Shown here one piece after another: positions 1 through 64,000 of a stretch of DNA of 64,000 nucleotides. Both the position numbers and the translations under genes were made by a program. The notes beneath the pieces are model-generated. The model saw only the letters and a list, made by a program, of their open reading frames with translations, searched no databases and was not told the origin of the DNA. Position 1 is the stretch's first letter. Each line of letters starts with the position of its first letter. The stretch is taken from contig NZ_BBYM01000020.1 of assembly GCF_001570405.1 (NCBI RefSeq), forward strand, positions 1 through 64,000. The letters run 5' to 3'. The DNA comes from Microtetraspora niveoalba. Lineage in GTDB: Bacteria; Actinomycetota; Actinomycetes; Streptosporangiales; Streptosporangiaceae.

Positions 1-1328
1 GGAGCGCCGGCCGGGACCGGAGCACCGGCGGCCGGCGCCTGCGGGCCGGGACCCTTCCTGATCGGGGCCGGCGCGGCGGGGGACATCCCGGGGCTCGGGC
101 GGCCGGCGGCGGGGGACATCCCGGGGCCCGGGCGGCCGGCGGCGGAGGGAATCCCGGGGCCGGGTCGTGCGGAGGCGGGCGGCGCCCCCGGGCCGGGCTG
201 GGCGGAGGCCGGCGGCGGGGGGAGCCGGAGGCCCGCCTTGGGCCGGATGACCAGCATGGTCTTGTCGGCGTCGAGATCCCCGGCCCCCGGCTCGGCGTCG
301 CCCTGCGCTCCCGGAACCTGCGCTCCCGGAACCTGAGCCTCCGCGATCTGAGCCGCGGGGACCTGCGTTCCCGGGATCCGCGTCCCCGGGACGTGGGCCG
401 TCGGAACGGGCCGCCCGGGGGTCTCCGCGGCGGGGGCCTGCGTCCCGGCGGCCCTCGTGGGCCGTTCGCGCTCCAGCCGCCGCGCCGGAGGCGTGACGAT
501 CGGCGCCGCGCCGACCGGCGTGTCGGCGACCGTACGCAACATCGCCGCCGCGCGCTCCGGCGTCAGCCGTACGGTGTGGTCCTTCTCCAGCAGGCCGTCG
601 AGGACGGGCCGGAGCGAACCGGCCTGGGTCGGCGGATCGGCGGACTCGGTCATCAGCGCGCTGAGGGTCTCCGCGACCGAGGAACGCTCGTACGCCGCGC
701 GGCCCTCGACCGCGAAGTACAGGGTCGCGCCGAGCGACCAGAGGTCGGACTCAGGCCCGGTGTGCTCGCCGCGGGCCCGCTCGGGCGCGGTGTAGCCCGG
801 AGAGCCGATGACCATGCCGGTCTTCGTCAGCGCGCTGTCACCCTCGGACTTGGCGATGCCGAAGTCGGTCAGCACGACCCGGCCGGTGTCGGTGATGAGC
901 ACGTTGCTCGGCTTCACGTCGCGGTGCAGGATGCCCTGGACGTGCGCCGCGCGCAGCGCGTCGAGCAGGTCGCAGCCGACCTCGGCCACCAGGCGGGGCG
1001 GCAACGGGCCCTCGTCCTCGATGACCTGCTCCAGCGATCTGCCCTCGACGAGCTCCATGATGATCCACGGGCTGCCGTCGATCTCGATGGCGTCGTAGAC
1101 GGTGGCGACGGAGGGGTGGCTGATCCGGGCGGCCGCGCGGCCTTCGCGGATCATCCGTTCCCGGAGCTCGCGCCGCTGCTCGACGCCGAGCGACGGATCC
1201 TGGCGGATCTCCTTGACGGCCACATCGCGCCCGAGGGTGCGGTCGAAGGCCCGCCAGACGGTGCCCATCGTGCCGCGCCCCAGCATTGTGGTCAGTTCGT
1301 ACCGGTCGATGAGCAGCCTGCTCCCCAT
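1..1328 (-). CDS. Serine/threonine protein kinase, C-terminus beyond the left edge
   Basis: Reads MGSRLLIDRYELTTMLGRGT from an ATG at 1326-1328 and stays open to the left edge, so the C-terminus is missing. A Hanks-type kinase domain fills the first ~260 residues: glycine loop GRGTMG, VAVK lysine, catalytic HRDVKPSN, DFG, and a GSPGYTAPE activation segment. It probably phosphorylates Ser/Thr in the cytoplasm. After the domain comes a Pro/Ala/Gly-rich tail; at 77-165 it is built from a roughly 36-bp repeat encoding units like AAGRPGPGMSP. No membrane helix is visible before the cut, so receptor type cannot be judged. It follows the next kinase (same strand) after 42 bp and is a close paralogue, suggesting tandem duplication. 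No convincing ribosome binding site precedes the ATG. Confidence 0.9.
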   Translation of the reverse strand, partial: MGSRLLIDRYELTTMLGRGTMGTVWRAFDRTLGRDVAVKEIRQDPSLGVEQRRELRERMIREGRAAARISHPSVATVYDAIEIDGSPWIIMELVEGRSLEQVIEDEGPLPPRLVAEVGCDLLDALRAAHVQGILHRDVKPSNVLITDTGRVVLTDFGIAKSEGDSALTKTGMVIGSPGYTAPERARGEHTGPESDLWSLGATLYFAVEGRAAYERSSVAETLSALMTESADPPTQAGSLRPVLDGLLEKDHTVRLTPERAAAMLRTVADTPVGAAPIVTPPARRLERERPTRAAGTQAPAAETPGRPVPTAHVPGTRIPGTQVPAAQIAEAQVPGAQVPGAQGDAEPGAGDLDADKTMLVIRPKAGLRLPPPPASAQPGPGAPPASARPGPGIPSAAGRPGPGMSPAAGRPSPGMSPAAPAPIRKGPGPQAPAAGAPVPAGA

Positions 1329-1370
1329 GAGAAGAAAGATATCTATTTCTCCTCGCGGAGCGCTTTCTGG

Positions 1371-2507
1371 TCAGTTGAGAAAATTCTTGGGCCAGAATCG
1401 GCGGGGCAGGAACACCTGGATCAGCATCCGCAGCCCGCGCGCCACGGAGTTCCGCGACTTCGGGTACTCGGCCGGCTTGCGGTGGACACCTTCGGCGGGG
1501 CGGCGCCGCTGGGCGGGCACCGCGGTCATCTCCTCGCGGGGCTCGCGCTGGAACGTGTGCGGCGGCGTCCTCGGCACCGGCCGCGACTCGGCGCGGTGCT
1601 GCCCCCGGTGAGTGGGCCGACGAATCGCAGGGGGCAGGGCCGCGGGCATGGGCCGGACCGGCCGGTGCGCGATCGGCTCCTCGCTGCTCCCGCCGGCCGC
1701 GACCCGCGCGAGCGCCACCGCGGCCCGCACCCCGTCGAGCCGCGCGTCCGGATCGATCTGCAGCAGCCCGCGCAGGACCGGGGCGAGGGGCCCGGCCCGC
1801 TCCATCGGGATCGGCGCGCCGCTGGTCAGCGCGGCCAGCGCGGCGGCGGCGGTGCGCCGGCCGTGCAGGCCCCGCCCCTCGACCGCCGTGTACAGCGTGG
1901 CCCCGAGCGACCACAGGTCGGCCGCGGGGCTCGCCTTGGCCCCCAGCACCCGCTCCGGCGCGATGTAACCGGCGGAGCCGAGAACGATGCCGGCCTGTGT
2001 GATCGAGACGTCGCCCTCGAGCGCGGCCAGGCCGAAGTCGGTGAGCACGGCCCGGTCGTCGGTCACGAGCACGTTGCTCGGCTTCACGTCGCGGTGCAGG
2101 ATGCCCTTCGCGTGTACGGCGCGGAGCGCGCCGAGCACCTGGCGTCCGATCTCGGCCACCCGCTGGGGTGGCAGCGGACCGACCCGCCGTACCAGCTCCT
2201 CCAGGGACTGCGCCCGGAGCAGCTCCATCACGATCCAGGGGCGGTCGTCCTCGGTGATGACGTCGAACACCGTGATGACCGACGGATGGGCCACCATCGC
2301 CGTGGCCCGGCCTTCGCGTTCGGTCCGCGCGCACAACTCGGCGCGCAGGTCCTCGTCGAGGACGAGCGGGAGCCGTACCTCCTTGACCGCCACGTCACGG
2401 TCGAGCAGCTCGTCGCGCGCCCGCCAGACGGTGCCCATGCCGCCGCGTCCGACCGGCTCGACAAGCCGATACCTCGCGGCGAGCTGGTATCCGGACGGCG
2501 CACGCAT
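1371..2507 (-). CDS. Serine/threonine protein kinase
   Basis: A 378-aa Hanks-type kinase from the ATG at 2505-2507 (MRAPSGYQLAARYRLVEPVG). Seen: glycine loop GRGGMG, VAVKE lysine, HRDVKPSN catalytic loop, DFG, and GSAGYIAPE. The kinase domain covers about residues 8-265; the remaining ~110 residues are Pro/Arg-rich without PASTA repeats. A short hydrophobic, aromatic C-terminus (MLIQVFLPRRFWPKNFLN) could touch the membrane, but no clear helix is present. Upstream ATGs at 2552 and 2600 are in frame, but the family normally begins just before the GYxL-RY-L segment, so 2507 was chosen. It lies immediately upstream of the paralogous kinase and is probably co-transcribed with it. Substrates cannot be inferred. 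Confidence 0.88.
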   Translation of the reverse strand: MRAPSGYQLAARYRLVEPVGRGGMGTVWRARDELLDRDVAVKEVRLPLVLDEDLRAELCARTEREGRATAMVAHPSVITVFDVITEDDRPWIVMELLRAQSLEELVRRVGPLPPQRVAEIGRQVLGALRAVHAKGILHRDVKPSNVLVTDDRAVLTDFGLAALEGDVSITQAGIVLGSAGYIAPERVLGAKASPAADLWSLGATLYTAVEGRGLHGRRTAAAALAALTSGAPIPMERAGPLAPVLRGLLQIDPDARLDGVRAAVALARVAAGGSSEEPIAHRPVRPMPAALPPAIRRPTHRGQHRAESRPVPRTPPHTFQREPREEMTAVPAQRRRPAEGVHRKPAEYPKSRNSVARGLRMLIQVFLPRRFWPKNFLN

Positions 2508-2950
2508 GGGTGGCAGCTTACCGATTTGTGTAATGCGACCTGTAGAGACCATGCCGCGAAATTGTTGAGATCTTTTGTCAGATCTTCTGACTGGCGTCAT
2601 GACACGACATGGTGTCCGTGGCCGCCTCTCCGGCGGGTGGACGGGAGGCGGGCGGGCTCGCCAGTGGTGACGGCCTCACCGGCGCTCTCACCGGCGCTCT
2701 CGCCGGTGAAAACGACGGAGCGTGAGCGTCCGGGAACACCCTCGGACCGCGGCCGCGGGCAGGGAACCGGAGAGTGAGAGTCGATGGCGCGGCCGACACG
2801 CCGCCGGGCACAGGCGACCCTCGCGCCCGTGGCCGTACAAAAGGAACGCCCCTCGCGCCGGGCGAGGGGCGTTCCGTCTCCGTTACCTGCCTCCGGGCGG
2901 GGGCGTTCCGTTCCGTTACCTGCCGCTGGGCGGAGGGCGTTCCGTCTCCG
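2508..2950. other. Intergenic region, 443 bp, between kinase genes and fumA
   Basis: No convincing gene. It contains the presumed promoter of the kinase pair near 2520-2600, a run of CCGGCGCTCT-type short direct repeats at about 2680-2708, the fumA terminator hairpin, and a 34-bp tandem repeat listed separately. Confidence 0.6.
2839..2875 (-). terminator. Intrinsic terminator of fumA
   Basis: Perfect 14-bp stem (arms 2843-2856 and 2862-2875, GGAACGCCCCTCGC and its complement) with a 5-nt loop. On the minus strand it is followed at once by TTTT (2842-2839). It lies 75 bp after the fumA stop codon. Confidence 0.8.
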
Positions 2951-2958
2951 CTACCTGC
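2867..2958. repeat. 34-bp imperfect tandem triplication over the end of fumA
   Basis: Units begin at 2867, 2901 and 2935. Each starts GGGCGTTCC and carries an ACCTGCC core. The third unit contains the fumA stop codon (2951-2953); the other two place an in-frame-looking TAA at the same position. The first unit overlaps the right arm of the terminator hairpin, so the end of the gene appears to have been copied into its 3' untranslated region. Confidence 0.75.
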
Positions 2959-4627
2959 CGCCGTCGCGGGTGGGGATGCCGACGAAGGTGGCGCCCCCGT
3001 CCTGCTGCCGCTGGTCGAAGAAGTCGTTGCCCTTGTCGTCCACGACGATGAAGGCGGGGAAGTCGACGACCTCGATCTTCCAGACGGCCTCCATGCCGAG
3101 CTCGGGGTACTCCAGGACCTCGACCTTCTTGATGCAGTCCTGGGCGAGCCGCGCGGCGGGGCCGCCGATGGAGCCCAGATAGAACCCGCCGTACCGCTGG
3201 CACGCCTCGGTCACCTGCTTGGACCGGTTGCCCTTGGCCAGCATCACGAACGAGCCGCCCGCCTCCTGGAAGCGCTCCACGTACGAGTCCATGCGCCCGG
3301 CCGTGGTCGGGCCGAACGAGCCGGAGGCGTACCCCTCGGGGGTCTTGGCCGGTCCGGCGTAGTAGACGGCGTGGTTCTTCAGGTACTCGGGCATCTCCTC
3401 GCCCGCGTCCAGCCTCTCGGCGATCTTCGCGTGGGCGATGTCGCGGGCGACGACGAGGGGGCCGGTGAGGGAGAGCCGCGTCTTGACCGGATACTTCGTG
3501 AGCTCGGCGAGGATCTCCTGCATCGGGCGGTTGAGGTCGATGCCGACGACGTCGTCCGAGAGCTGCTCGTCGGTAGTGTCGGGGAGGAACCGGGCCGGGT
3601 CGGTCTCCAGCTTCTCCAGGAAGACACCCTCAGGGGTGATCTTGGCCAGGGCCTGCCGGTCGGCGCTGCAGCTCACCGCGATGGCGACCGGGCAGGACGC
3701 GCCGTGGCGCGGCAGCCGGATCACGCGTACGTCGTGGCAGAAGTACTTGCCGCCGAACTGGGCGCCGATGCCGAGCTTCTGGGTGAGCTCGAAGACCTTC
3801 TTCTCCATCTCGAGGTCGCGGAAGCCGTGCCCGCTCGTCGAGCCCTCGGTGGGGATGCTGTCGAGATAGCGGGCCGAGGCGTACTTGGCGGTCTTGAGCG
3901 CGAACTCGGCGCTGGTGCCGCCCACCACGATCGCCAGGTGGTACGGCGGGCAGGCGGCGGTGCCGAGCGAGCGGATCTTCTCCTCCAGGAACTGGAGCAT
4001 CCGCTTCTCGTTCAGGACGGCCTTGGTCTCCTGGTAGAGGAACGACTTGTTGGCCGAACCGCCGCCCTTGGCCATGAACAGCAGCTTGTACTCGTCGGGG
4101 TGGCCGTGGGGGTCCTCGGCGTACAGCTCGATCTGGGCGGGGAGGTTGCTGCCGGTGTTCTTCTCGTCCCACATGGTGAGCGGGGCCATCTGGGAGTAGC
4201 GCAGGTTCAGCCGGGTGTAGGCGTCGTACACGCCCCGGCTGATGTGCTCGGCGTCGCGGCCGTCGGTGAGGACGTGCCCGCCCCGCTTGCCCATGACGAT
4301 GGCGGTGCCGGTGTCCTGGCACATCGGCAGCACGCCGCCGGCGGAGATGCTCGCGTTCTTCAGCAGGTCGAGGGCGACGAAGCGGTCGTTCGCGCTGGAC
4401 TCGGGGTCGTCGATGATCTTCCGGAGCTGGGCGAGGTGGGACGACCGGAGATAGTGCGAGATGTCGTGGACGGCGGTCTCGGTGAGCAGGCGCAGCGCCT
4501 CCGGCTCGACCTCAAGGAACCTGCGCCCCGCCGCCTCGGTGATCCGTACCCCCTCTGTGGTGATCAGACGGTATTCCGTCTCGTCCGTGCCAAGCGGCAG
4601 CAGGTCGGTGTAGTCGAACTCGGGCAT
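2951..4627 (-). CDS. fumA: Class I fumarate hydratase (iron-sulfur fumarase)
   Basis: 558-aa cytosolic enzyme that interconverts fumarate and malate in the TCA cycle. It has the full single-chain class I layout: N-terminal Fe-S domain and C-terminal beta domain ([14 protein letters not shown] at about 437-450). Probable [4Fe-4S] ligands are Cys103 (PMCQDTGTA), Cys226 (TAACPPYH) and Cys312 (GASCPVA); the class is oxygen-sensitive, unlike class II FumC. The ATG at 4625-4627 has AGAGGA nine bases upstream. In M. tuberculosis the fumarase Rv1098c sits beside glpX; here five genes separate the two. The upstream EamA reading frame overlaps its first 116 bp. It ends in a clear terminator. Confidence 0.95.
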
Positions 4628-5606
4628 CGTCTTCGATCCTCTGGTTTCTCGCCTGTTCCTCCGAGCGGAGGATATGCCCGTCCGCGTCCGGACGCGCCCG
4701 AGGGGGCCGCCCGCCGGTACGCGGGGCGAGGCCGAGCAGGATGCCCGCGACCACCACGGCGGCGCCGCCCACGTCCGCGGGCGAGGGCACGCCCAGGCCC
4801 AGGACCACCGAGGTCACGAGCGCGCCGATCGGGATCATCCCGGCGAACAGCCCCGCCCGGTCCGGACCGAGACGGGGGAGCGCGCTGTACCAGAGGAAGA
4901 ACGCCACCGCCGTCACGATCACGGCCTGGTAGCCGATGCCGAGGGCCTCCGCCGCCGTCGGCGTGCGCAGCATCCCCGTCCCGTCCATCACCAGCCCGAT
5001 GATCAGCAGGTACGGCACGGCGAGCGCCGACGAGTAGGCCGAGACGCGTACGGCCCCGAGCCGCGGCAGCAGCGGGAGGGCGAGCAGGGAGAACAGCGCC
5101 TCGCAGGCGAGCGCGCCCAGCGACCAGAGCAGGCCGGGAAGGTTGCCACTGCCCAGCCCGGTGGCCAGGGTGGCCCCCGCCATGACGACGACCGCCGACG
5201 CGACGATCCGCGGCGAGGGCGCCGAGCGGGGGCCGCCGGTGAACAGCGGGCCGAGCAGGGCCAGCACCACGGGAGCCGCGCCGAGGACGGTCCCGGCCAG
5301 CGTCGGGCCCGCCGCCACCGCCGCCTCGATGAGGCACACGTTGAAGACCACCAGCCCCGTCAGCGAGAGCGCCGAGAGCAGGACGAACTCCCGCGACGAG
5401 AGCCGCAGGAGGGTGAGGCCGCGGGCGCGGGCGGCGGCGAGCAGGACGGCGGCCGCGACGGCGTAGCGCAGGGCCTGCCCGCCGTACACGGGGTAGGTCG
5501 AGATGAGGTCGGAGACGGCGGTCAGGGTGCCCACCACGAACATCCCGGCCGTCGCACGGGCCGCCGCCCCGCCGAGGTCGGTGCCGGTGCTGGTTTCTTT
5601 CGTCAC
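4512..5606 (-). CDS. EamA/DMT-family membrane transporter
   Basis: Drug/metabolite transporter with about ten hydrophobic helices in two EamA repeats, for example the segments around [20 protein letters not shown] and [19 protein letters not shown]. Likely an exporter of small metabolites or amino acids; the substrate is unknown. The GTG at 5604-5606 ([13 protein letters not shown]) is favoured because it sits just before the first helix. The last ~75 residues after [12 protein letters not shown] are hydrophilic and run 116 bp into fumA in another frame. This tail is probably read-through of a long open frame or the result of a lost stop. It is divergent from the MocR gene, and MocR proteins often regulate such neighbours. 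Confidence 0.82.
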
Positions 5607-5690
5607 GATTGGCGATGCTAGGGAGGCAATGGCTCTCTCAATTAGTCCAATCAGCCGGTGAAATCGAGGACCAATTGGCTGATCTCCATC
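5600..5690. promoter_or_regulatory. Divergent EamA/MocR control region with ATTGG-type repeats
   Basis: AT-rich stretch between divergent genes. ATTGGC occurs in direct orientation at about 5608 and 5674, and as the complement CCAAT near 5647. ATCAGCC and GGCTGAT form a 7-bp inverted repeat around 5650-5682. GabR/PdxR-type MocR regulators bind repeated short boxes at such positions. A TAGGGA at about 5619 could be a plus-strand -10 box, which would exclude the upstream ATG at 5609 as the MocR start. Confidence 0.45.
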
Positions 5691-7192
5691 TCGCCGTCGA
5701 CCGGAGCCGGGGCGGGCTGGCCGGGCAGATCGCCGGGGAGCTCCGGGAGGCGATCCGCTCGGGCCGGCTCGGCCGCGGCGCGCGGCTGCCCGCCAGCCGC
5801 GATCTCGCCCGGGACCTCGGTCTGTCCCGCGGCGTCGTGGTCGAGGCGTACGAGCAACTCGTCGCGGAGGGTTTCCTGGATGCCCGGGTCGGCGTGGGCA
5901 CGCGCGTCGCGTCCGGTCCGGTGACCCGGGCCGAGCCGGGCCTCGCCGTACGCTCCGACGAGCCGGGGGCGAACTACTACGGTCACCGCCCGACATCTCC
6001 TGACCTGTCGGCCTTTCCGAGGCAGGCGTGGCTGGCGGCGATCCGCCACGTGCTGGCGACCCTGCCGGGAGACTGTCTCGACTACGGCGACCCGGGCGGG
6101 GTGGCCGAGCTGCGCGCGGAGCTGGCCGCCTACCTGCGGCGGGTGCGCGCGGCCGACACGGACACCGGAGAGGTGGTCGTCGTCACCGGCGTCGCCCAGG
6201 GGTTGAGTCTGGTCGTGCGCGCGCTCGTCGAGAGCGGCGCCGGCCGTGCCGCTGCGGACGGGGACCACGGTCCGCTCCCGGCGGCCTCGGACGGCGCGGC
6301 CCCCGCCGCGATCGGGGGCGAGAGCGAGGGCGCGGTTTCTGAGGGCGCGGTTTCTGAGGGCGCGGTTTCTGAGGGCGCGGTTTCTGAGGGCGCGGTTCTG
6401 CTCGCGGTCGAGGAGCCGACGAGCCCGCGGCAGCTCCCGCTGCTGCGACGGGCCGGCGCCCGCCTGACCGGCGTTCCGGTCGACGCCGAGGGGATCGACG
6501 TCGCGGCACTCGCCCGGACGGGCGCGCGGGCGGTGCTGCTCACCCCGGCGCACCACTACCCGACCGGAGTGGTGCTGTCGCCGCGCCGCCGCGCCGAGCT
6601 GATCGCCTGGGCCGCCGACACCGGCGCGGTCATCCTGGAGGACGACTACGACGCCGAGTTCAGGTTCGACCGGGAACCGATCGGCTGCCTCCAGGGGCTC
6701 GCCCCCGACCGCGTCGTCCTCGCCGGGAGCGTGAGCAAGGCCCTCGCACCGGGGCTGCGGCTCGGCTGGCTCGTGGCGCCCCCGGCCGTCGCCGCCGCCG
6801 TACGGCGGGCCCGGGGAGAGCTCGACCTCGGCTCCCCGGTGATCGACCAGTACGCGCTGGCCCGGTTCCTGAGCACCGGCGGCTACGACCGGCACCTGCG
6901 GAGGATGCGCAGGGAGTACCGGCGGCGCAGGGACGCGCTCGTGGGGGCGCTCGCGGAGCACCTGCCCGGGGTGCGGGCGCACGGCATCTCCGCCGGACTG
7001 CACCTGTACGCGGAGCTGCCCGCCGGGTGGGACGAGCGGCGCGTCGCCGAGGCGGCCCGCGCGTGCGGCCTCACCGTCGATCCGCTGCCGTCCGCCCTGG
7101 TGATCGGCTTCGCCCGGTTCCCCGAGCACCGGATCGCCGAGGCAGTACGGCAGTTGAGAGTGCTGACAGATCGTCAGGATGTCCGGACATAG
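5675..7192 (+). CDS. MocR-family regulator: GntR DNA-binding domain fused to aminotransferase fold
   Basis: Winged-helix GntR domain at the N-terminus (LPASRDLARDLGLSRGVVVEAYEQL), then a class I/II aminotransferase-like domain. The PLP lysine sits in AGSVSKALAPGLRLGW and the PLP-binding Asp region in EDDYDAEFRF. Such proteins sense PLP or PLP adducts and control nearby metabolic genes. The open frame extends to an ATG at 5609, only 2 bp from the divergent GTG. TTG at 5675 with GAGGA four bases upstream matches the usual LHLAVDR-type N-terminus and is preferred (505 aa). A loop before LLAVEEPTSP carries five EGAVS-like repeats. It lies 91 bp before iolB, on the same strand. Confidence 0.88.
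   Translation: MADLHLAVDRSRGGLAGQIAGELREAIRSGRLGRGARLPASRDLARDLGLSRGVVVEAYEQLVAEGFLDARVGVGTRVASGPVTRAEPGLAVRSDEPGANYYGHRPTSPDLSAFPRQAWLAAIRHVLATLPGDCLDYGDPGGVAELRAELAAYLRRVRAADTDTGEVVVVTGVAQGLSLVVRALVESGAGRAAADGDHGPLPAASDGAAPAAIGGESEGAVSEGAVSEGAVSEGAVSEGAVLLAVEEPTSPRQLPLLRRAGARLTGVPVDAEGIDVAALARTGARAVLLTPAHHYPTGVVLSPRRRAELIAWAADTGAVILEDDYDAEFRFDREPIGCLQGLAPDRVVLAGSVSKALAPGLRLGWLVAPPAVAAAVRRARGELDLGSPVIDQYALARFLSTGGYDRHLRRMRREYRRRRDALVGALAEHLPGVRAHGISAGLHLYAELPAGWDERRVAEAARACGLTVDPLPSALVIGFARFPEHRIAEAVRQLRVLTDRQDVRT
6326..6400 (+). repeat. 15-bp in-frame tandem repeat inside the MocR gene
   Basis: Four identical units GAGGGCGCGGTTTCT start at 6326, 6341, 6356 and 6371, and a fifth, diverging unit starts at 6386. 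They encode EGAVS four times and then EGAVL. Units are multiples of three, so copy-number change would not break the frame. Confidence 0.95.
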
Positions 7193-7283
7193 CCTTGACC
7201 TGAGTGGCCTCTGTCCGGAAAGTTGGACGGGCGACACCGCGCGGGCCTCCCTTGCCGCGCGGGCCTCTCGACGAGGAGACGAG

Positions 7284-8075
7284 ATGACGTACATACCCGC
7301 GGGTTCCGCGCCGTCGGGGCGGTGGAGCCTGGAGATCACTCCCGAGCTGGCGGGCTGGGTGTACAGCGGCCTGCGGGTCGTCGAGCTCGGGGACGAGCCG
7401 GTCGAGTTCGAGACCGGCCCCGAGGAGATGCTGGTGGTGCCCCTATCCGGGGCCTGCGAGGTCGTGGCCGACGGCGTCCGGATGGACCTGGCCGGGCGGC
7501 GCTCGGTCTTCGAGGGCGTCACCGACTTCGCGTACCTGCCCGTCGAGGCGTCCGTGCGCCTCGCCGGCGAGGGCCGCGTCGCGCTGCCCGCCGCCCGCGC
7601 CACCCGGCGGCTCCCCGTCCGGTACGGCCCGGCCGACGCGGTGCCCGTCGAGACCCGGGGCGGGGGAGCGGCCACCCGGCGGGTCAACAACTTCTGCGCT
7701 CCCGACGCGTTCGAGTGCGACCGGCTGATGGCCGTCGAGGTGATCACTCCGGGCGGCAACTGGTCGTCGTACCCGCCGCACAAGCACGACACCCCGGGCG
7801 GGCACGAGGCCGTGCTGGAGGAGATCTACTACTTCGAGGGCGGGCCCGGCTATCAGCGGGTCTACAGCTCGCCGGGCAACCCGATCGACGTGCTCGCCGA
7901 GGTGTCGTCCGGCGACGTCGTCCTCGTGCCGTACGGGTATCACGGGCCGTCGATGGCGTCCCCGGGCTACGACCTGTACTACCTCAACGTGCTGGCGGGG
8001 CCGGGCGAGCAGCGGTCCATGGCGTTCTCCGACGACCCGAGGCACGCGTGGATCCGCGGGACGTGGGGCCGCTGA
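7284..8075 (+). CDS. iolB: 5-deoxy-glucuronate isomerase
   Basis: 264-aa cupin enzyme of myo-inositol catabolism, converting 5-deoxy-D-glucuronate to 5-dehydro-2-deoxy-D-gluconate. The metal-binding cupin motif is clear: YPPHKHDTPGGHEAVLEEIYYF, with a later histidine in VPYGYHGPSMASPGYDLYYLN. ATG at 7284 is preceded by GAGGAG. No other iol gene is visible in the window, so the rest of the pathway must lie elsewhere or the enzyme serves another purpose. It follows the MocR gene on the same strand, which may control it. Its end faces the MFS gene. Confidence 0.92.
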   Translation: MTYIPAGSAPSGRWSLEITPELAGWVYSGLRVVELGDEPVEFETGPEEMLVVPLSGACEVVADGVRMDLAGRRSVFEGVTDFAYLPVEASVRLAGEGRVALPAARATRRLPVRYGPADAVPVETRGGGAATRRVNNFCAPDAFECDRLMAVEVITPGGNWSSYPPHKHDTPGGHEAVLEEIYYFEGGPGYQRVYSSPGNPIDVLAEVSSGDVVLVPYGYHGPSMASPGYDLYYLNVLAGPGEQRSMAFSDDPRHAWIRGTWGR

Positions 8076-8119
8076 CGGGCCGCCGGACGGCCGTGCCCGC
8101 CGGTCGCGGCCTCACCCGG

Positions 8120-9322
8120 TCATGAGACCGCGGGTGGCGGCGTGCGGGGCTGGAAACCGCGCGCCAGGAGGATGATCAGCGCCGCCAGCACGAGGGGCGC
8201 GGCGAACGCTACACGATAGTCGGCGGCCTCGGCGATGCCGCCGACCAGGGCGGCCCCCACGATGAAGCCGACATAGTTGAACATGTTGACCCGGGCGATG
8301 GCCACGCCGGTCCCGGCCGGGTCGAGCCGCCCGGCGGCCGAGAACGACTGCGGGGCGACCACCGACAGGCCGATCCCGGTGAGGGCGAAGCCCGCGATGG
8401 CCAGCGGCTGGGTGGGAGCGGCCACGATCGCGACGAAGCCGGCCGTGGCGACCGCGCCGCCGATCCTGACGATCATCGCCGGGCCGTACTTCCGGACGGC
8501 GAGGTCTCCACCCACTCTGACCAGGAACGTCGTCGCCTGGTAGGCACCCAGCGCCAGGGGGACCACGGACGCCGACGCGTGCATGATCTTGTCCATGAAG
8601 ACCGAGCCGAAGTTGGAGATCGACGCGTCGCCGACGTAAAGGAACGCCATGGCCAGGCACAGCGGGATGATCGGCTTCCAGGGGAACCGCACCTTGGCCG
8701 GGGCGGCCTCCTGGGCCACGTGCTCCTCCTCGGGAAGGCAGAGCCAGTGCGCGGCGACGACCGCGGCCACGGCGGCCGGCGCCATGACGATCGCGAACGT
8801 GACCGCGAGGTCCAGGTGGTCGGCGGCCGCCGACGCCCACAACGCCCCGACGACCGCCGCCGCGCTCCACAGCGCGTGGAACCCGGTCAGTACGGCCCGG
8901 CCGTACCGGCGCTCGACCGCGACGCCCTGCATGTTCATGCCCGCGTCCACGCCGCCGAGGCCGACGCCGAACAGCACGAGGGCCGCCACGAAGAGGGGGA
9001 CCGTGGGGGCGAGACCGGCCAGCACCACGGCGGCGCACGTCAGCGGCTGGAACACGCGCAGGATCCACCGGCTGCCGGAACGCGCGGCGAGCGCGCCGGC
9101 CAGCACGCTGCCCGCGCCCGCGATCACCGGGACGATGAGCAGCAGGATCGTCAGCTCGCCGTCGCTCAGGCCGTGCTTGCGCTGGAGCGCGGCGACCTGC
9201 GTGAGCAGCGTCGCGAACGTGAGGCCCTGGACGAAGAAGACGGCGAACGTGGCGAGCCGCGCCTGCCGGTCGCGTTCGGTGGGCCGCGACGGGGACGACG
9301 GCGGCGGCGTGGACGTCGGCAA
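8120..9322 (-). CDS. MFS transporter (YbjJ-like)
   Basis: 400 aa with about 12 transmembrane helices, in two halves joined by a hydrophilic stretch (LPEEEHVAQEAAPAKVRFPW, about 195-214). It has the compact layout of the YbjJ-like group of the major facilitator superfamily; the substrate is unknown. The start is TTG at 9320-9322 with GGAGG seven bases upstream. It converges with iolB across 44 bp and is divergent from the DUF1707 gene. Confidence 0.85.
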   Translation of the reverse strand: MPTSTPPPSSPSRPTERDRQARLATFAVFFVQGLTFATLLTQVAALQRKHGLSDGELTILLLIVPVIAGAGSVLAGALAARSGSRWILRVFQPLTCAAVVLAGLAPTVPLFVAALVLFGVGLGGVDAGMNMQGVAVERRYGRAVLTGFHALWSAAAVVGALWASAAADHLDLAVTFAIVMAPAAVAAVVAAHWLCLPEEEHVAQEAAPAKVRFPWKPIIPLCLAMAFLYVGDASISNFGSVFMDKIMHASASVVPLALGAYQATTFLVRVGGDLAVRKYGPAMIVRIGGAVATAGFVAIVAAPTQPLAIAGFALTGIGLSVVAPQSFSAAGRLDPAGTGVAIARVNMFNYVGFIVGAALVGGIAEAADYRVAFAAPLVLAALIILLARGFQPRTPPPAVS

Positions 9323-9457
9323 CGCGACCTCCGAGGAGGGAAACGTGAGGGGGGTTCAGGTTACGACCCGCCGATCACGCGGTCAATGGCCGGGACAAGT
9401 GCCATTGGTCGTGGCCGGCCCGGTCCCTTCGCGCGCCGCAGCGCTTAGTCTCGACGT

Positions 9458-10111
9458 GTGAGCTTCGAGTCCCGCGCGAGTAACTGGATCTCCGCCTTCC
9501 TCGGCTCCGGGCCGTCCGGTGCCACCGGTCCCTCTCCGTCAGAGTTGCGGGCGTCCGACGCCGACAGGGAGCAGGTCATCGACCTGCTCAGAGAGGCCGC
9601 CGGCGACGGGCGGCTCTCCATGACCGAGCACGAGGAGCGGGTCGAGCGCGCCTACGCCGCCCGCACGCTGGGCGAGCTCGTCGGACTCACGGCGGACCTC
9701 GTCCCGCCGGATCGCCAGCCGTTCCTCATGGACGGCCGCCCCGTCGTCGCCCTGTTCCGTACGGAGAACCGGGCCGGCCGCTGGGTGGTGCCCTCGGAGG
9801 TGCCGGTCACCTCGCTCGGCGGGCGGGTCACGATGGACCTGTGCGAGGCGCTGCTGCAGTCGCGCCACGTGGTCGTACGGCTCTCGGTGATGGCCGGGAC
9901 CGTGACCCTCGTCGTCCCGGAGGGGGTCCGCGTCGTCAGCGGGCCGGACGCCCGGATCAAGAGCTTCCAGGACGAGGTGCGGCTCCCGCCGGGCGCGACC
10001 GGTTTCGCGCCGGACGCGCCCGTCATCGAGCTCGCGGGGTTCGTCTATGGCGGCAAGGTCATCGCCAGATCGCCCAAACGCCCCAAGAAGGGGTTGTTCC
10101 GCCGGTCCTGA
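9458..10111 (+). CDS. DUF1707 protein with LiaF-like C-terminal domain
   Basis: 217 aa from GTG 9458. Residues ~28-80 form a DUF1707 domain (LRASDADREQVIDLLREAAGDGRLSMTEHEERVERAYAARTLGEL, read as successive parts), common in actinobacteria as a small N-terminal module. Residues ~95-200 are a beta-rich segment resembling the LiaF/DUF2154 cell-envelope-response fold. No transmembrane helix is seen, so a cytoplasmic or membrane-associated envelope-stress role is only inferred. It ends in a hairpin shared with the convergent glpX. Confidence 0.8.
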   Translation: MSFESRASNWISAFLGSGPSGATGPSPSELRASDADREQVIDLLREAAGDGRLSMTEHEERVERAYAARTLGELVGLTADLVPPDRQPFLMDGRPVVALFRTENRAGRWVVPSEVPVTSLGGRVTMDLCEALLQSRHVVVRLSVMAGTVTLVVPEGVRVVSGPDARIKSFQDEVRLPPGATGFAPDAPVIELAGFVYGGKVIARSPKRPKKGLFRRS

Positions 10112-10118
10112 CCGGCGG
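10099..10118. terminator. Bidirectional hairpin between DUF1707 gene and glpX
   Basis: CCGCCGGT (10099-10106), loop CCTG, ACCGGCGG (10111-10118): a perfect 8-bp stem spanning the DUF1707 stop codon, 5 bp from the glpX stop. There is no T-tract. Confidence 0.5.
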
Positions 10119-10122
10119 GACG

Positions 10123-11151
10123 TCAGACGGCGGTGTCGAAGTTGATCGCGCTGTAGGCGCTCAGCTTCCAGAGCTGGTGCTCGCTCTCGATCTTGCGGAT
10201 GGTGCCGGAACGGCCCCGCATGACCAGGGAGTTCGTCACGGCGGCCCCGCCCTGGTAGCGCACGCCCGGCATCAGCTCGCCGTCCGTGATGCCCGTCGCG
10301 GCGAAGAACACGTCGTCGGAGCGGACCAGGTCGTCGGTGGTCAGCACCTGGTCGAGGTCGAGCCCGGCGTCGACGGCCTTGGCGCGCTCCTCCTCGTCGC
10401 GCGGCCAGAGCTTGCCCTGGATGACTCCGCCCATGCACTTCAGGGCGCAGGCCGCGACGATGCCCTCGGGCGTCCCGCCGATGCCGAGCATCAGGTCGAC
10501 GCCGGTGCCGGCGCGGGCGGCCATGATCGCTCCCGCCACGTCGCCGTCCGTGATGAACCTGATCCGCGCGCCGGTCTCGCGGATCTCCTTGACGATCCGT
10601 TCGTGCCGCGGCCGGTCCAGGATCACGACCGTCACGTCGGACGGCTTGGCGCCCTTGGCCCGCGCCACGGCGCGGATGTTGTCCGCGACGGGGGCGTTGA
10701 TGTCCACGGCGTCCGCCGCGGCCGGGCCGGTCACCAGCTTCTCCATGTAGAACACGGCGGACGGGTCGTACATCGAGCCGCGCTCGCTGACCGCGATGAC
10801 GGAGATCGCGTTGTTCATGCCGAGGGCGCACAGGCGCGTGCCGTCGATCGGGTCCACCGCGACGTCGCATTCGGGGCCGGTGCCGTCCCCCACGTCCTCG
10901 CCGTTGTAGAGCATGGGGGCGTTGTCCTTCTCGCCCTCGCCGATCACGACGACGCCCTTCATGGACACCGTGTTGATCAACTGTCGCATGCCGTTGACCG
11001 CGGCTCCGTCCGCACCGTTCTTGTCGCCGCGGCCCACCCACCGTGCCGCCGCCATCGCGGCCGCCTCGGTGACGCGGACCAACTCCAGGGCGAGGTTGCG
11101 GTCGGGAGCACGCTCCCCTGTCGCCAGCGCTGCCGGTACGTGATCAGCCAT
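10123..11151 (-). CDS. glpX: Class II fructose-1,6-bisphosphatase
   Basis: 342 aa from ATG 11149-11151 ([20 protein letters not shown]) with AAGGGGAA upstream. GlpX enzymes hydrolyse fructose-1,6-bisphosphate in gluconeogenesis and are the main FBPase of actinobacteria. Metal and substrate motifs are visible: [17 protein letters not shown], and the lithium-sensitive phosphatase-like core [20 protein letters not shown]. The open frame continues upstream without a better start. It is divergent from a TetR gene. It corresponds to Rv1099c in the conserved fumarase-glpX neighbourhood. Confidence 0.95.
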
Positions 11152-11295
11152 CGTTCCCCTTAAGTCAGGCGTCGTAAAGCTGATGTTAGTTGTGTATGTC
11201 GTTCTTGTCCGATTGGTCTGGACCGGTCGTCGCAGGCAGGAGGCCATTTCCGTCGCTGCCGCCGCCGGACGGGCGGCCCGGGATATCGTCGCCGC

Positions 11296-11883
11296 ATGAG
11301 CAGCGACACCGAGCCGTCGGTCACCGTCCGCACCTCGGAGCGGGGCGCCGCCACGAGGAGCGCGCTCCTCGAAGCGGCCAGGGAAACCTTCATCACCTGC
11401 GGTTTCACCGAGACCGGAGTGACGGACGTGGTCGCGCGGGCCGGGGCCAGTGTCGGCAGCCTTTACCACCATTTTTCGGGAAAGGCCGACCTTTACCTCA
11501 CCTTGTTCGACGATTTTCAGTCGCGGCAGACACAACGCACGAGACAGGCCATCCAGGAGGCCAGGTCCCAGGGCGAGTCCGAGCCCATGACCCTGCTGCT
11601 GGCCGGCGCCCGGGCCTACCTCGACGGCTGCCTCGCCGAGCGCGACCTCGCCGCGCTGTTCCTCCGCGGGGACGGCCCGACCGGCTTCGAGGTCGTGATG
11701 CGCGACCGGCTGCGCCAGTGGACCCGGCGCAGCGCGGCGCTCTTCGAACGGGAGGACGCCCTCGTCCTCGTCGTGACCGGCGCCCTCGCGGCCGTGGTCC
11801 AGGAGGTGACCCTCTCCGAGGACGACGAGCGCGCCCGCGTGATCGCGGAGGAGGCGCTCGCCCTCATCGGCCGGATCCACTGA
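11296..11883 (+). CDS. TetR-family transcriptional regulator
   Basis: 195 aa. The N-terminal HTH occupies residues ~18-65 ([20 protein letters not shown] and [20 protein letters not shown]). The C-terminal ligand domain is not classifiable by eye. It is divergent from glpX with 144 bp between start codons and directly precedes the DUF4245 gene, so it might regulate either. The ligand is unknown. Confidence 0.88.
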
Positions 11884-12011
11884 CCCCGCCTCCCGCGCTT
11901 CCGCGCCGCCGAGGGCCGCGGCGCCCCGTTCAAGCAGGGCAGGAGGCGGGTGAGGCGGCTGGTACGTCTCCCCTGTCAGGACCGCGCCCCGGTGCCGGTA
12001 GGCTCCGCGAC

Positions 12012-12545
12012 GTGCGCCGATTCACTGAGGGTTTCTACGGCTACGCGTTCGCCCTGATCGTCTGCCTGGCCGCCGCCGGGCTGTTCCTGCTGGTCGCGCC
12101 CACAGGCGGCAAGGAGCACATCCCCAGCGTGGACTTCTCGATCGACAGGCTCAACGCCGCGCGCGTCGCGCCGTACGCCGTCGAGGTGCCCAAGGAGGTG
12201 CCCGCCAACTGGGTGCCCACCAGCTCGCAGCTCACCGAGAAGGCCGGCGTCGTGTCGTGGCGGCTCGGCTTCGCCACCGGGAAGCGCATGCATGCCATGG
12301 TGGTGCAGAGCAACGAGAAGCCGTTCACCGACTTCGCCAGCCGGATGGCCAACTCCGACAAGGCGACGGGCACCCGGCAGATCGCCGGCACCGCCTGGGA
12401 GGAGCGCTTCCGCCAGGACAAGAACCAGCGGTCGCTGGTCCGGGTGCTCCAGGACCGCACGGTGGTGGTCACCGGCTCGGCCGACTGGGACGAGCTGACC
12501 GCCCTCGCCGCCTCCCTGGTGGTACAGCCCAAGCCCGCCACCTGA
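12012..12545 (+). CDS. DUF4245 membrane-anchored protein
   Basis: 177 aa from GTG 12012 ([20 protein letters not shown]). One N-terminal transmembrane helix (residues ~10-30) is followed by an extracytoplasmic domain ([40 protein letters not shown]) typical of DUF4245, the family of Rv1100 beside glpX in mycobacteria. The function is unknown; the topology suggests an envelope role. It converges with xseB across 21 bp. Confidence 0.85.
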
Positions 12546-12566
12546 CCCGGCGATCGGAGCCGGAGG

Positions 12567-12845
12567 TCAGAAGGGGGTCTCCTCCTGCGGCTCCTGCCGC
12601 TGGGCCATGGCCGCAGCGAGTTTGACGCGGGCGCCCTGGAGCCACTCCTCGCAGATCGCGGCCAGCCGCTCACCCCGCTCCCAGAGCTCGATGGACTGCT
12701 CCAGCGTGAGCCCGCCGGTCTCCAGCCGCCGCACCACGTCGGTGAGCTCCTCGCGCGCCCGCTCGTAGGAGGGGGTCCTCTCCTCGCCGCCCTCCTGCTC
12801 GGGGGAGGGGGACGCCTGCTTCGGGGATGCCTTCTCGTCTGCCAC
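12567..12845 (-). CDS. xseB: Exodeoxyribonuclease VII small subunit
   Basis: 92 aa from GTG 12845. It has the helical XseB core (SYERAREELTDVVRRLETGG, then LTLEQSIELWERGERLAAICEEWL), which pairs with XseA to degrade single-stranded DNA. The first ~20 residues are an acidic, low-complexity extension. It normally follows xseA directly, but here 305 bp with an antisense acetyltransferase relic and a perfect hairpin lie between them. Confidence 0.92.
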   Translation of the reverse strand: MADEKASPKQASPSPEQEGGEERTPSYERAREELTDVVRRLETGGLTLEQSIELWERGERLAAICEEWLQGARVKLAAAMAQRQEPQEETPF

Positions 12846-12893
12846 GTCACCACCCTAGGGTCCGCGTACGACAGGTCGACATAATCGGCTGTC

Positions 12894-13176
12894 ATGGCCG
12901 TTCGCGCCGCCGGCGCCGACGACATCCCCGAACTCGTACGACTCCGTGAGGCGCCGGCCGTACGCACGGCCGAGGACATCCCCGGCCGGATCGAGCGGGG
13001 CCGGCAGAAGTCCTACGCCCGCCGGGGCGATCCTGGACGCGCTCACGGCCTGGTGCCGGGAGAACGGTGTGGCCCGCGTGGATCTCCATGCCACCTCGGA
13101 CGGCATGGAGATCCACGCGGGCCACGGCTTCGCCGAGCGCTACCCCGGTCTCACGTGGACGTCGCCGTCACCGTGA
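12894..13176 (+). pseudogene. GNAT acetyltransferase relic (internally deleted, frameshifted)
   Basis: The N-terminal GNAT signature MAVRAAGADDIPELVRLRE starts at 12894 in one frame. The C-terminal part (ILDALTAWCRENGVARVDLH, ATSDGMEIHAGHGFAERYPG) lies in another frame from about 13025 to the TGA at 13174-13176. The acetyl-CoA binding middle and about 60-70 residues are missing. The usual ending LY-x-x-LGF is altered to IHAGHGF, exactly where a 24-bp inverted repeat occurs. Its end overlaps the xseA stop by 26 bp. Confidence 0.7.
13069..13125. repeat. Perfect 24-bp inverted repeat (hairpin) in the xseA-xseB gap
   Basis: Arms 13069-13092 and 13102-13125 are exact reverse complements, beginning GTGGCCCGCGTGG, with a 9-base loop ACCTCGGAC. 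It lies 26 bp past the xseA stop, inside the GNAT relic. No T-tract follows on either strand, so a terminator role is uncertain; it could also be an RNA processing or stability element. Confidence 0.9.
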
Positions 13177-14356
13177 CCCGGTCGTCGGGGAAACGGATGG
13201 TCAGCTCGTCGCCGGACTTGACCTCGCCCGCGAGCCGTACGACCTGTCCGGAGGGACGCTGCACGATCGCGTAACCGCGCTCCAGCGTCGCCGCCGGCGA
13301 CAGCGCGACGAGGCGGGCGCGCAGGTGTTCGAGCGAGTCGGCCGAACGGTCCAGGGAGGAGCCGAGGCAGCGCCGGGCCCGCTCGCGCAGAGCGTCGACC
13401 TGCTCCGCCCGGCGGTCGAGTTCGCGCACCGGGTCGGCCAGCGAGGGGCGGGACTGGACCGACCGCAGCCAGGAGAGCTCCCGGTCGAGCCAGCCGCCCA
13501 GCACGCGCCGGCCGCGGTCCCTGAGCTGGCGCACCAGCGTGAGCTGCTCGCCGACGTCCGGGACGACCTTCTTGGCCGCGTCCGTGGGGGTCGAGGCGCG
13601 TACGTCGGCCACGAGGTCGATCAGCGGGCTGTCCTGCTCGTGCCCGATCGCGCTGACCACTGGCGTGCGGCAGGCCGCCACGGCCCGCACCAGCGACTCG
13701 TCGGAGAACGGCAGCAGGTCCTCCAGGGAGCCGCCGCCGCGCGCGATGACGATCACATCGACCTCGCGGTCCGCGTCCAGCCTGCGCAGCGCCTCGGTGA
13801 CCTCGCCCACGGCGTACGGCCCCTGGACCGCCACCGCCTCCACCTTGAACCGCACGGCGGGCCAGCGACGGCGGGCGTTCTCGATGACGTCACGCTCGGC
13901 GGCCGAGTCCCTGCCGCAGACGAGCCCGATCGTGGAGGGGAGGAAGGGCAGCCGCCGCTTGCGGTCGGCGTTCGTGAGACCCTCGGCGACGATGAGCCGG
14001 CGCAGCCGTTCCAGCCGGGCCAGCAGCTCGCCGACGCCGACCGGCCGGATCTCCATGGCGGTGAAGGCGAAAGACCCCTTGTTCACCCAGAAGTCCGGCT
14101 TGACGTGCATGACGACCCGCGCGCCGTCGGCCGGCCGGGGGAGGCTCGCCTCGTACACGCCTCGGCTGCAGGTCACGCGGGCCGAGACGTTGGCCACCGG
14201 GTCGCGGAGGGTGAGGAAGACGGTGCCGCCCCGGGCCGTCAGCTCGGTGATCTGCCCTTCGACCCAGACGGTGCCCAGACGGTTGATCCACTGCGCCACC
14301 ATCTGGAGCACCGAACGGATCGGCAGCGGCTCCTCGGGAGAGGTCTTCGCGCTCAC
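13151..14356 (-). CDS. xseA: Exodeoxyribonuclease VII large subunit
   Basis: 401 aa, catalytic subunit of the ssDNA exonuclease. An N-terminal OB fold ([23 protein letters not shown]) is followed by the catalytic domain with [18 protein letters not shown] and [20 protein letters not shown], a helical segment, and the C-terminal LERGYAIVQ module. The GTG start at 14354-14356 abuts the TGA of the preceding gene with no gap, so translation is probably coupled. Same order as Rv1108c. Confidence 0.95.
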
Positions 14357-15379
14357 TCAGGACTCGGCTTCGATCTTGGCCAGACGAGTCTCGTACATGC
14401 GGACCACGTCGTCCCGGTTCGCCGTCGCCTTCTCGTACGCGATCAGCTCGCGCATCTGGCCGGCGGACTTGCCGCGCATCCGGGCGCGCAGCGACGCCAG
14501 GGTCAGCCCGGCGTATCCGGGGTACGGCTCGGCGACGCCCGCGTGCGCCACGCCCTCCGTGGCCTCGGCGGCCGCCTCCTTCTTCTTGGCGCGCGCCTTG
14601 GGCACCACGGTGGGCTCGGCCTCCGCCGCGGCCTCGGCGGCCTTCTTCGGGCGCGGCTTCGCGGCCGCGCGCTTCTCGGCTGCGGGCTTCTCCGCGGGCT
14701 TGGCGGGGGCCGCGGCCTCGGGCTTCGGCTTCTGCGCCGCCTTCCTCGCGGGCTTGGCGGCGGGCTTCTCCGCAACCTTCCCGGCCTCCTCGGCGGCCGG
14801 CTTCGTCTCGGCCGGCTTGGCCGCCTCGGGAGCGGTGGGCTTCTCTGCCGCGGGCTTCGCGGTGGGCGTCTCCACCGCGGGCTTCTCGACCGTGGGAGCC
14901 TGTGCGGCCTGGGCCTTCTCCGGCTCGGGCTTCTCAACGGGCTTCTCGGCCGTGGGAGCCTGCGGAGCCTGGGCCTTCTCCGGCTCGGGCTTCTCGACCG
15001 CGGGCGCCTCCCACTCCGCCTTCTCGGCGGGGGCGGCCGTCGGGCGCTCCGCGGTGGGGGCGGAACCGTCGGGCTCGCGCTCCTCCTTGGCCGCCGGACG
15101 CGGGGCGAAGATGACCGGCTCACGGCGAGCGGGACGCGCCTCCTCCGCGGCGGGCTCCGGCGCCGGGGCGGTCGTGGCCTCCTCCTCGTGGGTGGCGAGC
15201 CGCTTTATCGTGGAACGGACCTGGTCCCCGATCAGAAGCGCCTGGCCCACCCCGCTGATCGTGGTCTGCAAGGCGGTCGCGGGCAGGTCCTTGGCCTTGT
15301 CCTTCAGCTCGTCCTTCAGCTCGTCACCTCGTCTGAAGAGGCTACGGAGAGGCTTGGTCAGTGCTCGGAAGAGGGACAT
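14357..15379 (-). CDS. Lipid-droplet-associated-type protein with Lys/Ala/Pro-rich region
   Basis: 340 aa from ATG 15377-15379 with GGAG upstream. A short N-terminal amphipathic part (LFRALTKPLRSLFRRGDELK), a long Ala/Pro/Lys/Glu repeat region (residues ~65-280, units like EKPEPEKAQAPQAPTAEKP), and a conserved C-terminus (YPGYAGLTLASLRARMRGKS, AGQMRELIAYEKATANRDDV). The C-terminus and the position between xseA and divergent ispH match Rv1109c, whose family is annotated as lipid-droplet-associated. The low-complexity region resembles histone H1-like tails. An in-frame extension to 15466 would overlap ispH and is not preferred. Confidence 0.8.
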   Translation of the reverse strand: MSLFRALTKPLRSLFRRGDELKDELKDKAKDLPATALQTTISGVGQALLIGDQVRSTIKRLATHEEEATTAPAPEPAAEEARPARREPVIFAPRPAAKEEREPDGSAPTAERPTAAPAEKAEWEAPAVEKPEPEKAQAPQAPTAEKPVEKPEPEKAQAAQAPTVEKPAVETPTAKPAAEKPTAPEAAKPAETKPAAEEAGKVAEKPAAKPARKAAQKPKPEAAAPAKPAEKPAAEKRAAAKPRPKKAAEAAAEAEPTVVPKARAKKKEAAAEATEGVAHAGVAEPYPGYAGLTLASLRARMRGKSAGQMRELIAYEKATANRDDVVRMYETRLAKIEAES

Positions 15380-15456
15380 CGCAGCTCCAGCGGAGTCGTT
15401 TTCGGATGATGCGGGAGAGGTCAAGAGGCGGCTGACGCTCCACATAGCATAGGAAC

Positions 15457-16431
15457 ATGGAGCCATATACCCCCGCGACCCGTCGTGTCCTGGTTGCCAA
15501 GCCGCGCGGCTATTGCGCGGGAGTGGACCGCGCCGTAGAGGCGGTGGAGAAGGCGCTCGACCAGTACGGAGCGCCGATCTACGTACGCAAGCAGATCGTC
15601 CACAACACGCACGTGGTCCGGACTCTGGAGGCGCGAGGCGCGATCTTCGTCGATGAGACGGAGGAGGTGCCCGAGGGCGCGATCGTGGTGTTCTCGGCCC
15701 ACGGCGTGGCGCCGAGCGTGCACGACGAGGCCGCCGAGCGGCGGCTCCGCACCATCGACGCGACCTGCCCGCTCGTCACGAAGGTGCACAACGAGGCCAA
15801 GCGCTTCGCCGCCAAGGACTACGACATCCTGCTCATCGGCCACGAGGGGCACGAAGAGGTCGAGGGCACGGCGGGTGAGGCTCCCGACCACATCCAGTTG
15901 GTCGACGGGCTCGACGGCGTCGCGCAGGTCTCCGTACGCGATCCCGACCGCGTCGTCTGGCTGTCGCAGACCACGCTCTCCGTGGACGAGACCACCGAGA
16001 CGGTCGCCCGGCTGCGCGAGCGGTTCCCCAACCTGATCGACCCGCCGAGCGACGACATCTGCTACGCCACCTCCAACCGGCAGGCGGCGGTGAAGCAGAT
16101 CGCGGCCGAGTCCCAGCTCGTCATCGTCGTCGGTTCGTCCAACTCGTCCAACTCCAAGCGGCTGGTCGAGGTGGCCAAGGACTACGGCGCCGACGCGTCC
16201 TATCTCGTGGACGACGCCTCCTTCATCCAGGACGCGTGGCTCGACGGCGTCAGCACGGTCGGCGTCACGAGCGGCGCCTCGGTTCCCGAGGAACTGGTGG
16301 AGGGTGTGCTGCGCAGGCTCGCCGAGCACGGCTTCACCGACGTCGAGGAGGTCGAGACGGTGAAGGAGAGCATGCGGTTCGCCCTTCCCCACGAGCTCCG
16401 CCGGGACCTGCGCGCCTCCTCGGCGTCGTAG
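15457..16431 (+). CDS. ispH: 4-hydroxy-3-methylbut-2-enyl diphosphate reductase
   Basis: 324 aa. Last step of the MEP isoprenoid pathway, reducing HMBPP to IPP and DMAPP. The three Fe-S cysteines are Cys20 ([12 protein letters not shown]), Cys104 ([13 protein letters not shown]) and Cys202 ([11 protein letters not shown]). Other family motifs are [11 protein letters not shown] and [14 protein letters not shown]. It is divergent from the lipid-droplet-type gene with 77 bp between start codons. Essential in MEP-dependent actinobacteria. Confidence 0.97.
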
Positions 16432-16855
16432 GCGCGGCCCTTCGTCGCCCGCCACCGCCCGTGCCGACACCATGGGCGGTCGCGGGCCCACCGCAGGGTG
16501 CATGACGGTCGCCCGCCGCCTTAGGCGTTCGCGCATCGTCGTCATGCGCCGCCGTCCGCCCGAGCAGATCGCCGACTTCAACGACGCATGCTCAGGCGTT
16601 CGTTCGGTCACGGTGCTCACCGTTCCACCACGGGCCGGTCACGCCGGTGCCGGCGGCGGCCGGTCGGTCCGCTCCTGTGAGAACGTCCGGTGAGGCCGGG
16701 CCCAGGAGGCCGTAGGCCTTGAGAAGCCACACCAGAGCCCACAGCAGCACGGCGACCGACCGGCGTGCTCCCCGGCCCGTCCCTCCGGCTCCCGGCCGCG
16801 TCAGCACGACGCCTTCCCGGACGGGAAGCGCCCGGCGACGGGCCCGGCCCGCAAG
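16432..16855. other. Intergenic region of 424 bp between ispH and tatA
   Basis: Mostly GC-rich without a clear gene on the plus strand. A loose hairpin (ACCGCCC/GGGCGGT at about 16455-16482) follows ispH and may end its transcript. One possible small minus-strand gene is listed separately. Confidence 0.5.
16592..16807 (-). CDS. Possible small single-helix membrane protein
   Basis: 71 aa from GTG 16807 with AAGG five bases upstream. A basic N-terminus precedes one hydrophobic helix (SVAVLLWALVWLLKAYGLLG) and a polar C-terminus. It follows tatA on the same strand after 48 bp. The family is not recognised; the helix and spacing favour a gene, but composition alone could produce it. Confidence 0.35.
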   Translation of the reverse strand: MLTRPGAGGTGRGARRSVAVLLWALVWLLKAYGLLGPASPDVLTGADRPAAAGTGVTGPWWNGEHRDRTNA

Positions 16856-17230
16856 CTAACGGACCTCATCGGCCCGTGCGGGCCCGCCCTCGGCCCGTGT
16901 CGCACCGTTCCCCTGACCGGGTACGGCACCGCTCCCGGGAACGTGGTCCACGCCCGATGAGGCGCCGCCGGCCGGGCCGTCGCCCCCGGCGGCCGCGCCT
17001 GAAAGGGCGGCGGCCCCGCCGGTGCCGGTCGCGGGAGAGTCCGCCCCGGCGGGGGTGACGTCGGCGGTCGTGACGTCGGCCCGCATGGCGGTGGTCTCGT
17101 TCTTGAAGATACGCAGTGACCTGCCCAGCGAACGGGCGGTCTCCGGCAGCTTCTTCGAGCCGAACAGCAAGATCAGGACGAGACCCAGGACCAACAGGTG
17201 CCCGGGCTCCAGGCCGTTGCGCAGGAACAT
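16856..17230 (-). CDS. tatA: Sec-independent translocase subunit TatA
   Basis: 124 aa from ATG 17230 with AGGGG five bases upstream; an in-frame GTG lies six bases earlier. One transmembrane helix is followed by the amphipathic hinge typical of TatA: GHLLVLGLVLILLFGSKKLP, then ETARSLGRSLRIFKNE. These proteins form the pore of twin-arginine export of folded proteins. The C-terminal ~75 residues are an Ala/Gly-rich acidic tail. tatB and tatC are not nearby, so it works with components encoded elsewhere. Confidence 0.88.
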   Translation of the reverse strand: MFLRNGLEPGHLLVLGLVLILLFGSKKLPETARSLGRSLRIFKNETTAMRADVTTADVTPAGADSPATGTGGAAALSGAAAGGDGPAGGASSGVDHVPGSGAVPGQGNGATRAEGGPARADEVR

Positions 17231-17300
17231 CCGCACCCCTATCTGTGCTATCTGCGCCGGACACGAGATCTGGTGATCCGTACCCGTACGCCAAGTTTGC

Positions 17301-17315
17301 TAGATTGCGCAACTA
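17301..17315. promoter_or_regulatory. MarR-type palindrome upstream of tatA
   Basis: TAGATTGCGCAACTA contains the perfect 8-bp palindrome TTGCGCAA with TAG/CTA flanks, inside an AT-rich patch 71 bp upstream of the tatA start. The shape fits a MarR/OhrR-class operator; no such regulator gene is in the window. Confidence 0.4.
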
Positions 17316-17444
17316 TACAAGTGGCGATCGTTCTGTGGTCGTCTTCCCCCGCAGGAGCGCGTTCATGAGGGCATCCACCAGGGCCGATCGCCGCCCCCCG
17401 GCCGAGCGGGCCGATATCGCGGATCAGCCGGCACGGCGGACGGG

Positions 17445-20400
17445 TCAGGTCAGGGCCGCGCGGCGGCGGTCGAACCACGCCTTCACGGCCAGGAGGGCCG
17501 CGCCGTAGACGGCCACGACCGCCGAGAGCAGCAGGTAGTACGCGGCCGGGAGGGCCGTCATGCCCAGCAGCGGCGCGAGTGGCGAGAAGGGCAGCAGCAC
17601 GCCCACGGTGACGAGGAAACAGGCGGCGAGCCCGAGAGGCAGGGGGATCCGCCGCCATCCACGTAGCACGAGCATCGCCACGGCCTGCGTGAGCAGGTTC
17701 TCGACGAACCATCCGGCGTGGAAGGCGGCCTGGCCCGACACCTGAGCGGACCACGGGACGACCGACGTCAGCACGGCGAAGGTCGTGAGGTCGGCGAGGG
17801 AGTTCAGGGGGCCGAACACGGCGATGAAACGCAGGAGGCCGCGCGGCCGGAGCCGGGAGGGGCGCCCCAGCGCGTCCCGGCCCGGCCGGTCGAACGCGTA
17901 CGCGAGCTGGGCGGCGTCGAAGCAGAGGTTCTGCGCCAGGACCTGTGTCGGCAACATCGGCAGGAAGGGCAGGAGCAGCCCGGCCGCGAGCATCGCGATG
18001 ACGTTGCCGAGGTTCGAGGACAGGACGACGCGCAGATAGGTGACGATGTTCCCGGTGCTGCGGCGTCCGGCCGCGATCGTATGGTCGATGGCGGTGAGGT
18101 CCTTGGAGGCCAGCACGACGTCGGCGGACTGCCGGGTCACGTCGGCGGCGTCGCTGGGGCACATCCCGACGTCGGCGGCGCGCAGCGCGGGCAGGTCGTT
18201 GACGCCGTCGCCGAGGAACCCGGTCGTGTGCCCCGCCGACCGCAGCGCCGTGACGATGCGCGCCTTGTGCTCGGGGGTGCAGCGCGCGAAGACGGTGCAG
18301 CGCGCCGCGATCGCGGCCACGGCTGCGTCGTCGAGACCGTCCAGCCGGTCGGCGGTGACCACCCCTCCGAAGCCAAGGCCACGATCGGAACCGAGGTCGA
18401 GATCCTGGCCGCGTTCAAGACCGAAATCGGAGCTGCGGCCGGGATCGTGCCCGAGGCGGGGGCCAGGGCCGTGCTCGGGACCGAGGTCGAGGCCGAGGTC
18501 GCGGCAGGTCCGGGCGGCGGTGCCCGGATGGTCGCCGGTCAGGATCTTCACCGCGACGCCGCGCCGGGCGAGTACGGCCAGTGCCTCGGCGGCGTGCGGC
18601 GCGAGCGTGTCGCGCAGCCCGACGAAGCCCACGAAGGTCAGATCGTGCTCGTCACCGGGACCGTACGGCCCAGGGCGTGCGGGCCGGTCCGCGAGGGCGA
18701 CGGCGAGCACGCGGAGCCCTTCCGCGGCCTGCTCCGCGGCGAATCGCAGGAGGCGGTCCCGGGTGGCCTGGTCGAGTTCCCGGCCCGTCTCCCCGGTGGC
18801 CCGGTCGGCCCGGTCGGTTTCGCCGGCGGCTCCGTCGACCGCGTCGACCGCGTCGGCTGTGCGGGCTTCGCCGGACTCGTCGGCTCCGGCGGCCCGCACC
18901 CGGGTGCAGCGGTCGAGCACGTCTTCGACCGCGCCCTTCACCACCAGGGTGTGCACCGCCGTACGGCCCGGCCGCAGGACGACCGCGCAGGAACTGCGGC
19001 GCGCGGGGTCGAACGGCAGCGCGGCCACGCCCTCGCAGGCGGGCAGCGCGGTCCCGAGCCCGTCGGCCGCGTCCAAGATCGCCTTGTCGAGGGCGTCCGG
19101 GCTGGGGAGGTCCGCGAGCTGGAGCGTCCACAGGCTGTTGACGGCGGCCCAGTCGAGGACCTCCGGATCGGGCCTGCCGTACGGATCGAGCGCGCGGTCG
19201 AGGACGGGCAGATCCCGCGTGAGGGTGCCGGTCTTGTCGGTGCACAGGACGTCCACCGCGCCGAGATCGTGCAGCGCCGGGAGCCGTCGCACCATCACCG
19301 CGTGGTCGCGCGCAAGTACGGCCGAGCCGCGGGCCAGCGCGGTGGTGACGATCACGGGGAGCATCTCGGGCGTCAGCCCGACGGCCACCGCGACGGCGAA
19401 CGGCAGCGCCTCCAGTCCGCGCCCGCGCAGCGCCGCGTCGGCCAGGAGCGCGACCGGAGGGATCAGCAGCATGAATCGGATGAGCAGCCAGGAGATGCCG
19501 TTCACCGAACGGTCGAACGCGGACGGCGGGCGCGCGCTCGCGCCGCCTCGGTGCGCCCCGGCGAAGACGGTGCGGGCGGCCGTCGCCACGACGACCGCGG
19601 AGGCGGTCCCGGACACCACGCCGGTGCCCTGGAAGCACAGGTGCGGCAGGTCGAGCAGGTCCGCGACCGTGCTTTCGGCGTGGTCCATCCGTCCGTGGCC
19701 CGCGGCCGGGTGACCCGCGACCGTTCTCTCGGCGTCACCCGCAGGCGTGCTCTCGGCTTCTCGGGCTCCCCGGGTCATGACCGCCGTACGGTCGTCCATC
19801 GGGTGCTTGGCGACCGGGCGGGACTCGCCGGTGAGCGCGGCCTGGTGCACGGTGAGACCGTTCGAGCGCAGCAGCAGAACGTCGGCGGGCACGAGGTCGC
19901 CCGGACCGAGCCGGATCACGTCGCCGGGGACCAGCTCGTCCACGGGGATCTCACGATCCAGCGGCGCCGAAGTCGCGCTCGCCCGGCGCCGTACGGTCGC
20001 GGTGGTGGCGACCAGCTCACGCAGCGCCGCGATGGACCGGTCGGCGCGGTACTCCCCGCCGGACCGCAGCACGCAGCTCACCACCACCAGCAGCACCGTC
20101 ACGCAGGCGGTCCCCCAGGAGGCGATCGCGGCGGACACCAGCCCGAGGCAGAGCAGCACCAGGGTGAACGGGTCGCGCAGGCTGCGCGCGAGACGCCACG
20201 GCCAGGAGGCGGGGACCGGCTCGGCCACCGTGTTCTCGCCGCACCGCAGCAGACGCTCCTCGGCCTGGGGCTCCACCAGGCCGCTCGGCCTGCTCCCCAG
20301 CAGCCGCAGCGCCTGCAACGGGGTGAGTCCCGCCGCGTCACGGATGGAGAGGAGGGGCGGGGGGCCGCCGTCCGGCTCGTGGCCGTCGCGCGGACCGGTG

Positions 20401-20453
20401 CCGGGTACGGCCTCAGGCGCCCAGACCACGGACGCGCTCCGCCGCCTCCCCAT
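17445..20453 (-). CDS. P-type ATPase, MgtA-like (P3B) cation transporter
   Basis: 1002-aa inner-membrane pump. Cation_ATPase_N region (SGLVEPQAEERLLRCGENTV), actuator TGES, phosphorylation site DKTGTLT, and hinge TGDGVND-type FLGDGVNDLPALRAADVG. Family-specific stretches FDRSVNGISWLLIRFM and LSSNLGNVIAMLAAGLLLPF point to magnesium-type MgtA pumps rather than calcium or heavy-metal ATPases. Two unusual low-complexity insertions are present: one after TGES (residues ~240-275) and a Gly/Asp/Leu-rich one in the P domain (DLGPEHGPGPRLGHDPGRSS onward). Its start overlaps the upstream arsR end by 41 bp, so the two are co-transcribed. Confidence 0.9.
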   Translation of the reverse strand: MGRRRSASVVWAPEAVPGTGPRDGHEPDGGPPPLLSIRDAAGLTPLQALRLLGSRPSGLVEPQAEERLLRCGENTVAEPVPASWPWRLARSLRDPFTLVLLCLGLVSAAIASWGTACVTVLLVVVSCVLRSGGEYRADRSIAALRELVATTATVRRRASATSAPLDREIPVDELVPGDVIRLGPGDLVPADVLLLRSNGLTVHQAALTGESRPVAKHPMDDRTAVMTRGAREAESTPAGDAERTVAGHPAAGHGRMDHAESTVADLLDLPHLCFQGTGVVSGTASAVVVATAARTVFAGAHRGGASARPPSAFDRSVNGISWLLIRFMLLIPPVALLADAALRGRGLEALPFAVAVAVGLTPEMLPVIVTTALARGSAVLARDHAVMVRRLPALHDLGAVDVLCTDKTGTLTRDLPVLDRALDPYGRPDPEVLDWAAVNSLWTLQLADLPSPDALDKAILDAADGLGTALPACEGVAALPFDPARRSSCAVVLRPGRTAVHTLVVKGAVEDVLDRCTRVRAAGADESGEARTADAVDAVDGAAGETDRADRATGETGRELDQATRDRLLRFAAEQAAEGLRVLAVALADRPARPGPYGPGDEHDLTFVGFVGLRDTLAPHAAEALAVLARRGVAVKILTGDHPGTAARTCRDLGLDLGPEHGPGPRLGHDPGRSSDFGLERGQDLDLGSDRGLGFGGVVTADRLDGLDDAAVAAIAARCTVFARCTPEHKARIVTALRSAGHTTGFLGDGVNDLPALRAADVGMCPSDAADVTRQSADVVLASKDLTAIDHTIAAGRRSTGNIVTYLRVVLSSNLGNVIAMLAAGLLLPFLPMLPTQVLAQNLCFDAAQLAYAFDRPGRDALGRPSRLRPRGLLRFIAVFGPLNSLADLTTFAVLTSVVPWSAQVSGQAAFHAGWFVENLLTQAVAMLVLRGWRRIPLPLGLAACFLVTVGVLLPFSPLAPLLGMTALPAAYYLLLSAVVAVYGAALLAVKAWFDRRRAALT

Positions 20454-20763
20454 GGCCGGCCAACCGTCCGACCAGCCAACGGACCATGGTCACGACGTCC
20501 TGGTCGCTGATCAGATAGACGACCCGGCGTCCCTCGCGCCGCGAGCGCACCAGGCCGGCCAGCTTCAGCTTGGTCAGGTGCTGGCTGACGGCGGGCAGCG
20601 CGCCGCCCACGCTCTCGGCGAGCGCGCTCACGTCGCGCTCGCCCTGGGCCAGCGCCCAGACGATCTGCAGGCGCGCGGGGGAGGCCAGCAGGCCGAAGGT
20701 CGCGGCGGCCTCGGTCAGCACCTCGACCGACGGGTCCGCCATGTCGCCGCCGCTCGTCGCCAC
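20413..20763 (-). CDS. ArsR-family transcriptional regulator
   Basis: 116-aa winged-helix protein (LLASPARLQIVWALAQGERD, VSALAESVGGALPAVSQHLT, KLKLAGLVRSRREGRRVVY). The metal-binding cysteines of ArsR/SmtB sensors are absent, so the signal may not be a thiophilic metal. GTG 20763 has GGGAG seven bases upstream; the internal ATG at 20742 has no comparable site. The gene overlaps the P-type ATPase start, so it probably regulates that pump together with itself. Confidence 0.88.
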   Translation of the reverse strand: MATSGGDMADPSVEVLTEAAATFGLLASPARLQIVWALAQGERDVSALAESVGGALPAVSQHLTKLKLAGLVRSRREGRRVVYLISDQDVVTMVRWLVGRLAGHGEAAERVRGLGA

Positions 20764-21043
20764 TGTCGCTCTCCCGTTCACCGAGCACCGCCTGGAACCT
20801 GTCCGGGAGTGGGACCCCGCCGCCTCCGCCGGGGCTCGTACGCGTCGCCTGGCGGGGTCGTGAGGAAGGGCGCACTCCGCGTGCTCACCGTAGCCGCAGC
20901 CGCGACCCTTCACGACGGCCCGAGGCCCGCTCCCGGCGTCACCGCGTGGCCCGGCTTCGACGGTGGCCGCCTGTGCGGCCGTACGGCCCGAGGCCCGCTC
21001 CCGTACGGATGTCGAACGGGGCGGTCCGAGAACGTTCAGGGCG

Positions 21044-21562
21044 TCAGTCGCGGGCCTCGCCGTACACGCGGGGCTCGAAGTAGCCCTCGGGCTCGGGGTC
21101 GAACGCGGGCTCCTCACCGCTGCGGGGGCGCGGCACCTCGGCGCGGGCGGCCAGGTCGTCCCGCAGTTCGCGCACGTTCCGGGAGAGGCCGCGCCAGTAC
21201 GCGATCCCGAGCACGAGCGCCGACCCGCCGAACAGCCACGGCGCCGCGGACGACAGCGAGGTGAACAGCCCGAGCCCGAGCGCCTGGAGCATCGAGCCCG
21301 CGCGCAGCGACCGGAAGAACTCGACGAACACCGCGGTCGCGAAGAAGACCAGCGGCGGCGTGACCACGAGGGGGAGCAGGTCACGCGGCTGGACCAGCAG
21401 CACGGCCGCGACGCAGCCCACGACGAAGACCGGTCCGGGGCTGAAGACCTGGCCGAGCAGCGTGACCACGAGGAGCAGGGCGACGGCGCCCCTGGCCGTC
21501 AACCTGAGTCCCGCGACCTTACCGGCTCGAACGGTCTGGGCGGTCTGATCGGTGCCTCTCAT
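21044..21562 (-). CDS. DUF6542 membrane protein
   Basis: 172 aa with three or four hydrophobic helices (ARGAVALLLVVTLLGQVF, FVVGCVAAVLLVQPRDLLPL, VVTPPLVFFATAVFVEFF, PWLFGGSALVLGIAYWR) and an acidic C-terminus. It occupies the place of Rv1111c between ispH and ychF in mycobacteria. Function unknown. It follows rmuC by 11 bp and is probably in the same transcript. Confidence 0.8.
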   Translation of the reverse strand: MRGTDQTAQTVRAGKVAGLRLTARGAVALLLVVTLLGQVFSPGPVFVVGCVAAVLLVQPRDLLPLVVTPPLVFFATAVFVEFFRSLRAGSMLQALGLGLFTSLSSAAPWLFGGSALVLGIAYWRGLSRNVRELRDDLAARAEVPRPRSGEEPAFDPEPEGYFEPRVYGEARD

Positions 21563-21573
21563 CGTGTCCCCCT

Positions 21574-22854
21574 TTACGACGAGTCTCGCGTCAACTTACC
21601 GTTCTGGACAGGGCCAGGAGAGGCGCTTACGCGCTCTTCGTCCCCCAATTCCGGAACGGCGGGCAGCCGGGGCTGCTCCTCGACGAGGGCCGGACCGCCG
21701 AGTGCGGTGTCCGTTATGCCGAGATCGTTCAGTTTTCGCGCGCTCACCAGCACCCGGCTCTCCAGCGAGCCGACCGTCCTGTTGTACGCGGTGACGGTCC
21801 TGGACAGGGCGCGCCCGAGGCCGTCGACGTGGCGGCTCAGGCCGCCGAGCCGGTCGTACAGCTCCTTGCCGAGGTCGAAGACGGCCCGCGCGTTCTCGCT
21901 GAGCGCGGTCTGCTGCCAGGCGTACTGCGCGGTGCGCAGCATCGTGATCAGCGTGGTCGGGGTGGCGATGTGCACCCGCCTGTGCATCGCGTACTCCAGC
22001 AGTCCGGGGTCGCGTTCGAGCGCCGGGGCGAGGAACGCCTCGCCGGGGATGAACAGGACCATGAACTCCGGCGCGGGGCTGAACGCCTGCCAGTACGTCT
22101 TGGCGGCCAGCCGGTCCACGTGCTCGCGCAGGTGGCGGGCGTGGGCGTCGAGCCGGGCCGAGGCGAGGTCGGGGTCGTTCGCCTCCGCCGCCTCCAGGTA
22201 CGCGGCGAGCGAGACCTTGGAGTCGACGATGACGTTCTTGCCTCCGCTGAGCCGCACGACCATGTCGGGGCGGACGAGACCGTCCGGGGTCATCGCGCTG
22301 ACCTGCTCGTCGAAGTCGCAGAAACGGGCCATCCCGGCGATCTCCGCCACCCTGCGGAGCTGCAGCTCACCCCACCGGCCCCGCGCCTCCGGGCGTTGCA
22401 GCGCGCGGACCAGCGCCGTCGTCTGGCTCCTGAGCTGCTCGGAGCTCTGCCGTACGAACTCCATCTGTTTGCCCAGCTCGGCGCGGGCGGCGCGGGCGCC
22501 GAGCTCGCTCTCGCGTAGCTGGTTCTCGACCTTCGCGAGCGTCTCCCTGAGCGGCCCGACCAGGTTCTCCACGGCCTGCCTGCGCTGGTCGAGGTCGCCG
22601 GTCGCCTCCGCCCGTGTCGTGTTCAGCCGGTTCTCGGCGAGTTCGAGGAAGCGCAGGTTGTTGACGTCGAGTGCGCGGGCGCTGAGCGCCTGGAACCGTT
22701 CCGCGAGCTGGCCCTCGACGTACGCGACCTTGTCCTCGGCCGCTCGCCTCCCGGCCTCGGCTTCGGCGATTCTGGTCCGTGCCAGCAGGAACCCGATCAG
22801 GAGCCCCACGGCGAGACCTACGGCGAGCTGGAGGACGAGCGCCACGACATCCAC
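21574..22854 (-). CDS. rmuC: DNA recombination protein RmuC homologue
   Basis: 426 aa: an N-terminal membrane helix (LVLQLAVGLAVGLLIGFLLA), a coiled-coil region to about residue 150, then the RmuC nuclease-like domain (RGRWGELQLRRVAEIAGM, IVDSKVSLAAYLEA, FMVLFIPGEAFLAPALERDP, LITMLRTAQYAWQQ). RmuC limits inversions at inverted repeats in E. coli; the family has a PD-(D/E)XK-like fold. The start is GTG 22854. Downstream DUF6542 is 11 bp away. Confidence 0.92.
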   Translation of the reverse strand: MDVVALVLQLAVGLAVGLLIGFLLARTRIAEAEAGRRAAEDKVAYVEGQLAERFQALSARALDVNNLRFLELAENRLNTTRAEATGDLDQRRQAVENLVGPLRETLAKVENQLRESELGARAARAELGKQMEFVRQSSEQLRSQTTALVRALQRPEARGRWGELQLRRVAEIAGMARFCDFDEQVSAMTPDGLVRPDMVVRLSGGKNVIVDSKVSLAAYLEAAEANDPDLASARLDAHARHLREHVDRLAAKTYWQAFSPAPEFMVLFIPGEAFLAPALERDPGLLEYAMHRRVHIATPTTLITMLRTAQYAWQQTALSENARAVFDLGKELYDRLGGLSRHVDGLGRALSRTVTAYNRTVGSLESRVLVSARKLNDLGITDTALGGPALVEEQPRLPAVPELGDEERVSASPGPVQNGKLTRDSS

Positions 22855-23006
22855 GGTTCGGGATGATCCCAGGCAATCCGGTGCCGGAGGGGGAGGCGCG
22901 CTGGCGCCGGCTCCCCCGAAGCCGCCGGAGTTCCCTGTCAGGACGCCGTTCCGTACACCGTCGCGTTCGGCTTGTGCGATCGGCGGCGATCGCCCAGAGT
23001 CGTCAT

Positions 23007-23750
23007 GTGACTACGTACGGCTTGCGCCCCCAGATGGCCGGGATCACGGCCGGGGTGGTGATCGCGCTCGTCGTGGGGGTCGGCGCGGTCATCGCCTCGG
23101 GCCGGGAGACCGCCCCCGAGACCGGAGACGTGCCGCTGTCCTGGACCGAAGGCGCCTGTGTGCGGCGGACCGGCCCCAGGGTCGGGCTGGTGCTGTGCGA
23201 GCAGGCCACCGGCCGGGTCAGCGCGATCACCGCGACCCCGCCCCGCTGCCCCGACGACACCGACGAGTTCGTCTCCCTCGGCTCGGGCCGTACGGCCTGC
23301 GTCCGGAACACGGGCGGCGACCACCCCGGGGACGCGGGGAACGGCGGCGGCGTGCTGCGGACGGGTGACTGCGTGGCGGTCCGGGGAGGCGAGCGGCCCT
23401 GCGCGGACGGGGACTGGTACGGCCGGGTGACGGGCGTCGCCGAGTCGGCCCGGCGGTGCCCGCTCGGGACGGTCGAGGCGCTTCCCCTGAAAGGGGGGGA
23501 GGTGGCGTGCCTCGGCAAGGACGGGCGGGTGGTCACGGCGGGCGACTGCGTCGAGCGCCCGGAGCTGCCCACATCCACCCGGCTGCTGGTCAAGGTCGCG
23601 TGCGCGTCCGAGCGGGCGTGGGCGAGGGTCACCGGCCGGGTGGAGTCGCCGACCAGGTGCGCGGAGGGATCCGACCGCTACCTCCGATCCCTGCGCGGGA
23701 CCGAGGTGATCTGCCTGTCTGGTGTCGGAGCAACCCGCTCAGGCCCGTAA
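23007..23750 (+). CDS. Membrane-anchored protein with three cysteine-rich repeats (LppU-like)
   Basis: 247 aa from GTG 23007. One N-terminal helix (ITAGVVIALVVGVGAVIASG) is followed by three ~55-residue extracytoplasmic repeats. Each repeat opens with G-D/A-CV, has a second Cys before a GRV-T/S segment, then R/TRC, and closes with a fourth Cys (for example GDCVAVRGGERPC, RVTGVAESARRCP, GGEVACLGKD). That makes twelve cysteines outside the helix, presumably disulphide bonded. The single-repeat form resembles actinobacterial LppU/SCO3897 proteins. It ends 11 bp before ychF. Function unknown. Confidence 0.7.
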   Translation: MTTYGLRPQMAGITAGVVIALVVGVGAVIASGRETAPETGDVPLSWTEGACVRRTGPRVGLVLCEQATGRVSAITATPPRCPDDTDEFVSLGSGRTACVRNTGGDHPGDAGNGGGVLRTGDCVAVRGGERPCADGDWYGRVTGVAESARRCPLGTVEALPLKGGEVACLGKDGRVVTAGDCVERPELPTSTRLLVKVACASERAWARVTGRVESPTRCAEGSDRYLRSLRGTEVICLSGVGATRSGP

Positions 23751-23761
23751 ACTCGGCCTAC

Positions 23762-24850
<1,089 letters not shown>

Positions 24851-24880
24851 GCCCCTGGTCAGACAGAGGAGCGCCGCCGA

Positions 24881-24917
24881 AAATCCCGCTGAGACCGACC
24901 TGGTCTCAGCGGGATTT
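24881..24917 (+). terminator. Terminator after ychF
   Basis: Perfect 16-bp stem with arms 24881-24896 (AAATCCCGCTGAGACC) and 24902-24917, loop GACCT. It lies 30 bp after the ychF stop, and its A-rich/T-rich base lets it act in either direction. Confidence 0.8.
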
Positions 24918-25017
24918 CGCGTCTCTGCGGGCGTGTCACGGCGGTCGTGCGCCGCGACCGGCGGCGTCGCGGACGCCCTCCATGCCGAAGTGGGTGGCGC
25001 TGCTCTCGCTCGTCATT

Positions 25018-25052
25018 CTTGAACCATCGTACTACTTGTACTAGCGTTCAAG
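25018..25052. promoter_or_regulatory. Inverted repeat upstream of the efflux gene (probable TetR operator)
   Basis: CTTGAAC (25018-25024) and GTTCAAG (25046-25052) enclose a 21-bp AT-rich centre holding TACTA twice. It ends 22 bp before the MFS start codon. The TetR encoded downstream is the natural candidate binder. Confidence 0.5.
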
Positions 25053-25074
25053 TAATGTCGAGAAGGAGGCGCAC

Positions 25075-26613
25075 ATGGTGGCTGCTGGCGGCCGGCGGGC
25101 CGGCGTGCGCGAGTGGACTGGCTTGGGCTTGCTCGCGTTGCCGACGGCGCTGCTTGGACTGGACGTGACCGTGCTCTACCTGGTCCTGCCGAGCATGGCT
25201 GAGGCACTTGACCCATCCGCGACGCAGACCCTATGGATCATGGACGCCTACGGGTTCTTCATCGCCGGGTTCCTCGTCACCATGGGCACCCTGGGCGACA
25301 GGATCGGCAGACGTCGGCTGCTGATGCTCGGGATGGGGGCGTTCGCGGCAGTATCGGTCTTCTCAGCCTTCGCACCCAGTGCCGAGCTGCTGATCATCGC
25401 GCGAGCACTGCTCGGAATCGCTGGGGCGACACTGATGCCCTCAACCTTGTCGCTGATCTCGAACATGTTCAGCGACACGCGCCAGCGCGCCCTCGCCATC
25501 GGCGTATGGGCCACGATGTTCGCGCTCGGGATGGCCGCCGGGCCAATTGCCGGCGGCATCCTTGTCGATGCCTTCTGGTGGGGCGCGGCCTTCCTGCTCG
25601 CGGTGCCGATCGCCGTCGCGGTGCTCGCGGGATCGAAATTCGTGCTGCCCGAGTACTCCGACCCGCAGGCGGGCCGTCTCGATCTGATCAGTGTCGTGTT
25701 GTCGTTGGCGGCGCTCCTGCCTGCCATCTACGTGGTCAAGCTCGCCGCTTCGCGTGGTGTCGACGTGACATCCATCGTCCTGCTCGTCGTCGGCGTGGTC
25801 GCGGGCGTCGTGTTCGTGCGACGGCAGCGCGGGCTCGCTTCCCCGCTGCTCGATGTCTCCCTGTTCGCCGATCGGGCGTTCTCCGCCGCGCTCGGCGTGC
25901 TCCTGGTCGGGCTGATCGGCGTGGGCGGGGCCATGTATCTGGTGACCCAGTACCTCCAGACGGTCGAGGAACTGACCCCCTTCACGGCGGGGTTGTGGAT
26001 GGGGCCGCCTGCCCTGGCGATGTTCGCCGCCTCTATCGGGTCACCCTTGGTGGCCAGGCGTTCGCGGCCCGGTGTGGTGATGGCGGCCACGCTCACGCTG
26101 TCCGTGACGGGGTACGTGCTCCTGGCTACGGCCGGAGCGGGCGCGGTCCTCCACGTCGTGGCGGGGTTCGCTCTCGTGTACCTCGGTCTCGGCGCGATCG
26201 CCGCGCTGGGAACGGACATCGTGGTCGGGGCCGCCCCGGCGTCGAAGTCGGGTTCGGCGGCGGCGATGTCCGAGACCGTTCAAGAACTCGGCATCGCCAT
26301 TGGCGTGGCGCTGCTGGGAAGTCTGACCGGGGCCGTCTACAGCAGTCGCGTCGCCTCGCCTCCGGACACCTCGCCGGACGTCGCCTGGCAGCTTAAGGAC
26401 AGCCTGTCCGGCGCGCTCTCCGTCGCTGACCAGGTTCCTGCCGAGACGATCAACGCGGCGAAGGAGGCCTTCACCAACGGGATGAACATCGCCTCGGCGG
26501 TGGCAGGTGCCGCGATCCTCATCGCCGCGATCCTCTGCGTGATCGCGCTGCGCCACCTGCATCCACTCGCGGAGGACCACGGTGCGCACGCGGACGAACA
26601 TGCGCATTGTTGA
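25075..26613 (+). CDS. DHA2-family multidrug efflux MFS transporter (14 helices)
   Basis: 512 aa with about 14 transmembrane helices and QacA/SmvA-like signatures: LDVTVLYLVLPSMAEALDPS, QTLWIMDAYGFFIAGFLVTM, GTLGDRIGRRRLL (motif A), and motif-C-like GMAAGPIAGGILVD. It probably exports cationic or amphipathic drugs by proton antiport. ATG 25075 follows AAGGAGG at five bases. The C-terminus ends in a histidine-rich segment (HLHPLAEDHGAHADEHAHC), unusual for the family and possibly metal binding. The TetR gene starts 29 bp after its stop. The cassette sits between ychF and the secretion locus and may have been acquired. Confidence 0.92.
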   Translation: MVAAGGRRAGVREWTGLGLLALPTALLGLDVTVLYLVLPSMAEALDPSATQTLWIMDAYGFFIAGFLVTMGTLGDRIGRRRLLMLGMGAFAAVSVFSAFAPSAELLIIARALLGIAGATLMPSTLSLISNMFSDTRQRALAIGVWATMFALGMAAGPIAGGILVDAFWWGAAFLLAVPIAVAVLAGSKFVLPEYSDPQAGRLDLISVVLSLAALLPAIYVVKLAASRGVDVTSIVLLVVGVVAGVVFVRRQRGLASPLLDVSLFADRAFSAALGVLLVGLIGVGGAMYLVTQYLQTVEELTPFTAGLWMGPPALAMFAASIGSPLVARRSRPGVVMAATLTLSVTGYVLLATAGAGAVLHVVAGFALVYLGLGAIAALGTDIVVGAAPASKSGSAAAMSETVQELGIAIGVALLGSLTGAVYSSRVASPPDTSPDVAWQLKDSLSGALSVADQVPAETINAAKEAFTNGMNIASAVAGAAILIAAILCVIALRHLHPLAEDHGAHADEHAHC

Positions 26614-26641
26614 CTACCCTGGATCTCTGATGGGAGGTGGC

Positions 26642-27229
26642 ATGAGCGAGGCGAACGAACCGGTCGACGGACGACGAGCCAGAGGCAACAAGCGCCGCGC
26701 CGAGATCATCGATGCCACCCTCGCCGTCGTGCAGCGGGACGGCGCCGCGGGCGTCACGCATCGCACCGTTGCCAAGCAAGCCGGCATCACCACCAGCCTG
26801 AGCACGTACTACTTCGCGACTCTCGATGACCTTCTTGTCGCGGCCTTGTCCACCGTGGCCGATGACTACACGAAGCGGATCCAGGACATCGTCGACGGCC
26901 CCGGCGACAAGCTCCGGGGCCTGGCTGAGCTGATCGTCGAGTCCGGGGGTTCGGGCCGCGAGCGTGCTCTCGCCGAACGGGAACTCGCCACGCTCGCGGC
27001 CCGCCGCCCCGCTCTGGCCGCCGTGGCACGCCGCTGGCGGGAGAACGTCGCCGAACTCGCGGCGACCCTCACCGGCGACCGCACCGCCCAGGCGGCGCTG
27101 GTCGCGGCATCCGACGGCTTGTGCACCGCGATCCTCATCGACAATGCCCCCGCCGACCTCAACTACGTCTACGACGTCCTGGACCAGGCGATCCGATCGT
27201 CGCGGGGACCACGCGGCCGTTCCGCGTGA
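26642..27229 (+). CDS. TetR-family regulator of the adjacent efflux pump
   Basis: 195 aa from ATG 26642 with GGGAGG four bases upstream. HTH in residues ~18-65 (RRAEIIDATLAVVQRDGAAG, HRTVAKQAGITTSLSTYYFA). The ligand domain is not assigned to a known drug class. It lies directly downstream of the DHA2 pump on the same strand, so the usual local arrangement of repressor plus pump applies; the inverted repeat in front of the pump is the likely operator. Confidence 0.88.
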   Translation: MSEANEPVDGRRARGNKRRAEIIDATLAVVQRDGAAGVTHRTVAKQAGITTSLSTYYFATLDDLLVAALSTVADDYTKRIQDIVDGPGDKLRGLAELIVESGGSGRERALAERELATLAARRPALAAVARRWRENVAELAATLTGDRTAQAALVAASDGLCTAILIDNAPADLNYVYDVLDQAIRSSRGPRGRSA

Positions 27230-27654
27230 CCGTCGCTGCTCGCCGCCGCGCTCGGCCGCGAGCTGCCGGGTCCGCTGCCGCTGCGCCGCCGTGTGCTGGT
27301 GCGCCTGGCGATGGGTTCGCCTCGCTGCGCGTTGTGCTCGTCCAGGTGCGGGGTCGCCGCCCGATCGCCGACCCGCCACGTCTCTGAACTGCGAGGACAG
27401 CAATACGTGGCGGTTAGGTAATCGATGATGCCGCTGGCCAGGCGTAACGTGCTTTCCCGGCGTGACGGTCGGTCATGGGGCGTGGAACCGGGATGAGACC
27501 CGGTTTGCTCGGTTGCGGCGATGCTTGCACCATGGGCGTGGCTTTCCTGGAAGAATTGGCCCGACCGCTAGGGTGAAAACTTCAATGCGGCTAACCGGAT
27601 CGAGAGTAAGACGACACCGCGCCAGCCCGGGGGATCGGCGCGAGCGGAGGCGTG
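27230..27654. other. Intergenic region of 425 bp before the secretion-like operon
   Basis: No convincing gene. 27230-27390 has coding-like composition (an LAAALGRELPGPLPLRRRVLVRLA-type frame read in pieces), which may be a gene remnant but matches nothing I recognise. 27400-27620 is less GC-rich and presumably carries the promoter of the downstream operon. Confidence 0.45.
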
Positions 27655-28662
27655 ATGGCTCGCAGGTCAACCGTCCAGCCGGATCCTCGGATCGCTGGCG
27701 ACCCCGAGTCGTACCCTCCGCAGGGCCCTGAACGCGTGGCGGACACGCACGGGAACGCCCGGCGGCGCGGGGGTTGGAGCGGCGGCGGGGGCCGCTGGCT
27801 CGTCTGGACCGGCCGCGCCGTCCTGTGGGCGTTGATCATCGTGATCGTCGTCAACGGGGTGCGGGCGCCGCTCGAACGGATCACCCAGGGTGACACGACG
27901 GCCGGGGCGACACCCGAGCCGAGCGATTCCGGATTTCCCGTGACGCAAGCCGCGGCATTTGCCAATCAGTTCGCGGCGGTCTATCTGAATTTCGACGCGT
28001 CTAATCCGCAACAAAGAGCGGAGCGGTTGAAGCCATTTCTCCCCGAAGGCGCCCAGGAGCAGTTCGGCTGGAATGGGTACGGCCGGATGTCGGCTGGCGC
28101 GTTCCAGTTCACCGGAATAAATGTGCGCGACGCCGGCAACGCGGTCGTCACCGTGACATATCAGGCGGGCAGCAGGCGCGGGCTCCTGTCAGTGCCGGTC
28201 TACTACGACGGGTCGAAGTTCGTCGTGTCCGAGCGGCCGGGGCTGCTGCCGGACTCCGGTCCGGCAGGGCTGCCGGCCGTGGCCGACCCCGACCGGGACT
28301 CCGCCACCGAGTCCGAGCTGCGTCCCCAGCTCGAGGGCTTCTTCAAGGCGTACGCCGCGGGCGACCAGGTGGACCTGCAGCGGTACGTCGCGAACGGCGT
28401 GACCATCGAGGGCTTCGACGGGGCGCTCACGCTCGCCCAGCTCAAGGACGTCGTCGTCCCCGCCGGCGGGGAGAGCACCCGGGAGGTCACCGCCGTCGTC
28501 GTCTGGGCCGTGTCCACGGGCGGGGGCTCCGCCACCCCGCGTACGGACGATCCCGCGACCCAGCCGGCCGGGCTCGAGCAGGCCTACCGGCTCACCGTGG
28601 AGAAGCAGGGCGGCAAATGGTTCGTCGAGGCGGTCCAGGGCGCGAGCCGCCCCATGGGGTAG
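27655..28662 (+). CDS. TcpC-like conjugation/secretion protein
   Basis: 335 aa. An ~50-residue cytoplasmic N-terminus, one membrane helix (VWTGRAVLWALIIVIVVNGV), and an external region with two NTF2-like halves (residues ~95-190 and ~205-330). This is the layout of TcpC (VirB8-like) from Gram-positive conjugation systems. ATG 27655 follows GGAGG at four bases; an in-frame GTG directly precedes it. It is the first gene of an operon with TcpE, VirB4, VirB6-like and wall hydrolase genes, so it most likely forms part of the membrane channel. Family placement rests on topology, motif-poor similarity and context. Confidence 0.7.
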   Translation: MARRSTVQPDPRIAGDPESYPPQGPERVADTHGNARRRGGWSGGGGRWLVWTGRAVLWALIIVIVVNGVRAPLERITQGDTTAGATPEPSDSGFPVTQAAAFANQFAAVYLNFDASNPQQRAERLKPFLPEGAQEQFGWNGYGRMSAGAFQFTGINVRDAGNAVVTVTYQAGSRRGLLSVPVYYDGSKFVVSERPGLLPDSGPAGLPAVADPDRDSATESELRPQLEGFFKAYAAGDQVDLQRYVANGVTIEGFDGALTLAQLKDVVVPAGGESTREVTAVVVWAVSTGGGSATPRTDDPATQPAGLEQAYRLTVEKQGGKWFVEAVQGASRPMG

Positions 28663-28665
28663 CGC

Positions 28666-28710
28666 ATGACCGAACACGACGCCGCTGATCCATACCCCAG
28701 GAGGCCGTGA
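28666..28710 (+). CDS. Possible 14-aa micro-ORF linking tcpC and the small membrane gene
   Basis: ATG 28666 encodes MTEHDAADPYPRRP and ends one base before the TTG start of the next gene; it begins three bases after the tcpC stop. Its own sequence contains the AGGAGG that serves the next gene. It may carry ribosomes across the gap rather than make a functional peptide. Confidence 0.3.
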   Translation: MTEHDAADPYPRRP

Positions 28711-28711
28711 A

Positions 28712-28990
28712 TTGATTCTGAAGACCATCGTGGAGATCGCGTTCGATCCAACGGCTCCACCTGTCACGGGGATCAACACCGAGGGCCTGGCGGAGTTCCT
28801 GCGCAAGTTCTTCGCGCCGCTCTTCCTGGTCGTCGTATCCGTCGTGGCGATCTTCTTTCTCTTCACTCGAGAGATCACCAGGTTCATGCAGTTCATCCTT
28901 CTGGCGATCGCGATCGGCGTGATCTTCTACGTGCCCAACATCATCGAGGTGACGGCGAAGGCGATCGCGGGGGCGCTCGGCATCAAGTGA
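28712..28990 (+). CDS. Small two-helix membrane protein of the secretion locus
   Basis: 92 aa from TTG 28712 with GGAGG seven bases upstream. Two hydrophobic helices (APLFLVVVSVVAIFFLFTRE and FILLAIAIGVIFYVP) are separated by a short basic loop, followed by an Ala/Gly-rich end. Size and topology resemble TcpD or VirB2/TrbC-type small subunits of type IV secretion systems, but sequence alone does not decide. It lies 21 bp before the TcpE fusion gene. Confidence 0.7.
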   Translation: MILKTIVEIAFDPTAPPVTGINTEGLAEFLRKFFAPLFLVVVSVVAIFFLFTREITRFMQFILLAIAIGVIFYVPNIIEVTAKAIAGALGIK

Positions 28991-29011
28991 TCAGGCAGAG
29001 AGGAGGATCGG

Positions 29012-32000
29012 GTGGATCTGCCCACGTATACCAATATTTGGCGAATTGAGAAGCGGCTCTACAAGCTGTACGACCTGAAGCTGCCGACACCGCTTCCCAT
29101 CGTCTGGATCGGTGTGTTCGTGGGCGTCGCCGTCCCCTGGTGGCTGTTCCTCCGGATCGTCGGGCTCCCGTTCGACGCGCCGTGGCACGTGGTCTATCTG
29201 GTCCCGCCCGGGATCGTGACCTGGCTGTCGACCCGGCCGGTCATCGAGGGGAAACGGCTCACCGAGCTGATCCAGTCGCAGGTGCGCTACCTGGCCGAGC
29301 CGCGTACATGGTGCCGGATGGCGCCGGTCGACGAGCCGGACGAGGTCAGCCTCACCGTGCGGGTCTGGCGCTCCTCTCCGGCGCGCAGGGGCCGGTCCGC
29401 CGGACGGCAGCGCCGCGCCGCCGCCCCGACCGTCCAGCCCGCCGTGGCCCAGGCGGCCAAGGGAGCCGCCGCGGTCCCGGCCGTCGCCGAGCCGCTCCCC
29501 GCGCCTCCGCCCATGCCGCTGCCCCTGCCTGGCGCCGCGACCGGTGCGGCCTCGGCTTCGGGTACGGCCTCCGCTGCCACGCAGAAGGCGTCGCGGCCCG
29601 CTTCCGGCCGGAGGGGGAGGGCGGACACCGGTACCGGCCCCGCCAAGGCGGCCGGGGGCTCCTCGGGATCCGGAGCGCGAGGATCCGGGGGATCGAGGGG
29701 ATCGAGGGGATCGCAGGGGCCCGCGGGATCCGCTCCCGGCAGCACGCTCCTCAGGAAGGACCGCGCCTCCGCGCGGGGGTCCTCCGGGACCGACCCCGGG
29801 TACGGCGAGACGGTGCCGCCGGCGCCGCCCATCGGTCCCGACGCCCTTCGCAAGCTCCGCAGGCTGGCCGCCTCGGCGCAGGACGGGGCGGGGGAGCGGC
29901 GGGTGCCGGAGCGGCCGGTGCTTCAGCCGGGCCTGCCCGCGCCCGGCACGCCGGCGCGGGACGACGAGCGCGGAGCCGTACCGGGAGGTGAGGACGCCCC
30001 CCGTCTCCCGCAGAAGGTCTGGTCCTCGCCCGAGACGCCCGGAGCCACGTCTGTCGAGTCCTCCGTCGGGACGCCCGAGGCCGCGCCCGGCTCCTCCGTC
30101 GGGACACCCGAGGTCACAGCCCGCGAATCCTCGCCCGAGTCGTCCGCGTCCGCGCCCGGCTCCTCCGTCGGGACACCCGTGGCCGCGCCCGGCGAATCCT
30201 CGGCCGAGACGTCCGAAGCGATGTCCGTCGAGTCCTCGACCGGGATGTCTCCGGCCATGTCTGTCGAGTCCGGCATGGGCGGCTCCGCCGTGTACGGCGG
30301 GGTGTCCCGTCTCGGCGCGGAGGCGGTCGAGGAAGCCATACCGGAGACGACCGATGCGGCCGGAGCCGACGCACCGGTCGGCATGGCCGGCGCCGACTCC
30401 GGAACGGCCGGTCCGACGGAGGCCGGGCACGCCGAACGCCGCGGGCACGAGCGGCCGAGGCACGCGCGGGCCGACGTGACGCCGGAGGAAGAGCGCGAGA
30501 TCACGCACGACCGCCCCCGGCACGCCCGCCCGGACATGGCGCCGGAGGAGGCCGGAGAGCCCGCGTACGAGCCGATGACGCACGCCGACGCGGAACCGGC
30601 CTCCGGCGAGGTCAGCGGCGACGCGGATGTCGCGCCGCGGGCCGGAACGGTCGCGGAGCGGTCGAGCGGGCGCGTGGACGAGGCGCACCCGGTTGTCGAG
30701 CCATCGGCGCAGGGCCGGGTACGGCCCGAGGAGCGGCGCCTGCGGCCGGTCCGCGAGCCGGTCGCGGAAACTTCCGGGGACGACGGAACCGCCCGAGGGC
30801 ACGACACCATCCGCGAAGGTGGAACCGCCTGGGGCGAGGTAACCGCCGAGGGCGAAGCCACCCGGCAAGGTGGAACGGCGTGGGGACACGGGACCGCCGA
30901 CGAAGGTGGAACCGCCTGGGGCCAGGTAACCGCCGGGGAACACGAAACCACCGGGCGAAGCGGAAGCACGCGGCAAGGTGGAACGGCGTGGGGACACGGG
31001 ACCGCCGAGGAGCGCGGGATCACCGGCGAAGGTGCGGCCGCCCGCGAGCATGGAACCGGCCGTGAAGACGGAACGCCGGAACCTGGAACCGCCGGTGACC
31101 TTGGGACCGGCGGGGAGGCTGGGACCGCGGAAGCAGTGGGAACCGCCGGCGGCCAGGTAGCCGCTGGGGAGACGGTCCACGAGTCGGTGGACGCGCCCGC
31201 GGTTCCCGTCTCGATCAGGACGGCGGCGCCGGGCGACGAGCCGAGGGTGCGCCGGGTCGAGTCGGTCGTCGGCCGGGACACCTCCGGCGGCTGGCGCAGG
31301 ATCGCCCAGGTGGTCGTGGGCGGCGGCGGAGGCCGTACGGACGGGATGGAGATCGACGAGGCCCGGGCCCGCACGGTGCTCACGGGGAGCAGGCGGATCC
31401 TGGTCCTCGGCTGCACCGGCGGCGCGGGGCAGACGACGACGACCCTCATGCTCGGCCACACCTTCGCCAAATATCGCGACGACCGCGTCGTCGCGCTCGA
31501 CGCGAGCACCGGCGAGCACACCCTCACCACCCGCATCGCGGCGGAGTCCCCCGAGACGCTGAGCTCCCTGCTCGCCGGGTCGGGAGGGGTGAGCGGCTAT
31601 CTCGGGATGCGCGCGTACACGTCCCGGTGCGACTCGGGGCTGGAGGTCGTCGGCGCGGACTCCGAGGCCGGGGCCGCCCAGCGGCTGGAGAGCGGGTGGC
31701 CGCGGATGCTCGCCGCGCTGGACCGCCACTACCGGTTGATCGTGGTCGACCCGGCCGCGGCGCTGGCCGCGCGGCTGCTGCCGTACGCGGACCAACTCGT
31801 GCTGGTGGCGCCGGCCAGCGAGGACGCGCCCGACGCCGTGGCAATGACGTACGAGTGGCTGGACGGGCACGGCTGCTCCGACCTGCGCCGCCGGGCGGTC
31901 ATGGTGGTCAACGGCGTGAGCAGGCGCAGCGCCTCCGACGTGGAGCAGGCCGAGGCGGTGGCCAGGGGACGCTGCCGGGCGATCGTCCGCATCCCCTGGG

Positions 32001-32137
32001 AGGACGAGCTCTCCCGTCTGGGGCCGGTCGATCCGGCCCGGCTCCGGCCGGGAGGCCGCAGGGCGTACGTGGCGCTCGCGGGAGTGATCGCGAGCGGCCT
32101 GGCGGCGAACCAGCACAAGCAGGAGGTGGCCAGGTGA
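29012..32137 (+). CDS. TcpE-like protein fused through a repeat-rich linker to a MinD/ParA-like domain lacking the P-loop lysine
   Basis: 1041 aa from GTG 29012 (GAGGAGG upstream). Residues ~1-110 resemble TcpE: YTNIWRIEKRLYKLYDLKLP followed by two membrane helices. Residues ~125-760 are a low-complexity linker rich in Gly, Ser, Thr, Pro and Glu, with units such as SSVGTPEAAPG and GGTAWGHGTADE. Residues ~785-1040 are a MinD/ParA-like fold: VLGCTGGAGQTTTTLMLGHT, VALDASTGEHTLTTRIA, RLIVVDPAAALAARLLPYAD. Residue 807 is Gln (codon CAG) where the Walker A Lys should be, and the deviant MinD Lys is also missing, so ATP hydrolysis is doubtful. It could be a scaffold that positions the VirB4 ATPase. 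Confidence 0.75.
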   Translation: MDLPTYTNIWRIEKRLYKLYDLKLPTPLPIVWIGVFVGVAVPWWLFLRIVGLPFDAPWHVVYLVPPGIVTWLSTRPVIEGKRLTELIQSQVRYLAEPRTWCRMAPVDEPDEVSLTVRVWRSSPARRGRSAGRQRRAAAPTVQPAVAQAAKGAAAVPAVAEPLPAPPPMPLPLPGAATGAASASGTASAATQKASRPASGRRGRADTGTGPAKAAGGSSGSGARGSGGSRGSRGSQGPAGSAPGSTLLRKDRASARGSSGTDPGYGETVPPAPPIGPDALRKLRRLAASAQDGAGERRVPERPVLQPGLPAPGTPARDDERGAVPGGEDAPRLPQKVWSSPETPGATSVESSVGTPEAAPGSSVGTPEVTARESSPESSASAPGSSVGTPVAAPGESSAETSEAMSVESSTGMSPAMSVESGMGGSAVYGGVSRLGAEAVEEAIPETTDAAGADAPVGMAGADSGTAGPTEAGHAERRGHERPRHARADVTPEEEREITHDRPRHARPDMAPEEAGEPAYEPMTHADAEPASGEVSGDADVAPRAGTVAERSSGRVDEAHPVVEPSAQGRVRPEERRLRPVREPVAETSGDDGTARGHDTIREGGTAWGEVTAEGEATRQGGTAWGHGTADEGGTAWGQVTAGEHETTGRSGSTRQGGTAWGHGTAEERGITGEGAAAREHGTGREDGTPEPGTAGDLGTGGEAGTAEAVGTAGGQVAAGETVHESVDAPAVPVSIRTAAPGDEPRVRRVESVVGRDTSGGWRRIAQVVVGGGGGRTDGMEIDEARARTVLTGSRRILVLGCTGGAGQTTTTLMLGHTFAKYRDDRVVALDASTGEHTLTTRIAAESPETLSSLLAGSGGVSGYLGMRAYTSRCDSGLEVVGADSEAGAAQRLESGWPRMLAALDRHYRLIVVDPAAALAARLLPYADQLVLVAPASEDAPDAVAMTYEWLDGHGCSDLRRRAVMVVNGVSRRSASDVEQAEAVARGRCRAIVRIPWEDELSRLGPVDPARLRPGGRRAYVALAGVIASGLAANQHKQEVAR
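30810..31150 (+). repeat. Degenerate tandem repeats encoding Gly/Thr-rich linker units
   Basis: Units related to GGTGGAACCGCCTGGGG and GGTGGAACGGCGTGGGGAC recur about every 33-60 bp, translating to GGTAWG-E/H/Q-V/G-TA-like units. All copies keep frame, in line with a flexible spacer that can change length. Confidence 0.8.
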
Positions 32138-32386
32138 GCGCGGAGCGAGCCGCGACTTGCGAGCGGAGTGGCCCGCGAGGGACGAGCGGTCCGCGTAGGG
32201 AGCGGGGAGCGGTGAGGGACCGATGAGTGTCGGGCGAGCCGCGACTTGCGAGCGGAGTGGCCCGCGAGGGACGAGCGGTCCGCGTAGGGAGCGGGGAGCG
32301 GTGAGGGACCGATGAGTGTCGGGCGAGCCGCGACTTGCGAGCGGAGCGGTGCGCTGGGGCGGCGAGGAGTGGTGAGCGACCAGTGA
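32134..32386 (+). CDS. Relay of three overlapping micro-ORFs between the TcpE fusion gene and virB4
   Basis: ORF1 32134-32226 (30 codons), ORF2 32223-32315 (30 codons), ORF3 32312-32386 (24 codons). Each stop overlaps the next start by four bases (GTGA at 32134, ATGA at 32223 and 32312, GTGA at 32383, the virB4 start). The peptides are near-identical, basic and Arg/Gly/Ser-rich (SVGRAATCERSGPRGTSGPR). Because an 89-bp unit shifts frame, only the stop/start overlaps keep translation going. A role in coupling virB4 translation to the upstream gene is inferred; a peptide function is not shown. Confidence 0.5.
32145..32350 (+). repeat. 89-bp tandem repeat, about 2.3 copies
   Basis: GCGAGCCGCGACTTGCGAGC starts at 32145, 32234 and 32323, exactly 89 bp apart. 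The first two units are near-identical throughout, and the third breaks off after about 28 bp. The unit contains the ATGA stop/start overlap used by the micro-ORF relay. Confidence 0.95.
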
Positions 32387-34860
32387 GCAGGACGCGCAGC
32401 CGTCTCGCGGTGCGGTACTTCGACGATCGTGTCCTTCTCACCGATACCGCGGCGTGGGCGTACTTCCGGCTTCCCACGGTGAGCTACGAGTTCATCACGC
32501 CGGAGGAGCGCGAGGCGCTGGCCACGAACATCACGATCGCCCTCGCGGCGATCAGGATGTCCGACGCCGAGGTCCACCTGCGGGTCGCGCACCGGACCTA
32601 TCCGGCGGCGGAGTGGGCGATGGCCCTGAACGCCACATCCGACGAGGGGCCGGGCTGGCGCGACTACCTGGAGGAGATGTACCGGCACGTCTGGGCGAAG
32701 GACTTCTGGAGCAAGGAGATCTACCTCGGCGTACGGCTCGGCCGGCGAGGGGCCCAGCTCGGCAGCGGGGTGCTGGCCCAGCTCTTCGGCTTCTACCTGC
32801 GCAGCGAGAAGGCGCTCGGCATCGAGGACGACCACGTGCCCGAGCGGGAGATCGAGCGGTGGACGGAGCAGGCCGAGCGGCTCGGGCGCGCGCTCGCCTC
32901 CAGCTCCCTCTACGCGAGGCACGCCAGCTCCACCGAGATCGCCTGGTTGTTCCAGCATGCGGTGTCGGGCGCGCTGGGCGACCCGCCGCCGTCCGCCTCG
33001 CCGCGCCGCAGGTGGGGCAAGGGCGAGATCGAGTCCCTGGTCGAGGGGCAGATCCACAACGGACGTTCGCTGCTGCGGATCGAGCAGCCGACCGGCGACT
33101 CGTTCACCGCGCACCTGTCGTTCGCGCGGTTCCCCGACCTGATGCCGTTCCCCGACGGCGAGCCGTGGCTGCACTTCGCCGACCAGTTGCCGTTCCCGGT
33201 GGAGATCTCCAGCAGGATGCGGCTGATCCCGCCGGTCATGGCGAGCAAGGACGTGGCCAGGAAGCTGGCGCACGCCCGCGACATGGACATCCACATCCGC
33301 GAGGCGGGCGCCGAGGCCCCGCTCGCGCTGGCCGAGCAGATCGACGCGGCCCGGATGCTCGAACACGGCATCACCAAGGAACGGCTCCCCTTCGTGTACG
33401 GCTGGCACCGGCTGAGCGTGAGCGCGCCCACGGAGGAGATCTGCGTCCAGCGGGTCGAGGCGATCGTCGAGCACTACCGCGATCTCGGCATCGACGTGGT
33501 GAACTCCACCGGCGACCAGTTCTCGCTGTTCTGCGAGGCTCTGCCCGGAGAGAGGGTGCGGGTCAACGCGTACGCGCAGCGGCAGCCGCTGCGCACGATC
33601 GCGGGCGGGATGGCGACGGCGACGGTCGAGCTCGGCGACCGGGTGGACGAGTCGGGCGCGGGCTGGCTCGGCCCGTACGTGGGGGAGACGCTGGGGCGGG
33701 CGCGCAGCATCGTCCACTTCGACCCGCTGGTCGCGGCGACCCGGAACCGTCCGACGGCCATCGCGATCACCGGAGAGCCGGGCGGCGGAAAGACGACGCT
33801 GGCCCTGCTGCTCATCTACCAGATGGCGCTGCGCGGGGTCACGGTCGCGGTCATCGACCCGAAGGGCGACGCCGAGTCGCTGGTGCGGCTGCTGGAGGAC
33901 CGGGGCCGCCGGGCGCGGATCATCCCGCTCGGGTCGGCGGCGCCCGGCCTGCTCGACCCGTTCTCGTTCGGCGACGACATCGCGGCCAAGAAGACGATGG
34001 CGACGGAGACGCTCCGGCTGCTGCTGCCGCGCATGTCGGAGGAGCGCGAGTCGGCGATGATCCAGGCGGTGGCGGCGGTCTCCAACCAGCCGGATCCGTC
34101 GCTGGGCAAGGTCGTCGACCATCTGGAGCAGTCCGAGGACCCGGCGTCCAAGAACCTCGGGGCCGTGCTGCGTTCGATGTCGGAGATGCACCTGGCGCAG
34201 CTCTGCTTCGACCCCTCCGGCGGAGACCAGATCGACACCGAGGGCTGGACGACCGTGTTCACCCTGGGCGGGCTGACCCTGCCCGACGTGGCGACGGCCC
34301 GGGATGACTACTCCTACGAGCAGCGGCTCTCGGTGGCCCTGCTGTACCTGGTCTCGCAGTTCGCCCGGCGGCTGATGAACGGCCTGGACCGGCGTACGCC
34401 GAAGGCCATCTTCCTGGACGAGGCGTGGGCGATCACCTCCACGCCGGAGGGGGCCAAGCTGGTGCCGGAGGTGTCGCGGATGGGCCGATCCCGCAACACG
34501 GCACTCGTCCTGGTCTCCCAGAACGCCGGTGACCTGCTGAGCGAGCAGGTCACCAACTGTCTCTCGTCGGTGTTCGCGTTCCGCTCCACAGAGCGGGTGG
34601 AGGTCGAGCACGTGATGGAACTCCTCGGGGTCGATCCATCAGAGGAACACAAGGCGGTGCTGCGGTCCCTGGGTAACGGGGAGTGCGTCTTCCGGGATCT
34701 GGACGGCCGGGCGGGGCGGATCGGGGTGGACCTCATCTCCGAGGACCTGCTCCGATGGCTCGACACGAATCCGACCCACGACAAACCGCACGAGAAAAGG
34801 CATGATCTTCTTGGCGGGGGCGCCGGCAAACAGGGGGTCGCGCAGGAGGTGCGGTCTTGA
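32383..34860 (+). CDS. VirB4-like conjugation/secretion ATPase
   Basis: 825 aa from GTG 32383. An N-terminal region without enzymatic motifs (residues ~1-440) is followed by a RecA-like ATPase domain: Walker A ITGEPGGGKTTLALLL at about 462-476, Walker B KAIFLDEAW at about 674-682, and the conserved SRMGRSRNTALVLVSQNAGD helix-strand typical of VirB4/TraC/TcpF-like proteins. It would energise assembly or substrate passage of the channel. It is coupled to neighbours at both ends: the micro-ORF relay upstream and a 4-bp TTGA overlap with the next gene. Key residues appear intact, unlike the MinD-like domain upstream. Confidence 0.88.
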   Translation: MSRTRSRLAVRYFDDRVLLTDTAAWAYFRLPTVSYEFITPEEREALATNITIALAAIRMSDAEVHLRVAHRTYPAAEWAMALNATSDEGPGWRDYLEEMYRHVWAKDFWSKEIYLGVRLGRRGAQLGSGVLAQLFGFYLRSEKALGIEDDHVPEREIERWTEQAERLGRALASSSLYARHASSTEIAWLFQHAVSGALGDPPPSASPRRRWGKGEIESLVEGQIHNGRSLLRIEQPTGDSFTAHLSFARFPDLMPFPDGEPWLHFADQLPFPVEISSRMRLIPPVMASKDVARKLAHARDMDIHIREAGAEAPLALAEQIDAARMLEHGITKERLPFVYGWHRLSVSAPTEEICVQRVEAIVEHYRDLGIDVVNSTGDQFSLFCEALPGERVRVNAYAQRQPLRTIAGGMATATVELGDRVDESGAGWLGPYVGETLGRARSIVHFDPLVAATRNRPTAIAITGEPGGGKTTLALLLIYQMALRGVTVAVIDPKGDAESLVRLLEDRGRRARIIPLGSAAPGLLDPFSFGDDIAAKKTMATETLRLLLPRMSEERESAMIQAVAAVSNQPDPSLGKVVDHLEQSEDPASKNLGAVLRSMSEMHLAQLCFDPSGGDQIDTEGWTTVFTLGGLTLPDVATARDDYSYEQRLSVALLYLVSQFARRLMNGLDRRTPKAIFLDEAWAITSTPEGAKLVPEVSRMGRSRNTALVLVSQNAGDLLSEQVTNCLSSVFAFRSTERVEVEHVMELLGVDPSEEHKAVLRSLGNGECVFRDLDGRAGRIGVDLISEDLLRWLDTNPTHDKPHEKRHDLLGGGAGKQGVAQEVRS

Positions 34861-37205
34861 GAACGCGGGTGAACGGTCGCGCTCGCTCCGGTCGTCGGCG
34901 CAGGCTCGCCCTGCTCCTCGTGGTGTTCGCGGCGTTCCTGACGCTGCCCTTGGTACTGTCCAGCACCGCCAGCGCGGCGGGTGTGTGCGACCTGTCGCCC
35001 GCCCTCGCGCCCGAGATCGTGGACGGCGGTGTGGACGGCCTGGTCAAGCCGCCCCCGCCGGACGGCGGCGACACCGGCGCGGCGACCGGCGCCGCCGCCG
35101 AAGCGGGCGCGGAGGCCACCAGCACGACCGGCGGCACGACCGGCGGCACGGGCGCCGCCTCCGCCGCCGAGCAGGCGCCGCTCACCAACTACGCCCGGTA
35201 CGGCATGGCCGGCCAGTTCTGGCACACGTACGACCTGGGCTGCTCGGACGTGACCGCGGTGCTCGGCAACTCCTGGGCGAACGCGATCTTCTCCTGGGCC
35301 AAGGCGATCGACCGGCTGACGATCAGCACCTACCAGGCGGCGGCCTCCGAGGGGCCCATCCAGCCCATCAAGGACGTGGTGGACGACATCGTCACCAACC
35401 TCGCCAACGCCATGTACTGGCCGTACCTGCGGCCGATCGTCATCCTCGGCGCGATCTGGCTCGCCTGGTACGGGCTCATCCGCAAGAGGGCGACGACGAC
35501 CACCGAGGGCGTCATCTGGATGGTCCTCGCGGTGACCGTGGCGGTGTGGTTCTTCAGCCGTCCGGGGGACTTCACCGGGCTCGGCAAGGTCGTCACCGAC
35601 AAGACGGGCGAGGTCGTCAACTCGGCGTTCTCCGGGCTGCCGGGGGCGGGAGGCGCGTCCTGCCTGCCCGCCGACGGCGGCGACGGGGAGGCCAAAGCCG
35701 GCGGGTACGCCCAGCCGGGCACCCCGGGGGTGGACCAGAACGCCGACGCGCTCTGGTCCACTCTTGTCTGCAAGCCCTGGCTGATGGGGGCGTTCGGCAC
35801 CGCCGACCCGAACGCGCCGGTCGTGAAGACGTTCGGCGCCAAGCTGCTCGACTTCCAGGCGATCGACCGCGCGGAGCAGGCCGCCCAGCAGATGCCGAAC
35901 ACCGACGCCCACCAGAAGCGCTACGAGGAGGAGATCGCCAAGCCGCTGCAGAACACGTCGATGTACTTCCTCTTCCAGGGGAAGGACTGGACCGGCAGGC
36001 TCGGCATCGCGATCGGCGCGTTCGTCGCGGCCATGGTCGCGGGCCTGCTCATCTTCCTGGTGGCGGTCTCCCTGCTGGCGCTCAAGATCGGCTTCCTGCT
36101 GCTGCTGATCCTCGGGCCGGTGTTCCTGCTGATCGGCGTCCATCCCGGGTCGGGACGCATCATCGCGATGCGGTGGGTGGAGATGGTGGTCGGCACGCTG
36201 CTGCGCCAGGCCGTGCTGGCGCTGGTGCTCGGCGTGCTCGTGTACGGCTACTCGCTGATCATCTCGACGAGCCTGCCGTGGAGCATGCAGATCCTGTTCA
36301 TGGCGCTGCTGACGATCGCGGTGTTCTTCTATCGGCGGCCGTTCCAGCACCTGTTCGCGTCGATGGACGGCCACACCCTCACCACGCGGATGCTCGGGGA
36401 CGCGGCGAGCGCGCCGACCCTCTCCCGTGCCGCGAACGCGTTGCCGCCCGTGGCGGCGGGCCGGGTCGGGCGGTGGGGCCTACGCAAGGCCGAGCCGGTC
36501 ATCGGCGCGGCCGCGATGGCGAGCGGCGCCGGTACGGCGGCCGCAGTGGCGGCCTCCTCCGTGGCCCAGGGCAGGGTGCGCGGCGAGGACGGCGCGGCCG
36601 GGACGATCCCGGCCGGCGTCCGGGCCGCGGCGCAGCCGGCGCCCCTGGAGACCGACGCGCCCGGCCCGGGACGCCGCAAGGTCACCGCGGTCCCGCGCCA
36701 GGGGTCGGCCCCGCCGCTCAACCTGTCCGGCGTACGGCCGGCCACGCCCACACGCGCGTCCTCGGGCGCGGGGGCGGCCTTCTCCGCGGGCTCCGGATCG
36801 TCGGGCTCGGGCGGGTCCGGTGGTGGCGGCGGCTGGTTCAGCGGCCGGTCCGGCGGTTGGGCCTCACGCCCCTCCCGTAGCGGCTCCGGCGGCTCGGGGG
36901 GCTCGGGCGGCGGTGGCGGCCGCAGGTCGGTGTGGTCGGGATCGTCGGGCGGCTCGTCCTCGCGCGGCGGCTCCGGCGGGTCGAACCGTTCCGGCGGGTC
37001 GAGCCGTACGAACGGCTCGCGGTCCGGCTCCGGCGGCCGGTCGTCGGGAGGCGGCATCTTCGGCGGCGGCTCCGGCGGGTCCGGCGGCTCGCGCACCTCC
37101 GACGCGCCCCCGCTGTGGCTGTCCAGCCGCGGCGACACCCGGCGCGACCCCGGTGACGCGCCCGGCCCCTTCTGGGCGCAGCCCTCCGGCTCCGACAAGG
37201 AATGA
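34857..37205 (+). CDS. VirB6/TrbL-like polytopic membrane protein with Gly/Ser-rich tail
   Basis: 782 aa from TTG 34857, overlapping the virB4 stop; GGAGG lies seven bases upstream. Signal-like N-terminus (LALLLVVFAAFLTLPLVLSS ending in ASA), a Thr/Gly-rich periplasmic stretch, two helices around residues 185-235, a soluble loop with several cysteines, then about five helices at 380-500 (AALVAGLLIFLVAVSLLALK-like region, LLLLILGPVFLLIGVHPGSG). The RxxxMRWVEMVVGTLLRQA region recalls VirB6/TrbL and TcpH-type channel proteins. The C-terminal ~260 residues are disordered, with long Gly/Ser/Arg runs. It probably forms the inner-membrane channel. Confidence 0.8.
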   Translation: MRTRVNGRARSGRRRRLALLLVVFAAFLTLPLVLSSTASAAGVCDLSPALAPEIVDGGVDGLVKPPPPDGGDTGAATGAAAEAGAEATSTTGGTTGGTGAASAAEQAPLTNYARYGMAGQFWHTYDLGCSDVTAVLGNSWANAIFSWAKAIDRLTISTYQAAASEGPIQPIKDVVDDIVTNLANAMYWPYLRPIVILGAIWLAWYGLIRKRATTTTEGVIWMVLAVTVAVWFFSRPGDFTGLGKVVTDKTGEVVNSAFSGLPGAGGASCLPADGGDGEAKAGGYAQPGTPGVDQNADALWSTLVCKPWLMGAFGTADPNAPVVKTFGAKLLDFQAIDRAEQAAQQMPNTDAHQKRYEEEIAKPLQNTSMYFLFQGKDWTGRLGIAIGAFVAAMVAGLLIFLVAVSLLALKIGFLLLLILGPVFLLIGVHPGSGRIIAMRWVEMVVGTLLRQAVLALVLGVLVYGYSLIISTSLPWSMQILFMALLTIAVFFYRRPFQHLFASMDGHTLTTRMLGDAASAPTLSRAANALPPVAAGRVGRWGLRKAEPVIGAAAMASGAGTAAAVAASSVAQGRVRGEDGAAGTIPAGVRAAAQPAPLETDAPGPGRRKVTAVPRQGSAPPLNLSGVRPATPTRASSGAGAAFSAGSGSSGSGGSGGGGGWFSGRSGGWASRPSRSGSGGSGGSGGGGGRRSVWSGSSGGSSSRGGSGGSNRSGGSSRTNGSRSGSGGRSSGGGIFGGGSGGSGGSRTSDAPPLWLSSRGDTRRDPGDAPGPFWAQPSGSDKE

Positions 37206-37207
37206 CC

Positions 37208-37855
37208 ATGAAGGGAAGGGACGGCCGGCGGGGGCTGGCCTTCGCCGGTGTCGTGGTCGTCCTGGCCGTCGTCGGCGTCTATCTCACGTCGGCCGGGTCG
37301 TCGGGCGACGACGACGCGTCCCGGCAGCGGCCGAGCGCGGCGGAACCGACCGGGACGCGGGCGCCCGGAGCGGTCCCGACCGTGATCCCCAGCCAGGTCG
37401 CCACCACGCCCGCGGCCTTCGACATCTACTCCTACCTCCCGCTGTCGAAGGCCGAGCTGGGGGCGGCGGCCGACCTCGCCCGCCGGTTCACCGAGTCGTA
37501 CGGGACCTTCCGGCACGACGAGGACCCGGCGCTGTTCGCGAAGCGGCTCGCCGGGTTCGCCACGGCCGAGTTCGGCGCGGACCTGACCCGGACGACGACC
37601 TCGCCCGCGCTGGTGAACCACAACCGGTCGGACGCGGTCGTGTCGCGCGGCACCGCGACCGTGCGCTCCATCCGCGACATGACGGCCAACATGGTCACGC
37701 TGGTGGTCGGCTCGGTGCGGCACGTCACCGCGAAGAGCGGCGAGAAGGAGCAGCGTGACGAGTTCGCGGTGACGGTCGTCAAGGTCGGCTCCGACTGGAG
37801 GGTGTACGACCTGCAGCCCGCGGACGCCGGCCAGGACGGGGACACGTCGCCGTGA
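37208..37855 (+). CDS. Membrane-anchored NTF2/VirB8-like candidate of the secretion locus
   Basis: 215 aa. ATG 37208 has AAGGA six bases upstream; ATG 37202 overlaps the previous stop (ATGA) but would have no spacing from that site. One N-terminal helix (GLAFAGVVVVLAVVGVYLTS), a Ser/Pro-rich segment, then an alpha-beta domain (ADLARRFTESYGTFRHDEDP, FAVTVVKVGSDWRVYDLQP) with the feel of an NTF2/VirB8 periplasmic domain. It has no close named family that I recognise. The next gene overlaps it by four bases (GTGA). Confidence 0.65.
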   Translation: MKGRDGRRGLAFAGVVVVLAVVGVYLTSAGSSGDDDASRQRPSAAEPTGTRAPGAVPTVIPSQVATTPAAFDIYSYLPLSKAELGAAADLARRFTESYGTFRHDEDPALFAKRLAGFATAEFGADLTRTTTSPALVNHNRSDAVVSRGTATVRSIRDMTANMVTLVVGSVRHVTAKSGEKEQRDEFAVTVVKVGSDWRVYDLQPADAGQDGDTSP

Positions 37856-38940
37856 TGCCGCCCAGGGCCCTGGCGGGGAGGTTCTCCTGGCGCGGGCTGG
37901 CCATCGCCCTCGCGGTGCTCGTCCCGTTCACGCTGTTCGGGGCGATCATGCTGATGACGCCCACGCCGTCCATCCTGATGGGCGGCGGCCTCGGCGGCGC
38001 GGACTGCGCGGAGGCCGCCACGGAGACCGGCCTGTCCGAGACGGCGCGCGAGGACATCCCCACCGACTATCTGGAGCTGTACAAGAAGTTCGGCGCCCAG
38101 ATCGGCGTCCAGTGGAACGTGCTGGCCGCGGTGGGCAAGCGGGAGACCGACCACGGCAGGTCCAAGCTCCCCGGCGTGAAGGACGGCACCAACTACGCGG
38201 GCGCGGCCGGCCCGATGCAGTTCCTGATCAGCACCTGGGGCGGCAAGCCCAGGATCAAGATGGGCGACGAGTTCAACGGGTACGCCTCGGACGGCGACGG
38301 CGACGGGTACGGCGACGTCTACAACCCGGCGGACGCCATCCTCGCCGCGGCCAAGATGCTCAAGCGCAACGGCGCGCCCGACGACCTCAGGCGGGCCATC
38401 TTCGTCTACAACCGGGCGGACTGGTACGTGGATCAGGTCCTCGCCATCGCCCAGCGGTACGCGGCCACCGGCGGCATCGACACCCCCGACCCCGCCTGCG
38501 ACACCGCGGACGCGCCGAACGGCGTCGTGCAGAAGATCCTCGAGTACGCGCTGGCACAGCGCGGCAAGCCGTACCGGTGGGGTGGGACGGGGCCGGACGC
38601 CTTCGACTGCTCCGGCATCATCTACATGGCCTACCGCAACGCGGGCCTGACGATCCCGCGCACGACCTTCGGCCAGTGGCCCTTCGGCGTACGCGTCGAG
38701 CCGGGCAGCGAGCAGCCGGGCGACCTGGTGTTCTTCAACGCGGGGCCGGGCACCGGGCCGGACCGGCCGGGGCACGTCGGCATGATCGTCTCACCGGGGA
38801 AGATGATCGAAGCCCGTTGCACCAGATGCGGCCCCATCAAAGTCACGACATATGCCGATCGGGGGAGTCTGGTGGGCTTCACCCGTCCGCTCCAGAACGC
38901 GGATGTGCTGGAGCAATTGAAAAGCGCCGCTCTAACGTAA
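37852..38940 (+). CDS. Bifunctional peptidoglycan hydrolase: lytic transglycosylase plus NlpC/P60
   Basis: 362 aa. N-terminal membrane helix (LAIALAVLVPFTLFGAIMLM), then a lysozyme/SLT-like domain (residues ~75-205) with the likely catalytic Glu in GKRETDHGRSKLPG. The C-terminal NlpC/P60 endopeptidase domain (residues ~220-345) has Cys in AFDCSGIIYMAY and His in PGHVGMIVSPG. Such two-domain enzymes (TcpG, Orf14 of Tn916, PrgK) open the cell wall for Gram-positive type IV secretion. It starts at GTG 37852 or ATG 37855 inside the previous stop. It is the last strictly coupled gene of the locus. Confidence 0.88.
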   Translation: MMPPRALAGRFSWRGLAIALAVLVPFTLFGAIMLMTPTPSILMGGGLGGADCAEAATETGLSETAREDIPTDYLELYKKFGAQIGVQWNVLAAVGKRETDHGRSKLPGVKDGTNYAGAAGPMQFLISTWGGKPRIKMGDEFNGYASDGDGDGYGDVYNPADAILAAAKMLKRNGAPDDLRRAIFVYNRADWYVDQVLAIAQRYAATGGIDTPDPACDTADAPNGVVQKILEYALAQRGKPYRWGGTGPDAFDCSGIIYMAYRNAGLTIPRTTFGQWPFGVRVEPGSEQPGDLVFFNAGPGTGPDRPGHVGMIVSPGKMIEARCTRCGPIKVTTYADRGSLVGFTRPLQNADVLEQLKSAALT

Positions 38941-38945
38941 GGACC

Positions 38946-39338
38946 ATGGACACCATCGTCGTGGGGGCAGCGATCATCGAGAACGGCCGGCTCCTTGCCG
39001 CCCAGCGGGCCGACCCGCCCGAGCTGAAGGGCGGATGGGAGTTCCCCGGCGGCAAGGTCGACCCCGGTGAGAGCGACCACGACGCCCTGGTCCGCGAATG
39101 CGCCGAGGAGCTCGGCGTGAAGGTCGCGATCGGGCGCAGGGTCGGCGGCGAATGGCCCCTGTCCAGCGGCTCCGTGCTGCGGGTATGGCTCGCCACCATC
39201 GTGTCGGGCACGCCCGAGCCCCTGGAGCACCTGGCCCTGCGGTGGCTCGGGCCGGAGGAGCTCTACGAGGTCCCGTGGCTTCCCGGCGACCTGCCGATCG
39301 TGGGCGCGGTCCGAAGAATGCTCAATGGTTCTTCATGA
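38946..39338 (+). CDS. NUDIX hydrolase (MutT-like)
   Basis: 130 aa. The complete Nudix box GGKVDPGESDHDALVRECAEELGV (given as G-x5-E-x7-REC-x-EE-x-G-V) is at residues ~36-59, preceded by GGWEFPGG as in MutT, an 8-oxo-dGTP pyrophosphatase. The C-terminal LALRWLGPEELYEVPWLPGD matches the MutT/Orf135 ending. It starts five bases after the wall hydrolase stop and may share its transcript, though it is probably housekeeping rather than part of the secretion machine. Confidence 0.9.
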   Translation: MDTIVVGAAIIENGRLLAAQRADPPELKGGWEFPGGKVDPGESDHDALVRECAEELGVKVAIGRRVGGEWPLSSGSVLRVWLATIVSGTPEPLEHLALRWLGPEELYEVPWLPGDLPIVGAVRRMLNGSS

Positions 39339-39344
39339 GATGTC

Positions 39345-39391
39345 TTTACTGTTCCTTTTGCCTAAGTAGAATTCCGCTTTAGTTAAAGCGG
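39345..39391 (+). promoter_or_regulatory. Promoter with an 18-bp near-palindrome before the GYP-rich protein gene
   Basis: TTTACT (39345-39350) and TAGAAT (39367-39372) are 16 bp apart and suit a housekeeping sigma factor. CCGCTTTAGTTAAAGCGG (39374-39391) follows directly and covers the expected transcription start; its arms match at eight of nine positions. This fits a repressor operator or a 5' hairpin. Confidence 0.5.
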
Positions 39392-39410
39392 GATGGCGAC
39401 GGAGGCGGCA

Positions 39411-40445
39411 GTGAGCGGGAACGCACGACTGAGGGCCGCCTTCTCCGCCCTGATCGTCACGATTTCGGTGCTGGTCGCCGTTCCCGTCATCGCCGCCGCG
39501 GCGGACGACAAGGTCGAGCCGTGTGACGTCGGCCAGACCTGTCCGCCCGAGGTCACGGTGACGATCACCGAGACGCCCGGCGCCCCCGCCCCGAGCCAGA
39601 CCGGCAGCCCGGTGGTGACGGAGACGGTCACCGTCACGCCGACGCCGAGCACGAGCCCCAGCCCCAGTCACTCGCCCACCCCCTCGCCCGAGCCGAACCC
39701 GATCGAGACCACGACCGCCGCGCCGATCCCCGACGTCGTCGACACGACGCCCGATCCGGAGCCGTCGAAGGAAGAGGAGCCGGACGTCTCGCTGCCGGAG
39801 GCGTCCGACAGCCCGACCGACGCGGTCACGGCGCCGACCGAGTTCGGCGACCCGACCCCGGACGACGCCGCGTACGAGCTGCGCAACGCCACCCCGGAGT
39901 TCGACCAGGTCACGCTGAGCCACAAGCTGGCCGTCCCGGCCGCGCTGCTCGTGCTGATCGCCCTGTTCGGCTGGCTCGTCTTCGAGGGCAGGCTGCGGCG
40001 GATGGCGCACGCGGCGGCCGTGCGCAAGGGCGGCCCGGCGGCCGCGACGCCCGCCGTGGCCGCGGCGGGGCCGGCGTACGCGCCGATGGTCGGCTTCGTG
40101 CCCGTCCCGGTGGCGTACCCGCCGGCGTACGGCTACCCGTACGCGGGGGAGCAGCCGTACGGGTACCCGCAGGGCTATCCGATGGCGCCCCAGCAGGGCT
40201 ACCCGCCGCACCACGGGTACCCGGCCCAGCAGGCGTACGGGATGCCGCAGGGGTACGGCATGGCGCCGGGGTACGGCGTCGCGCCGCAGGCCCAGCAGCC
40301 GGACGCCTGGAGCTACGCGGTCAACGAGCCGGACCCGGCGGCCCGCCCGCAGACCCCGCAGGCCCCGGGGAACGCGGCTCCCGGCACGACCGGCGTCGAC
40401 GCGACCGCGCCGTACCCCACGCAGGGCCCCGGACAGCCCGGCTGA
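39411..40445 (+). CDS. Surface-exposed Pro/Thr-rich membrane protein with cytoplasmic GYP repeats
   Basis: 344 aa from GTG 39411, with GGAGG five bases upstream; ATG 39393 in the same frame lacks such a site. Signal peptide (SALIVTISVLVAVPVIAAAA), a Thr/Pro/Ser-rich stalk (residues ~30-130, including PTPSTSPSPSHSPTPSPEPN), one membrane helix (LAVPAALLVLIALFGWLVFE), then a cytoplasmic Tyr/Gly/Pro/Gln-rich tail with repeats GYPQGYPMAPQQGYPPHHGY. Such tails are disordered and may phase-separate or bind partners. Family not recognised. It has its own promoter and palindrome. Confidence 0.75.
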   Translation: MSGNARLRAAFSALIVTISVLVAVPVIAAAADDKVEPCDVGQTCPPEVTVTITETPGAPAPSQTGSPVVTETVTVTPTPSTSPSPSHSPTPSPEPNPIETTTAAPIPDVVDTTPDPEPSKEEEPDVSLPEASDSPTDAVTAPTEFGDPTPDDAAYELRNATPEFDQVTLSHKLAVPAALLVLIALFGWLVFEGRLRRMAHAAAVRKGGPAAATPAVAAAGPAYAPMVGFVPVPVAYPPAYGYPYAGEQPYGYPQGYPMAPQQGYPPHHGYPAQQAYGMPQGYGMAPGYGVAPQAQQPDAWSYAVNEPDPAARPQTPQAPGNAAPGTTGVDATAPYPTQGPGQPG

Positions 40446-40626
40446 CCGTCCCCTCCAGAGGCGGGGGAGGAGCCGCGGCCGCTTCGGCCGGGAAACGGCG
40501 GGGGCGAAAGGGAACGGCCGCCCGCGCTGGACGCACGGACGGCCGTCTACGGTGATCGGCCCCGGAGGCCGCGACCGTGCCCGGCGCAGGCCCCGCCGTG
40601 GCGGAGCCTGTGCCGGAGGCCCCGGC

Positions 40627-41382
40627 TCAGCCGCCGGAACGCTTGAAGATCTTGTTGCCCAGCCAGACCAGGGGGTCGTACTTCCGGTCGACCACGCGCT
40701 CCTTCATCGGGATCAGCGCGTTGTCGGTGATCTTGATGTGCTCGGGGCAGACCTCGGTGCAGCACTTGGTGATGTTGCAGTAGCCGAGGCCGTGCTCGTT
40801 CTGCGCGGAGTCCTTGCGGTCGGCCACGTCGTACGGGTGCATGTCCAGCTCGGCGATCCGCATGAGGAAGCGCGGGCCCGCGAAGGCCGGCTTGTTCTCG
40901 TCATGGTCGCGGATGACGTGGCAGACGTTGTTGCACATGAAGCACTCGATGCACTTGCGGAACTCCTGGGACCGCTCGACATCGATCTGCTGCATCCGGT
41001 ACTCGCCCGGCTTGACGTCCTTCGGCGGCGTGAATGACGGGATCTCGCGCGCCTTCTGGTAGTTGAACGAGACGTCGGTCACCAGGTCCTTGATGACGGG
41101 GAAGGTCCGCATCGGGGTGACCGTGATGGTCTCGGTCTCCTCGAAGGTGGACATCCGGGTCATGCAACCGAGCCGCGGCTTGCCGTTGATCTCCATCGAG
41201 CAGGAGCCGCACTTGCCCGCCTTGCAGTTCCAGCGGACCGCGAGATCGGGAGCCTGCGTCGCCTGCAACCGGTGGATGACGTCGAGGACGACCTCGCCCT
41301 CGTTCACCTCGACGGTGAAGTCCTCCAGGCGGCCCTCGCCGCCCTCCCCGCGCCAGACGCGGAACTTGGCCTTGTATCCCAT
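40627..41382 (-). CDS. sdhB: Succinate dehydrogenase/fumarate reductase iron-sulfur subunit, operon 1
   Basis: 251 aa. The [2Fe-2S] ligands are in CKAGKCGSCSMEINGKPRLGC. The two other clusters are carried by CIECFMCNNVCHVIRD and CNITKCCTEVCPEHI. It transfers electrons from the flavoprotein to the membrane anchor. ATG 41380-41382 overlaps the sdhA stop by one base (TGATG) with GGAGG upstream. The operon is sdhC-sdhA-sdhB without sdhD, like the Sdh1 set Rv0249c-Rv0247c of mycobacteria. Confidence 0.94.
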   Translation of the reverse strand: MGYKAKFRVWRGEGGEGRLEDFTVEVNEGEVVLDVIHRLQATQAPDLAVRWNCKAGKCGSCSMEINGKPRLGCMTRMSTFEETETITVTPMRTFPVIKDLVTDVSFNYQKAREIPSFTPPKDVKPGEYRMQQIDVERSQEFRKCIECFMCNNVCHVIRDHDENKPAFAGPRFLMRIAELDMHPYDVADRKDSAQNEHGLGYCNITKCCTEVCPEHIKITDNALIPMKERVVDRKYDPLVWLGNKIFKRSGG

Positions 41383-43289
41383 CACGCCTCCTTGACCGCA
41401 CCGTCGACGGCGTCGTACTCCGCCAGCTCGTCCTCGGTGAGGTACTTGCTGAGCTCCGGCCGGTCGAACAGGACCAGCAGGTCGGCGCGCATCGACGGCT
41501 GGATCTTCTCCTCGACGCTCACCGTCGCGCCGTCCGGGGTCGCGGAGCAGACCAGGAGCCTGCGCCGCCACTCGGGCGACATCTTCGGGTAGTCGTCCCT
41601 GGTGTGCCCGCCCCGGCTCTCCTCGCGCAGGAGCGCCGCCCGCGCGACGCACTCGCTGACGAGCAGCATGTTGCGCAGGTCGAGGGCCAGATGCCAGCCG
41701 GGGTTGTAGATCCGGCCGCCCGGGGACGCGGTGTTCTTCGACCGCTCCTTGAGCTTCTCGACGGCCTCCAGCGCCTCGGAGACCTCCTCGGCCTTGCGGA
41801 TGATGCCGACGAGCTCGTTCATCGTTCGCTGCAGCTCGTGGTGGACCTCGTACGGGTTCTCGCCGCCCGACCGCTCGAGCGGCGCGAGCGCCTCGTCCCG
41901 GGCGTCCCGGATCGACTCCTCGGACGCCGCGGGCCGCTTCGCCAGGCCGTTCACGTACGCGGCGGCGCCGGCGCCGGCCCGGCGGCCGAAGACCAGCAGG
42001 TCGGACAGCGAGTTGCCGCCCAGGCGGTTGGAGCCGTGCATGCCGCCGGACACCTCGCCGGCCGCGAACAGGCCGGGCACGGACGCGGCGCCGGTGTCGG
42101 CGTCCACCTCCACGCCGCCCATGATGTAGTGGCACGTCGGGCCGACCTGCATGGGCTCCCTGGTGATGTCGACGTCCGCCAGCTCCTTGAACTGGTGGTG
42201 CATCGACGGCAGCCGCTTGACGATCTCGGCGGCGGGCAGCCGCGTCGAGACGTCGAGGAAGACGCCGCCCTGGGGCGAGCCGCGGCCCGCCTTCACCTCG
42301 GCGTTGATGGCCCTGGCCACCTCGTCACGCGGCAGCAGCTCCGGAGGGCGGCGGTTGTTCGCCTGGTCGGTGTACCAGCGGTCGGCCTCCTCCTCCGTCG
42401 TGGCGTACTTGTCCTTGAACACGTCCGGCACGTAGTCGAACATGAAGCGCCGGCCCTCGGAGTTGCGCAGCACGCCGCCGTCTCCGCGTACGGACTCGGT
42501 GACGAGGATGCCGCGCACCGACGGCGGCCAAACCATGCCGGTCGGGTGGAACTGGATGAACTCCATGTTGATCAACTCGGCGCCCGCGAGGAGCGCCAGC
42601 GCGTGGCCGTCGCCCGTGTACTCCCAGGAGTTGGACGTGACGACGTAGGACTTGCCGATGCCGCCGGTGGCCAGCACCACGGCCGGGGCGTCGAAGAGGA
42701 CGAACTTCCCGGTCTCCCGCCAGTAGCCGAAGGCGCCCGCGATGGCGCCGCCTTCCTTGAGCAGCCGGGTGACCGTGCACTCGGCGAAGACCTTGATGTA
42801 CGCCTCGGGGTCGCCGTGCAGCTTCTCGTCCTCCTGCTGGAGCGCGACGACGCGCTGCTGCAGGGTGCGGATGAGCTCGAGGCCGGTGCGGTCGCCGACG
42901 TGCGCGAGACGGGGGTACTCGTGGCCGCCGAAGTTCCGCTGGCTGATCTTGCCGTCCTTGGTGCGGTCGAACAGCGCGCCCCACGCCTCCAGCTCCCAGA
43001 CGCGGTCCGGGGCCTCCTTGGCGTGCAGCTCGGCCATCCGCCAGTTGTTCAGGAACTTGCCCCCGCGCATGGTGTCGCGGAAGTGCACCATCCAGTTGTC
43101 GTCGGGGTTGACGTTCCCCATCGCGGCCGCCGCGCCGCCCTCGGCCATGACGGTGTGCGCCTTGCCGAAGAGCGACTTGCAGACGATCGCCGTGCGCTTG
43201 CCCTGCTGCCGCGCCTCGATCGCCGCGCGGAGACCGGCGCCTCCCGCGCCGATGACGACGACGTCGTATTCGTGACGCTCGATTTCCAC
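41382..43289 (-). CDS. sdhA: Succinate dehydrogenase/fumarate reductase flavoprotein, operon 1
   Basis: 635 aa. Dinucleotide fold VVVIGAGGAGLRAAIEA, the histidine for covalent FAD in GKAHTVMAEGGAAAAMGN, the fumarate/succinate site FIQFHPTGMVWPPSVRG and MHGSNRLGGNSLSDLLVFGR. C-terminal capping and helical domains are complete. It oxidises succinate at the membrane inner face; direction (SQR or QFR) cannot be told from sequence. A second, diverged flavoprotein lies 12 kb away. Confidence 0.95.
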   Translation of the reverse strand: MEIERHEYDVVVIGAGGAGLRAAIEARQQGKRTAIVCKSLFGKAHTVMAEGGAAAAMGNVNPDDNWMVHFRDTMRGGKFLNNWRMAELHAKEAPDRVWELEAWGALFDRTKDGKISQRNFGGHEYPRLAHVGDRTGLELIRTLQQRVVALQQEDEKLHGDPEAYIKVFAECTVTRLLKEGGAIAGAFGYWRETGKFVLFDAPAVVLATGGIGKSYVVTSNSWEYTGDGHALALLAGAELINMEFIQFHPTGMVWPPSVRGILVTESVRGDGGVLRNSEGRRFMFDYVPDVFKDKYATTEEEADRWYTDQANNRRPPELLPRDEVARAINAEVKAGRGSPQGGVFLDVSTRLPAAEIVKRLPSMHHQFKELADVDITREPMQVGPTCHYIMGGVEVDADTGAASVPGLFAAGEVSGGMHGSNRLGGNSLSDLLVFGRRAGAGAAAYVNGLAKRPAASEESIRDARDEALAPLERSGGENPYEVHHELQRTMNELVGIIRKAEEVSEALEAVEKLKERSKNTASPGGRIYNPGWHLALDLRNMLLVSECVARAALLREESRGGHTRDDYPKMSPEWRRRLLVCSATPDGATVSVEEKIQPSMRADLLVLFDRPELSKYLTEDELAEYDAVDGAVKEA

Positions 43290-43301
43290 TGTGATCCCTC
43301 G

Positions 43302-44102
43302 TTATGCGAACGGGAAGTTGATGATGCCCTTGGCGACCAGCCGGACGTAGAGGTCGGCGATCATGACCGAGAACATCGACGCCCAGGCGAATTGCTGGTG
43401 CTTGGCGTTGAGTTTCGACACGAACGTCCACGCCTTGTACCTGATCGGGTGCTTCGAGAAGTGGTTCAGGCGGCCCGCCGTGATGTGCCGGCAGGAATGG
43501 CAGCCGAAGGTGTAGGCGAGAATCAGGATCGCGTTGACCACGAGAATGATCGTGCCGAGACCCACATGTCCCCAGTTGCCGTCTTTATCCCGGAACGCGA
43601 GAACCGCGTCATAAGTGAGGATCAGGCCGATGATGGCCGCGAAGTAGAAGAAGTAGCGGTGGATGTTCTGGATGATCAGCGGCAGACGTGTCTCACCGGT
43701 GTACTTGCCGTGCGGCTCGGCCACCGAGCACGCGGGAGGCGACAGCCAGAACGAGCGGTAGTAGGACTTGCGGTAGTAGTAGCAGGTGAGCCGGAAGCCT
43801 CCGGGCAGTCCCAGGATCAGCAGCCCGGGAGGCAGGGTGTACCAGTCCCCGAAGGGCGCCAGGCCGAACAGCCGCGCCCCTTCGGGGCACGAGGTCGCCA
43901 GGCAGGGGGAGGCGAAGGGCGCGATGTACTGCCCCGCCAGATAGCTCTGGTCGAAGATCGCCCAGAAGCCGTAAACAAGGAATGCCATCAGTCCGGTGAA
44001 TGTCAGCGCCGGCGCCAGCCACCATCGGTCGGTGCGCAGAGTGCGTACCTTGATCTGGGCGCGTTGCTTTCTGGCCGGGTTTTCGGCCGTTGTCTGGGTC
44101 AT
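43302..44102 (-). CDS. sdhC: Succinate dehydrogenase membrane anchor, operon 1 (Sdh1-type)
   Basis: 266 aa from ATG 44100-44102 (MTQTTAENPARKQRAQIKVR). Five or so membrane helices; histidines HRYFFYF, CHSCRH and KHQQFAW may bind haem or quinone. It has the long single-anchor form found with actinobacterial Sdh1 rather than the cytochrome b558 type. It starts 12 bp before sdhA and is preceded by two CRP-like sites at 44263-44313. Confidence 0.82.
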   Translation of the reverse strand: MTQTTAENPARKQRAQIKVRTLRTDRWWLAPALTFTGLMAFLVYGFWAIFDQSYLAGQYIAPFASPCLATSCPEGARLFGLAPFGDWYTLPPGLLILGLPGGFRLTCYYYRKSYYRSFWLSPPACSVAEPHGKYTGETRLPLIIQNIHRYFFYFAAIIGLILTYDAVLAFRDKDGNWGHVGLGTIILVVNAILILAYTFGCHSCRHITAGRLNHFSKHPIRYKAWTFVSKLNAKHQQFAWASMFSVMIADLYVRLVAKGIINFPFA

Positions 44103-44262
44103 CGGAGACCTCTCCACCTTCCGCGGTGCCCTTTCCTGTACGCCGAGGGGGACCGCGTTCATTCGTGTCGCGCCGGCCGATGCGCCACGTGGTGTATCAA
44201 CGCCGTGTAACAACGCCGACGCCTGTTGGTGGGGCATACGTTACGACGCTGACAGGGCAAAA

Positions 44263-44278
44263 TGTGAGAAGGATCACC
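44263..44278. promoter_or_regulatory. CRP/GlxR-like site 1 upstream of sdhCAB
   Basis: TGTGAGAAGGATCACC: TGTGA-N6-TCAC with one mismatch to the actinobacterial CRP consensus TGTGA-N6-TCACA. It lies in the intergenic region between divergent sdhC and the sensor kinase gene. Confidence 0.55.
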
Positions 44279-44297
44279 CCCTATTTCGGCAAGAGAG

Positions 44298-44313
44298 TGT
44301 GATTGTCGTCACG
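44298..44313. promoter_or_regulatory. CRP/GlxR-like site 2 upstream of sdhCAB
   Basis: TGTGATTGTCGTCACG: again TGTGA-N6-TCAC, 35 bp from the first site. CRP and GlxR are known to regulate respiratory and TCA genes in mycobacteria and corynebacteria. Confidence 0.55.
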
Positions 44314-44381
44314 TCCCTCGGGTGCTCCGGCGCTATTCCCCCTCGTGTCCGGTTTTGTCGTGCGCTCTGGAAGACTTGCCC

Positions 44382-46715
44382 GTGACCGAAGGGGAGGTCG
44401 AGGCCGCAGTGAGCGGGGAGAACCGGTTCGCCGCCGGTGTCGAGCGGGGTGGGCCGCGACTCGCGCGGCTGACCGTCGCCGTGGTTTTCGCGGGTTTCGC
44501 CTCCGTGTACGTCCTGGCCGCGGGCGGCGTGGCGGCGGCGCTTCTGCCGGTCGCGATCCTCGTGCTCCAGCTCGCCCACGTCGTTCCGAGGTTGCGGCGG
44601 CTGCGCGGCCCGGCGCCGCTCGCCGCGCAGGGCGTCCTCGCGGTGGCGGCGGTGCTCGGCTGCGGCATGTCCGTCGGCGTACTCGGTTTCCTGGCGGGCT
44701 CGCTGCTGCTGGTCTCCGCGTGGCCCGCGGCGGTCCTCGTCGTGGCCGGGGCGGCCCTCGTGCAGGCCGCGCGCTCGGCGGACGCGCTCGCGGTGATCGA
44801 CTCCACCATCACCGTGCTGCTCGCCGCCCTCGTGATCTACGGCCTGACCCGGATGGCCGAGCGGGTGGACGACGTCGCCGCCGCCCGGCTCGGGCTCGCG
44901 ATGGCGGCCGTCGCCGAGGAGCGGCTCCGGATCGCCACGGAGCTGAACGAGGGGATCGGGAGGGGCCTCGACGCGGTCGAACGCGGCGCGCGCCGGGCGA
45001 TCGAGCCCGCGGAGAACTCCCCAGAGGCCGTGGCGCGGATCATCGGGGACGTGGCCGCCACGGCCCGGCGCTGCCTGGCGGACGCCCGCTCGGCCGCGGC
45101 GGACTACCGGGCGTTGTCGCTCGCTCCGGAGGTGGCGACCGCGCGGGCGCTGCTGTCGGCCGCGGGCGTCGAGACGGAGGTGCGGATCGGCCACACCGAG
45201 CCGCTCGGCTCGGCCGGCACGCTGCTCGCGACCGTGCTCCGCGACGCCGTCACCGACGTCGTACGGCACGGCACCGCGCGGCACTGCCTGATCGAGACCG
45301 TCCACCGGGACGGCATGGTGCGGCTGCGCGTGACCAATGACGGCGTGCGCACGGCCGGCGCGGGCGTCGAGGGGCTGGACGACGTCGTCGAGCGCATGGC
45401 GGCCGCGTCGGGAGACCTGCGCGCCGGGCTCGACCCCGACGGCCGGTTCACTGTGGAGGCGGCCGTCCCGGCCACGCCGCCCGCCCCACCGCCGCCGGAC
45501 ACCGCGTACGGCCTGTCGATCGCCCTGCTCGCCGCGGTGCTCGCCGTGTTCTGCGTCAAGGGGCTGCTCCTCGTCCCGGGGGACCGGGTGCTCCCGGCCG
45601 CGGCGTGCCTGGCCGTGATCGCGTTCCTCCAGCTCCGGTCGGTGCGCGGGCGTCATCCGTACGCGCTGGCGGCCATGGCCCTGCTCACCTACCTGCCGCT
45701 GTTCGTGTTCGACCGGGCCTGGCTGGGCGTGGCCGGTTTCCTCGCGGGCCCGCTGCTGCTCGCGTTCCCCCGGGCGGTGTCGCTGCCGCTCGTGGGGGCC
45801 GTCATGGCGAGCGTGGCGGTGATCGCGGCGGCGCTGGGACTCCCGGCGGGGGCGGTCGTCAACTACACCGTCAGCACATTGGTCACCGGACTGGTGATCC
45901 ACGGTCTGGTCGGGCTGGCCCTGCTGGTCAAGGAGTTGCAGGACTCGCGGGAGGAGCCCGCTCGCGCCGCGGTCGTCCAGGAGCGGCTGCGCGCCGCCCG
46001 CGACCTGCACGACCTGCTCGGGCACAACCTGGCGGCGATCCTGCTCAAGTGCGAGCTGGCCCGCCGCCTCGCGGGATCCGCCCCCGACCGGGCGCGCGCG
46101 GAGATCGCCGACGTCGTGGCGATGGCCGGGCGGGCGAAGGCCGATCTGCGGGCCGCGTCCGGCGGCCATCGGGAGATGTCCCTGGACGAGGAGGCGGAGT
46201 CGGCGCGTTCCGTGCTGGCCGCCGCGGGGATGGAGGTCCGGCTCTCGCTCGGCCACGGACCGCTGCCCGGCCCGGTCGAGACCGCGCTCGCGACCGTCCT
46301 GCGGGAGGCCGTGACCAACGTGCTCAGGCACAGCTCCGCGCGGCGCTGCCACATCGAGTCCGAGGCGTCCAGGGGCGTCGTACGGCTCGGCGTGGCGAAC
46401 GACGGGGTGGGTCCGGGCGCCGGGCGGACCCGGCCGGGCTCGGGCATCGGCAACCTCACGACGCGGCTGGCCGCCCTCGGCGGCGAGCTGACCGCGCGGG
46501 CGGACGGCGACGGCTGGTTCCGGGTGCGCGCCGTCGTCGACGTGGACGCCGTCCTAGATCCAGCCGGCCTCACGGGCGACGCGGGCCGCGTCCGTACGGT
46601 TGCGGGCGCCGAGCTTGGCCACGATCGCGGTCAGGTAGTTGCGGACGGTCCCGGCGGTGAGGAACAGCTCCGCGGCGATCTCGGTCGCCTCGGCGCCGCC
46701 GGCGGCCAGCCGTAG
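44382..46715 (+). CDS. Doubled NarL-type sensor histidine kinase; first module degenerate
   Basis: 777 aa from GTG 44382; GTG 44409 with GAGG five bases upstream is an alternative start. Two copies of a membrane-kinase module are joined head to tail, each with about four to five helices, a dimerisation helix and a HATPase domain. Module 2 has phosphoacceptor His543 in RDLHDLLGHNL, N-box REAVTNVLRHSSA and G-box GSGIGNLTTRL. Module 1 has Asn189 in TELNEGIGRGL, N-box RDAVTDVVRHGTA and no GxGIGNL. Module 1 is therefore likely a sensory or allosteric pseudokinase. The 3' end runs 162 bp past the natural end VVDVDAVL into the convergent regulator gene. Confidence 0.85.
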   Translation: MTEGEVEAAVSGENRFAAGVERGGPRLARLTVAVVFAGFASVYVLAAGGVAAALLPVAILVLQLAHVVPRLRRLRGPAPLAAQGVLAVAAVLGCGMSVGVLGFLAGSLLLVSAWPAAVLVVAGAALVQAARSADALAVIDSTITVLLAALVIYGLTRMAERVDDVAAARLGLAMAAVAEERLRIATELNEGIGRGLDAVERGARRAIEPAENSPEAVARIIGDVAATARRCLADARSAAADYRALSLAPEVATARALLSAAGVETEVRIGHTEPLGSAGTLLATVLRDAVTDVVRHGTARHCLIETVHRDGMVRLRVTNDGVRTAGAGVEGLDDVVERMAAASGDLRAGLDPDGRFTVEAAVPATPPAPPPPDTAYGLSIALLAAVLAVFCVKGLLLVPGDRVLPAAACLAVIAFLQLRSVRGRHPYALAAMALLTYLPLFVFDRAWLGVAGFLAGPLLLAFPRAVSLPLVGAVMASVAVIAAALGLPAGAVVNYTVSTLVTGLVIHGLVGLALLVKELQDSREEPARAAVVQERLRAARDLHDLLGHNLAAILLKCELARRLAGSAPDRARAEIADVVAMAGRAKADLRAASGGHREMSLDEEAESARSVLAAAGMEVRLSLGHGPLPGPVETALATVLREAVTNVLRHSSARRCHIESEASRGVVRLGVANDGVGPGAGRTRPGSGIGNLTTRLAALGGELTARADGDGWFRVRAVVDVDAVLDPAGLTGDAGRVRTVAGAELGHDRGQVVADGPGGEEQLRGDLGRLGAAGGQP

Positions 46716-47159
46716 CACGTCGATCTCGCGCGGGGTGAGCGGGTTGTCGGCGAGGTCCCAGGCGGTGACGGCCAGCGACGGGTCGAGGACGCGGCTTCCG
46801 GCGGCGACCGAGCGGATGGCCGCGACCAGGTCGTCCGGCGGCGCGGTCTTCAGCAGGAAACCGTTCACCTGGGCGGTCAGCGCCCGGCGCAGGTGGCCCG
46901 GCCTGCCGTGGCCGGTGAGCATCAGCGTCCGGCACTCGGGGAGCTTCGCGCGCAGCTCGGCCGCGGCGGCGAGCCCGTCCAGGCCGGGCATGTCGATGTC
47001 GAGCACGGCGACGTCCGGCCGGTGCCGGAGCGCGGCGGGCAGCACGGCGTCGCCCGAGCCGACGGAGTCGACCACGGTCAGGTCGTGCTCCAGCTCCAGC
47101 AGTGCGACGAGCGCCCCACGCACCACGTGCTGATCCTCGGCCAGCAGAACCTTGATCAC
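46554..47159 (-). CDS. LuxR/NarL-type response regulator
   Basis: 201 aa. Receiver domain with acidic pocket LLAEDQH, phosphoacceptor Asp in VAVLDIDMPGLDG, and Lys in FLLKTAPP; C-terminal LuxR HTH (NPLTPREIDVLRLAAGGAEA, TEIAAELFLTAGTVRNYLTA). It is the evident partner of the doubled kinase, although encoded on the opposite strand with overlapping 3' ends. It starts 98 bp before the divergent ABC exporter, a plausible target. Confidence 0.92.
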   Translation of the reverse strand: MIKVLLAEDQHVVRGALVALLELEHDLTVVDSVGSGDAVLPAALRHRPDVAVLDIDMPGLDGLAAAAELRAKLPECRTLMLTGHGRPGHLRRALTAQVNGFLLKTAPPDDLVAAIRSVAAGSRVLDPSLAVTAWDLADNPLTPREIDVLRLAAGGAEATEIAAELFLTAGTVRNYLTAIVAKLGARNRTDAARVAREAGWI

Positions 47160-47257
47160 GGCAATATGTCTATCAGTGTCCGGCTCATGACGAGGTCATG
47201 GGTGACGGGTGACGGGCTCTCTGGTCCGTGTCCCCCCGGTTCAGCAGGCTGAACACC

Positions 47258-47989
47258 ATGAACGACGCGGTACGGCTCGACGCCGTGAGCAAGGTGTACG
47301 GCAAGGGGCAGGGCGCGGTGGCCGCCCTGCGCGAGGTGTCGATCGGCATCCCGCGCGGCGGCTTCACCGCCGTGATGGGGCCGTCCGGATCGGGCAAGAG
47401 CACCTTCCTCCACTGCGCCGCCGGGCTGGACCGGCCGACCTCGGGTTCGGTCCGGCTGGGCGGCGTCGACCTGGCGGGCATGGACGAGACCCGGCTGACC
47501 GAGCTGCGCCGGGAGCGGATCGGCTTCGTCTTCCAGGCGTTCAACCTGGTGTCCTCGCTGACGGTGACGCAGAACATCACGCTGCCGCTGCGGCTGGCCG
47601 GCGCCCCCGTGGACCGGGCCTGGCTGGAGGAGGTCGTACGGCGGGTCAGGCTCGACGGCCGCACCGGCCACCGGCCCGCGCAGCTCTCGGGCGGCCAGCA
47701 GCAGCGGGTGGCGATCGCGCGGGCCCTGGTCACCCGGCCCGAGGTGGTGTTCGGCGACGAGCCGACCGGGGCGCTCGACACGATGACCGCTCGCGACGTG
47801 CTCACCCTGCTGCGCGACGTGGTGGACGGCCTCGGCCAGACGGTGGTGATGGTGACCCACGACCCCGTGGCCGCGTCGTACGCCGACACGGTGCTGTTCC
47901 TCGCCGACGGCCGCATCGTGGACACGATGAGCGACCCGACGGCCGACAGGGTCGCCGACCGCATGACGCGGCTGGGAGCGTGGGTGTGA
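47258..47989 (+). CDS. ABC transporter ATP-binding protein (LolD/MacB type)
   Basis: 243 aa from ATG 47258. Walker A GPSGSGKSTF, Q-loop FQAFNLVSSL, signature LSGGQQQRVAIARAL, Walker B VVFGDEPTGALD and switch His in VMVTHD. The group drives FtsX-type permeases in lipoprotein release or antibiotic-peptide export. Its stop overlaps the permease start by one base. The preceding divergent response regulator may induce it. Confidence 0.93.
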   Translation: MNDAVRLDAVSKVYGKGQGAVAALREVSIGIPRGGFTAVMGPSGSGKSTFLHCAAGLDRPTSGSVRLGGVDLAGMDETRLTELRRERIGFVFQAFNLVSSLTVTQNITLPLRLAGAPVDRAWLEEVVRRVRLDGRTGHRPAQLSGGQQQRVAIARALVTRPEVVFGDEPTGALDTMTARDVLTLLRDVVDGLGQTVVMVTHDPVAASYADTVLFLADGRIVDTMSDPTADRVADRMTRLGAWV

Positions 47990-50466
47990 TGATCGGGCTC
48001 GCCCTGCTGACGACGCGGAACCGCAAGGCCGGTTTCGCCGGCGCGTTCTTCGCGCTGCTGTGCGCCGCCGCGCTCGTCTGCGCCTGCGGCGTCCTGCTGG
48101 AGACCGGGCTGCGCGGCCAGGTCCGGCCCGAGCGGTACGCCGGGGCCCCCGTGCTCGTCGCGGGGGACCAGAACGTGCGTGAGACGATCACCAAGGACAA
48201 GGGGGACGGCGAGGTCAAGACGAAGGTCAAGGCCAAGCCGCTGTCCGAGCGGGCCTGGGTGCCCGCCTCCCTGGCCGGGAGGCTGGCCGGCGTGCCGGGC
48301 GTGCGCTCGGTGGTCGCCGAGGTGACGTTCCCCGTCCACGCCGGTGACGCCCGCTATGTCGGCCACGGCTGGGAGTCCGCCGGGCTGACCCCGTTCACCC
48401 TGCGGGAGGGACGGGCGCCGGAGGCCGCGGGAGAGGTCGTCGCGGACGCCGCGTCCGGGTTGTCCGTCGGCGATCGGCTCGCCGTCGAGGCCGCGGGCGC
48501 GTACGACGTGGTCGGCGTGACGGCGCAGGCACTGGACACCCAGGCCACCCTGTTCTTCGGCGCCGCCGAGGCCCGCAGGCTGGCCGGGCTGCTCGGCGGG
48601 CGCGCGGACGACGCGGTCAGCGCGATCGGCGTCTTCCCCGACGGGGATCCCGCCGCGGTCCTGAAGGGCGTGCGGGCGGCGATCGAGGGCACCGGCGCCC
48701 TCGCCTACACCGGGGACGAGCGCGGCGCCGTCGAGTTCCTTGACGCCGAGAAGTCCAGGGTCAAGCTGATCAGCCTGGGCGGCGCCCTCGGCGGCACCTC
48801 GCTGCTGGTCGCGATCCTCGTGGTCGTGGGCACGTTCGCGCTGTCGATCCAGCAGCGCCAGCGGGAGATCGCGCTGCTCCGCGCGGTCGCGGCGACACCC
48901 CGGCAGGTCCAGAGGATGCTCGGCGGCGAGGCGCTGCTCGTCGGCCTGGTCGCGGGTGTGCCCGGCTCCGCGCTCGGGATCGGTCTGGCGTTCTGGCTGC
49001 GGTCGAGGTTCGTGGCCCTCGGCGCGATGCCGCCGAACCTCGACCCGGTGCTGGGCCCGTTCCCCGTCGCCGCCGCGCTCGGGGCGACCGTGCTGGCGGC
49101 GTGGGCCGCGGCCCGCGTCTCCGCGCGCCGCGCCGCCCGGATCCGGCCGGTCGAGGCGCTGGGCGAGGCCGCGCTGCGCCGGGACCGGCTGCCCTGGGGC
49201 CGGCTGGTCGCCGGGCTGCTCTGCCTCGGCGGGGCGGTCACGCTCACGCTGGTGTTGTCCACGCTGTCGAACGAGGCCGCGTCCAGTCCGGTGACCATGC
49301 TGACGGCGCTGGTGTGGACGATCGCGATCGCGCTGCTCGGCCCCGTCATCGCGCGGTTCGCCGTCGCCGTGCTCGGGGTGCCGATGCGCGCCTTCCGGGT
49401 GGGCGGCCACCTCGCCGCGGCCAACCTGCGGGCGGGCACCGCGCGGCTCGCCGCCGTCGTCACCCCGCTCAGCCTGATGGTGGCGATGACCTGCACGATC
49501 CTGTTCGTCCAGACGACCATGGGACACGCGGCCCAGGAGCAGGCCCGCGCCGGGACCCGCGCCGACCACGTCCTCGGGCCGCGCGTCCCCGAGGCGGCGG
49601 CCGACGCCGTACGGCGGCTCCCCGGCGTGGTGGCGGTGACCGAGGTCCTGCGCACCTCGGTCCGGGTCGGCCTCACGAAGTACGGCGCGCAGGGCGTGAC
49701 CCCCGCCGGTCTCGCCTCCACCATGGACCTCGGCGTACGGGAGGGCTCGCTGGACCGCATGGGCGCGGCGACGCTCGCGCTCAGCGCGAACGCGGCGGAC
49801 GGCCTGGGCGTGTCCGTCGGCGACCGCGTGGCGCTCACCCTCGGCGACGGCGCCCCCGCGACGCTCACGGTCGCCGCCGTCTACACCCGCGGCCTGGGGT
49901 TCGCCGACCTCACGCTGCCGCACGACCTCGTCGCCGCGCACGTGGACGACCCGCTGGCCCGGACCGTGCTCGTGGCCGCCCCCTCGGTGGGCCGGGCCGC
50001 CCTGGCCGCCGCGCTGCGCGACCATCCCGGCGTGCGTGTGCTCGACGGCGTCGAGGCGACCGCCGCGCCCGCCAACGCCGAGGTCAACTACGTGGCGATG
50101 GGGCTGATCATCGCCTTCACCGCCATCGCGGTGGTCAACACGCTCGCGATGGCGACCTCCGACCGGGCGCGCGAGCTCGCGCTGCTCCGCCTCGTCGGCA
50201 CCACCCGGCGCCAGATCATGCGCATGCTCCGCTGGGAGACCTCCGTGGCGCTGCTGGTCGCGGTGGCGCTCGGCGCGGGCGTCGCCCTGGTGACGCTCTC
50301 CGCGTTCAGCGCGGGGATGACCGGGTCGGCCACGCCGTACGTGCCGCCGGTGGCGGGGCTGGCGGTCGTCGCCGCCGTGGCCGCGCTCGCCCTGGCCGCC
50401 ACCGTCGTGCCCGCCCGGGTGGTGCTGCGCGCCAGGCCGGCCGACGTCATCGGCGCGCGGGAGTGA
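47989..50466 (+). CDS. FtsX-family ABC permease (MacB/BceB-like)
   Basis: 825 aa from ATG 47989 (TGATG overlap). N-terminal helix, a large external domain, three helices (SLLVAILVVVGTFALSIQQR onward), a second external domain and three terminal helices: two FtsX repeats (EIALLRAVAATPRQVQRML and ELALLRLVGTTRRQIMRMLR). With the ATPase upstream it forms a mechanotransmission-type exporter, often for antimicrobial peptides or lipids; the substrate is unknown. Confidence 0.92.
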   Translation: MIGLALLTTRNRKAGFAGAFFALLCAAALVCACGVLLETGLRGQVRPERYAGAPVLVAGDQNVRETITKDKGDGEVKTKVKAKPLSERAWVPASLAGRLAGVPGVRSVVAEVTFPVHAGDARYVGHGWESAGLTPFTLREGRAPEAAGEVVADAASGLSVGDRLAVEAAGAYDVVGVTAQALDTQATLFFGAAEARRLAGLLGGRADDAVSAIGVFPDGDPAAVLKGVRAAIEGTGALAYTGDERGAVEFLDAEKSRVKLISLGGALGGTSLLVAILVVVGTFALSIQQRQREIALLRAVAATPRQVQRMLGGEALLVGLVAGVPGSALGIGLAFWLRSRFVALGAMPPNLDPVLGPFPVAAALGATVLAAWAAARVSARRAARIRPVEALGEAALRRDRLPWGRLVAGLLCLGGAVTLTLVLSTLSNEAASSPVTMLTALVWTIAIALLGPVIARFAVAVLGVPMRAFRVGGHLAAANLRAGTARLAAVVTPLSLMVAMTCTILFVQTTMGHAAQEQARAGTRADHVLGPRVPEAAADAVRRLPGVVAVTEVLRTSVRVGLTKYGAQGVTPAGLASTMDLGVREGSLDRMGAATLALSANAADGLGVSVGDRVALTLGDGAPATLTVAAVYTRGLGFADLTLPHDLVAAHVDDPLARTVLVAAPSVGRAALAAALRDHPGVRVLDGVEATAAPANAEVNYVAMGLIIAFTAIAVVNTLAMATSDRARELALLRLVGTTRRQIMRMLRWETSVALLVAVALGAGVALVTLSAFSAGMTGSATPYVPPVAGLAVVAAVAALALAATVVPARVVLRARPADVIGARE

Positions 50467-50473
50467 GCGGGCG

Positions 50474-50926
50474 TCAGAACCGGTTCGAGGTGGACGGCAG
50501 CTTCACCACGGTGACGAAGAAGTCGTCGATCTGCCGGACCACCCGGATGAACTGGTCGAAGTCCACCGGCTTGGACACGTACGCGTTGGCGTGCAGGTGA
50601 TAGCTGCGCACGATGTCCTCCTCGGCCTCGGACGTGGTGAGCACCACCACGGGGATGCTGCGCAGGCCGGGGTCGGCCTTGACCTCGGCCAGCACCTCCC
50701 GGCCGTCCTTACGCGGCAGGTTGAGGTCGAGGAGGATCATGTCGGGGCGCGGGGCGTCCGCGTACTCGCCCTCGCGACGGAGGAAGGCCATGGCCTGCTC
50801 GCCGTCGTTGACCACGTGCAGCCTGTTCTTGACCTTGTTGAGCTCGAACGCCTCCCGGGTCAGCAGGACGTCGCCCGCGTCGTCCTCGACCAGCAGGACC
50901 TCGATGGGCCGCATGTCATTCATCAT
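50474..50926 (-). CDS. Single-domain response regulator (Rcp1-like)
   Basis: 150 aa, receiver only: acidic pair LVEDDAGD, phosphoacceptor in [13 protein letters not shown], Thr in [11 protein letters not shown], Lys in [11 protein letters not shown]. The form matches cyanobacterial Rcp1-type receivers that pair with HAMP kinases. The ATG at 50926 overlaps the kinase stop by 11 bp; ATGs at 50923 and 50914 are also possible. It is the end of a three-gene phosphorelay. Confidence 0.9.
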
Positions 50927-52535
50927 TTTCCTCTCGGGAGGGCGGCGGCGCGTCTTCCGGGTCCGGGTCCGGGAGCGCGGGCAGCGTCCAGCGGAAGGTG
51001 GTGCCCGGCGCCCCCTCCCGGGAGTCCACCCAGATCCTGCCGCCGTGATATTCGACGATCTTCTTGCAGAGCGCCAGACCGATGCCGGTGCCCGAGTACA
51101 CGTCCCTCGGGTGCAGCCGCTGGAAGATGAGGAAGATCCGGTCGCTGTACTTGTCCTCGATGCCGATCCCGTTGTCGGAGCAGGAGAACTCCCACATCGC
51201 CCCCTCGCGGCGCACCCGGAGGCGGATCCGCGGCGGCTCCTCGGACCGGAACTTCACCGCGTTGCCGATCAGGTTCTGCAGGAGCTGGGCGAGCTGAACC
51301 CGGTTCCCGCTGATCCGGGGCAGCTCGTCGGAGACGATCTCGGCCCCGGTCTCCTCGACGCGGGACGACAGGTTCTCCTCGGCCGCGCGGAGCACGTCGT
51401 TCAGGTCCACCATCGCGGTCTCGCCGACCCGGCCGACGCGGGAGAAGTCGAGCAGGTCGTTGATGAGGAGCTGCATCCGCTTGGCCCCGTCCACGGCGAA
51501 GCCGATGTACTGTCTGGCCCGGTCGTCGAGCCGGTCGCCGTAGCGCTGCTCCAGCATCTGGGTGAAGCTCGCCACCTTGCGCAGCGGCTCCTGCAGGTCG
51601 TGGCTGGCGACGTAGGCGAACTGCTCCAGCTCGGCGTTGGAACGGCGCAGCGTCTCGGCCTGCTCCGCCAGCTTGGTGTGGGCCGCGTCCGAGCGGTGCC
51701 ACTCGTCCAGCATGCGGCGGCGCATCGCGTCCACCCGGTCGGACAGCTCCGCCAGCTCCGCGGGGCGCTCCACCGACAGCCGGTGGTCGAAGTCGCCCGC
51801 GGCGACCTCGCGCACCTGGTCGGCCAGCCGCCGTACGGGGCCGAGGACGACGGCGCGCAGGAGCAGGGCCAGGGCGACCAGTGCCAGCGTCAGGACGCCC
51901 AACAGGGTCGCGAACAGGAAGTAGAACCGGTCCGACTCGGCCTCGACCCGCGCGCTGCCGGTGTCGTGCAGCTCCCGCAGGTGGCGTTGCTGCGCCTCCA
52001 GCGCGGCGCGCACCTCGGTCATCCCCTCGGTGTTGACCGCCAGCAGCTCGCGGGTCAGCGCCCTCGCCCCGGCCTTCGGCACGTCGGCCACGACGACGTC
52101 GGAGTACTCGCGCCGCCAGCGCGCGCTCGCCTCCGACAACCGGCCCAGCTCGGCCCGCAGCTCGCCGCTCTCCGGCATGGCGTCCAGCAGCCGCGAGATG
52201 CGGTCGGCCGCCTCCCGCTCGGCCCGTACGGCGGCCCGGTAGTCGTCGAGGAACTGCGGGTCCCCCGACAGCCCGTACGCGCGTACGGAGGTCTCCTGCG
52301 AGGACAGGGCGGTCGAGAGTTCGAGCGTGCGCAGGGCGGCCGGGTCGATGACGTCGACCACGGTCCTGCGCGCCTCGCGCGAGTCGCCGAGCGCCGTCAC
52401 GGTGAGCGACACGCCGACCAGCATGATGACCGCGATCGCGGCGCTCGCGAGCAGGAACCACTGGCCGAGGGTGAACCGCCCGACCCCCCGGGGCGGCCGG
52501 GGAGGCGGCAGCGGCTGCAGCTCGGGGAGGTTCAT
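50916..52535 (-). CDS. HAMP-domain sensor histidine kinase with CHASE3-like sensor
   Basis: 539 aa from ATG 52535. Helix ([20 protein letters not shown]), a ~150-residue helical external domain of CHASE3 type, a second helix ([20 protein letters not shown]), HAMP ([20 protein letters not shown]), HisKA with His in [20 protein letters not shown], and HATPase ([39 protein letters not shown]). The phytochrome-like HDLQEP box pairs with Rcp1-type receivers. ATGA overlap with the upstream receiver-PP2C gene. Confidence 0.93.
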
Positions 52536-53722
52536 CCCGAGGCTCTCCTGGTGAGCAGCACCGCGGCGAGGTCGTCGCTGAGCGTGTCCTGGTTCAGCTC
52601 GATGACCCGCCCGACGATGCGGTCGAGGTCGATGCCGCCGTGCTCGTCGATGATGCGGATCAGCCCCTCCGTGCCGAGCAGGTCGGGGCCACCGCCCACC
52701 GTCGCCTCGATCAGGCCGTCGGTGTAGAGCAGCATGGACCACGCGTCGCCGAGGTCGACGTCGATCGCCGTCCATTCCTGCTCGGGGAAGATGCCGAGGG
52801 GCGGCCCGGACGGCGTGCCGGGGACGACCTCGATCTCCCCGCCGCGCAGCAGGAGCGGCGGCGGATGGCCCGCCACGTGCAGGCGGGCCCGGCGCAGGTC
52901 GGGCGCGACGGTGGCGAGGCAGAGCGTGGTGAAGATCTCGGGGAGCTTCCGTTCGAGCCGCAGCACGTCGTCGAGCGTGCGGAGCAGCTCGTTCCCCGCG
53001 TGACCGGCGAGCACCAGCGTGCGCCACGCGATGCGCAGCGCGACGCCCAGCGCGGCCTCGTCCGGCCCGTGGCCGCACACGTCGCCGACCACCACGTGGA
53101 CCGAGCCGTCCTGGGCCTGCACGGTGTCGTAGAAGTCGCCCGCGAGCAGCGTGCGCTCGCGTCCGGGCAGGTAGCGGGCCTCGTGGACGAGCTCGTCGGT
53201 GGTCAGCACGGGCACCGGCAGCAGGCCGCGCTCCAGCCGGTCGTTCTCCCGCGCGAGCAGCTCGGCCTCGACCAGGCCGCGCTGGGCGAGGTCGGCCCGC
53301 CTGCGCTCGATGGCGTACCGGATGGCCCGGGTCAGCAGCCGGGCGTCGACGTTCTGCTTGACGAGGTAGTCCTGCGCCCCGGCGGTCACCGCGGCGAGGC
53401 CGACGTGGGCGTCGTCGAGCCCGGTCAGCACGATCACGGCCGCGTCGGGCGCGGCCGCGAGGACCCGCCGCAGCGCCTCCAGCCCGGTGGCGTCGGGCAG
53501 GGACAGGTCGACCAGCACGCACCTGACGTCGTCGCCGATCCGCTCGACCGCCTCCCCGAGCGTGCGGGCCCAGATGATCCGGGGAGAGGGATCGGCCTCC
53601 TTCAACAGCTCCTCGACCAGGAAGGCGTCGCCCGCGTCGTCCTCGATGAGTAACAGCGTCAACATCTCGGGCAACGCCGCTGCCATGCCGGGCGAAAGCG
53701 CGGTCACCAAACGCCTTTCCAT
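52532..53722 (-). CDS. Receiver domain fused to PP2C-type phosphatase (RsbU/SpoIIE-like)
   Basis: 396 aa. Receiver (residues ~20-140: LLLIEDDAGDAFLVEELLKE, VLVDLSLPDATG, DYLVKQNVDA), a coiled linker, then a PPM phosphatase with metal sites AGDFYDTV, VGDVCGHGPDEAA, LLYTDGLIEAT and LSDDLAAVLL. Such proteins dephosphorylate anti-anti-sigma factors, linking phosphorelays to sigma-B-like control; no anti-sigma gene is nearby. The start may lie at the internal ATG encoding MLTLLLIEDD (53665). First gene of the three-gene operon. Confidence 0.9.
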   Translation of the reverse strand: MERRLVTALSPGMAAALPEMLTLLLIEDDAGDAFLVEELLKEADPSPRIIWARTLGEAVERIGDDVRCVLVDLSLPDATGLEALRRVLAAAPDAAVIVLTGLDDAHVGLAAVTAGAQDYLVKQNVDARLLTRAIRYAIERRRADLAQRGLVEAELLARENDRLERGLLPVPVLTTDELVHEARYLPGRERTLLAGDFYDTVQAQDGSVHVVVGDVCGHGPDEAALGVALRIAWRTLVLAGHAGNELLRTLDDVLRLERKLPEIFTTLCLATVAPDLRRARLHVAGHPPPLLLRGGEIEVVPGTPSGPPLGIFPEQEWTAIDVDLGDAWSMLLYTDGLIEATVGGGPDLLGTEGLIRIIDEHGGIDLDRIVGRVIELNQDTLSDDLAAVLLTRRASG

Positions 53723-53801
53723 GCCGTGGAGGGAACGAATCTCTCAGGAGGGCACAATATCGAGTCAAGGCTTCCGGTCGAGTCGGATCTCGGACAAGAG
53801 G

Positions 53802-54728
53802 TCAGTCCGCGGTGATCAGCTCTATGCCCTGCGGCAGGCTGCCGTGGTGCGCGGCCTCGGCCAGATAGAAGAGCAGCGTCGCCCGGAACGCCTGCGCCGC
53901 CCGGGTCGGCTCGACGTCCTTGCGGTGCGCCAGGGCGATGGTGCGGCGCAGCCCCGGGGGAGCGAGCGGGGTGCCGGCGAGGCCCGGCCGCCCGTCCAGC
54001 ACCATCGACGGCACGACCGCGATCCCGAGTCCCGCCTCGACGAAGCGCAGCACCGCGTCCATCTCGCCGCCCTCGACCGCGAAGCGCGGCTCGAACCCCG
54101 CCTGCCGGCAGGCCGCCAGCGTCGCCTCGCGCACGTCGTAGCCGCGCCGGAACATCACCAGCGGCCGCCCGCGCAGATCCTCGATCCGCATGTACGGCCT
54201 GTTCCGGCCGGGGGGAGAGGCGACGACGAGGTTCTCGCGGAGGATCTCCTCAGTGACGAGGGAGGGGTCGCTGCTCTGCAGCGGCAGGATGATGAGCGCG
54301 AGATCGAGCTGGCCCCTGGCGAGGTCGCGGACCAGGTCGCGCGAGCCGCTCTCCTCCACGAGCAGTTCCACGCCCGGATAGTCCCGGTGGAACCGGGCGA
54401 GGGCGTCGGCGAGCAGCCCGGCGCACAGGGACGGCGTGGCGCCGAGCCGCACCCTGCCGCGGCGCAACCCGGCCAGCTCGGCGATCTCGCGGCGCGCGGT
54501 CTCGGCGTCGGCCAGCATCCGGCGGGCGAGCGGCAGCAGGGCCTCACCGGCCGGGGTGAGCGTGACGTTCCCCCGGGCCCGGCTGAACAGGGGCGCGCCG
54601 AGTTCGGTCTCCAGGGTCCTGATCTGCTTGCTCAGCGAGGGCTGGGCCACCCGCATCCGCTCCGCGGCATGGGTGAAGTGCCGGGTCTCGGCCACCGCCA
54701 CGAAGTACGCGAGTTGCTGGAGCTGCAC
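53802..54728 (-). CDS. LysR-family regulator divergent from the second sdh operon
   Basis: 308 aa from GTG 54728 (VQLQQLAYFVAVAETRHFTH); a TTG nine bases upstream is the alternative. N-terminal winged HTH (AAERMRVAQPSLSKQIRTLE) and a periplasmic-binding-like effector domain. It is divergent from sdhC of operon 2 with 155 bp between starts, the standard place for a LysR activator of its neighbour. Its effector could be a C4-dicarboxylate, which is inference only. Confidence 0.9.
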   Translation of the reverse strand: MQLQQLAYFVAVAETRHFTHAAERMRVAQPSLSKQIRTLETELGAPLFSRARGNVTLTPAGEALLPLARRMLADAETARREIAELAGLRRGRVRLGATPSLCAGLLADALARFHRDYPGVELLVEESGSRDLVRDLARGQLDLALIILPLQSSDPSLVTEEILRENLVVASPPGRNRPYMRIEDLRGRPLVMFRRGYDVREATLAACRQAGFEPRFAVEGGEMDAVLRFVEAGLGIAVVPSMVLDGRPGLAGTPLAPPGLRRTIALAHRKDVEPTRAAQAFRATLLFYLAEAAHHGSLPQGIELITAD

Positions 54729-54883
54729 GCCTCCCAAGCGTACGGCTGTGAGATTTGTCGCATTGGGGCGAGGCCACCGGAAGCGGCAAGCCGTACCGGC
54801 CAGAGGTCATAGCCTGCGGCTATCGGGACGACGCCCGCGATGACTTGGACTCGCTTCGGAACCCGAACCTAGCGTGAACAGCT

Positions 54884-55638
54884 GTGACAGCCACGATAGA
54901 CCGGGGAGCGGCCACTACGCCGGTCGCACCCCACGCAGCGCAGACAAGTCCCCCCACACGCCGCCGTCCGGGCTTCTTCGCCTCGTCGAACGGCAAGAAG
55001 GCCGTCATGGCCGTCACGGGTGCGATCCTGGTGCTCTTCCTCGTCGGCCACATGGTCGGCAATCTCAAGTCGTTCTTCGGAGCGGACTCCTTCAACCACT
55101 ATGCCGAATGGCTGCGGACCGTGGGCACGCCCGCCGTTCCCGACCGCGTTCTGCTGACCGTCATCGAGATCGTCCTCGTGGTCGCGGTGGTCCTGCACAT
55201 GTGGTCCGCCGTGTCCCTCGCCCGCCGCGCGTCCCAGGCCCGGCCGGTGAAGTACGCGGCCAAGCGGAAGTCCCAGGCGAACGGCTACGCCACGCACACC
55301 ATGCGGTACGGCGGCGTCATCATCGTGCTGTTCGTCGTCTGGCACCTGCTGGACATGACGTTCGGCACGGTCAACCCCAAGGGCTTCGACGCCGAGCCGT
55401 TCGACCGGCTGGTCGCGGGCTTCGACCCCTCGCGCTGGTGGGTGACCCTCTTCTACGTCGTGGCGATGGTCATGGTCGGGCTGCACCTGCGGCACGGCCT
55501 GTGGAGCGCGTTCCAGACGCTGGGCCTGGCGAGCGGCCGGAGCTACGGGAAGCTGAAGGCGACCGCCGCCCTGGTGTCGCTGGTCCTCGTGGTCGGCTTC
55601 CTGTCCGTGCCCGTCGGGGTGATGATCGGAGTGATCAA

Positions 55639-55642
<4 letters not shown>
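54884..55642 (+). CDS. sdhC: Succinate dehydrogenase cytochrome b558-type anchor, operon 2
   Basis: 252 aa from GTG 54884. Five helices and conserved haem-type histidines in [52 protein letters not shown] and [17 protein letters not shown], as in di-haem b558 SdhC of Bacillus and similar QFRs. The GTGA stop/start overlap couples it to sdhA. No Shine-Dalgarno site is obvious before the GTG. Confidence 0.93.
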
Positions 55643-57578
<1,936 letters not shown>

Positions 57579-57582
<4 letters not shown>

Positions 57583-57656
57583 GCGGGCGCGACGCGCTGA
57601 GCGGACCGGCAGGCGCCGCGCGGCGGGCCTTCCGCACAGCCGACGAGGAGCGGTGA
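57579..57656 (+). CDS. Possible 25-aa micro-ORF bridging sdhA and sdhB of operon 2
   Basis: GTG 57579 overlaps the sdhA stop (GTGA) and its TGA at 57654-57656 overlaps the sdhB GTG at 57653. The peptide [20 protein letters not shown] is Arg/Ala-rich. It fills the 70-bp gap exactly, like the micro-ORFs at 32134-32386, and may keep translation coupled. Confidence 0.35.
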
Positions 57657-58396
57657 GCATGAATCTGACCCTGAAGGTCTGGCGTCAGAACGGGCCGTCC
57701 GACGAGGGACGGATGGTGACCTACAAGGTCGAGGACGTCTCGCCGGACATGTCCTTCCTGGAGATGCTGGACGTACTCAACGAGCGGCTGATCCTCGAAG
57801 GTGACGACCCGGTCGCCTTCGACCACGACTGCCGCGAGGGCATCTGCGGCATGTGCGGCATGGTGATCAACGGTGTCGCGCACGGCGAGCAGCGCGCCAC
57901 CACGACCTGCCAGCTCCACATGCGGCACTTCAAGGACGGCGACGAGGTCACCATCGAGCCGTGGCGCGCCGCGCCCTTCCCGGTGGTGAAGGACCTGGTC
58001 GTTGACCGGTCGGCGTTCGACCGGATCATCCAGGCCGGCGGCTTCATCAGCGTGCCCGCGGGCTCGGCGCCGGACGCGCACAGCGTCCCGGTGAAGAAGG
58101 AGGACGCCGACGCGGCGTTCGACGCGGCCACCTGCATCGGCTGCGGCGCCTGCGTCGCGGCCTGCCCGAACGGGTCGGCCTCGCTGTTCACCGCCGCCAA
58201 GATCACGCACCTGGGCCTGCTGCCGCAGGGCCAGCCGGAGCGTGACTCGCGGGCCAAGGCCATGGTCGAGCAGATGGACCTGGAGGGCTTCGGCGGCTGC
58301 ACCAACACGGGCGAGTGCACCGCGGTCTGCCCGAAGGGCATCCCGCTCGACACCATCGCCCGCATGAACGCCGACTTCCTGAAGGCGTCCAAGTAA
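57653..58396 (+). CDS. sdhB: Succinate dehydrogenase/fumarate reductase iron-sulfur subunit, operon 2
   Basis: 247 aa. [2Fe-2S] region [20 protein letters not shown] with later C in TTTCQLHM; 4Fe-4S site [15 protein letters not shown]; third site [18 protein letters not shown] 57653 has GAGGAG two bases upstream; the ATG two codons later (57659) is better spaced. Transcription ends at two strong hairpins. Confidence 0.94.
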
Positions 58397-58404
58397 CGAC
58401 ACCG

Positions 58405-58479
58405 GCGTGCCGGGGCCTCGCCCCGGCACGCTTCTCGAAGGCGTGGGCCGCACATCCACCGATGTGCGGCCCACGCCTT
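58405..58479. terminator. Double terminator after sdhB of operon 2
   Basis: Hairpin 1: 11-bp arms 58405-58415 and 58421-58431, loop CCTCG. Hairpin 2: perfect 19-bp arms 58438-58456 and 58461-58479 with a 4-nt loop, followed by GCCTGTTTTA. It also separates the convergent TetR gene. Confidence 0.85.
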
Positions 58480-58585
58480 GCCTGTTTTACGGGAGTGCCG
58501 GTTTCACGGGCTCCTCGGCCCGGGTACGTTCCGGGGCCATCTGCGGCCCGCGCCGTCCTGTGTTCCGGGTCTCCGGGGCGGGACC

Positions 58586-59167
58586 TTACGGGGTGTCCGG
58601 GGGCAGGATGCGTTCGACCACGTCCGCGACCATGTCGTCCACCCGCGTTCCGGAGAAGAGGTCGGGCAACGTGAGCCGTTCCAGGACCAGCCAGTTCAGC
58701 GCCATGTAGAGCACCACCACTGTGGTGGCGTCCCCCGGCATCCCCGCCTCCAGATGGAAGCCGATGTTGGCGTCCAGGTCGGCGCGGATCCTGCGGGTGA
58801 GCACGTCGCGCAGCTCGGGGCGGCGGGTGGCCTCGAGGCGCAGCTCCACCAACGCCAGATAGACCGCCGGGGAGGCGGTCAGACGGCCCACCATCTCGCG
58901 CATCAGCGCGGTCACGTGGGCGCGGTCGTGCGGCCCCTCCAGGACGTCCGCGAAGAGGGAGGGATCGGGCTGCCACCGCTCGTAGACGCGGGCGCCGGCC
59001 TGGGTGAGCAGGTCGTCGCGGTTGGCGAAGTAGTTGGACGCCGTGCCGTTCGGCACCTTCGCCTCGACGTCCACCGCGCGGAAGGTCAGGCCGCGCGCCC
59101 CCTCCCGGGCCAGGACCTCTATGGCGGCGTCGACGAGCGCCGCCCGCCGGGCCGGATTCTGCCGCAT
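58586..59167 (-). CDS. TetR-family regulator
   Basis: 193 aa. HTH at residues ~8-55 (ALVDAAIEVLAREGARGLTF, AKVPNGTASNYFANRDDLLT). The ligand domain shows no assignable class. It is divergent from the small basic ORF and RibD-like reductase gene. Two AGTACTACG boxes lie between the divergent genes and are its probable operators. Confidence 0.9.
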   Translation of the reverse strand: MRQNPARRAALVDAAIEVLAREGARGLTFRAVDVEAKVPNGTASNYFANRDDLLTQAGARVYERWQPDPSLFADVLEGPHDRAHVTALMREMVGRLTASPAVYLALVELRLEATRRPELRDVLTRRIRADLDANIGFHLEAGMPGDATTVVVLYMALNWLVLERLTLPDLFSGTRVDDMVADVVERILPPDTP

Positions 59168-59206
59168 CGCAATCTCCAGGGATCTCGGATTGACACCACT
59201 CTGAAT

Positions 59207-59245
59207 GTAGTACTACGGTCTAACCACTCCATACAGAGTACTACG
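59207..59245. promoter_or_regulatory. Paired AGTACTACG boxes (probable TetR operators)
   Basis: AGTACTACG occurs at 59209-59217 and 59237-59245, 28 bp apart; the first is part of the 10-bp palindrome GTAGTACTAC (59207-59216). Position and spacing suit repression of both divergent genes. Confidence 0.6.
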
Positions 59246-59271
59246 ACTGAAGCGCTTCGAAGGGATCCTGT

Positions 59272-59445
59272 ATGCGCGTCGAACTCACCGCACTGGCCGC
59301 CATCACGGGCGTCAAGGCCCTTCCGGGCCGTACGGCACAGCCGGGACAGGTCGTGCCCGGCGGCCGCCCGGAGCGCCGCCAGACGCCCCGGCCCCGCTCC
59401 GTTCCCCGGCCCAGGCCGCTGCCCAAGCCCGGCGCGGCCCGCTGA
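59272..59445 (+). CDS. Possible small basic Pro/Arg-rich protein
   Basis: 57 aa from ATG 59272 with AAGGGA six bases upstream: MRVELTALAAITGVKALPGR, then a Pro/Arg-rich tail. First ORF after the AGTACTACG boxes and 41 bp before the reductase gene. Family unknown. The ribosome site supports it, the composition does not. Confidence 0.4.
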   Translation: MRVELTALAAITGVKALPGRTAQPGQVVPGGRPERRQTPRPRSVPRPRPLPKPGAAR

Positions 59446-59486
59446 CCGGCCGACCGTCATCCGGCAACCTCCGAGAGAGAGTTCAG

Positions 59487-60056
59487 ATGCGAAAGCTCAC
59501 GTACTACATCGGCATGACCATCGACGGCTTCATCGCCGATCCCGACGGCGGATCCGACTTCTTCCCCGTGACGCAGGACGTCGTCGACTTCATCCGCGGC
59601 GACTATCCGGACACGCTGCCGACCCACGTCCGGCCCCAGCTCGGCCTCGACGACGGCAACCGGGATTTCGACACCGTGGTGCAGGGGCGCGCCACCTATG
59701 AGCCGGCGCTGGAAGCCGGCTTGACCAGCCCGTACGCGCACCTGCGCCAGTACGTGGTGTCCCGCGGCATCGCCTCCAGCCCCGACCCGGCCGTCGAGAT
59801 CGTCGCCGGCGACCCGCTCGCCAAGATCCGCGAACTCAAGGCCGAGGACGGCAAGCGCATCTATCTGGCCGGTGGCGCCCGCCTCGCCGGCACCCTGCTC
59901 CCCGAGATCGACGAGCTGGTGATCAAGGTCTACCCCGTCGTGGTCGGGTCCGGCGTCCCTCTGTTCACCGCCGACTTCTCCCCGGTGTACTTCGAGCTCA
60001 CGGGTACCCGCGTCCTCGACAGCGGGATGGTCGTCCTCTCCTACGTGCGGCGGTGA
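59487..60056 (+). CDS. Dihydrofolate reductase/RibD C-terminal-like family protein
   Basis: 189 aa. It has the typical start of the family (RKLTYYIGMTIDGFIADPDG), the NADPH-binding region IYLAGGARLAGTLLPEIDEL and the late strand VYPVVVGSGVPLF. Members are NADPH-dependent reductases of unclear substrate, often under TetR control; true DHFR activity is not implied. AGAGAG-type site upstream of ATG 59487. Confidence 0.9.
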   Translation: MRKLTYYIGMTIDGFIADPDGGSDFFPVTQDVVDFIRGDYPDTLPTHVRPQLGLDDGNRDFDTVVQGRATYEPALEAGLTSPYAHLRQYVVSRGIASSPDPAVEIVAGDPLAKIRELKAEDGKRIYLAGGARLAGTLLPEIDELVIKVYPVVVGSGVPLFTADFSPVYFELTGTRVLDSGMVVLSYVRR

Positions 60057-60106
60057 CCGCCCGCCAGGGGAGTCGGTCGGCGGGCCGAGCGGCGGAGTGG
60101 TGCTGC

Positions 60107-60112
60107 TAGGGT
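60107..60112 (+). promoter_or_regulatory. Probable -10 box of the erm leader transcript
   Basis: TAGGGT lies seven bases before the leader peptide ATG (60120), so transcription would begin at or next to the A of ATG and the leader would be translated leaderless. No convincing -35 box was found. Confidence 0.45.
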
Positions 60113-60119
60113 GCCGGAC

Positions 60120-60161
60120 ATGGGGAGTTTCACGGTTTTCATGAGGCTGCGCCGCGCCTAG
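60120..60161 (+). CDS. erm leader peptide (ribosome-stalling attenuator)
   Basis: 13 codons, MGSFTVFMRLRRA, then TAG. It contains MRLR, the Arg-Leu-Arg arrest motif at which macrolide-bound ribosomes stall in leader peptides such as ErmDL. It lies 103 bp before the erm start. Stalling at RLR would hold the ribosome over GCCGCGCC (60151-60158), which can otherwise pair with GGCGCGGC (60212-60219). Confidence 0.7.
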   Translation: MGSFTVFMRLRRA

Positions 60162-60187
60162 CGGCGGGCTGACCTCACTTTCGCCAG

Positions 60188-60257
60188 CTCCGCCGCATCG
60201 GAGTCCTCGCCGGCGCGGCACCGCGTGCTGCCCGGCTCCGACCGTCCAGTGCGGAGC
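60188..60257 (+). promoter_or_regulatory. erm translation attenuator hairpins
   Basis: CTCCG (60188-60192) pairs with CGGAG (60199-60203). GCTCCG (60235-60240) pairs with CGGAGC (60252-60257), which includes the GGAG ribosome binding site of erm at 60253-60256. GGCGCGGC (60212-60219) can pair with the leader codons. Mutually exclusive pairing is plausible; the folding was done by eye. Confidence 0.5.
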
Positions 60258-60264
60258 ACACCCC

Positions 60265-61143
60265 ATGTTTCACCCCTATCAGGGCGGCCGACACGAGCTC
60301 GGCCAGAACTTCCTCGTCGATCCCTCGGTGATCGCCACGGTCGAACGGCTCGTCGCGCGTACGAGCGGGCCGATCGTGGAGATCGGTCCCGGCGACGGCG
60401 CCGTCACGGTGCCGCTGAGCAGGTCCGGCAGACCGATGACGGCGGTCGAGATCGATCCGAAACGCGCCCGGCGCCTGGAACGGCGCACCCCGGACAACGT
60501 GGTCGTCGTCAACGCCGACATCCTCCGCTTCCGGTTCCCCCGGCGACCGCATGTGATCGTCGGCAACCTTCCCTTCCACCTGACGACCGCCATCATGCGG
60601 CGCCTCCTCTCCGAAGACCGGTGGCAGGCGGCGGTGCTGCTGGTGCAGTGGGAGGTCGCCCGCCGGAGAGCGGGCGTGGGAGGAGCCAGCCTGCTGACCG
60701 CGAGCTGGTGGCCGTGGTACGAGTTCGAGGTGCACTCCCGGGTCCCGGCCCGTTCGTTCCGGCCGGTGCCCTCGGTCGACGGCGGTCTCCTCACCATGGT
60801 GCGCAGGGAGACGCCGCTCGTCGCCCACCGCGCGCCGTACCAGGACTTCGTCAAGGAGGTCTTCACGGGGAAGGGGCGCGGGTTGCGCGAGATCCTCGAG
60901 CGGACCGGACGCTTCGGCCGGACCGCGGTGCGCGACTGGATGCGCGCCGAGCGCGTCGCGCCGTACGCGCTGCCGAAGGAGCTGACCGCCGGGCAGTGGG
61001 CCGCGCTTTGGCGTCTCGCCGCCCCCGGAACGCCGGACCGGCGCGTACACGGTGCGGATGACCGGCGAGGCCGCACCGGGCGGAGAACCGCGTCCGGCCG
61101 AGTGGCACGCCGACCCGATGAGGACGCCCCGGTGCGATGGTGA
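60265..61143 (+). CDS. erm: 23S rRNA (adenine-N6)-methyltransferase, Erm family
   Basis: 292 aa. Rossmann methyltransferase: N-terminal HELGQNFLVDPSVIATVERL, SAM loop VEIGPGDGAVTVPLSRSG, AVEIDPKRA, and the Erm catalytic motif VIVGNLPFHLTTAIMRRLL (NLPF). It methylates A2058 of 23S rRNA and gives resistance to macrolides, lincosamides and streptogramin B. The end of the protein (RRTASGRVARRPDE) is Arg-rich, like many actinomycete Erm proteins. Its separation from KsgA rests on the NLPF motif, the leader and the basic tail. It may be intrinsic resistance or self-protection, but no macrolide biosynthesis gene is in view. Confidence 0.88.
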   Translation: MFHPYQGGRHELGQNFLVDPSVIATVERLVARTSGPIVEIGPGDGAVTVPLSRSGRPMTAVEIDPKRARRLERRTPDNVVVVNADILRFRFPRRPHVIVGNLPFHLTTAIMRRLLSEDRWQAAVLLVQWEVARRRAGVGGASLLTASWWPWYEFEVHSRVPARSFRPVPSVDGGLLTMVRRETPLVAHRAPYQDFVKEVFTGKGRGLREILERTGRFGRTAVRDWMRAERVAPYALPKELTAGQWAALWRLAAPGTPDRRVHGADDRRGRTGRRTASGRVARRPDEDAPVRW

Positions 61144-61211
61144 GGAGACGCCGACAAGGTCCTGGCAGCCGGGAATCGCGTCCGGCCGAGCGGTACGCCG
61201 ACCCGATGACG
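61089..61211 (+). repeat. Partial 88-bp duplication at the end of erm
   Basis: CGCGTCCGGCCGAG and a further ~20 bases (GCACGCCGACCCGATGA, with two mismatches) appear at 61089 and again at 61177, 88 bp apart. The second copy lies just past the erm stop codon (61141-61143). Confidence 0.75.
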
Positions 61212-61445
61212 ACACGGCGTGGACGGCCCGCTGAGCAGGACGACGACGGGGTGAGCGGACGACCGGAGCGGGACGCCGGAGGCGGCGAGAACCGCCGCTT
61301 CCGGCGGTCTCAGCCGGTTGTCGGCGTCACCTTCGCGAGGACCGGTTTTCCACAGGTCGGCGGTTTCCACAGAACGGCGCTCGGCCCGGGGACGGCGGTT
61401 GCCCCCCTGCCAACCTGGGCCTTCCGTCGTCCAGTGGAGGTGCCC
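61144..61445. other. Intergenic region of 302 bp between erm and the 281-aa gene
   Basis: It holds the second copy of the erm-end repeat, an ACCGCCG/CGGCGGT hairpin (61291-61308) that may end erm transcription, and a TTTCCACAG direct repeat (61347-61355, 61364-61372). No gene is supported. Confidence 0.5.
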
Positions 61446-62291
61446 ATGACCGCGAAGATCCTGCTGCCGGTGGCCGCTTCGGTCAGCGCCGCCTACGTCG
61501 TCGCCGCTCCGGAGGAGCCCGTTCCCGCGGCCGCGGTCACCGAACTGGTGGAGGCGCTGCCTCCCGAGGTCGAGTTGCGGGTCGAGGAGATCGACGGCGC
61601 CGATCCGTCGCTCGCCCGCGCGATCCAGGTGCTCTCCTGTCCGGACTGCTCACCGGACGTCGATCCGCTCATCGCGGTGCTGCTGGAGATGGCGAAGCGC
61701 CACCTCCGGGTCACCTGCACGGCGCCGCTGGGGTGGCCGCCCAGCCACCTGCACTGGTGCGCGCTGGCGACCGATCGCCTGGCGGAGCTCACCGGAGGGA
61801 TCCGCCTCGATCCCCGAAGGCCCCGGTTGTTGCCGAACCCGTGGCGGCCTGAGCCGTTCCTCTCCCGAGAGGATTTCGCCATCGGCGACTGGGTGTCGAC
61901 GGGCTTCGCGGTCGGCGACGACGAGCTGTATGTCATGCGCACCGTCGGCCTGTCCTGGATCGGCCTGCCGGAGCTACGCGCCGGGCGGTTGTCGGAAGAG
62001 CTGCTGCACGGTTGGCTGCACCTCTTCCACGGCCTGGGTCATGTGCTCGCCGGGACGCTCTTCGAGCGACCGCCCGATCGCCGAGGCGTGGAGATCGAGG
62101 CGGAACAGGTGGTGACGGTCGCCGATGTCGCCGCCTCGCACCGCGTGGCCCCGCCCGTCCGCCGCCGGCAGGTCGCGGTCCGGTTGCGCTATGACGTGCG
62201 CACCCGCGACCTCTGCCTGCTGGCCCCCGCCGAGTTCGCCGGACGTGAGGCCGAGTGGCGGGAACGCGTCGCGGACGTGATGTGCGCCTGA
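61446..62291 (+). CDS. Unidentified 281-aa soluble protein
   Basis: From ATG 61446 with GGAGG five bases upstream. No family recognised. Mixed alpha-beta sequence without membrane helices beyond an Ala-rich start (LLPVAASVSAAYVVAAP). Noticeable features: LSCPDCSPDVDP, WPPSHLHWCALATDRLAELT, a MRTVGLSWIGLPELRAGRLS segment and LHGWLHLFHGLGHVL, whose His-rich face could bind metal. Its TGA at 62289-62291 directly abuts the stop of the convergent Clp-N gene. Confidence 0.75.
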   Translation: MTAKILLPVAASVSAAYVVAAPEEPVPAAAVTELVEALPPEVELRVEEIDGADPSLARAIQVLSCPDCSPDVDPLIAVLLEMAKRHLRVTCTAPLGWPPSHLHWCALATDRLAELTGGIRLDPRRPRLLPNPWRPEPFLSREDFAIGDWVSTGFAVGDDELYVMRTVGLSWIGLPELRAGRLSEELLHGWLHLFHGLGHVLAGTLFERPPDRRGVEIEAEQVVTVADVAASHRVAPPVRRRQVAVRLRYDVRTRDLCLLAPAEFAGREAEWRERVADVMCA

Positions 62292-62879
62292 CTAACCGGG
62301 CAGCTTCGGGTCCGGCCGGAGTCGCCGTTCCAGTTCGGTACGGAGAGTGGGGATGTCGATGCCGGCGACACCGATGATCCGCGCACCGAGCCCCTCGGCC
62401 TCTCGCAGCACACCGAGGAGGATGTGGCCGTCGCGGATGTCCTTGGACTTGAGGGCGAGCGCCTCGCGCAGGGACAGTTCGAGCGCCTTCTTCGCTCCTT
62501 TGCCGACCCGGATGTGGCGGCCGCTGACGAGCGTGCCCCGGTGGTCGCGGCCCGGTTCCCTGTCGAGGGCGCCGGGCCCGAAGGTCGCCTCCACTTTCTC
62601 CCGCACCGCCGCGAGGTCGATGCCGATCGTCTCCAGGGCGTCGGCGTCCAGGTCTCCACCTCGTGGATCAGGGCCGGGCAGTGCCCGAAGCAGCTCCGCC
62701 TCCGCCCGCTCCAGCGTGAGCCCGTGCCCGTTCAGGGTGCGCCCCGACAGTGTGTCCGGCTGTCCGAGGAGGCCGAGCAGCAGGTGCTCGGTACCGACTT
62801 CGAGGTGATGCAGGCGGCGGGCGTGCTCCTGCGCCTGGGTGACCGCCTGCCGGGCCTCGGTGGTGAACCGTTCGAACAT
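62292..62879 (-). CDS. Clp N-terminal (double Clp-N repeat) protein without ATPase
   Basis: 195 aa: two Clp-N repeats (FERFTTEARQAVTQAQEHAR and HLEVGTEHLLLGLLGQPDTL; second SLREALALKSKDIRDGHILL) with no AAA+ module. Free Clp-N proteins may act as adaptors or decoys for ClpC/ClpP1P2. It starts two bases after the HTH gene stop and shares its operon and double operator. Confidence 0.9.
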   Translation of the reverse strand: MFERFTTEARQAVTQAQEHARRLHHLEVGTEHLLLGLLGQPDTLSGRTLNGHGLTLERAEAELLRALPGPDPRGGDLDADALETIGIDLAAVREKVEATFGPGALDREPGRDHRGTLVSGRHIRVGKGAKKALELSLREALALKSKDIRDGHILLGVLREAEGLGARIIGVAGIDIPTLRTELERRLRPDPKLPG

Positions 62880-62881
62880 CG

Positions 62882-63115
62882 CTACTTCTCCCGTCTCGTC
62901 AGTCCACGTCCACCCGCGTACTTCTTGTGAACCGCCTGCCTGGTGACGCCCAGCAAGGTGGCGATCTCCTGCCAGGACCAGCCCAGGGACCGGGCGTTCT
63001 CCACCTGCAGCGCTTCAAGCCGCTCGACCAGCACCCGCAGGGCCCGTACGGCCCTGAGCCCGATGCCGGGATCGCGGCTGCCGGCATCGCCGGCCAGCTT
63101 CGCCGTCTCGTTCAT
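62882..63115 (-). CDS. Small HTH regulator paired with the Clp-N gene
   Basis: 77 aa from ATG 63113-63115. C-terminal HTH: GWSWQEIATLLGVTRQAVHK. The promoter places the predicted transcript start at the ATG, so translation is leaderless. It likely binds the two palindromes overlapping its own promoter and represses itself. Such HTH/Clp-N pairs recur in actinobacteria. Confidence 0.85.
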   Translation of the reverse strand: MNETAKLAGDAGSRDPGIGLRAVRALRVLVERLEALQVENARSLGWSWQEIATLLGVTRQAVHKKYAGGRGLTRREK

Positions 63116-63117
63116 GA

Positions 63118-63164
63118 TGTCAACCTAGGTTTACATCCTCCGTGTGTCAACCTAGGTTTACATC
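63118..63164. promoter_or_regulatory. Symmetrical divergent promoter with two 18-bp palindromic operators
   Basis: TGTCAACCTAGGTTTACA occurs at 63118-63135 and 63145-63162, 27 bp apart; each is palindromic apart from one base pair. Minus-strand promoter: TTGACA (63150-63145), 17 bp, TAGGTT (63127-63122), then six bases to the ATG. Plus-strand promoter: TTTACA (63130-63135), 17 bp, TAGGTT (63153-63158). Each operator thus supplies the -35 of one direction and the -10 of the other. Confidence 0.7.
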
Positions 63165-63274
63165 TCCGAGGGGCGGCGTCCGGGAGAACGCCGGGAAAGG
63201 CGCGTGAGGGAGGACACGCCGACAGGAAAATCGTTTGCCGGGCCGGGGATCGGCCTGTGAGCCTGGAGGACGCC

Positions 63275-64000
63275 ATGCTCTCCTTGCCAGTCGCCGATCC
63301 CGGCGTACCCGATGCCCGAAGTCCCGTCCGTTACCTGTGGTGGGTCGCCCGTGCCCAGCGTGCTCCGTTGCTGATCGGCATCGGGTTCGCCATCCTGTGG
63401 TGGCTGGGCCAGGCCCTTGTGCCCGCCGCCCTCGGCAGCGCCGTCGACGCCCTGTCGTCCAAGGACACGGACGGCCTGGTGCGCTGGTCGCTCGTGCTGC
63501 TCGCACTGGGGGTCGTTCAGGCGGTCGCCGGTGTGATGCGGCACCGGTTCGCCGTGTTCACCTGGCTGTCCGCCGCGTACCGGACGGTCCAGGTGACCTC
63601 CCGCCAGGCCACCCGGCTCGGGGCGACGCTGCCGAAGCGGCTCTCGACCGGCGAGGTGGTGAGCGTCGGCAACTCCGACATCGCCCACATCGGCAACGCG
63701 ATGGACATCCTGCTGCGCGGCACGGGCGCGGTCGTCGCCGTCGTCACGGTGACGGTCATCCTGATCACCTCGTCACTGCCGCTCGGGCTCCTGGTGCTGA
63801 TCGGCGTCCCGCTCATGGCCGCCGCCGTCGGCCCGCTGCTGCGGCCGCTGCATCGCCGCCAGCACGGGCAGCGCGACCTTCAGGGCGAGCTGGCCACCAA
63901 GGCCTCCGACATCGTGGCGGGCCTGCGGGTGCTTCGCGGCATCGGCGGCGAGCAGGTGTTCGCCACCCGATACCGCGAGGAGTCGCAGCGGGTACGGCAG
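63275..64000 (+). CDS. ABC exporter transmembrane domain, C-terminus beyond the right edge
   Basis: 242 codons visible from ATG 63275 (MLSLPVADPGVPDARSPVRY) with GGAGG four bases upstream. At least four hydrophobic helices of the ABC_membrane type; the conserved coupling region (RLSTGEVVSVGNSDIAHIGN, DIVAGLRVLRGIGGEQVF) is present and the ATPase half would follow outside the window. Probably a half-transporter for drugs, lipids or peptides. It is divergent from the Clp-N/HTH operon and shares its double operator, suggesting joint control. Confidence 0.85.
   Translation, partial: MLSLPVADPGVPDARSPVRYLWWVARAQRAPLLIGIGFAILWWLGQALVPAALGSAVDALSSKDTDGLVRWSLVLLALGVVQAVAGVMRHRFAVFTWLSAAYRTVQVTSRQATRLGATLPKRLSTGEVVSVGNSDIAHIGNAMDILLRGTGAVVAVVTVTVILITSSLPLGLLVLIGVPLMAAAVGPLLRPLHRRQHGQRDLQGELATKASDIVAGLRVLRGIGGEQVFATRYREESQRVRQ

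Follow-up and report, generated by a model that had tools for sequence, protein, structure and literature searches.

A Tcp/VirB-type secretion operon at a fixed chromosomal place in Streptosporangiaceae, with an altered ParA fold fused to TcpE

The channel half of Gram-positive conjugation systems, the MPF_FA module of Tn916, ICEBs1 and pCW3, comprises TcpC/VirB8, a small membrane protein, TcpE/VirB3, VirB4, a large VirB6 and an SLT-NlpC/P60 hydrolase (PMC12857230). Comparable chromosomal machines have also been described. In Streptomyces coelicolor, mutants of the cmdABCDEF operon (SCO4126-4131) show defects in sporulation and chromosome segregation, with the transfer of an SLP2-derived plasmid unchanged (PMC2782261). 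The type IV secretion systems (T4SSs) of patescibacteria are ubiquitous, chromosomal and mostly devoid of a relaxase (PMC12102498), features that the locus described below appears to share, but they differ from it in being MPF_FATA-related, in having pilin genes and in belonging to epibiotic bacteria.

We analysed a stretch of 64,000 nucleotides from Microtetraspora niveoalba, referred to here as the window. At positions 27655-38940, it carries seven co-directional genes, all open, which together encode the channel components of a T4SS of the Tn916/ICEBs1 type, and their order is nearly that of the MPF_FA module. Locus counts below refer to the best 80 of 296 loci, a sample that leans to close relatives, with gene order counted in the 56 loci longer than 20 kb. 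The features are as follows.

27502-27654, + strand: highly conserved non-coding stretch, a putative promoter/leader, with a box at ~27531-27556, a -10-like TAGGGT at ~27569, a GC hairpin and a ribosome-binding site just 5' of tcpC
27655-28662, + strand: virB8-like tcpC, 335 aa (TcpC PF12642, E 5.7e-18), in 56/56 loci >20 kb
28712-28990, + strand: small membrane protein at a TcpD-like position, 92 aa, in 56/56 loci >20 kb
29012-32137, + strand: tcpE (PF12648, E 4.2e-22) continued by a linker, long and variable, and at the C-terminus by a domain of ParA/MinD fold, 1041 aa
32145-32346, + strand: 89-bp unit repeated perfectly in tandem (2.3 copies), separating the tcpE fusion from virB4
32383-34860, + strand: virB4 ATPase, 825 aa (AAA_10 PF12846, E 5.3e-69), Walker A GEPGGGKTT intact
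34857-37205, + strand: virB6/trbL-like membrane protein, start at 34857 or 34920 (TrbL/VirB6 PF04610, E 4.7e-9)
37202-37855, + strand: second virB8-like gene by predicted fold, with one N-terminal helix and an NTF2/VirB8-like domain
37852-38940, + strand: virB1/CwlT-like wall hydrolase (NlpC/P60 PF00877, E 4.4e-19; SLT_2, E 1e-5)

Curated Pfam families were matched by five of the seven genes, and Pfam together with predicted fold identified the channel set, in agreement with a preliminary description of the locus as a Tcp/VirB-type secretion core of seven or so coupled genes. VirB4 probably starts at the GTG at 32383, which gives 825 aa without stops, and its Walker A string is kept in all of the 80 best loci of 296. 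Its nearest NCBIfam model is TcpF (E 6.4e-72) and that of VirB6 is CD3337/EF1877 (NF046089, E 3.5e-23), both matches lying below the model's cut-off. In the wall hydrolase, the residues that we take to be the SLT glutamate and the NlpC cysteine and histidine are conserved in 21/21 aligned rows. Of the two small membrane proteins proposed in the preliminary description, the one at 28712-28990 stands; it matched no family above cut-off in the Pfam scan, and its position suggests a TcpD-like role. The other (37202-37855) is instead VirB8-like: its AlphaFold model (pLDDT 82.2, pTM 0.64) had IcmL-like proteins, CagV, PrgL, DotI and TraM as top Foldseek matches. Genes for VirB4, VirB6, VirB8, TcpE/VirB3 and a wall hydrolase are thus found together by Pfam, NCBIfam and fold, as in MPF_FA-type channels, from which the operon differs in its vertical inheritance, its second VirB8, the ParA fold on TcpE and the lack of any visible coupling protein, relaxase or integrase.

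The TcpE-like protein, recognised as such from the outset and matched by PF12648, proved to be a fusion. Its C-terminal part (31283-32137) adopts a ParA/MinD fold according to the predicted structure of that part and Foldseek. The P-loop reads TGGAGQT in the window, and its lysine is replaced by glutamine in 80/80 loci (best 80 of 296); the deviant Walker A motif of ParA/MinD proteins, with its lysines, is absent from this domain. Lacking both Walker lysines, the domain is probably a nucleotide-independent anchor or positioning adaptor, judging by its sequence. It may loosely be compared with TadZ/CpaE of Tad pili, likewise a member of the ParA/MinD family that partners an envelope machine and whose ATPase domain is atypical; the Eubacterium rectale chain 3fkq ranked 34th in the Foldseek search, for which the ParA-fold part alone was the query. 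The parallel remains loose because TadZ/CpaE is a separate gene product that possesses a receiver domain and is able to bind ATP (PMC13170226), whereas here the fold is fused to TcpE and has lost the lysines.

VirB4 was present in the three congeners, in 25/25 genomes of the same family (Streptosporangiaceae) and in 45/45 same-family genomes among the matches listed, where the 285 genomes without a match may include misses. Three matches (G001, G014 and G015) contained one stop within the matched stretch; since the genes themselves are uninterrupted over 825, 838 and 831 aa, respectively, these stops lie before the VirB4 start. The order of the seven genes was kept in 56/56 loci >20 kb, with ychF upstream of the operon in 46 of these, and in most loci examined the operon lies between ychF and a NUDIX gene. 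Amino acid distances of VirB4 track those of ychF (r 0.89, n=13; mean 0.18 versus 0.21), and the divergence of the operon proteins keeps pace with that of ychF and rmuC, which indicates that the operon is inherited vertically. The search of actinobacterial genomes that the preliminary description had recommended has therefore recovered conserved order and place, and presence in close relatives, and its proposal of a fixed device rather than a mobile element is supported by a gene order and location shared throughout the family and by divergence in step with ychF.

The operon is also under selective constraint. Against the three congeners, dN/dS was 0.048-0.090 for VirB4 and 0.067-0.100 for the ParA-fold domain, compared with 0.116-0.124 for ychF; against two more distant genera the values were higher (0.24 and 0.29 for the ParA-fold domain, 0.48 and 0.64 for the second VirB8). 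VirB4 and the ParA-fold domain are thus under strong purifying selection, which is less marked for the second VirB8, the TcpE part and the small protein and least marked for the linker.

Conservation of the leader was analysed in 65 sequences, with further comparisons on 59 and on 33 of those; the comparison of upstream conservation leaves out the TcpE row, which was misaligned because its start had been extrapolated from the ParA part, and the regions upstream of genes B, C, E, F, G and NUDIX are partly coding. The leader box occurred once per genome in 7/13 genomes searched (7/9 of the same family), each time ~120 bases 5' of tcpC, and a regulon sharing the box was accordingly rejected. A riboswitch or known RNA was likewise discarded: there was no Rfam match, and the predicted pairs showed little covariation, with a double change in just 4/37. 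WhiG and BldD motifs were not enriched upstream of the operon. GACAC was found upstream in 53/65 sequences (shuffled mean 17.3), which is not independent evidence because the motif is located within the conserved leader block.

Among the 50 of 55 called genes of the window covered by the Pfam scan (the other five being short or end-cut calls), no relaxase, integrase or coupling-protein family was found, as the preliminary description had held for DNA-processing and mobility genes near the operon, and ARAGORN detected no tRNA in the window. The relaxase or FtsK/TcpA gene that it had proposed to seek elsewhere was looked for in the organism's own genome, where neither a TraG-D_C coupling protein (PF12696) nor a MOBF relaxase (TrwC, PF08751) was found, MOBF being the class covered by the genome-wide relaxase search. 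FtsK-domain matches comprised an FtsK-like frame, two large frames that correspond to EccC in size only, a single weak match under the cut-off and, elsewhere, the Tra genes of three pSAM2-type AICEs; a distant TcpA-type coupling protein may still be encoded in the genome. A TraG-type coupling protein is absent from 5/16 family genomes, all five of which have the channel.

The cmdABCDEF operon resembles the present one in being chromosomal and co-directional and in encoding an ATPase motor of the VirB4 type. A gene of the SLT-NlpC/P60 type also lies near 5/6 cmd-type loci. It nevertheless belongs to a different lineage. Orthology was rejected, as the VirB4, VirB6 and TcpC profiles found none of the cmd proteins called in six Streptomyces-like loci at E 1e-3 and CmdB matched VirB4 weakly and in the motor only (hhalign probability 11%). 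CmdC gave two weak partial matches among 61 family genomes in a search run without a positive control, and orthologous CmdB/CmdC were not found. In one cmd-type locus (L062), the TraG-D_C match of CmdA fell short of the cut-off, and CmdC-F had no Pfam family. Another fixed VirB4 locus is seen in family f34 (perhaps Micromonosporaceae), with its own VirB4 in 57/61 genomes, homologous to the present one over its full length (hhalign probability 100, identity ~31%). There, fol genes (named by eye) adjoin VirB4 in loci L074-L076 and in 9/12 further loci, the TcpC profile finds no match, a 120-aa protein without ParA occupies the TcpE position, and an M23 peptidase stands in the place of the SLT-NlpC enzyme in L076. 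A possible single origin of the fixed VirB4s of f1, f34 and f43 was not rejected (p-AU 0.35). The suggestion that the form might be undescribed agrees with the literature searched, which lies outside most subscription journals and contained no account of the operon.

The explanation we tentatively prefer, at rather less than even confidence, is that the mating-channel half of an MPF_FA system has become a permanent, vertically inherited machine of Streptosporangiaceae, most likely serving the organism's own mycelial development and not conjugation. From their families, VirB4 would power a VirB3/VirB6/VirB8 membrane channel, the SLT-NlpC/P60 enzyme would open the wall, and the ParA-fold domain on TcpE could anchor or position the channel. 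The channel might act at septa or where hyphae sporulate, much as may the cmd operon of the other lineage; this role is an analogy, because CmdB is very distantly related. That the locus is simply an integrative conjugative element, intact or in decay, is hardly credible: its gene content and order do resemble the Tn916/ICEBs1-type conjugation module, but conservation at one place and in one order across the family, without integrase or patchy presence, disfavours this reading, as do purifying selection and the scan of the window (50/55 genes by Pfam, ARAGORN) that gave no integrase, relaxase or tRNA.

A chromosomally fixed system for protein secretion or contact-dependent antagonism is a serious but on balance unlikely alternative; like Ptl or Brucella VirB, it would need no VirD4 to deliver proteins into the medium or into competing cells. 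Gram-negative T4SSs without VirD4 export proteins (PMC12857230), and the own genome gave neither TraG-D_C nor MOBF. A possible cargo lies next to the operon: the gene at 39393-40445 has matches in 55/56 loci >20 kb (median identity 41%), and export of its product would favour this rival. By eye, that product has a signal-peptide-like start and a Thr/Pro-rich stretch, and in five further loci its homologue is separated from NUDIX by an extra unannotated protein (365-825 aa); no Pfam family was found in either. Against export, however, no toxin, effector or immunity family stood beside the operon among scanned genes, and the channel is universal in the family and slowly evolving, which is unusual for antagonism systems. 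We consider it improbable that the channel transfers or releases chromosomal DNA by borrowing a partner from another locus, be it a translocase of the FtsK/TraB type or a relaxase that has escaped recognition. The channel type is that of conjugative elements, and the FtsK-type translocases present, three AICE Tra proteins included, together with a relaxase search confined to MOBF, leave room for such partners; yet family genomes lacking TraG-type coupling proteins keep the channel, AICE Tra proteins do not need a genuine T4SS to function (PMC3218068), and cmd deletion left SLP2-derived plasmid transfer unchanged (PMC2782261).

The developmental reading may extend further, although we regard the extension as rather doubtful: several sporulating actinomycete families might each have recruited a conjugation channel as a core organelle of development, which would carry DNA or protein across septum or envelope from one compartment of a mycelium to another and would be held here by an ATP-independent ParA-fold scaffold. 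In this spore-forming soil actinomycete and related genomes, a DNA-transfer channel sits at a single chromosomal site, lacks its usual DNA-handling parts and is joined to a disabled ParA-like domain, which points to a conjugation apparatus that has become a lasting component of the cell. VirB4-based counts of integrative conjugative elements in actinomycetes may include non-mobile loci, and the altered ParA fold on TcpE would offer a direct handle on the positioning of a Gram-positive T4SS. If our reading is right, an entire actinomycete family has a T4SS as part of its core equipment instead of as a mobile element, and the question raised by the 2009 Streptomyces cmd mutants, why spore-forming actinomycetes keep conjugation-like channels, would become testable.

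The operon consists of seven co-directional genes, tightly spaced or overlapping, which lie between ychF and a NUDIX gene on contig C20 of the host genome (8.47 Mb, 98 contigs, 99.86% complete):

23762-24850: ychF, upstream flank of the operon
27655-38940, plus strand: the operon itself
38946-39338: NUDIX gene, downstream flank of the operon

Pfam and NCBIfam models identified TcpC, TcpE, VirB6/TrbL and the SLT-NlpC/P60 hydrolase, along with a VirB4 closest to TcpF. The 217-aa protein had no match in the Pfam scan; the predicted fold of its AlphaFold model (pLDDT 82.2, pTM 0.64) resembles the VirB8-type proteins IcmL-like, CagV, PrgL, DotI and TraM, with target TM-scores of 0.59-0.71. The membrane and wall part of the MPF_FA system, in the excerpted text of PMC12857230, is the same set as the operon's genes, and by sequence the operon would work like an MPF_FA channel. 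A perfect 89-bp tandem repeat (2.3 copies, 32145-32346) separates the tcpE fusion from virB4; in M. fusca (L086), this interval holds a related yet different sequence.

The preliminary description had proposed a fixed secretion or DNA-transfer device rather than a mobile element, and the operon is indeed a fixed T4SS device. In a search of 41 genomes, VirB4 was found at no less than 75% identity in 25/25 genomes of the host's family (Streptosporangiaceae), host included, and at 81% identity in G025, from a second family of the order; a third family, with three genomes searched, had weak matches in two and none in the other. Even class-wide sampling gave, among the matches listed, 1666-1808 bits in 45 genomes of the host's family and at most 220 bits outside it; the 285 genomes without a match are absent from that listing and may include misses in the host's family. 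Using BLASTP on a separate 20-locus set, we recovered VirB4, TcpE, the second VirB8 and NlpC in every locus; TcpC and the small protein came up in 18 and VirB6 in 17, with two loci (L016, L020) breaking off within the operon. Among the best 80 of 296 loci, all 56 longer than 20 kb carried the seven genes in order on one strand with a NUDIX match, and 46 had ychF upstream. Divergence tracked that of ychF: protein distances of VirB4 and ychF were correlated (r 0.89, n=13, permutation p 0.0005), with means of 0.18 and 0.21, respectively. Against three congeners, VirB4 had a dN/dS of 0.048-0.090 and the ParA-fold domain of the TcpE fusion one of 0.067-0.100, while the second VirB8 gave 0.35-0.44 and the linker 0.55-0.63 (ychF, two congeners: 0.116-0.124); against two more distant genera it was higher (e.g. 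VirB4 0.096 and 0.121; ParA-fold domain 0.24 and 0.29).

An unusually conserved leader, putatively a promoter, precedes the operon (window 27502-27700). Upstream of tcpC, 85 of 200 positions were at least 95% identical (65 sequences); the same measure gave 6 for ychF (n=51), 8 for the 39393 gene (n=63) and 29 for the NUDIX gene (n=68), the last mainly the end of the hydrolase coding sequence. Third-position conservation in the opening 15 tcpC codons (0.86) is not unusual on its own, because ychF gives much the same value (0.87). A 24-base box occurred as a single copy per genome in 7/13 genomes (7/9 of the host's family; reversed control 0), about 120 bases before the tcpC start in all seven. 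An Rfam search of the leader returned no match, and its covariation showed nothing convincing. Expression is probably under operon-specific control.

Two further families, f34 and f43, harbor T4SS-like loci, that of f34 being chromosomal. In f34, a second fixed lineage, VirB4 was present in 57/61 genomes, adjoined by fol genes (by eye) in L074-L076 and 9 of 12 further loci (L178-L189); L076 carries an M23 peptidase. The third T4SS-like locus, in f43 (L078 and L079, two genera), has common housekeeping-looking neighbors (by eye). In trees, the three families formed tight groups, with support of 98/98 for the host's family and 100/99 for f34 with f43; the comparison addressing a single fixed ancestor for all three gave p-AU 0.35, favoring neither answer. 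Excerpted reports describe one VirB4-like gene in Frankia, kept in three strains and closest to a Streptomyces protein (PMC2266912), and one virB4 in Micromonospora lupini (PMC4182475).

The operon failed the tests for a conjugative element. Relaxase, coupling-protein and integrase families were absent from the 50 of 55 called window genes scanned, as anticipated by the earlier remark that DNA-processing and mobility genes are not visible. TraG-D_C (PF12696) was not found in the host genome; it was missing from 5/16 genomes of the family (host, G004, G005, G008, G012), all channel-bearing, and matched in the other 11, one below cut-off. Of the two partners suggested for a search elsewhere in the genome, the relaxase was sought as TrwC (PF08751), which was absent from the host and from 7/10 genomes of the family (host counted); FtsK-domain matches in the host comprised an 880-aa FtsK-like frame, two large frames, which we take to be of EccC size, one weak match and three genes that adjoin RepSA and phage-integrase genes and therefore belong to pSAM2-type AICEs. 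These AICEs (integrase, RepSA, FtsK-type Tra) lie elsewhere in the host, at L208/C51, L209/C46 and L210/C24. Transfer of chromosomal DNA through the channel appears improbable.

Protein export through the channel is a weaker candidate that we consider rather unlikely, and neighboring genes may encode its cargo or be unrelated. The 39393-40445 gene, matched in 55 of the 56 loci >20 kb (best 80 of 296; median identity 41%), encodes a membrane protein with a signal-peptide-like start and a Thr/Pro-rich stretch (by eye). An extra unannotated gene (365-825 aa) lies between the NUDIX and 39393-type genes in L017, L018, L019, L021 and L022; nine such neighbor proteins, the 39393-40445 product included, matched no Pfam family. 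In the host, an MFS efflux gene and a TetR gene (25075-27229) separate ychF from the first operon gene. The closest NCBIfam models of the former, LfrA and QepA, scored far under their cut-offs. The MFS gene looks like a recent insertion, since it had no match in any of the 56 loci >20 kb (best 80 of 296), nor did either gene in the 20-locus set. Elsewhere in the window, genes for a response regulator, a CHASE3-HAMP histidine kinase and a response regulator-SpoIIE phosphatase are clustered (50474-53707), and succinate dehydrogenase/fumarate reductase-type genes occur as two separate sets (40627-43289 and 55007-58396).

The Streptomyces operon cmdABCDEF served as an analogue, although its proteins form a lineage separate from the window's operon; CmdC gave two weak partial matches in 61 genomes of the host's family. 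A published primer (up to 2 mismatches) placed cmdABCDEF in 10/199 genomes of a Streptomyces-like genus, as a locator rather than a census. In the excerpted account of Xie et al. 2009 (PMC2782261), every cmd null mutant except cmdA was defective in sporulation, two mutants formed 8% and 6% anucleate spores, several had raised actinorhodin, CmdB was located in the membrane, and transfer of an SLP2-derived plasmid was unchanged; an actinorhodin screen recovered cmdBCDEF (PMC6585502, in excerpt). By this analogy, our best reading, which we hold tentatively, is that the operon may be a domesticated channel serving mycelial development.
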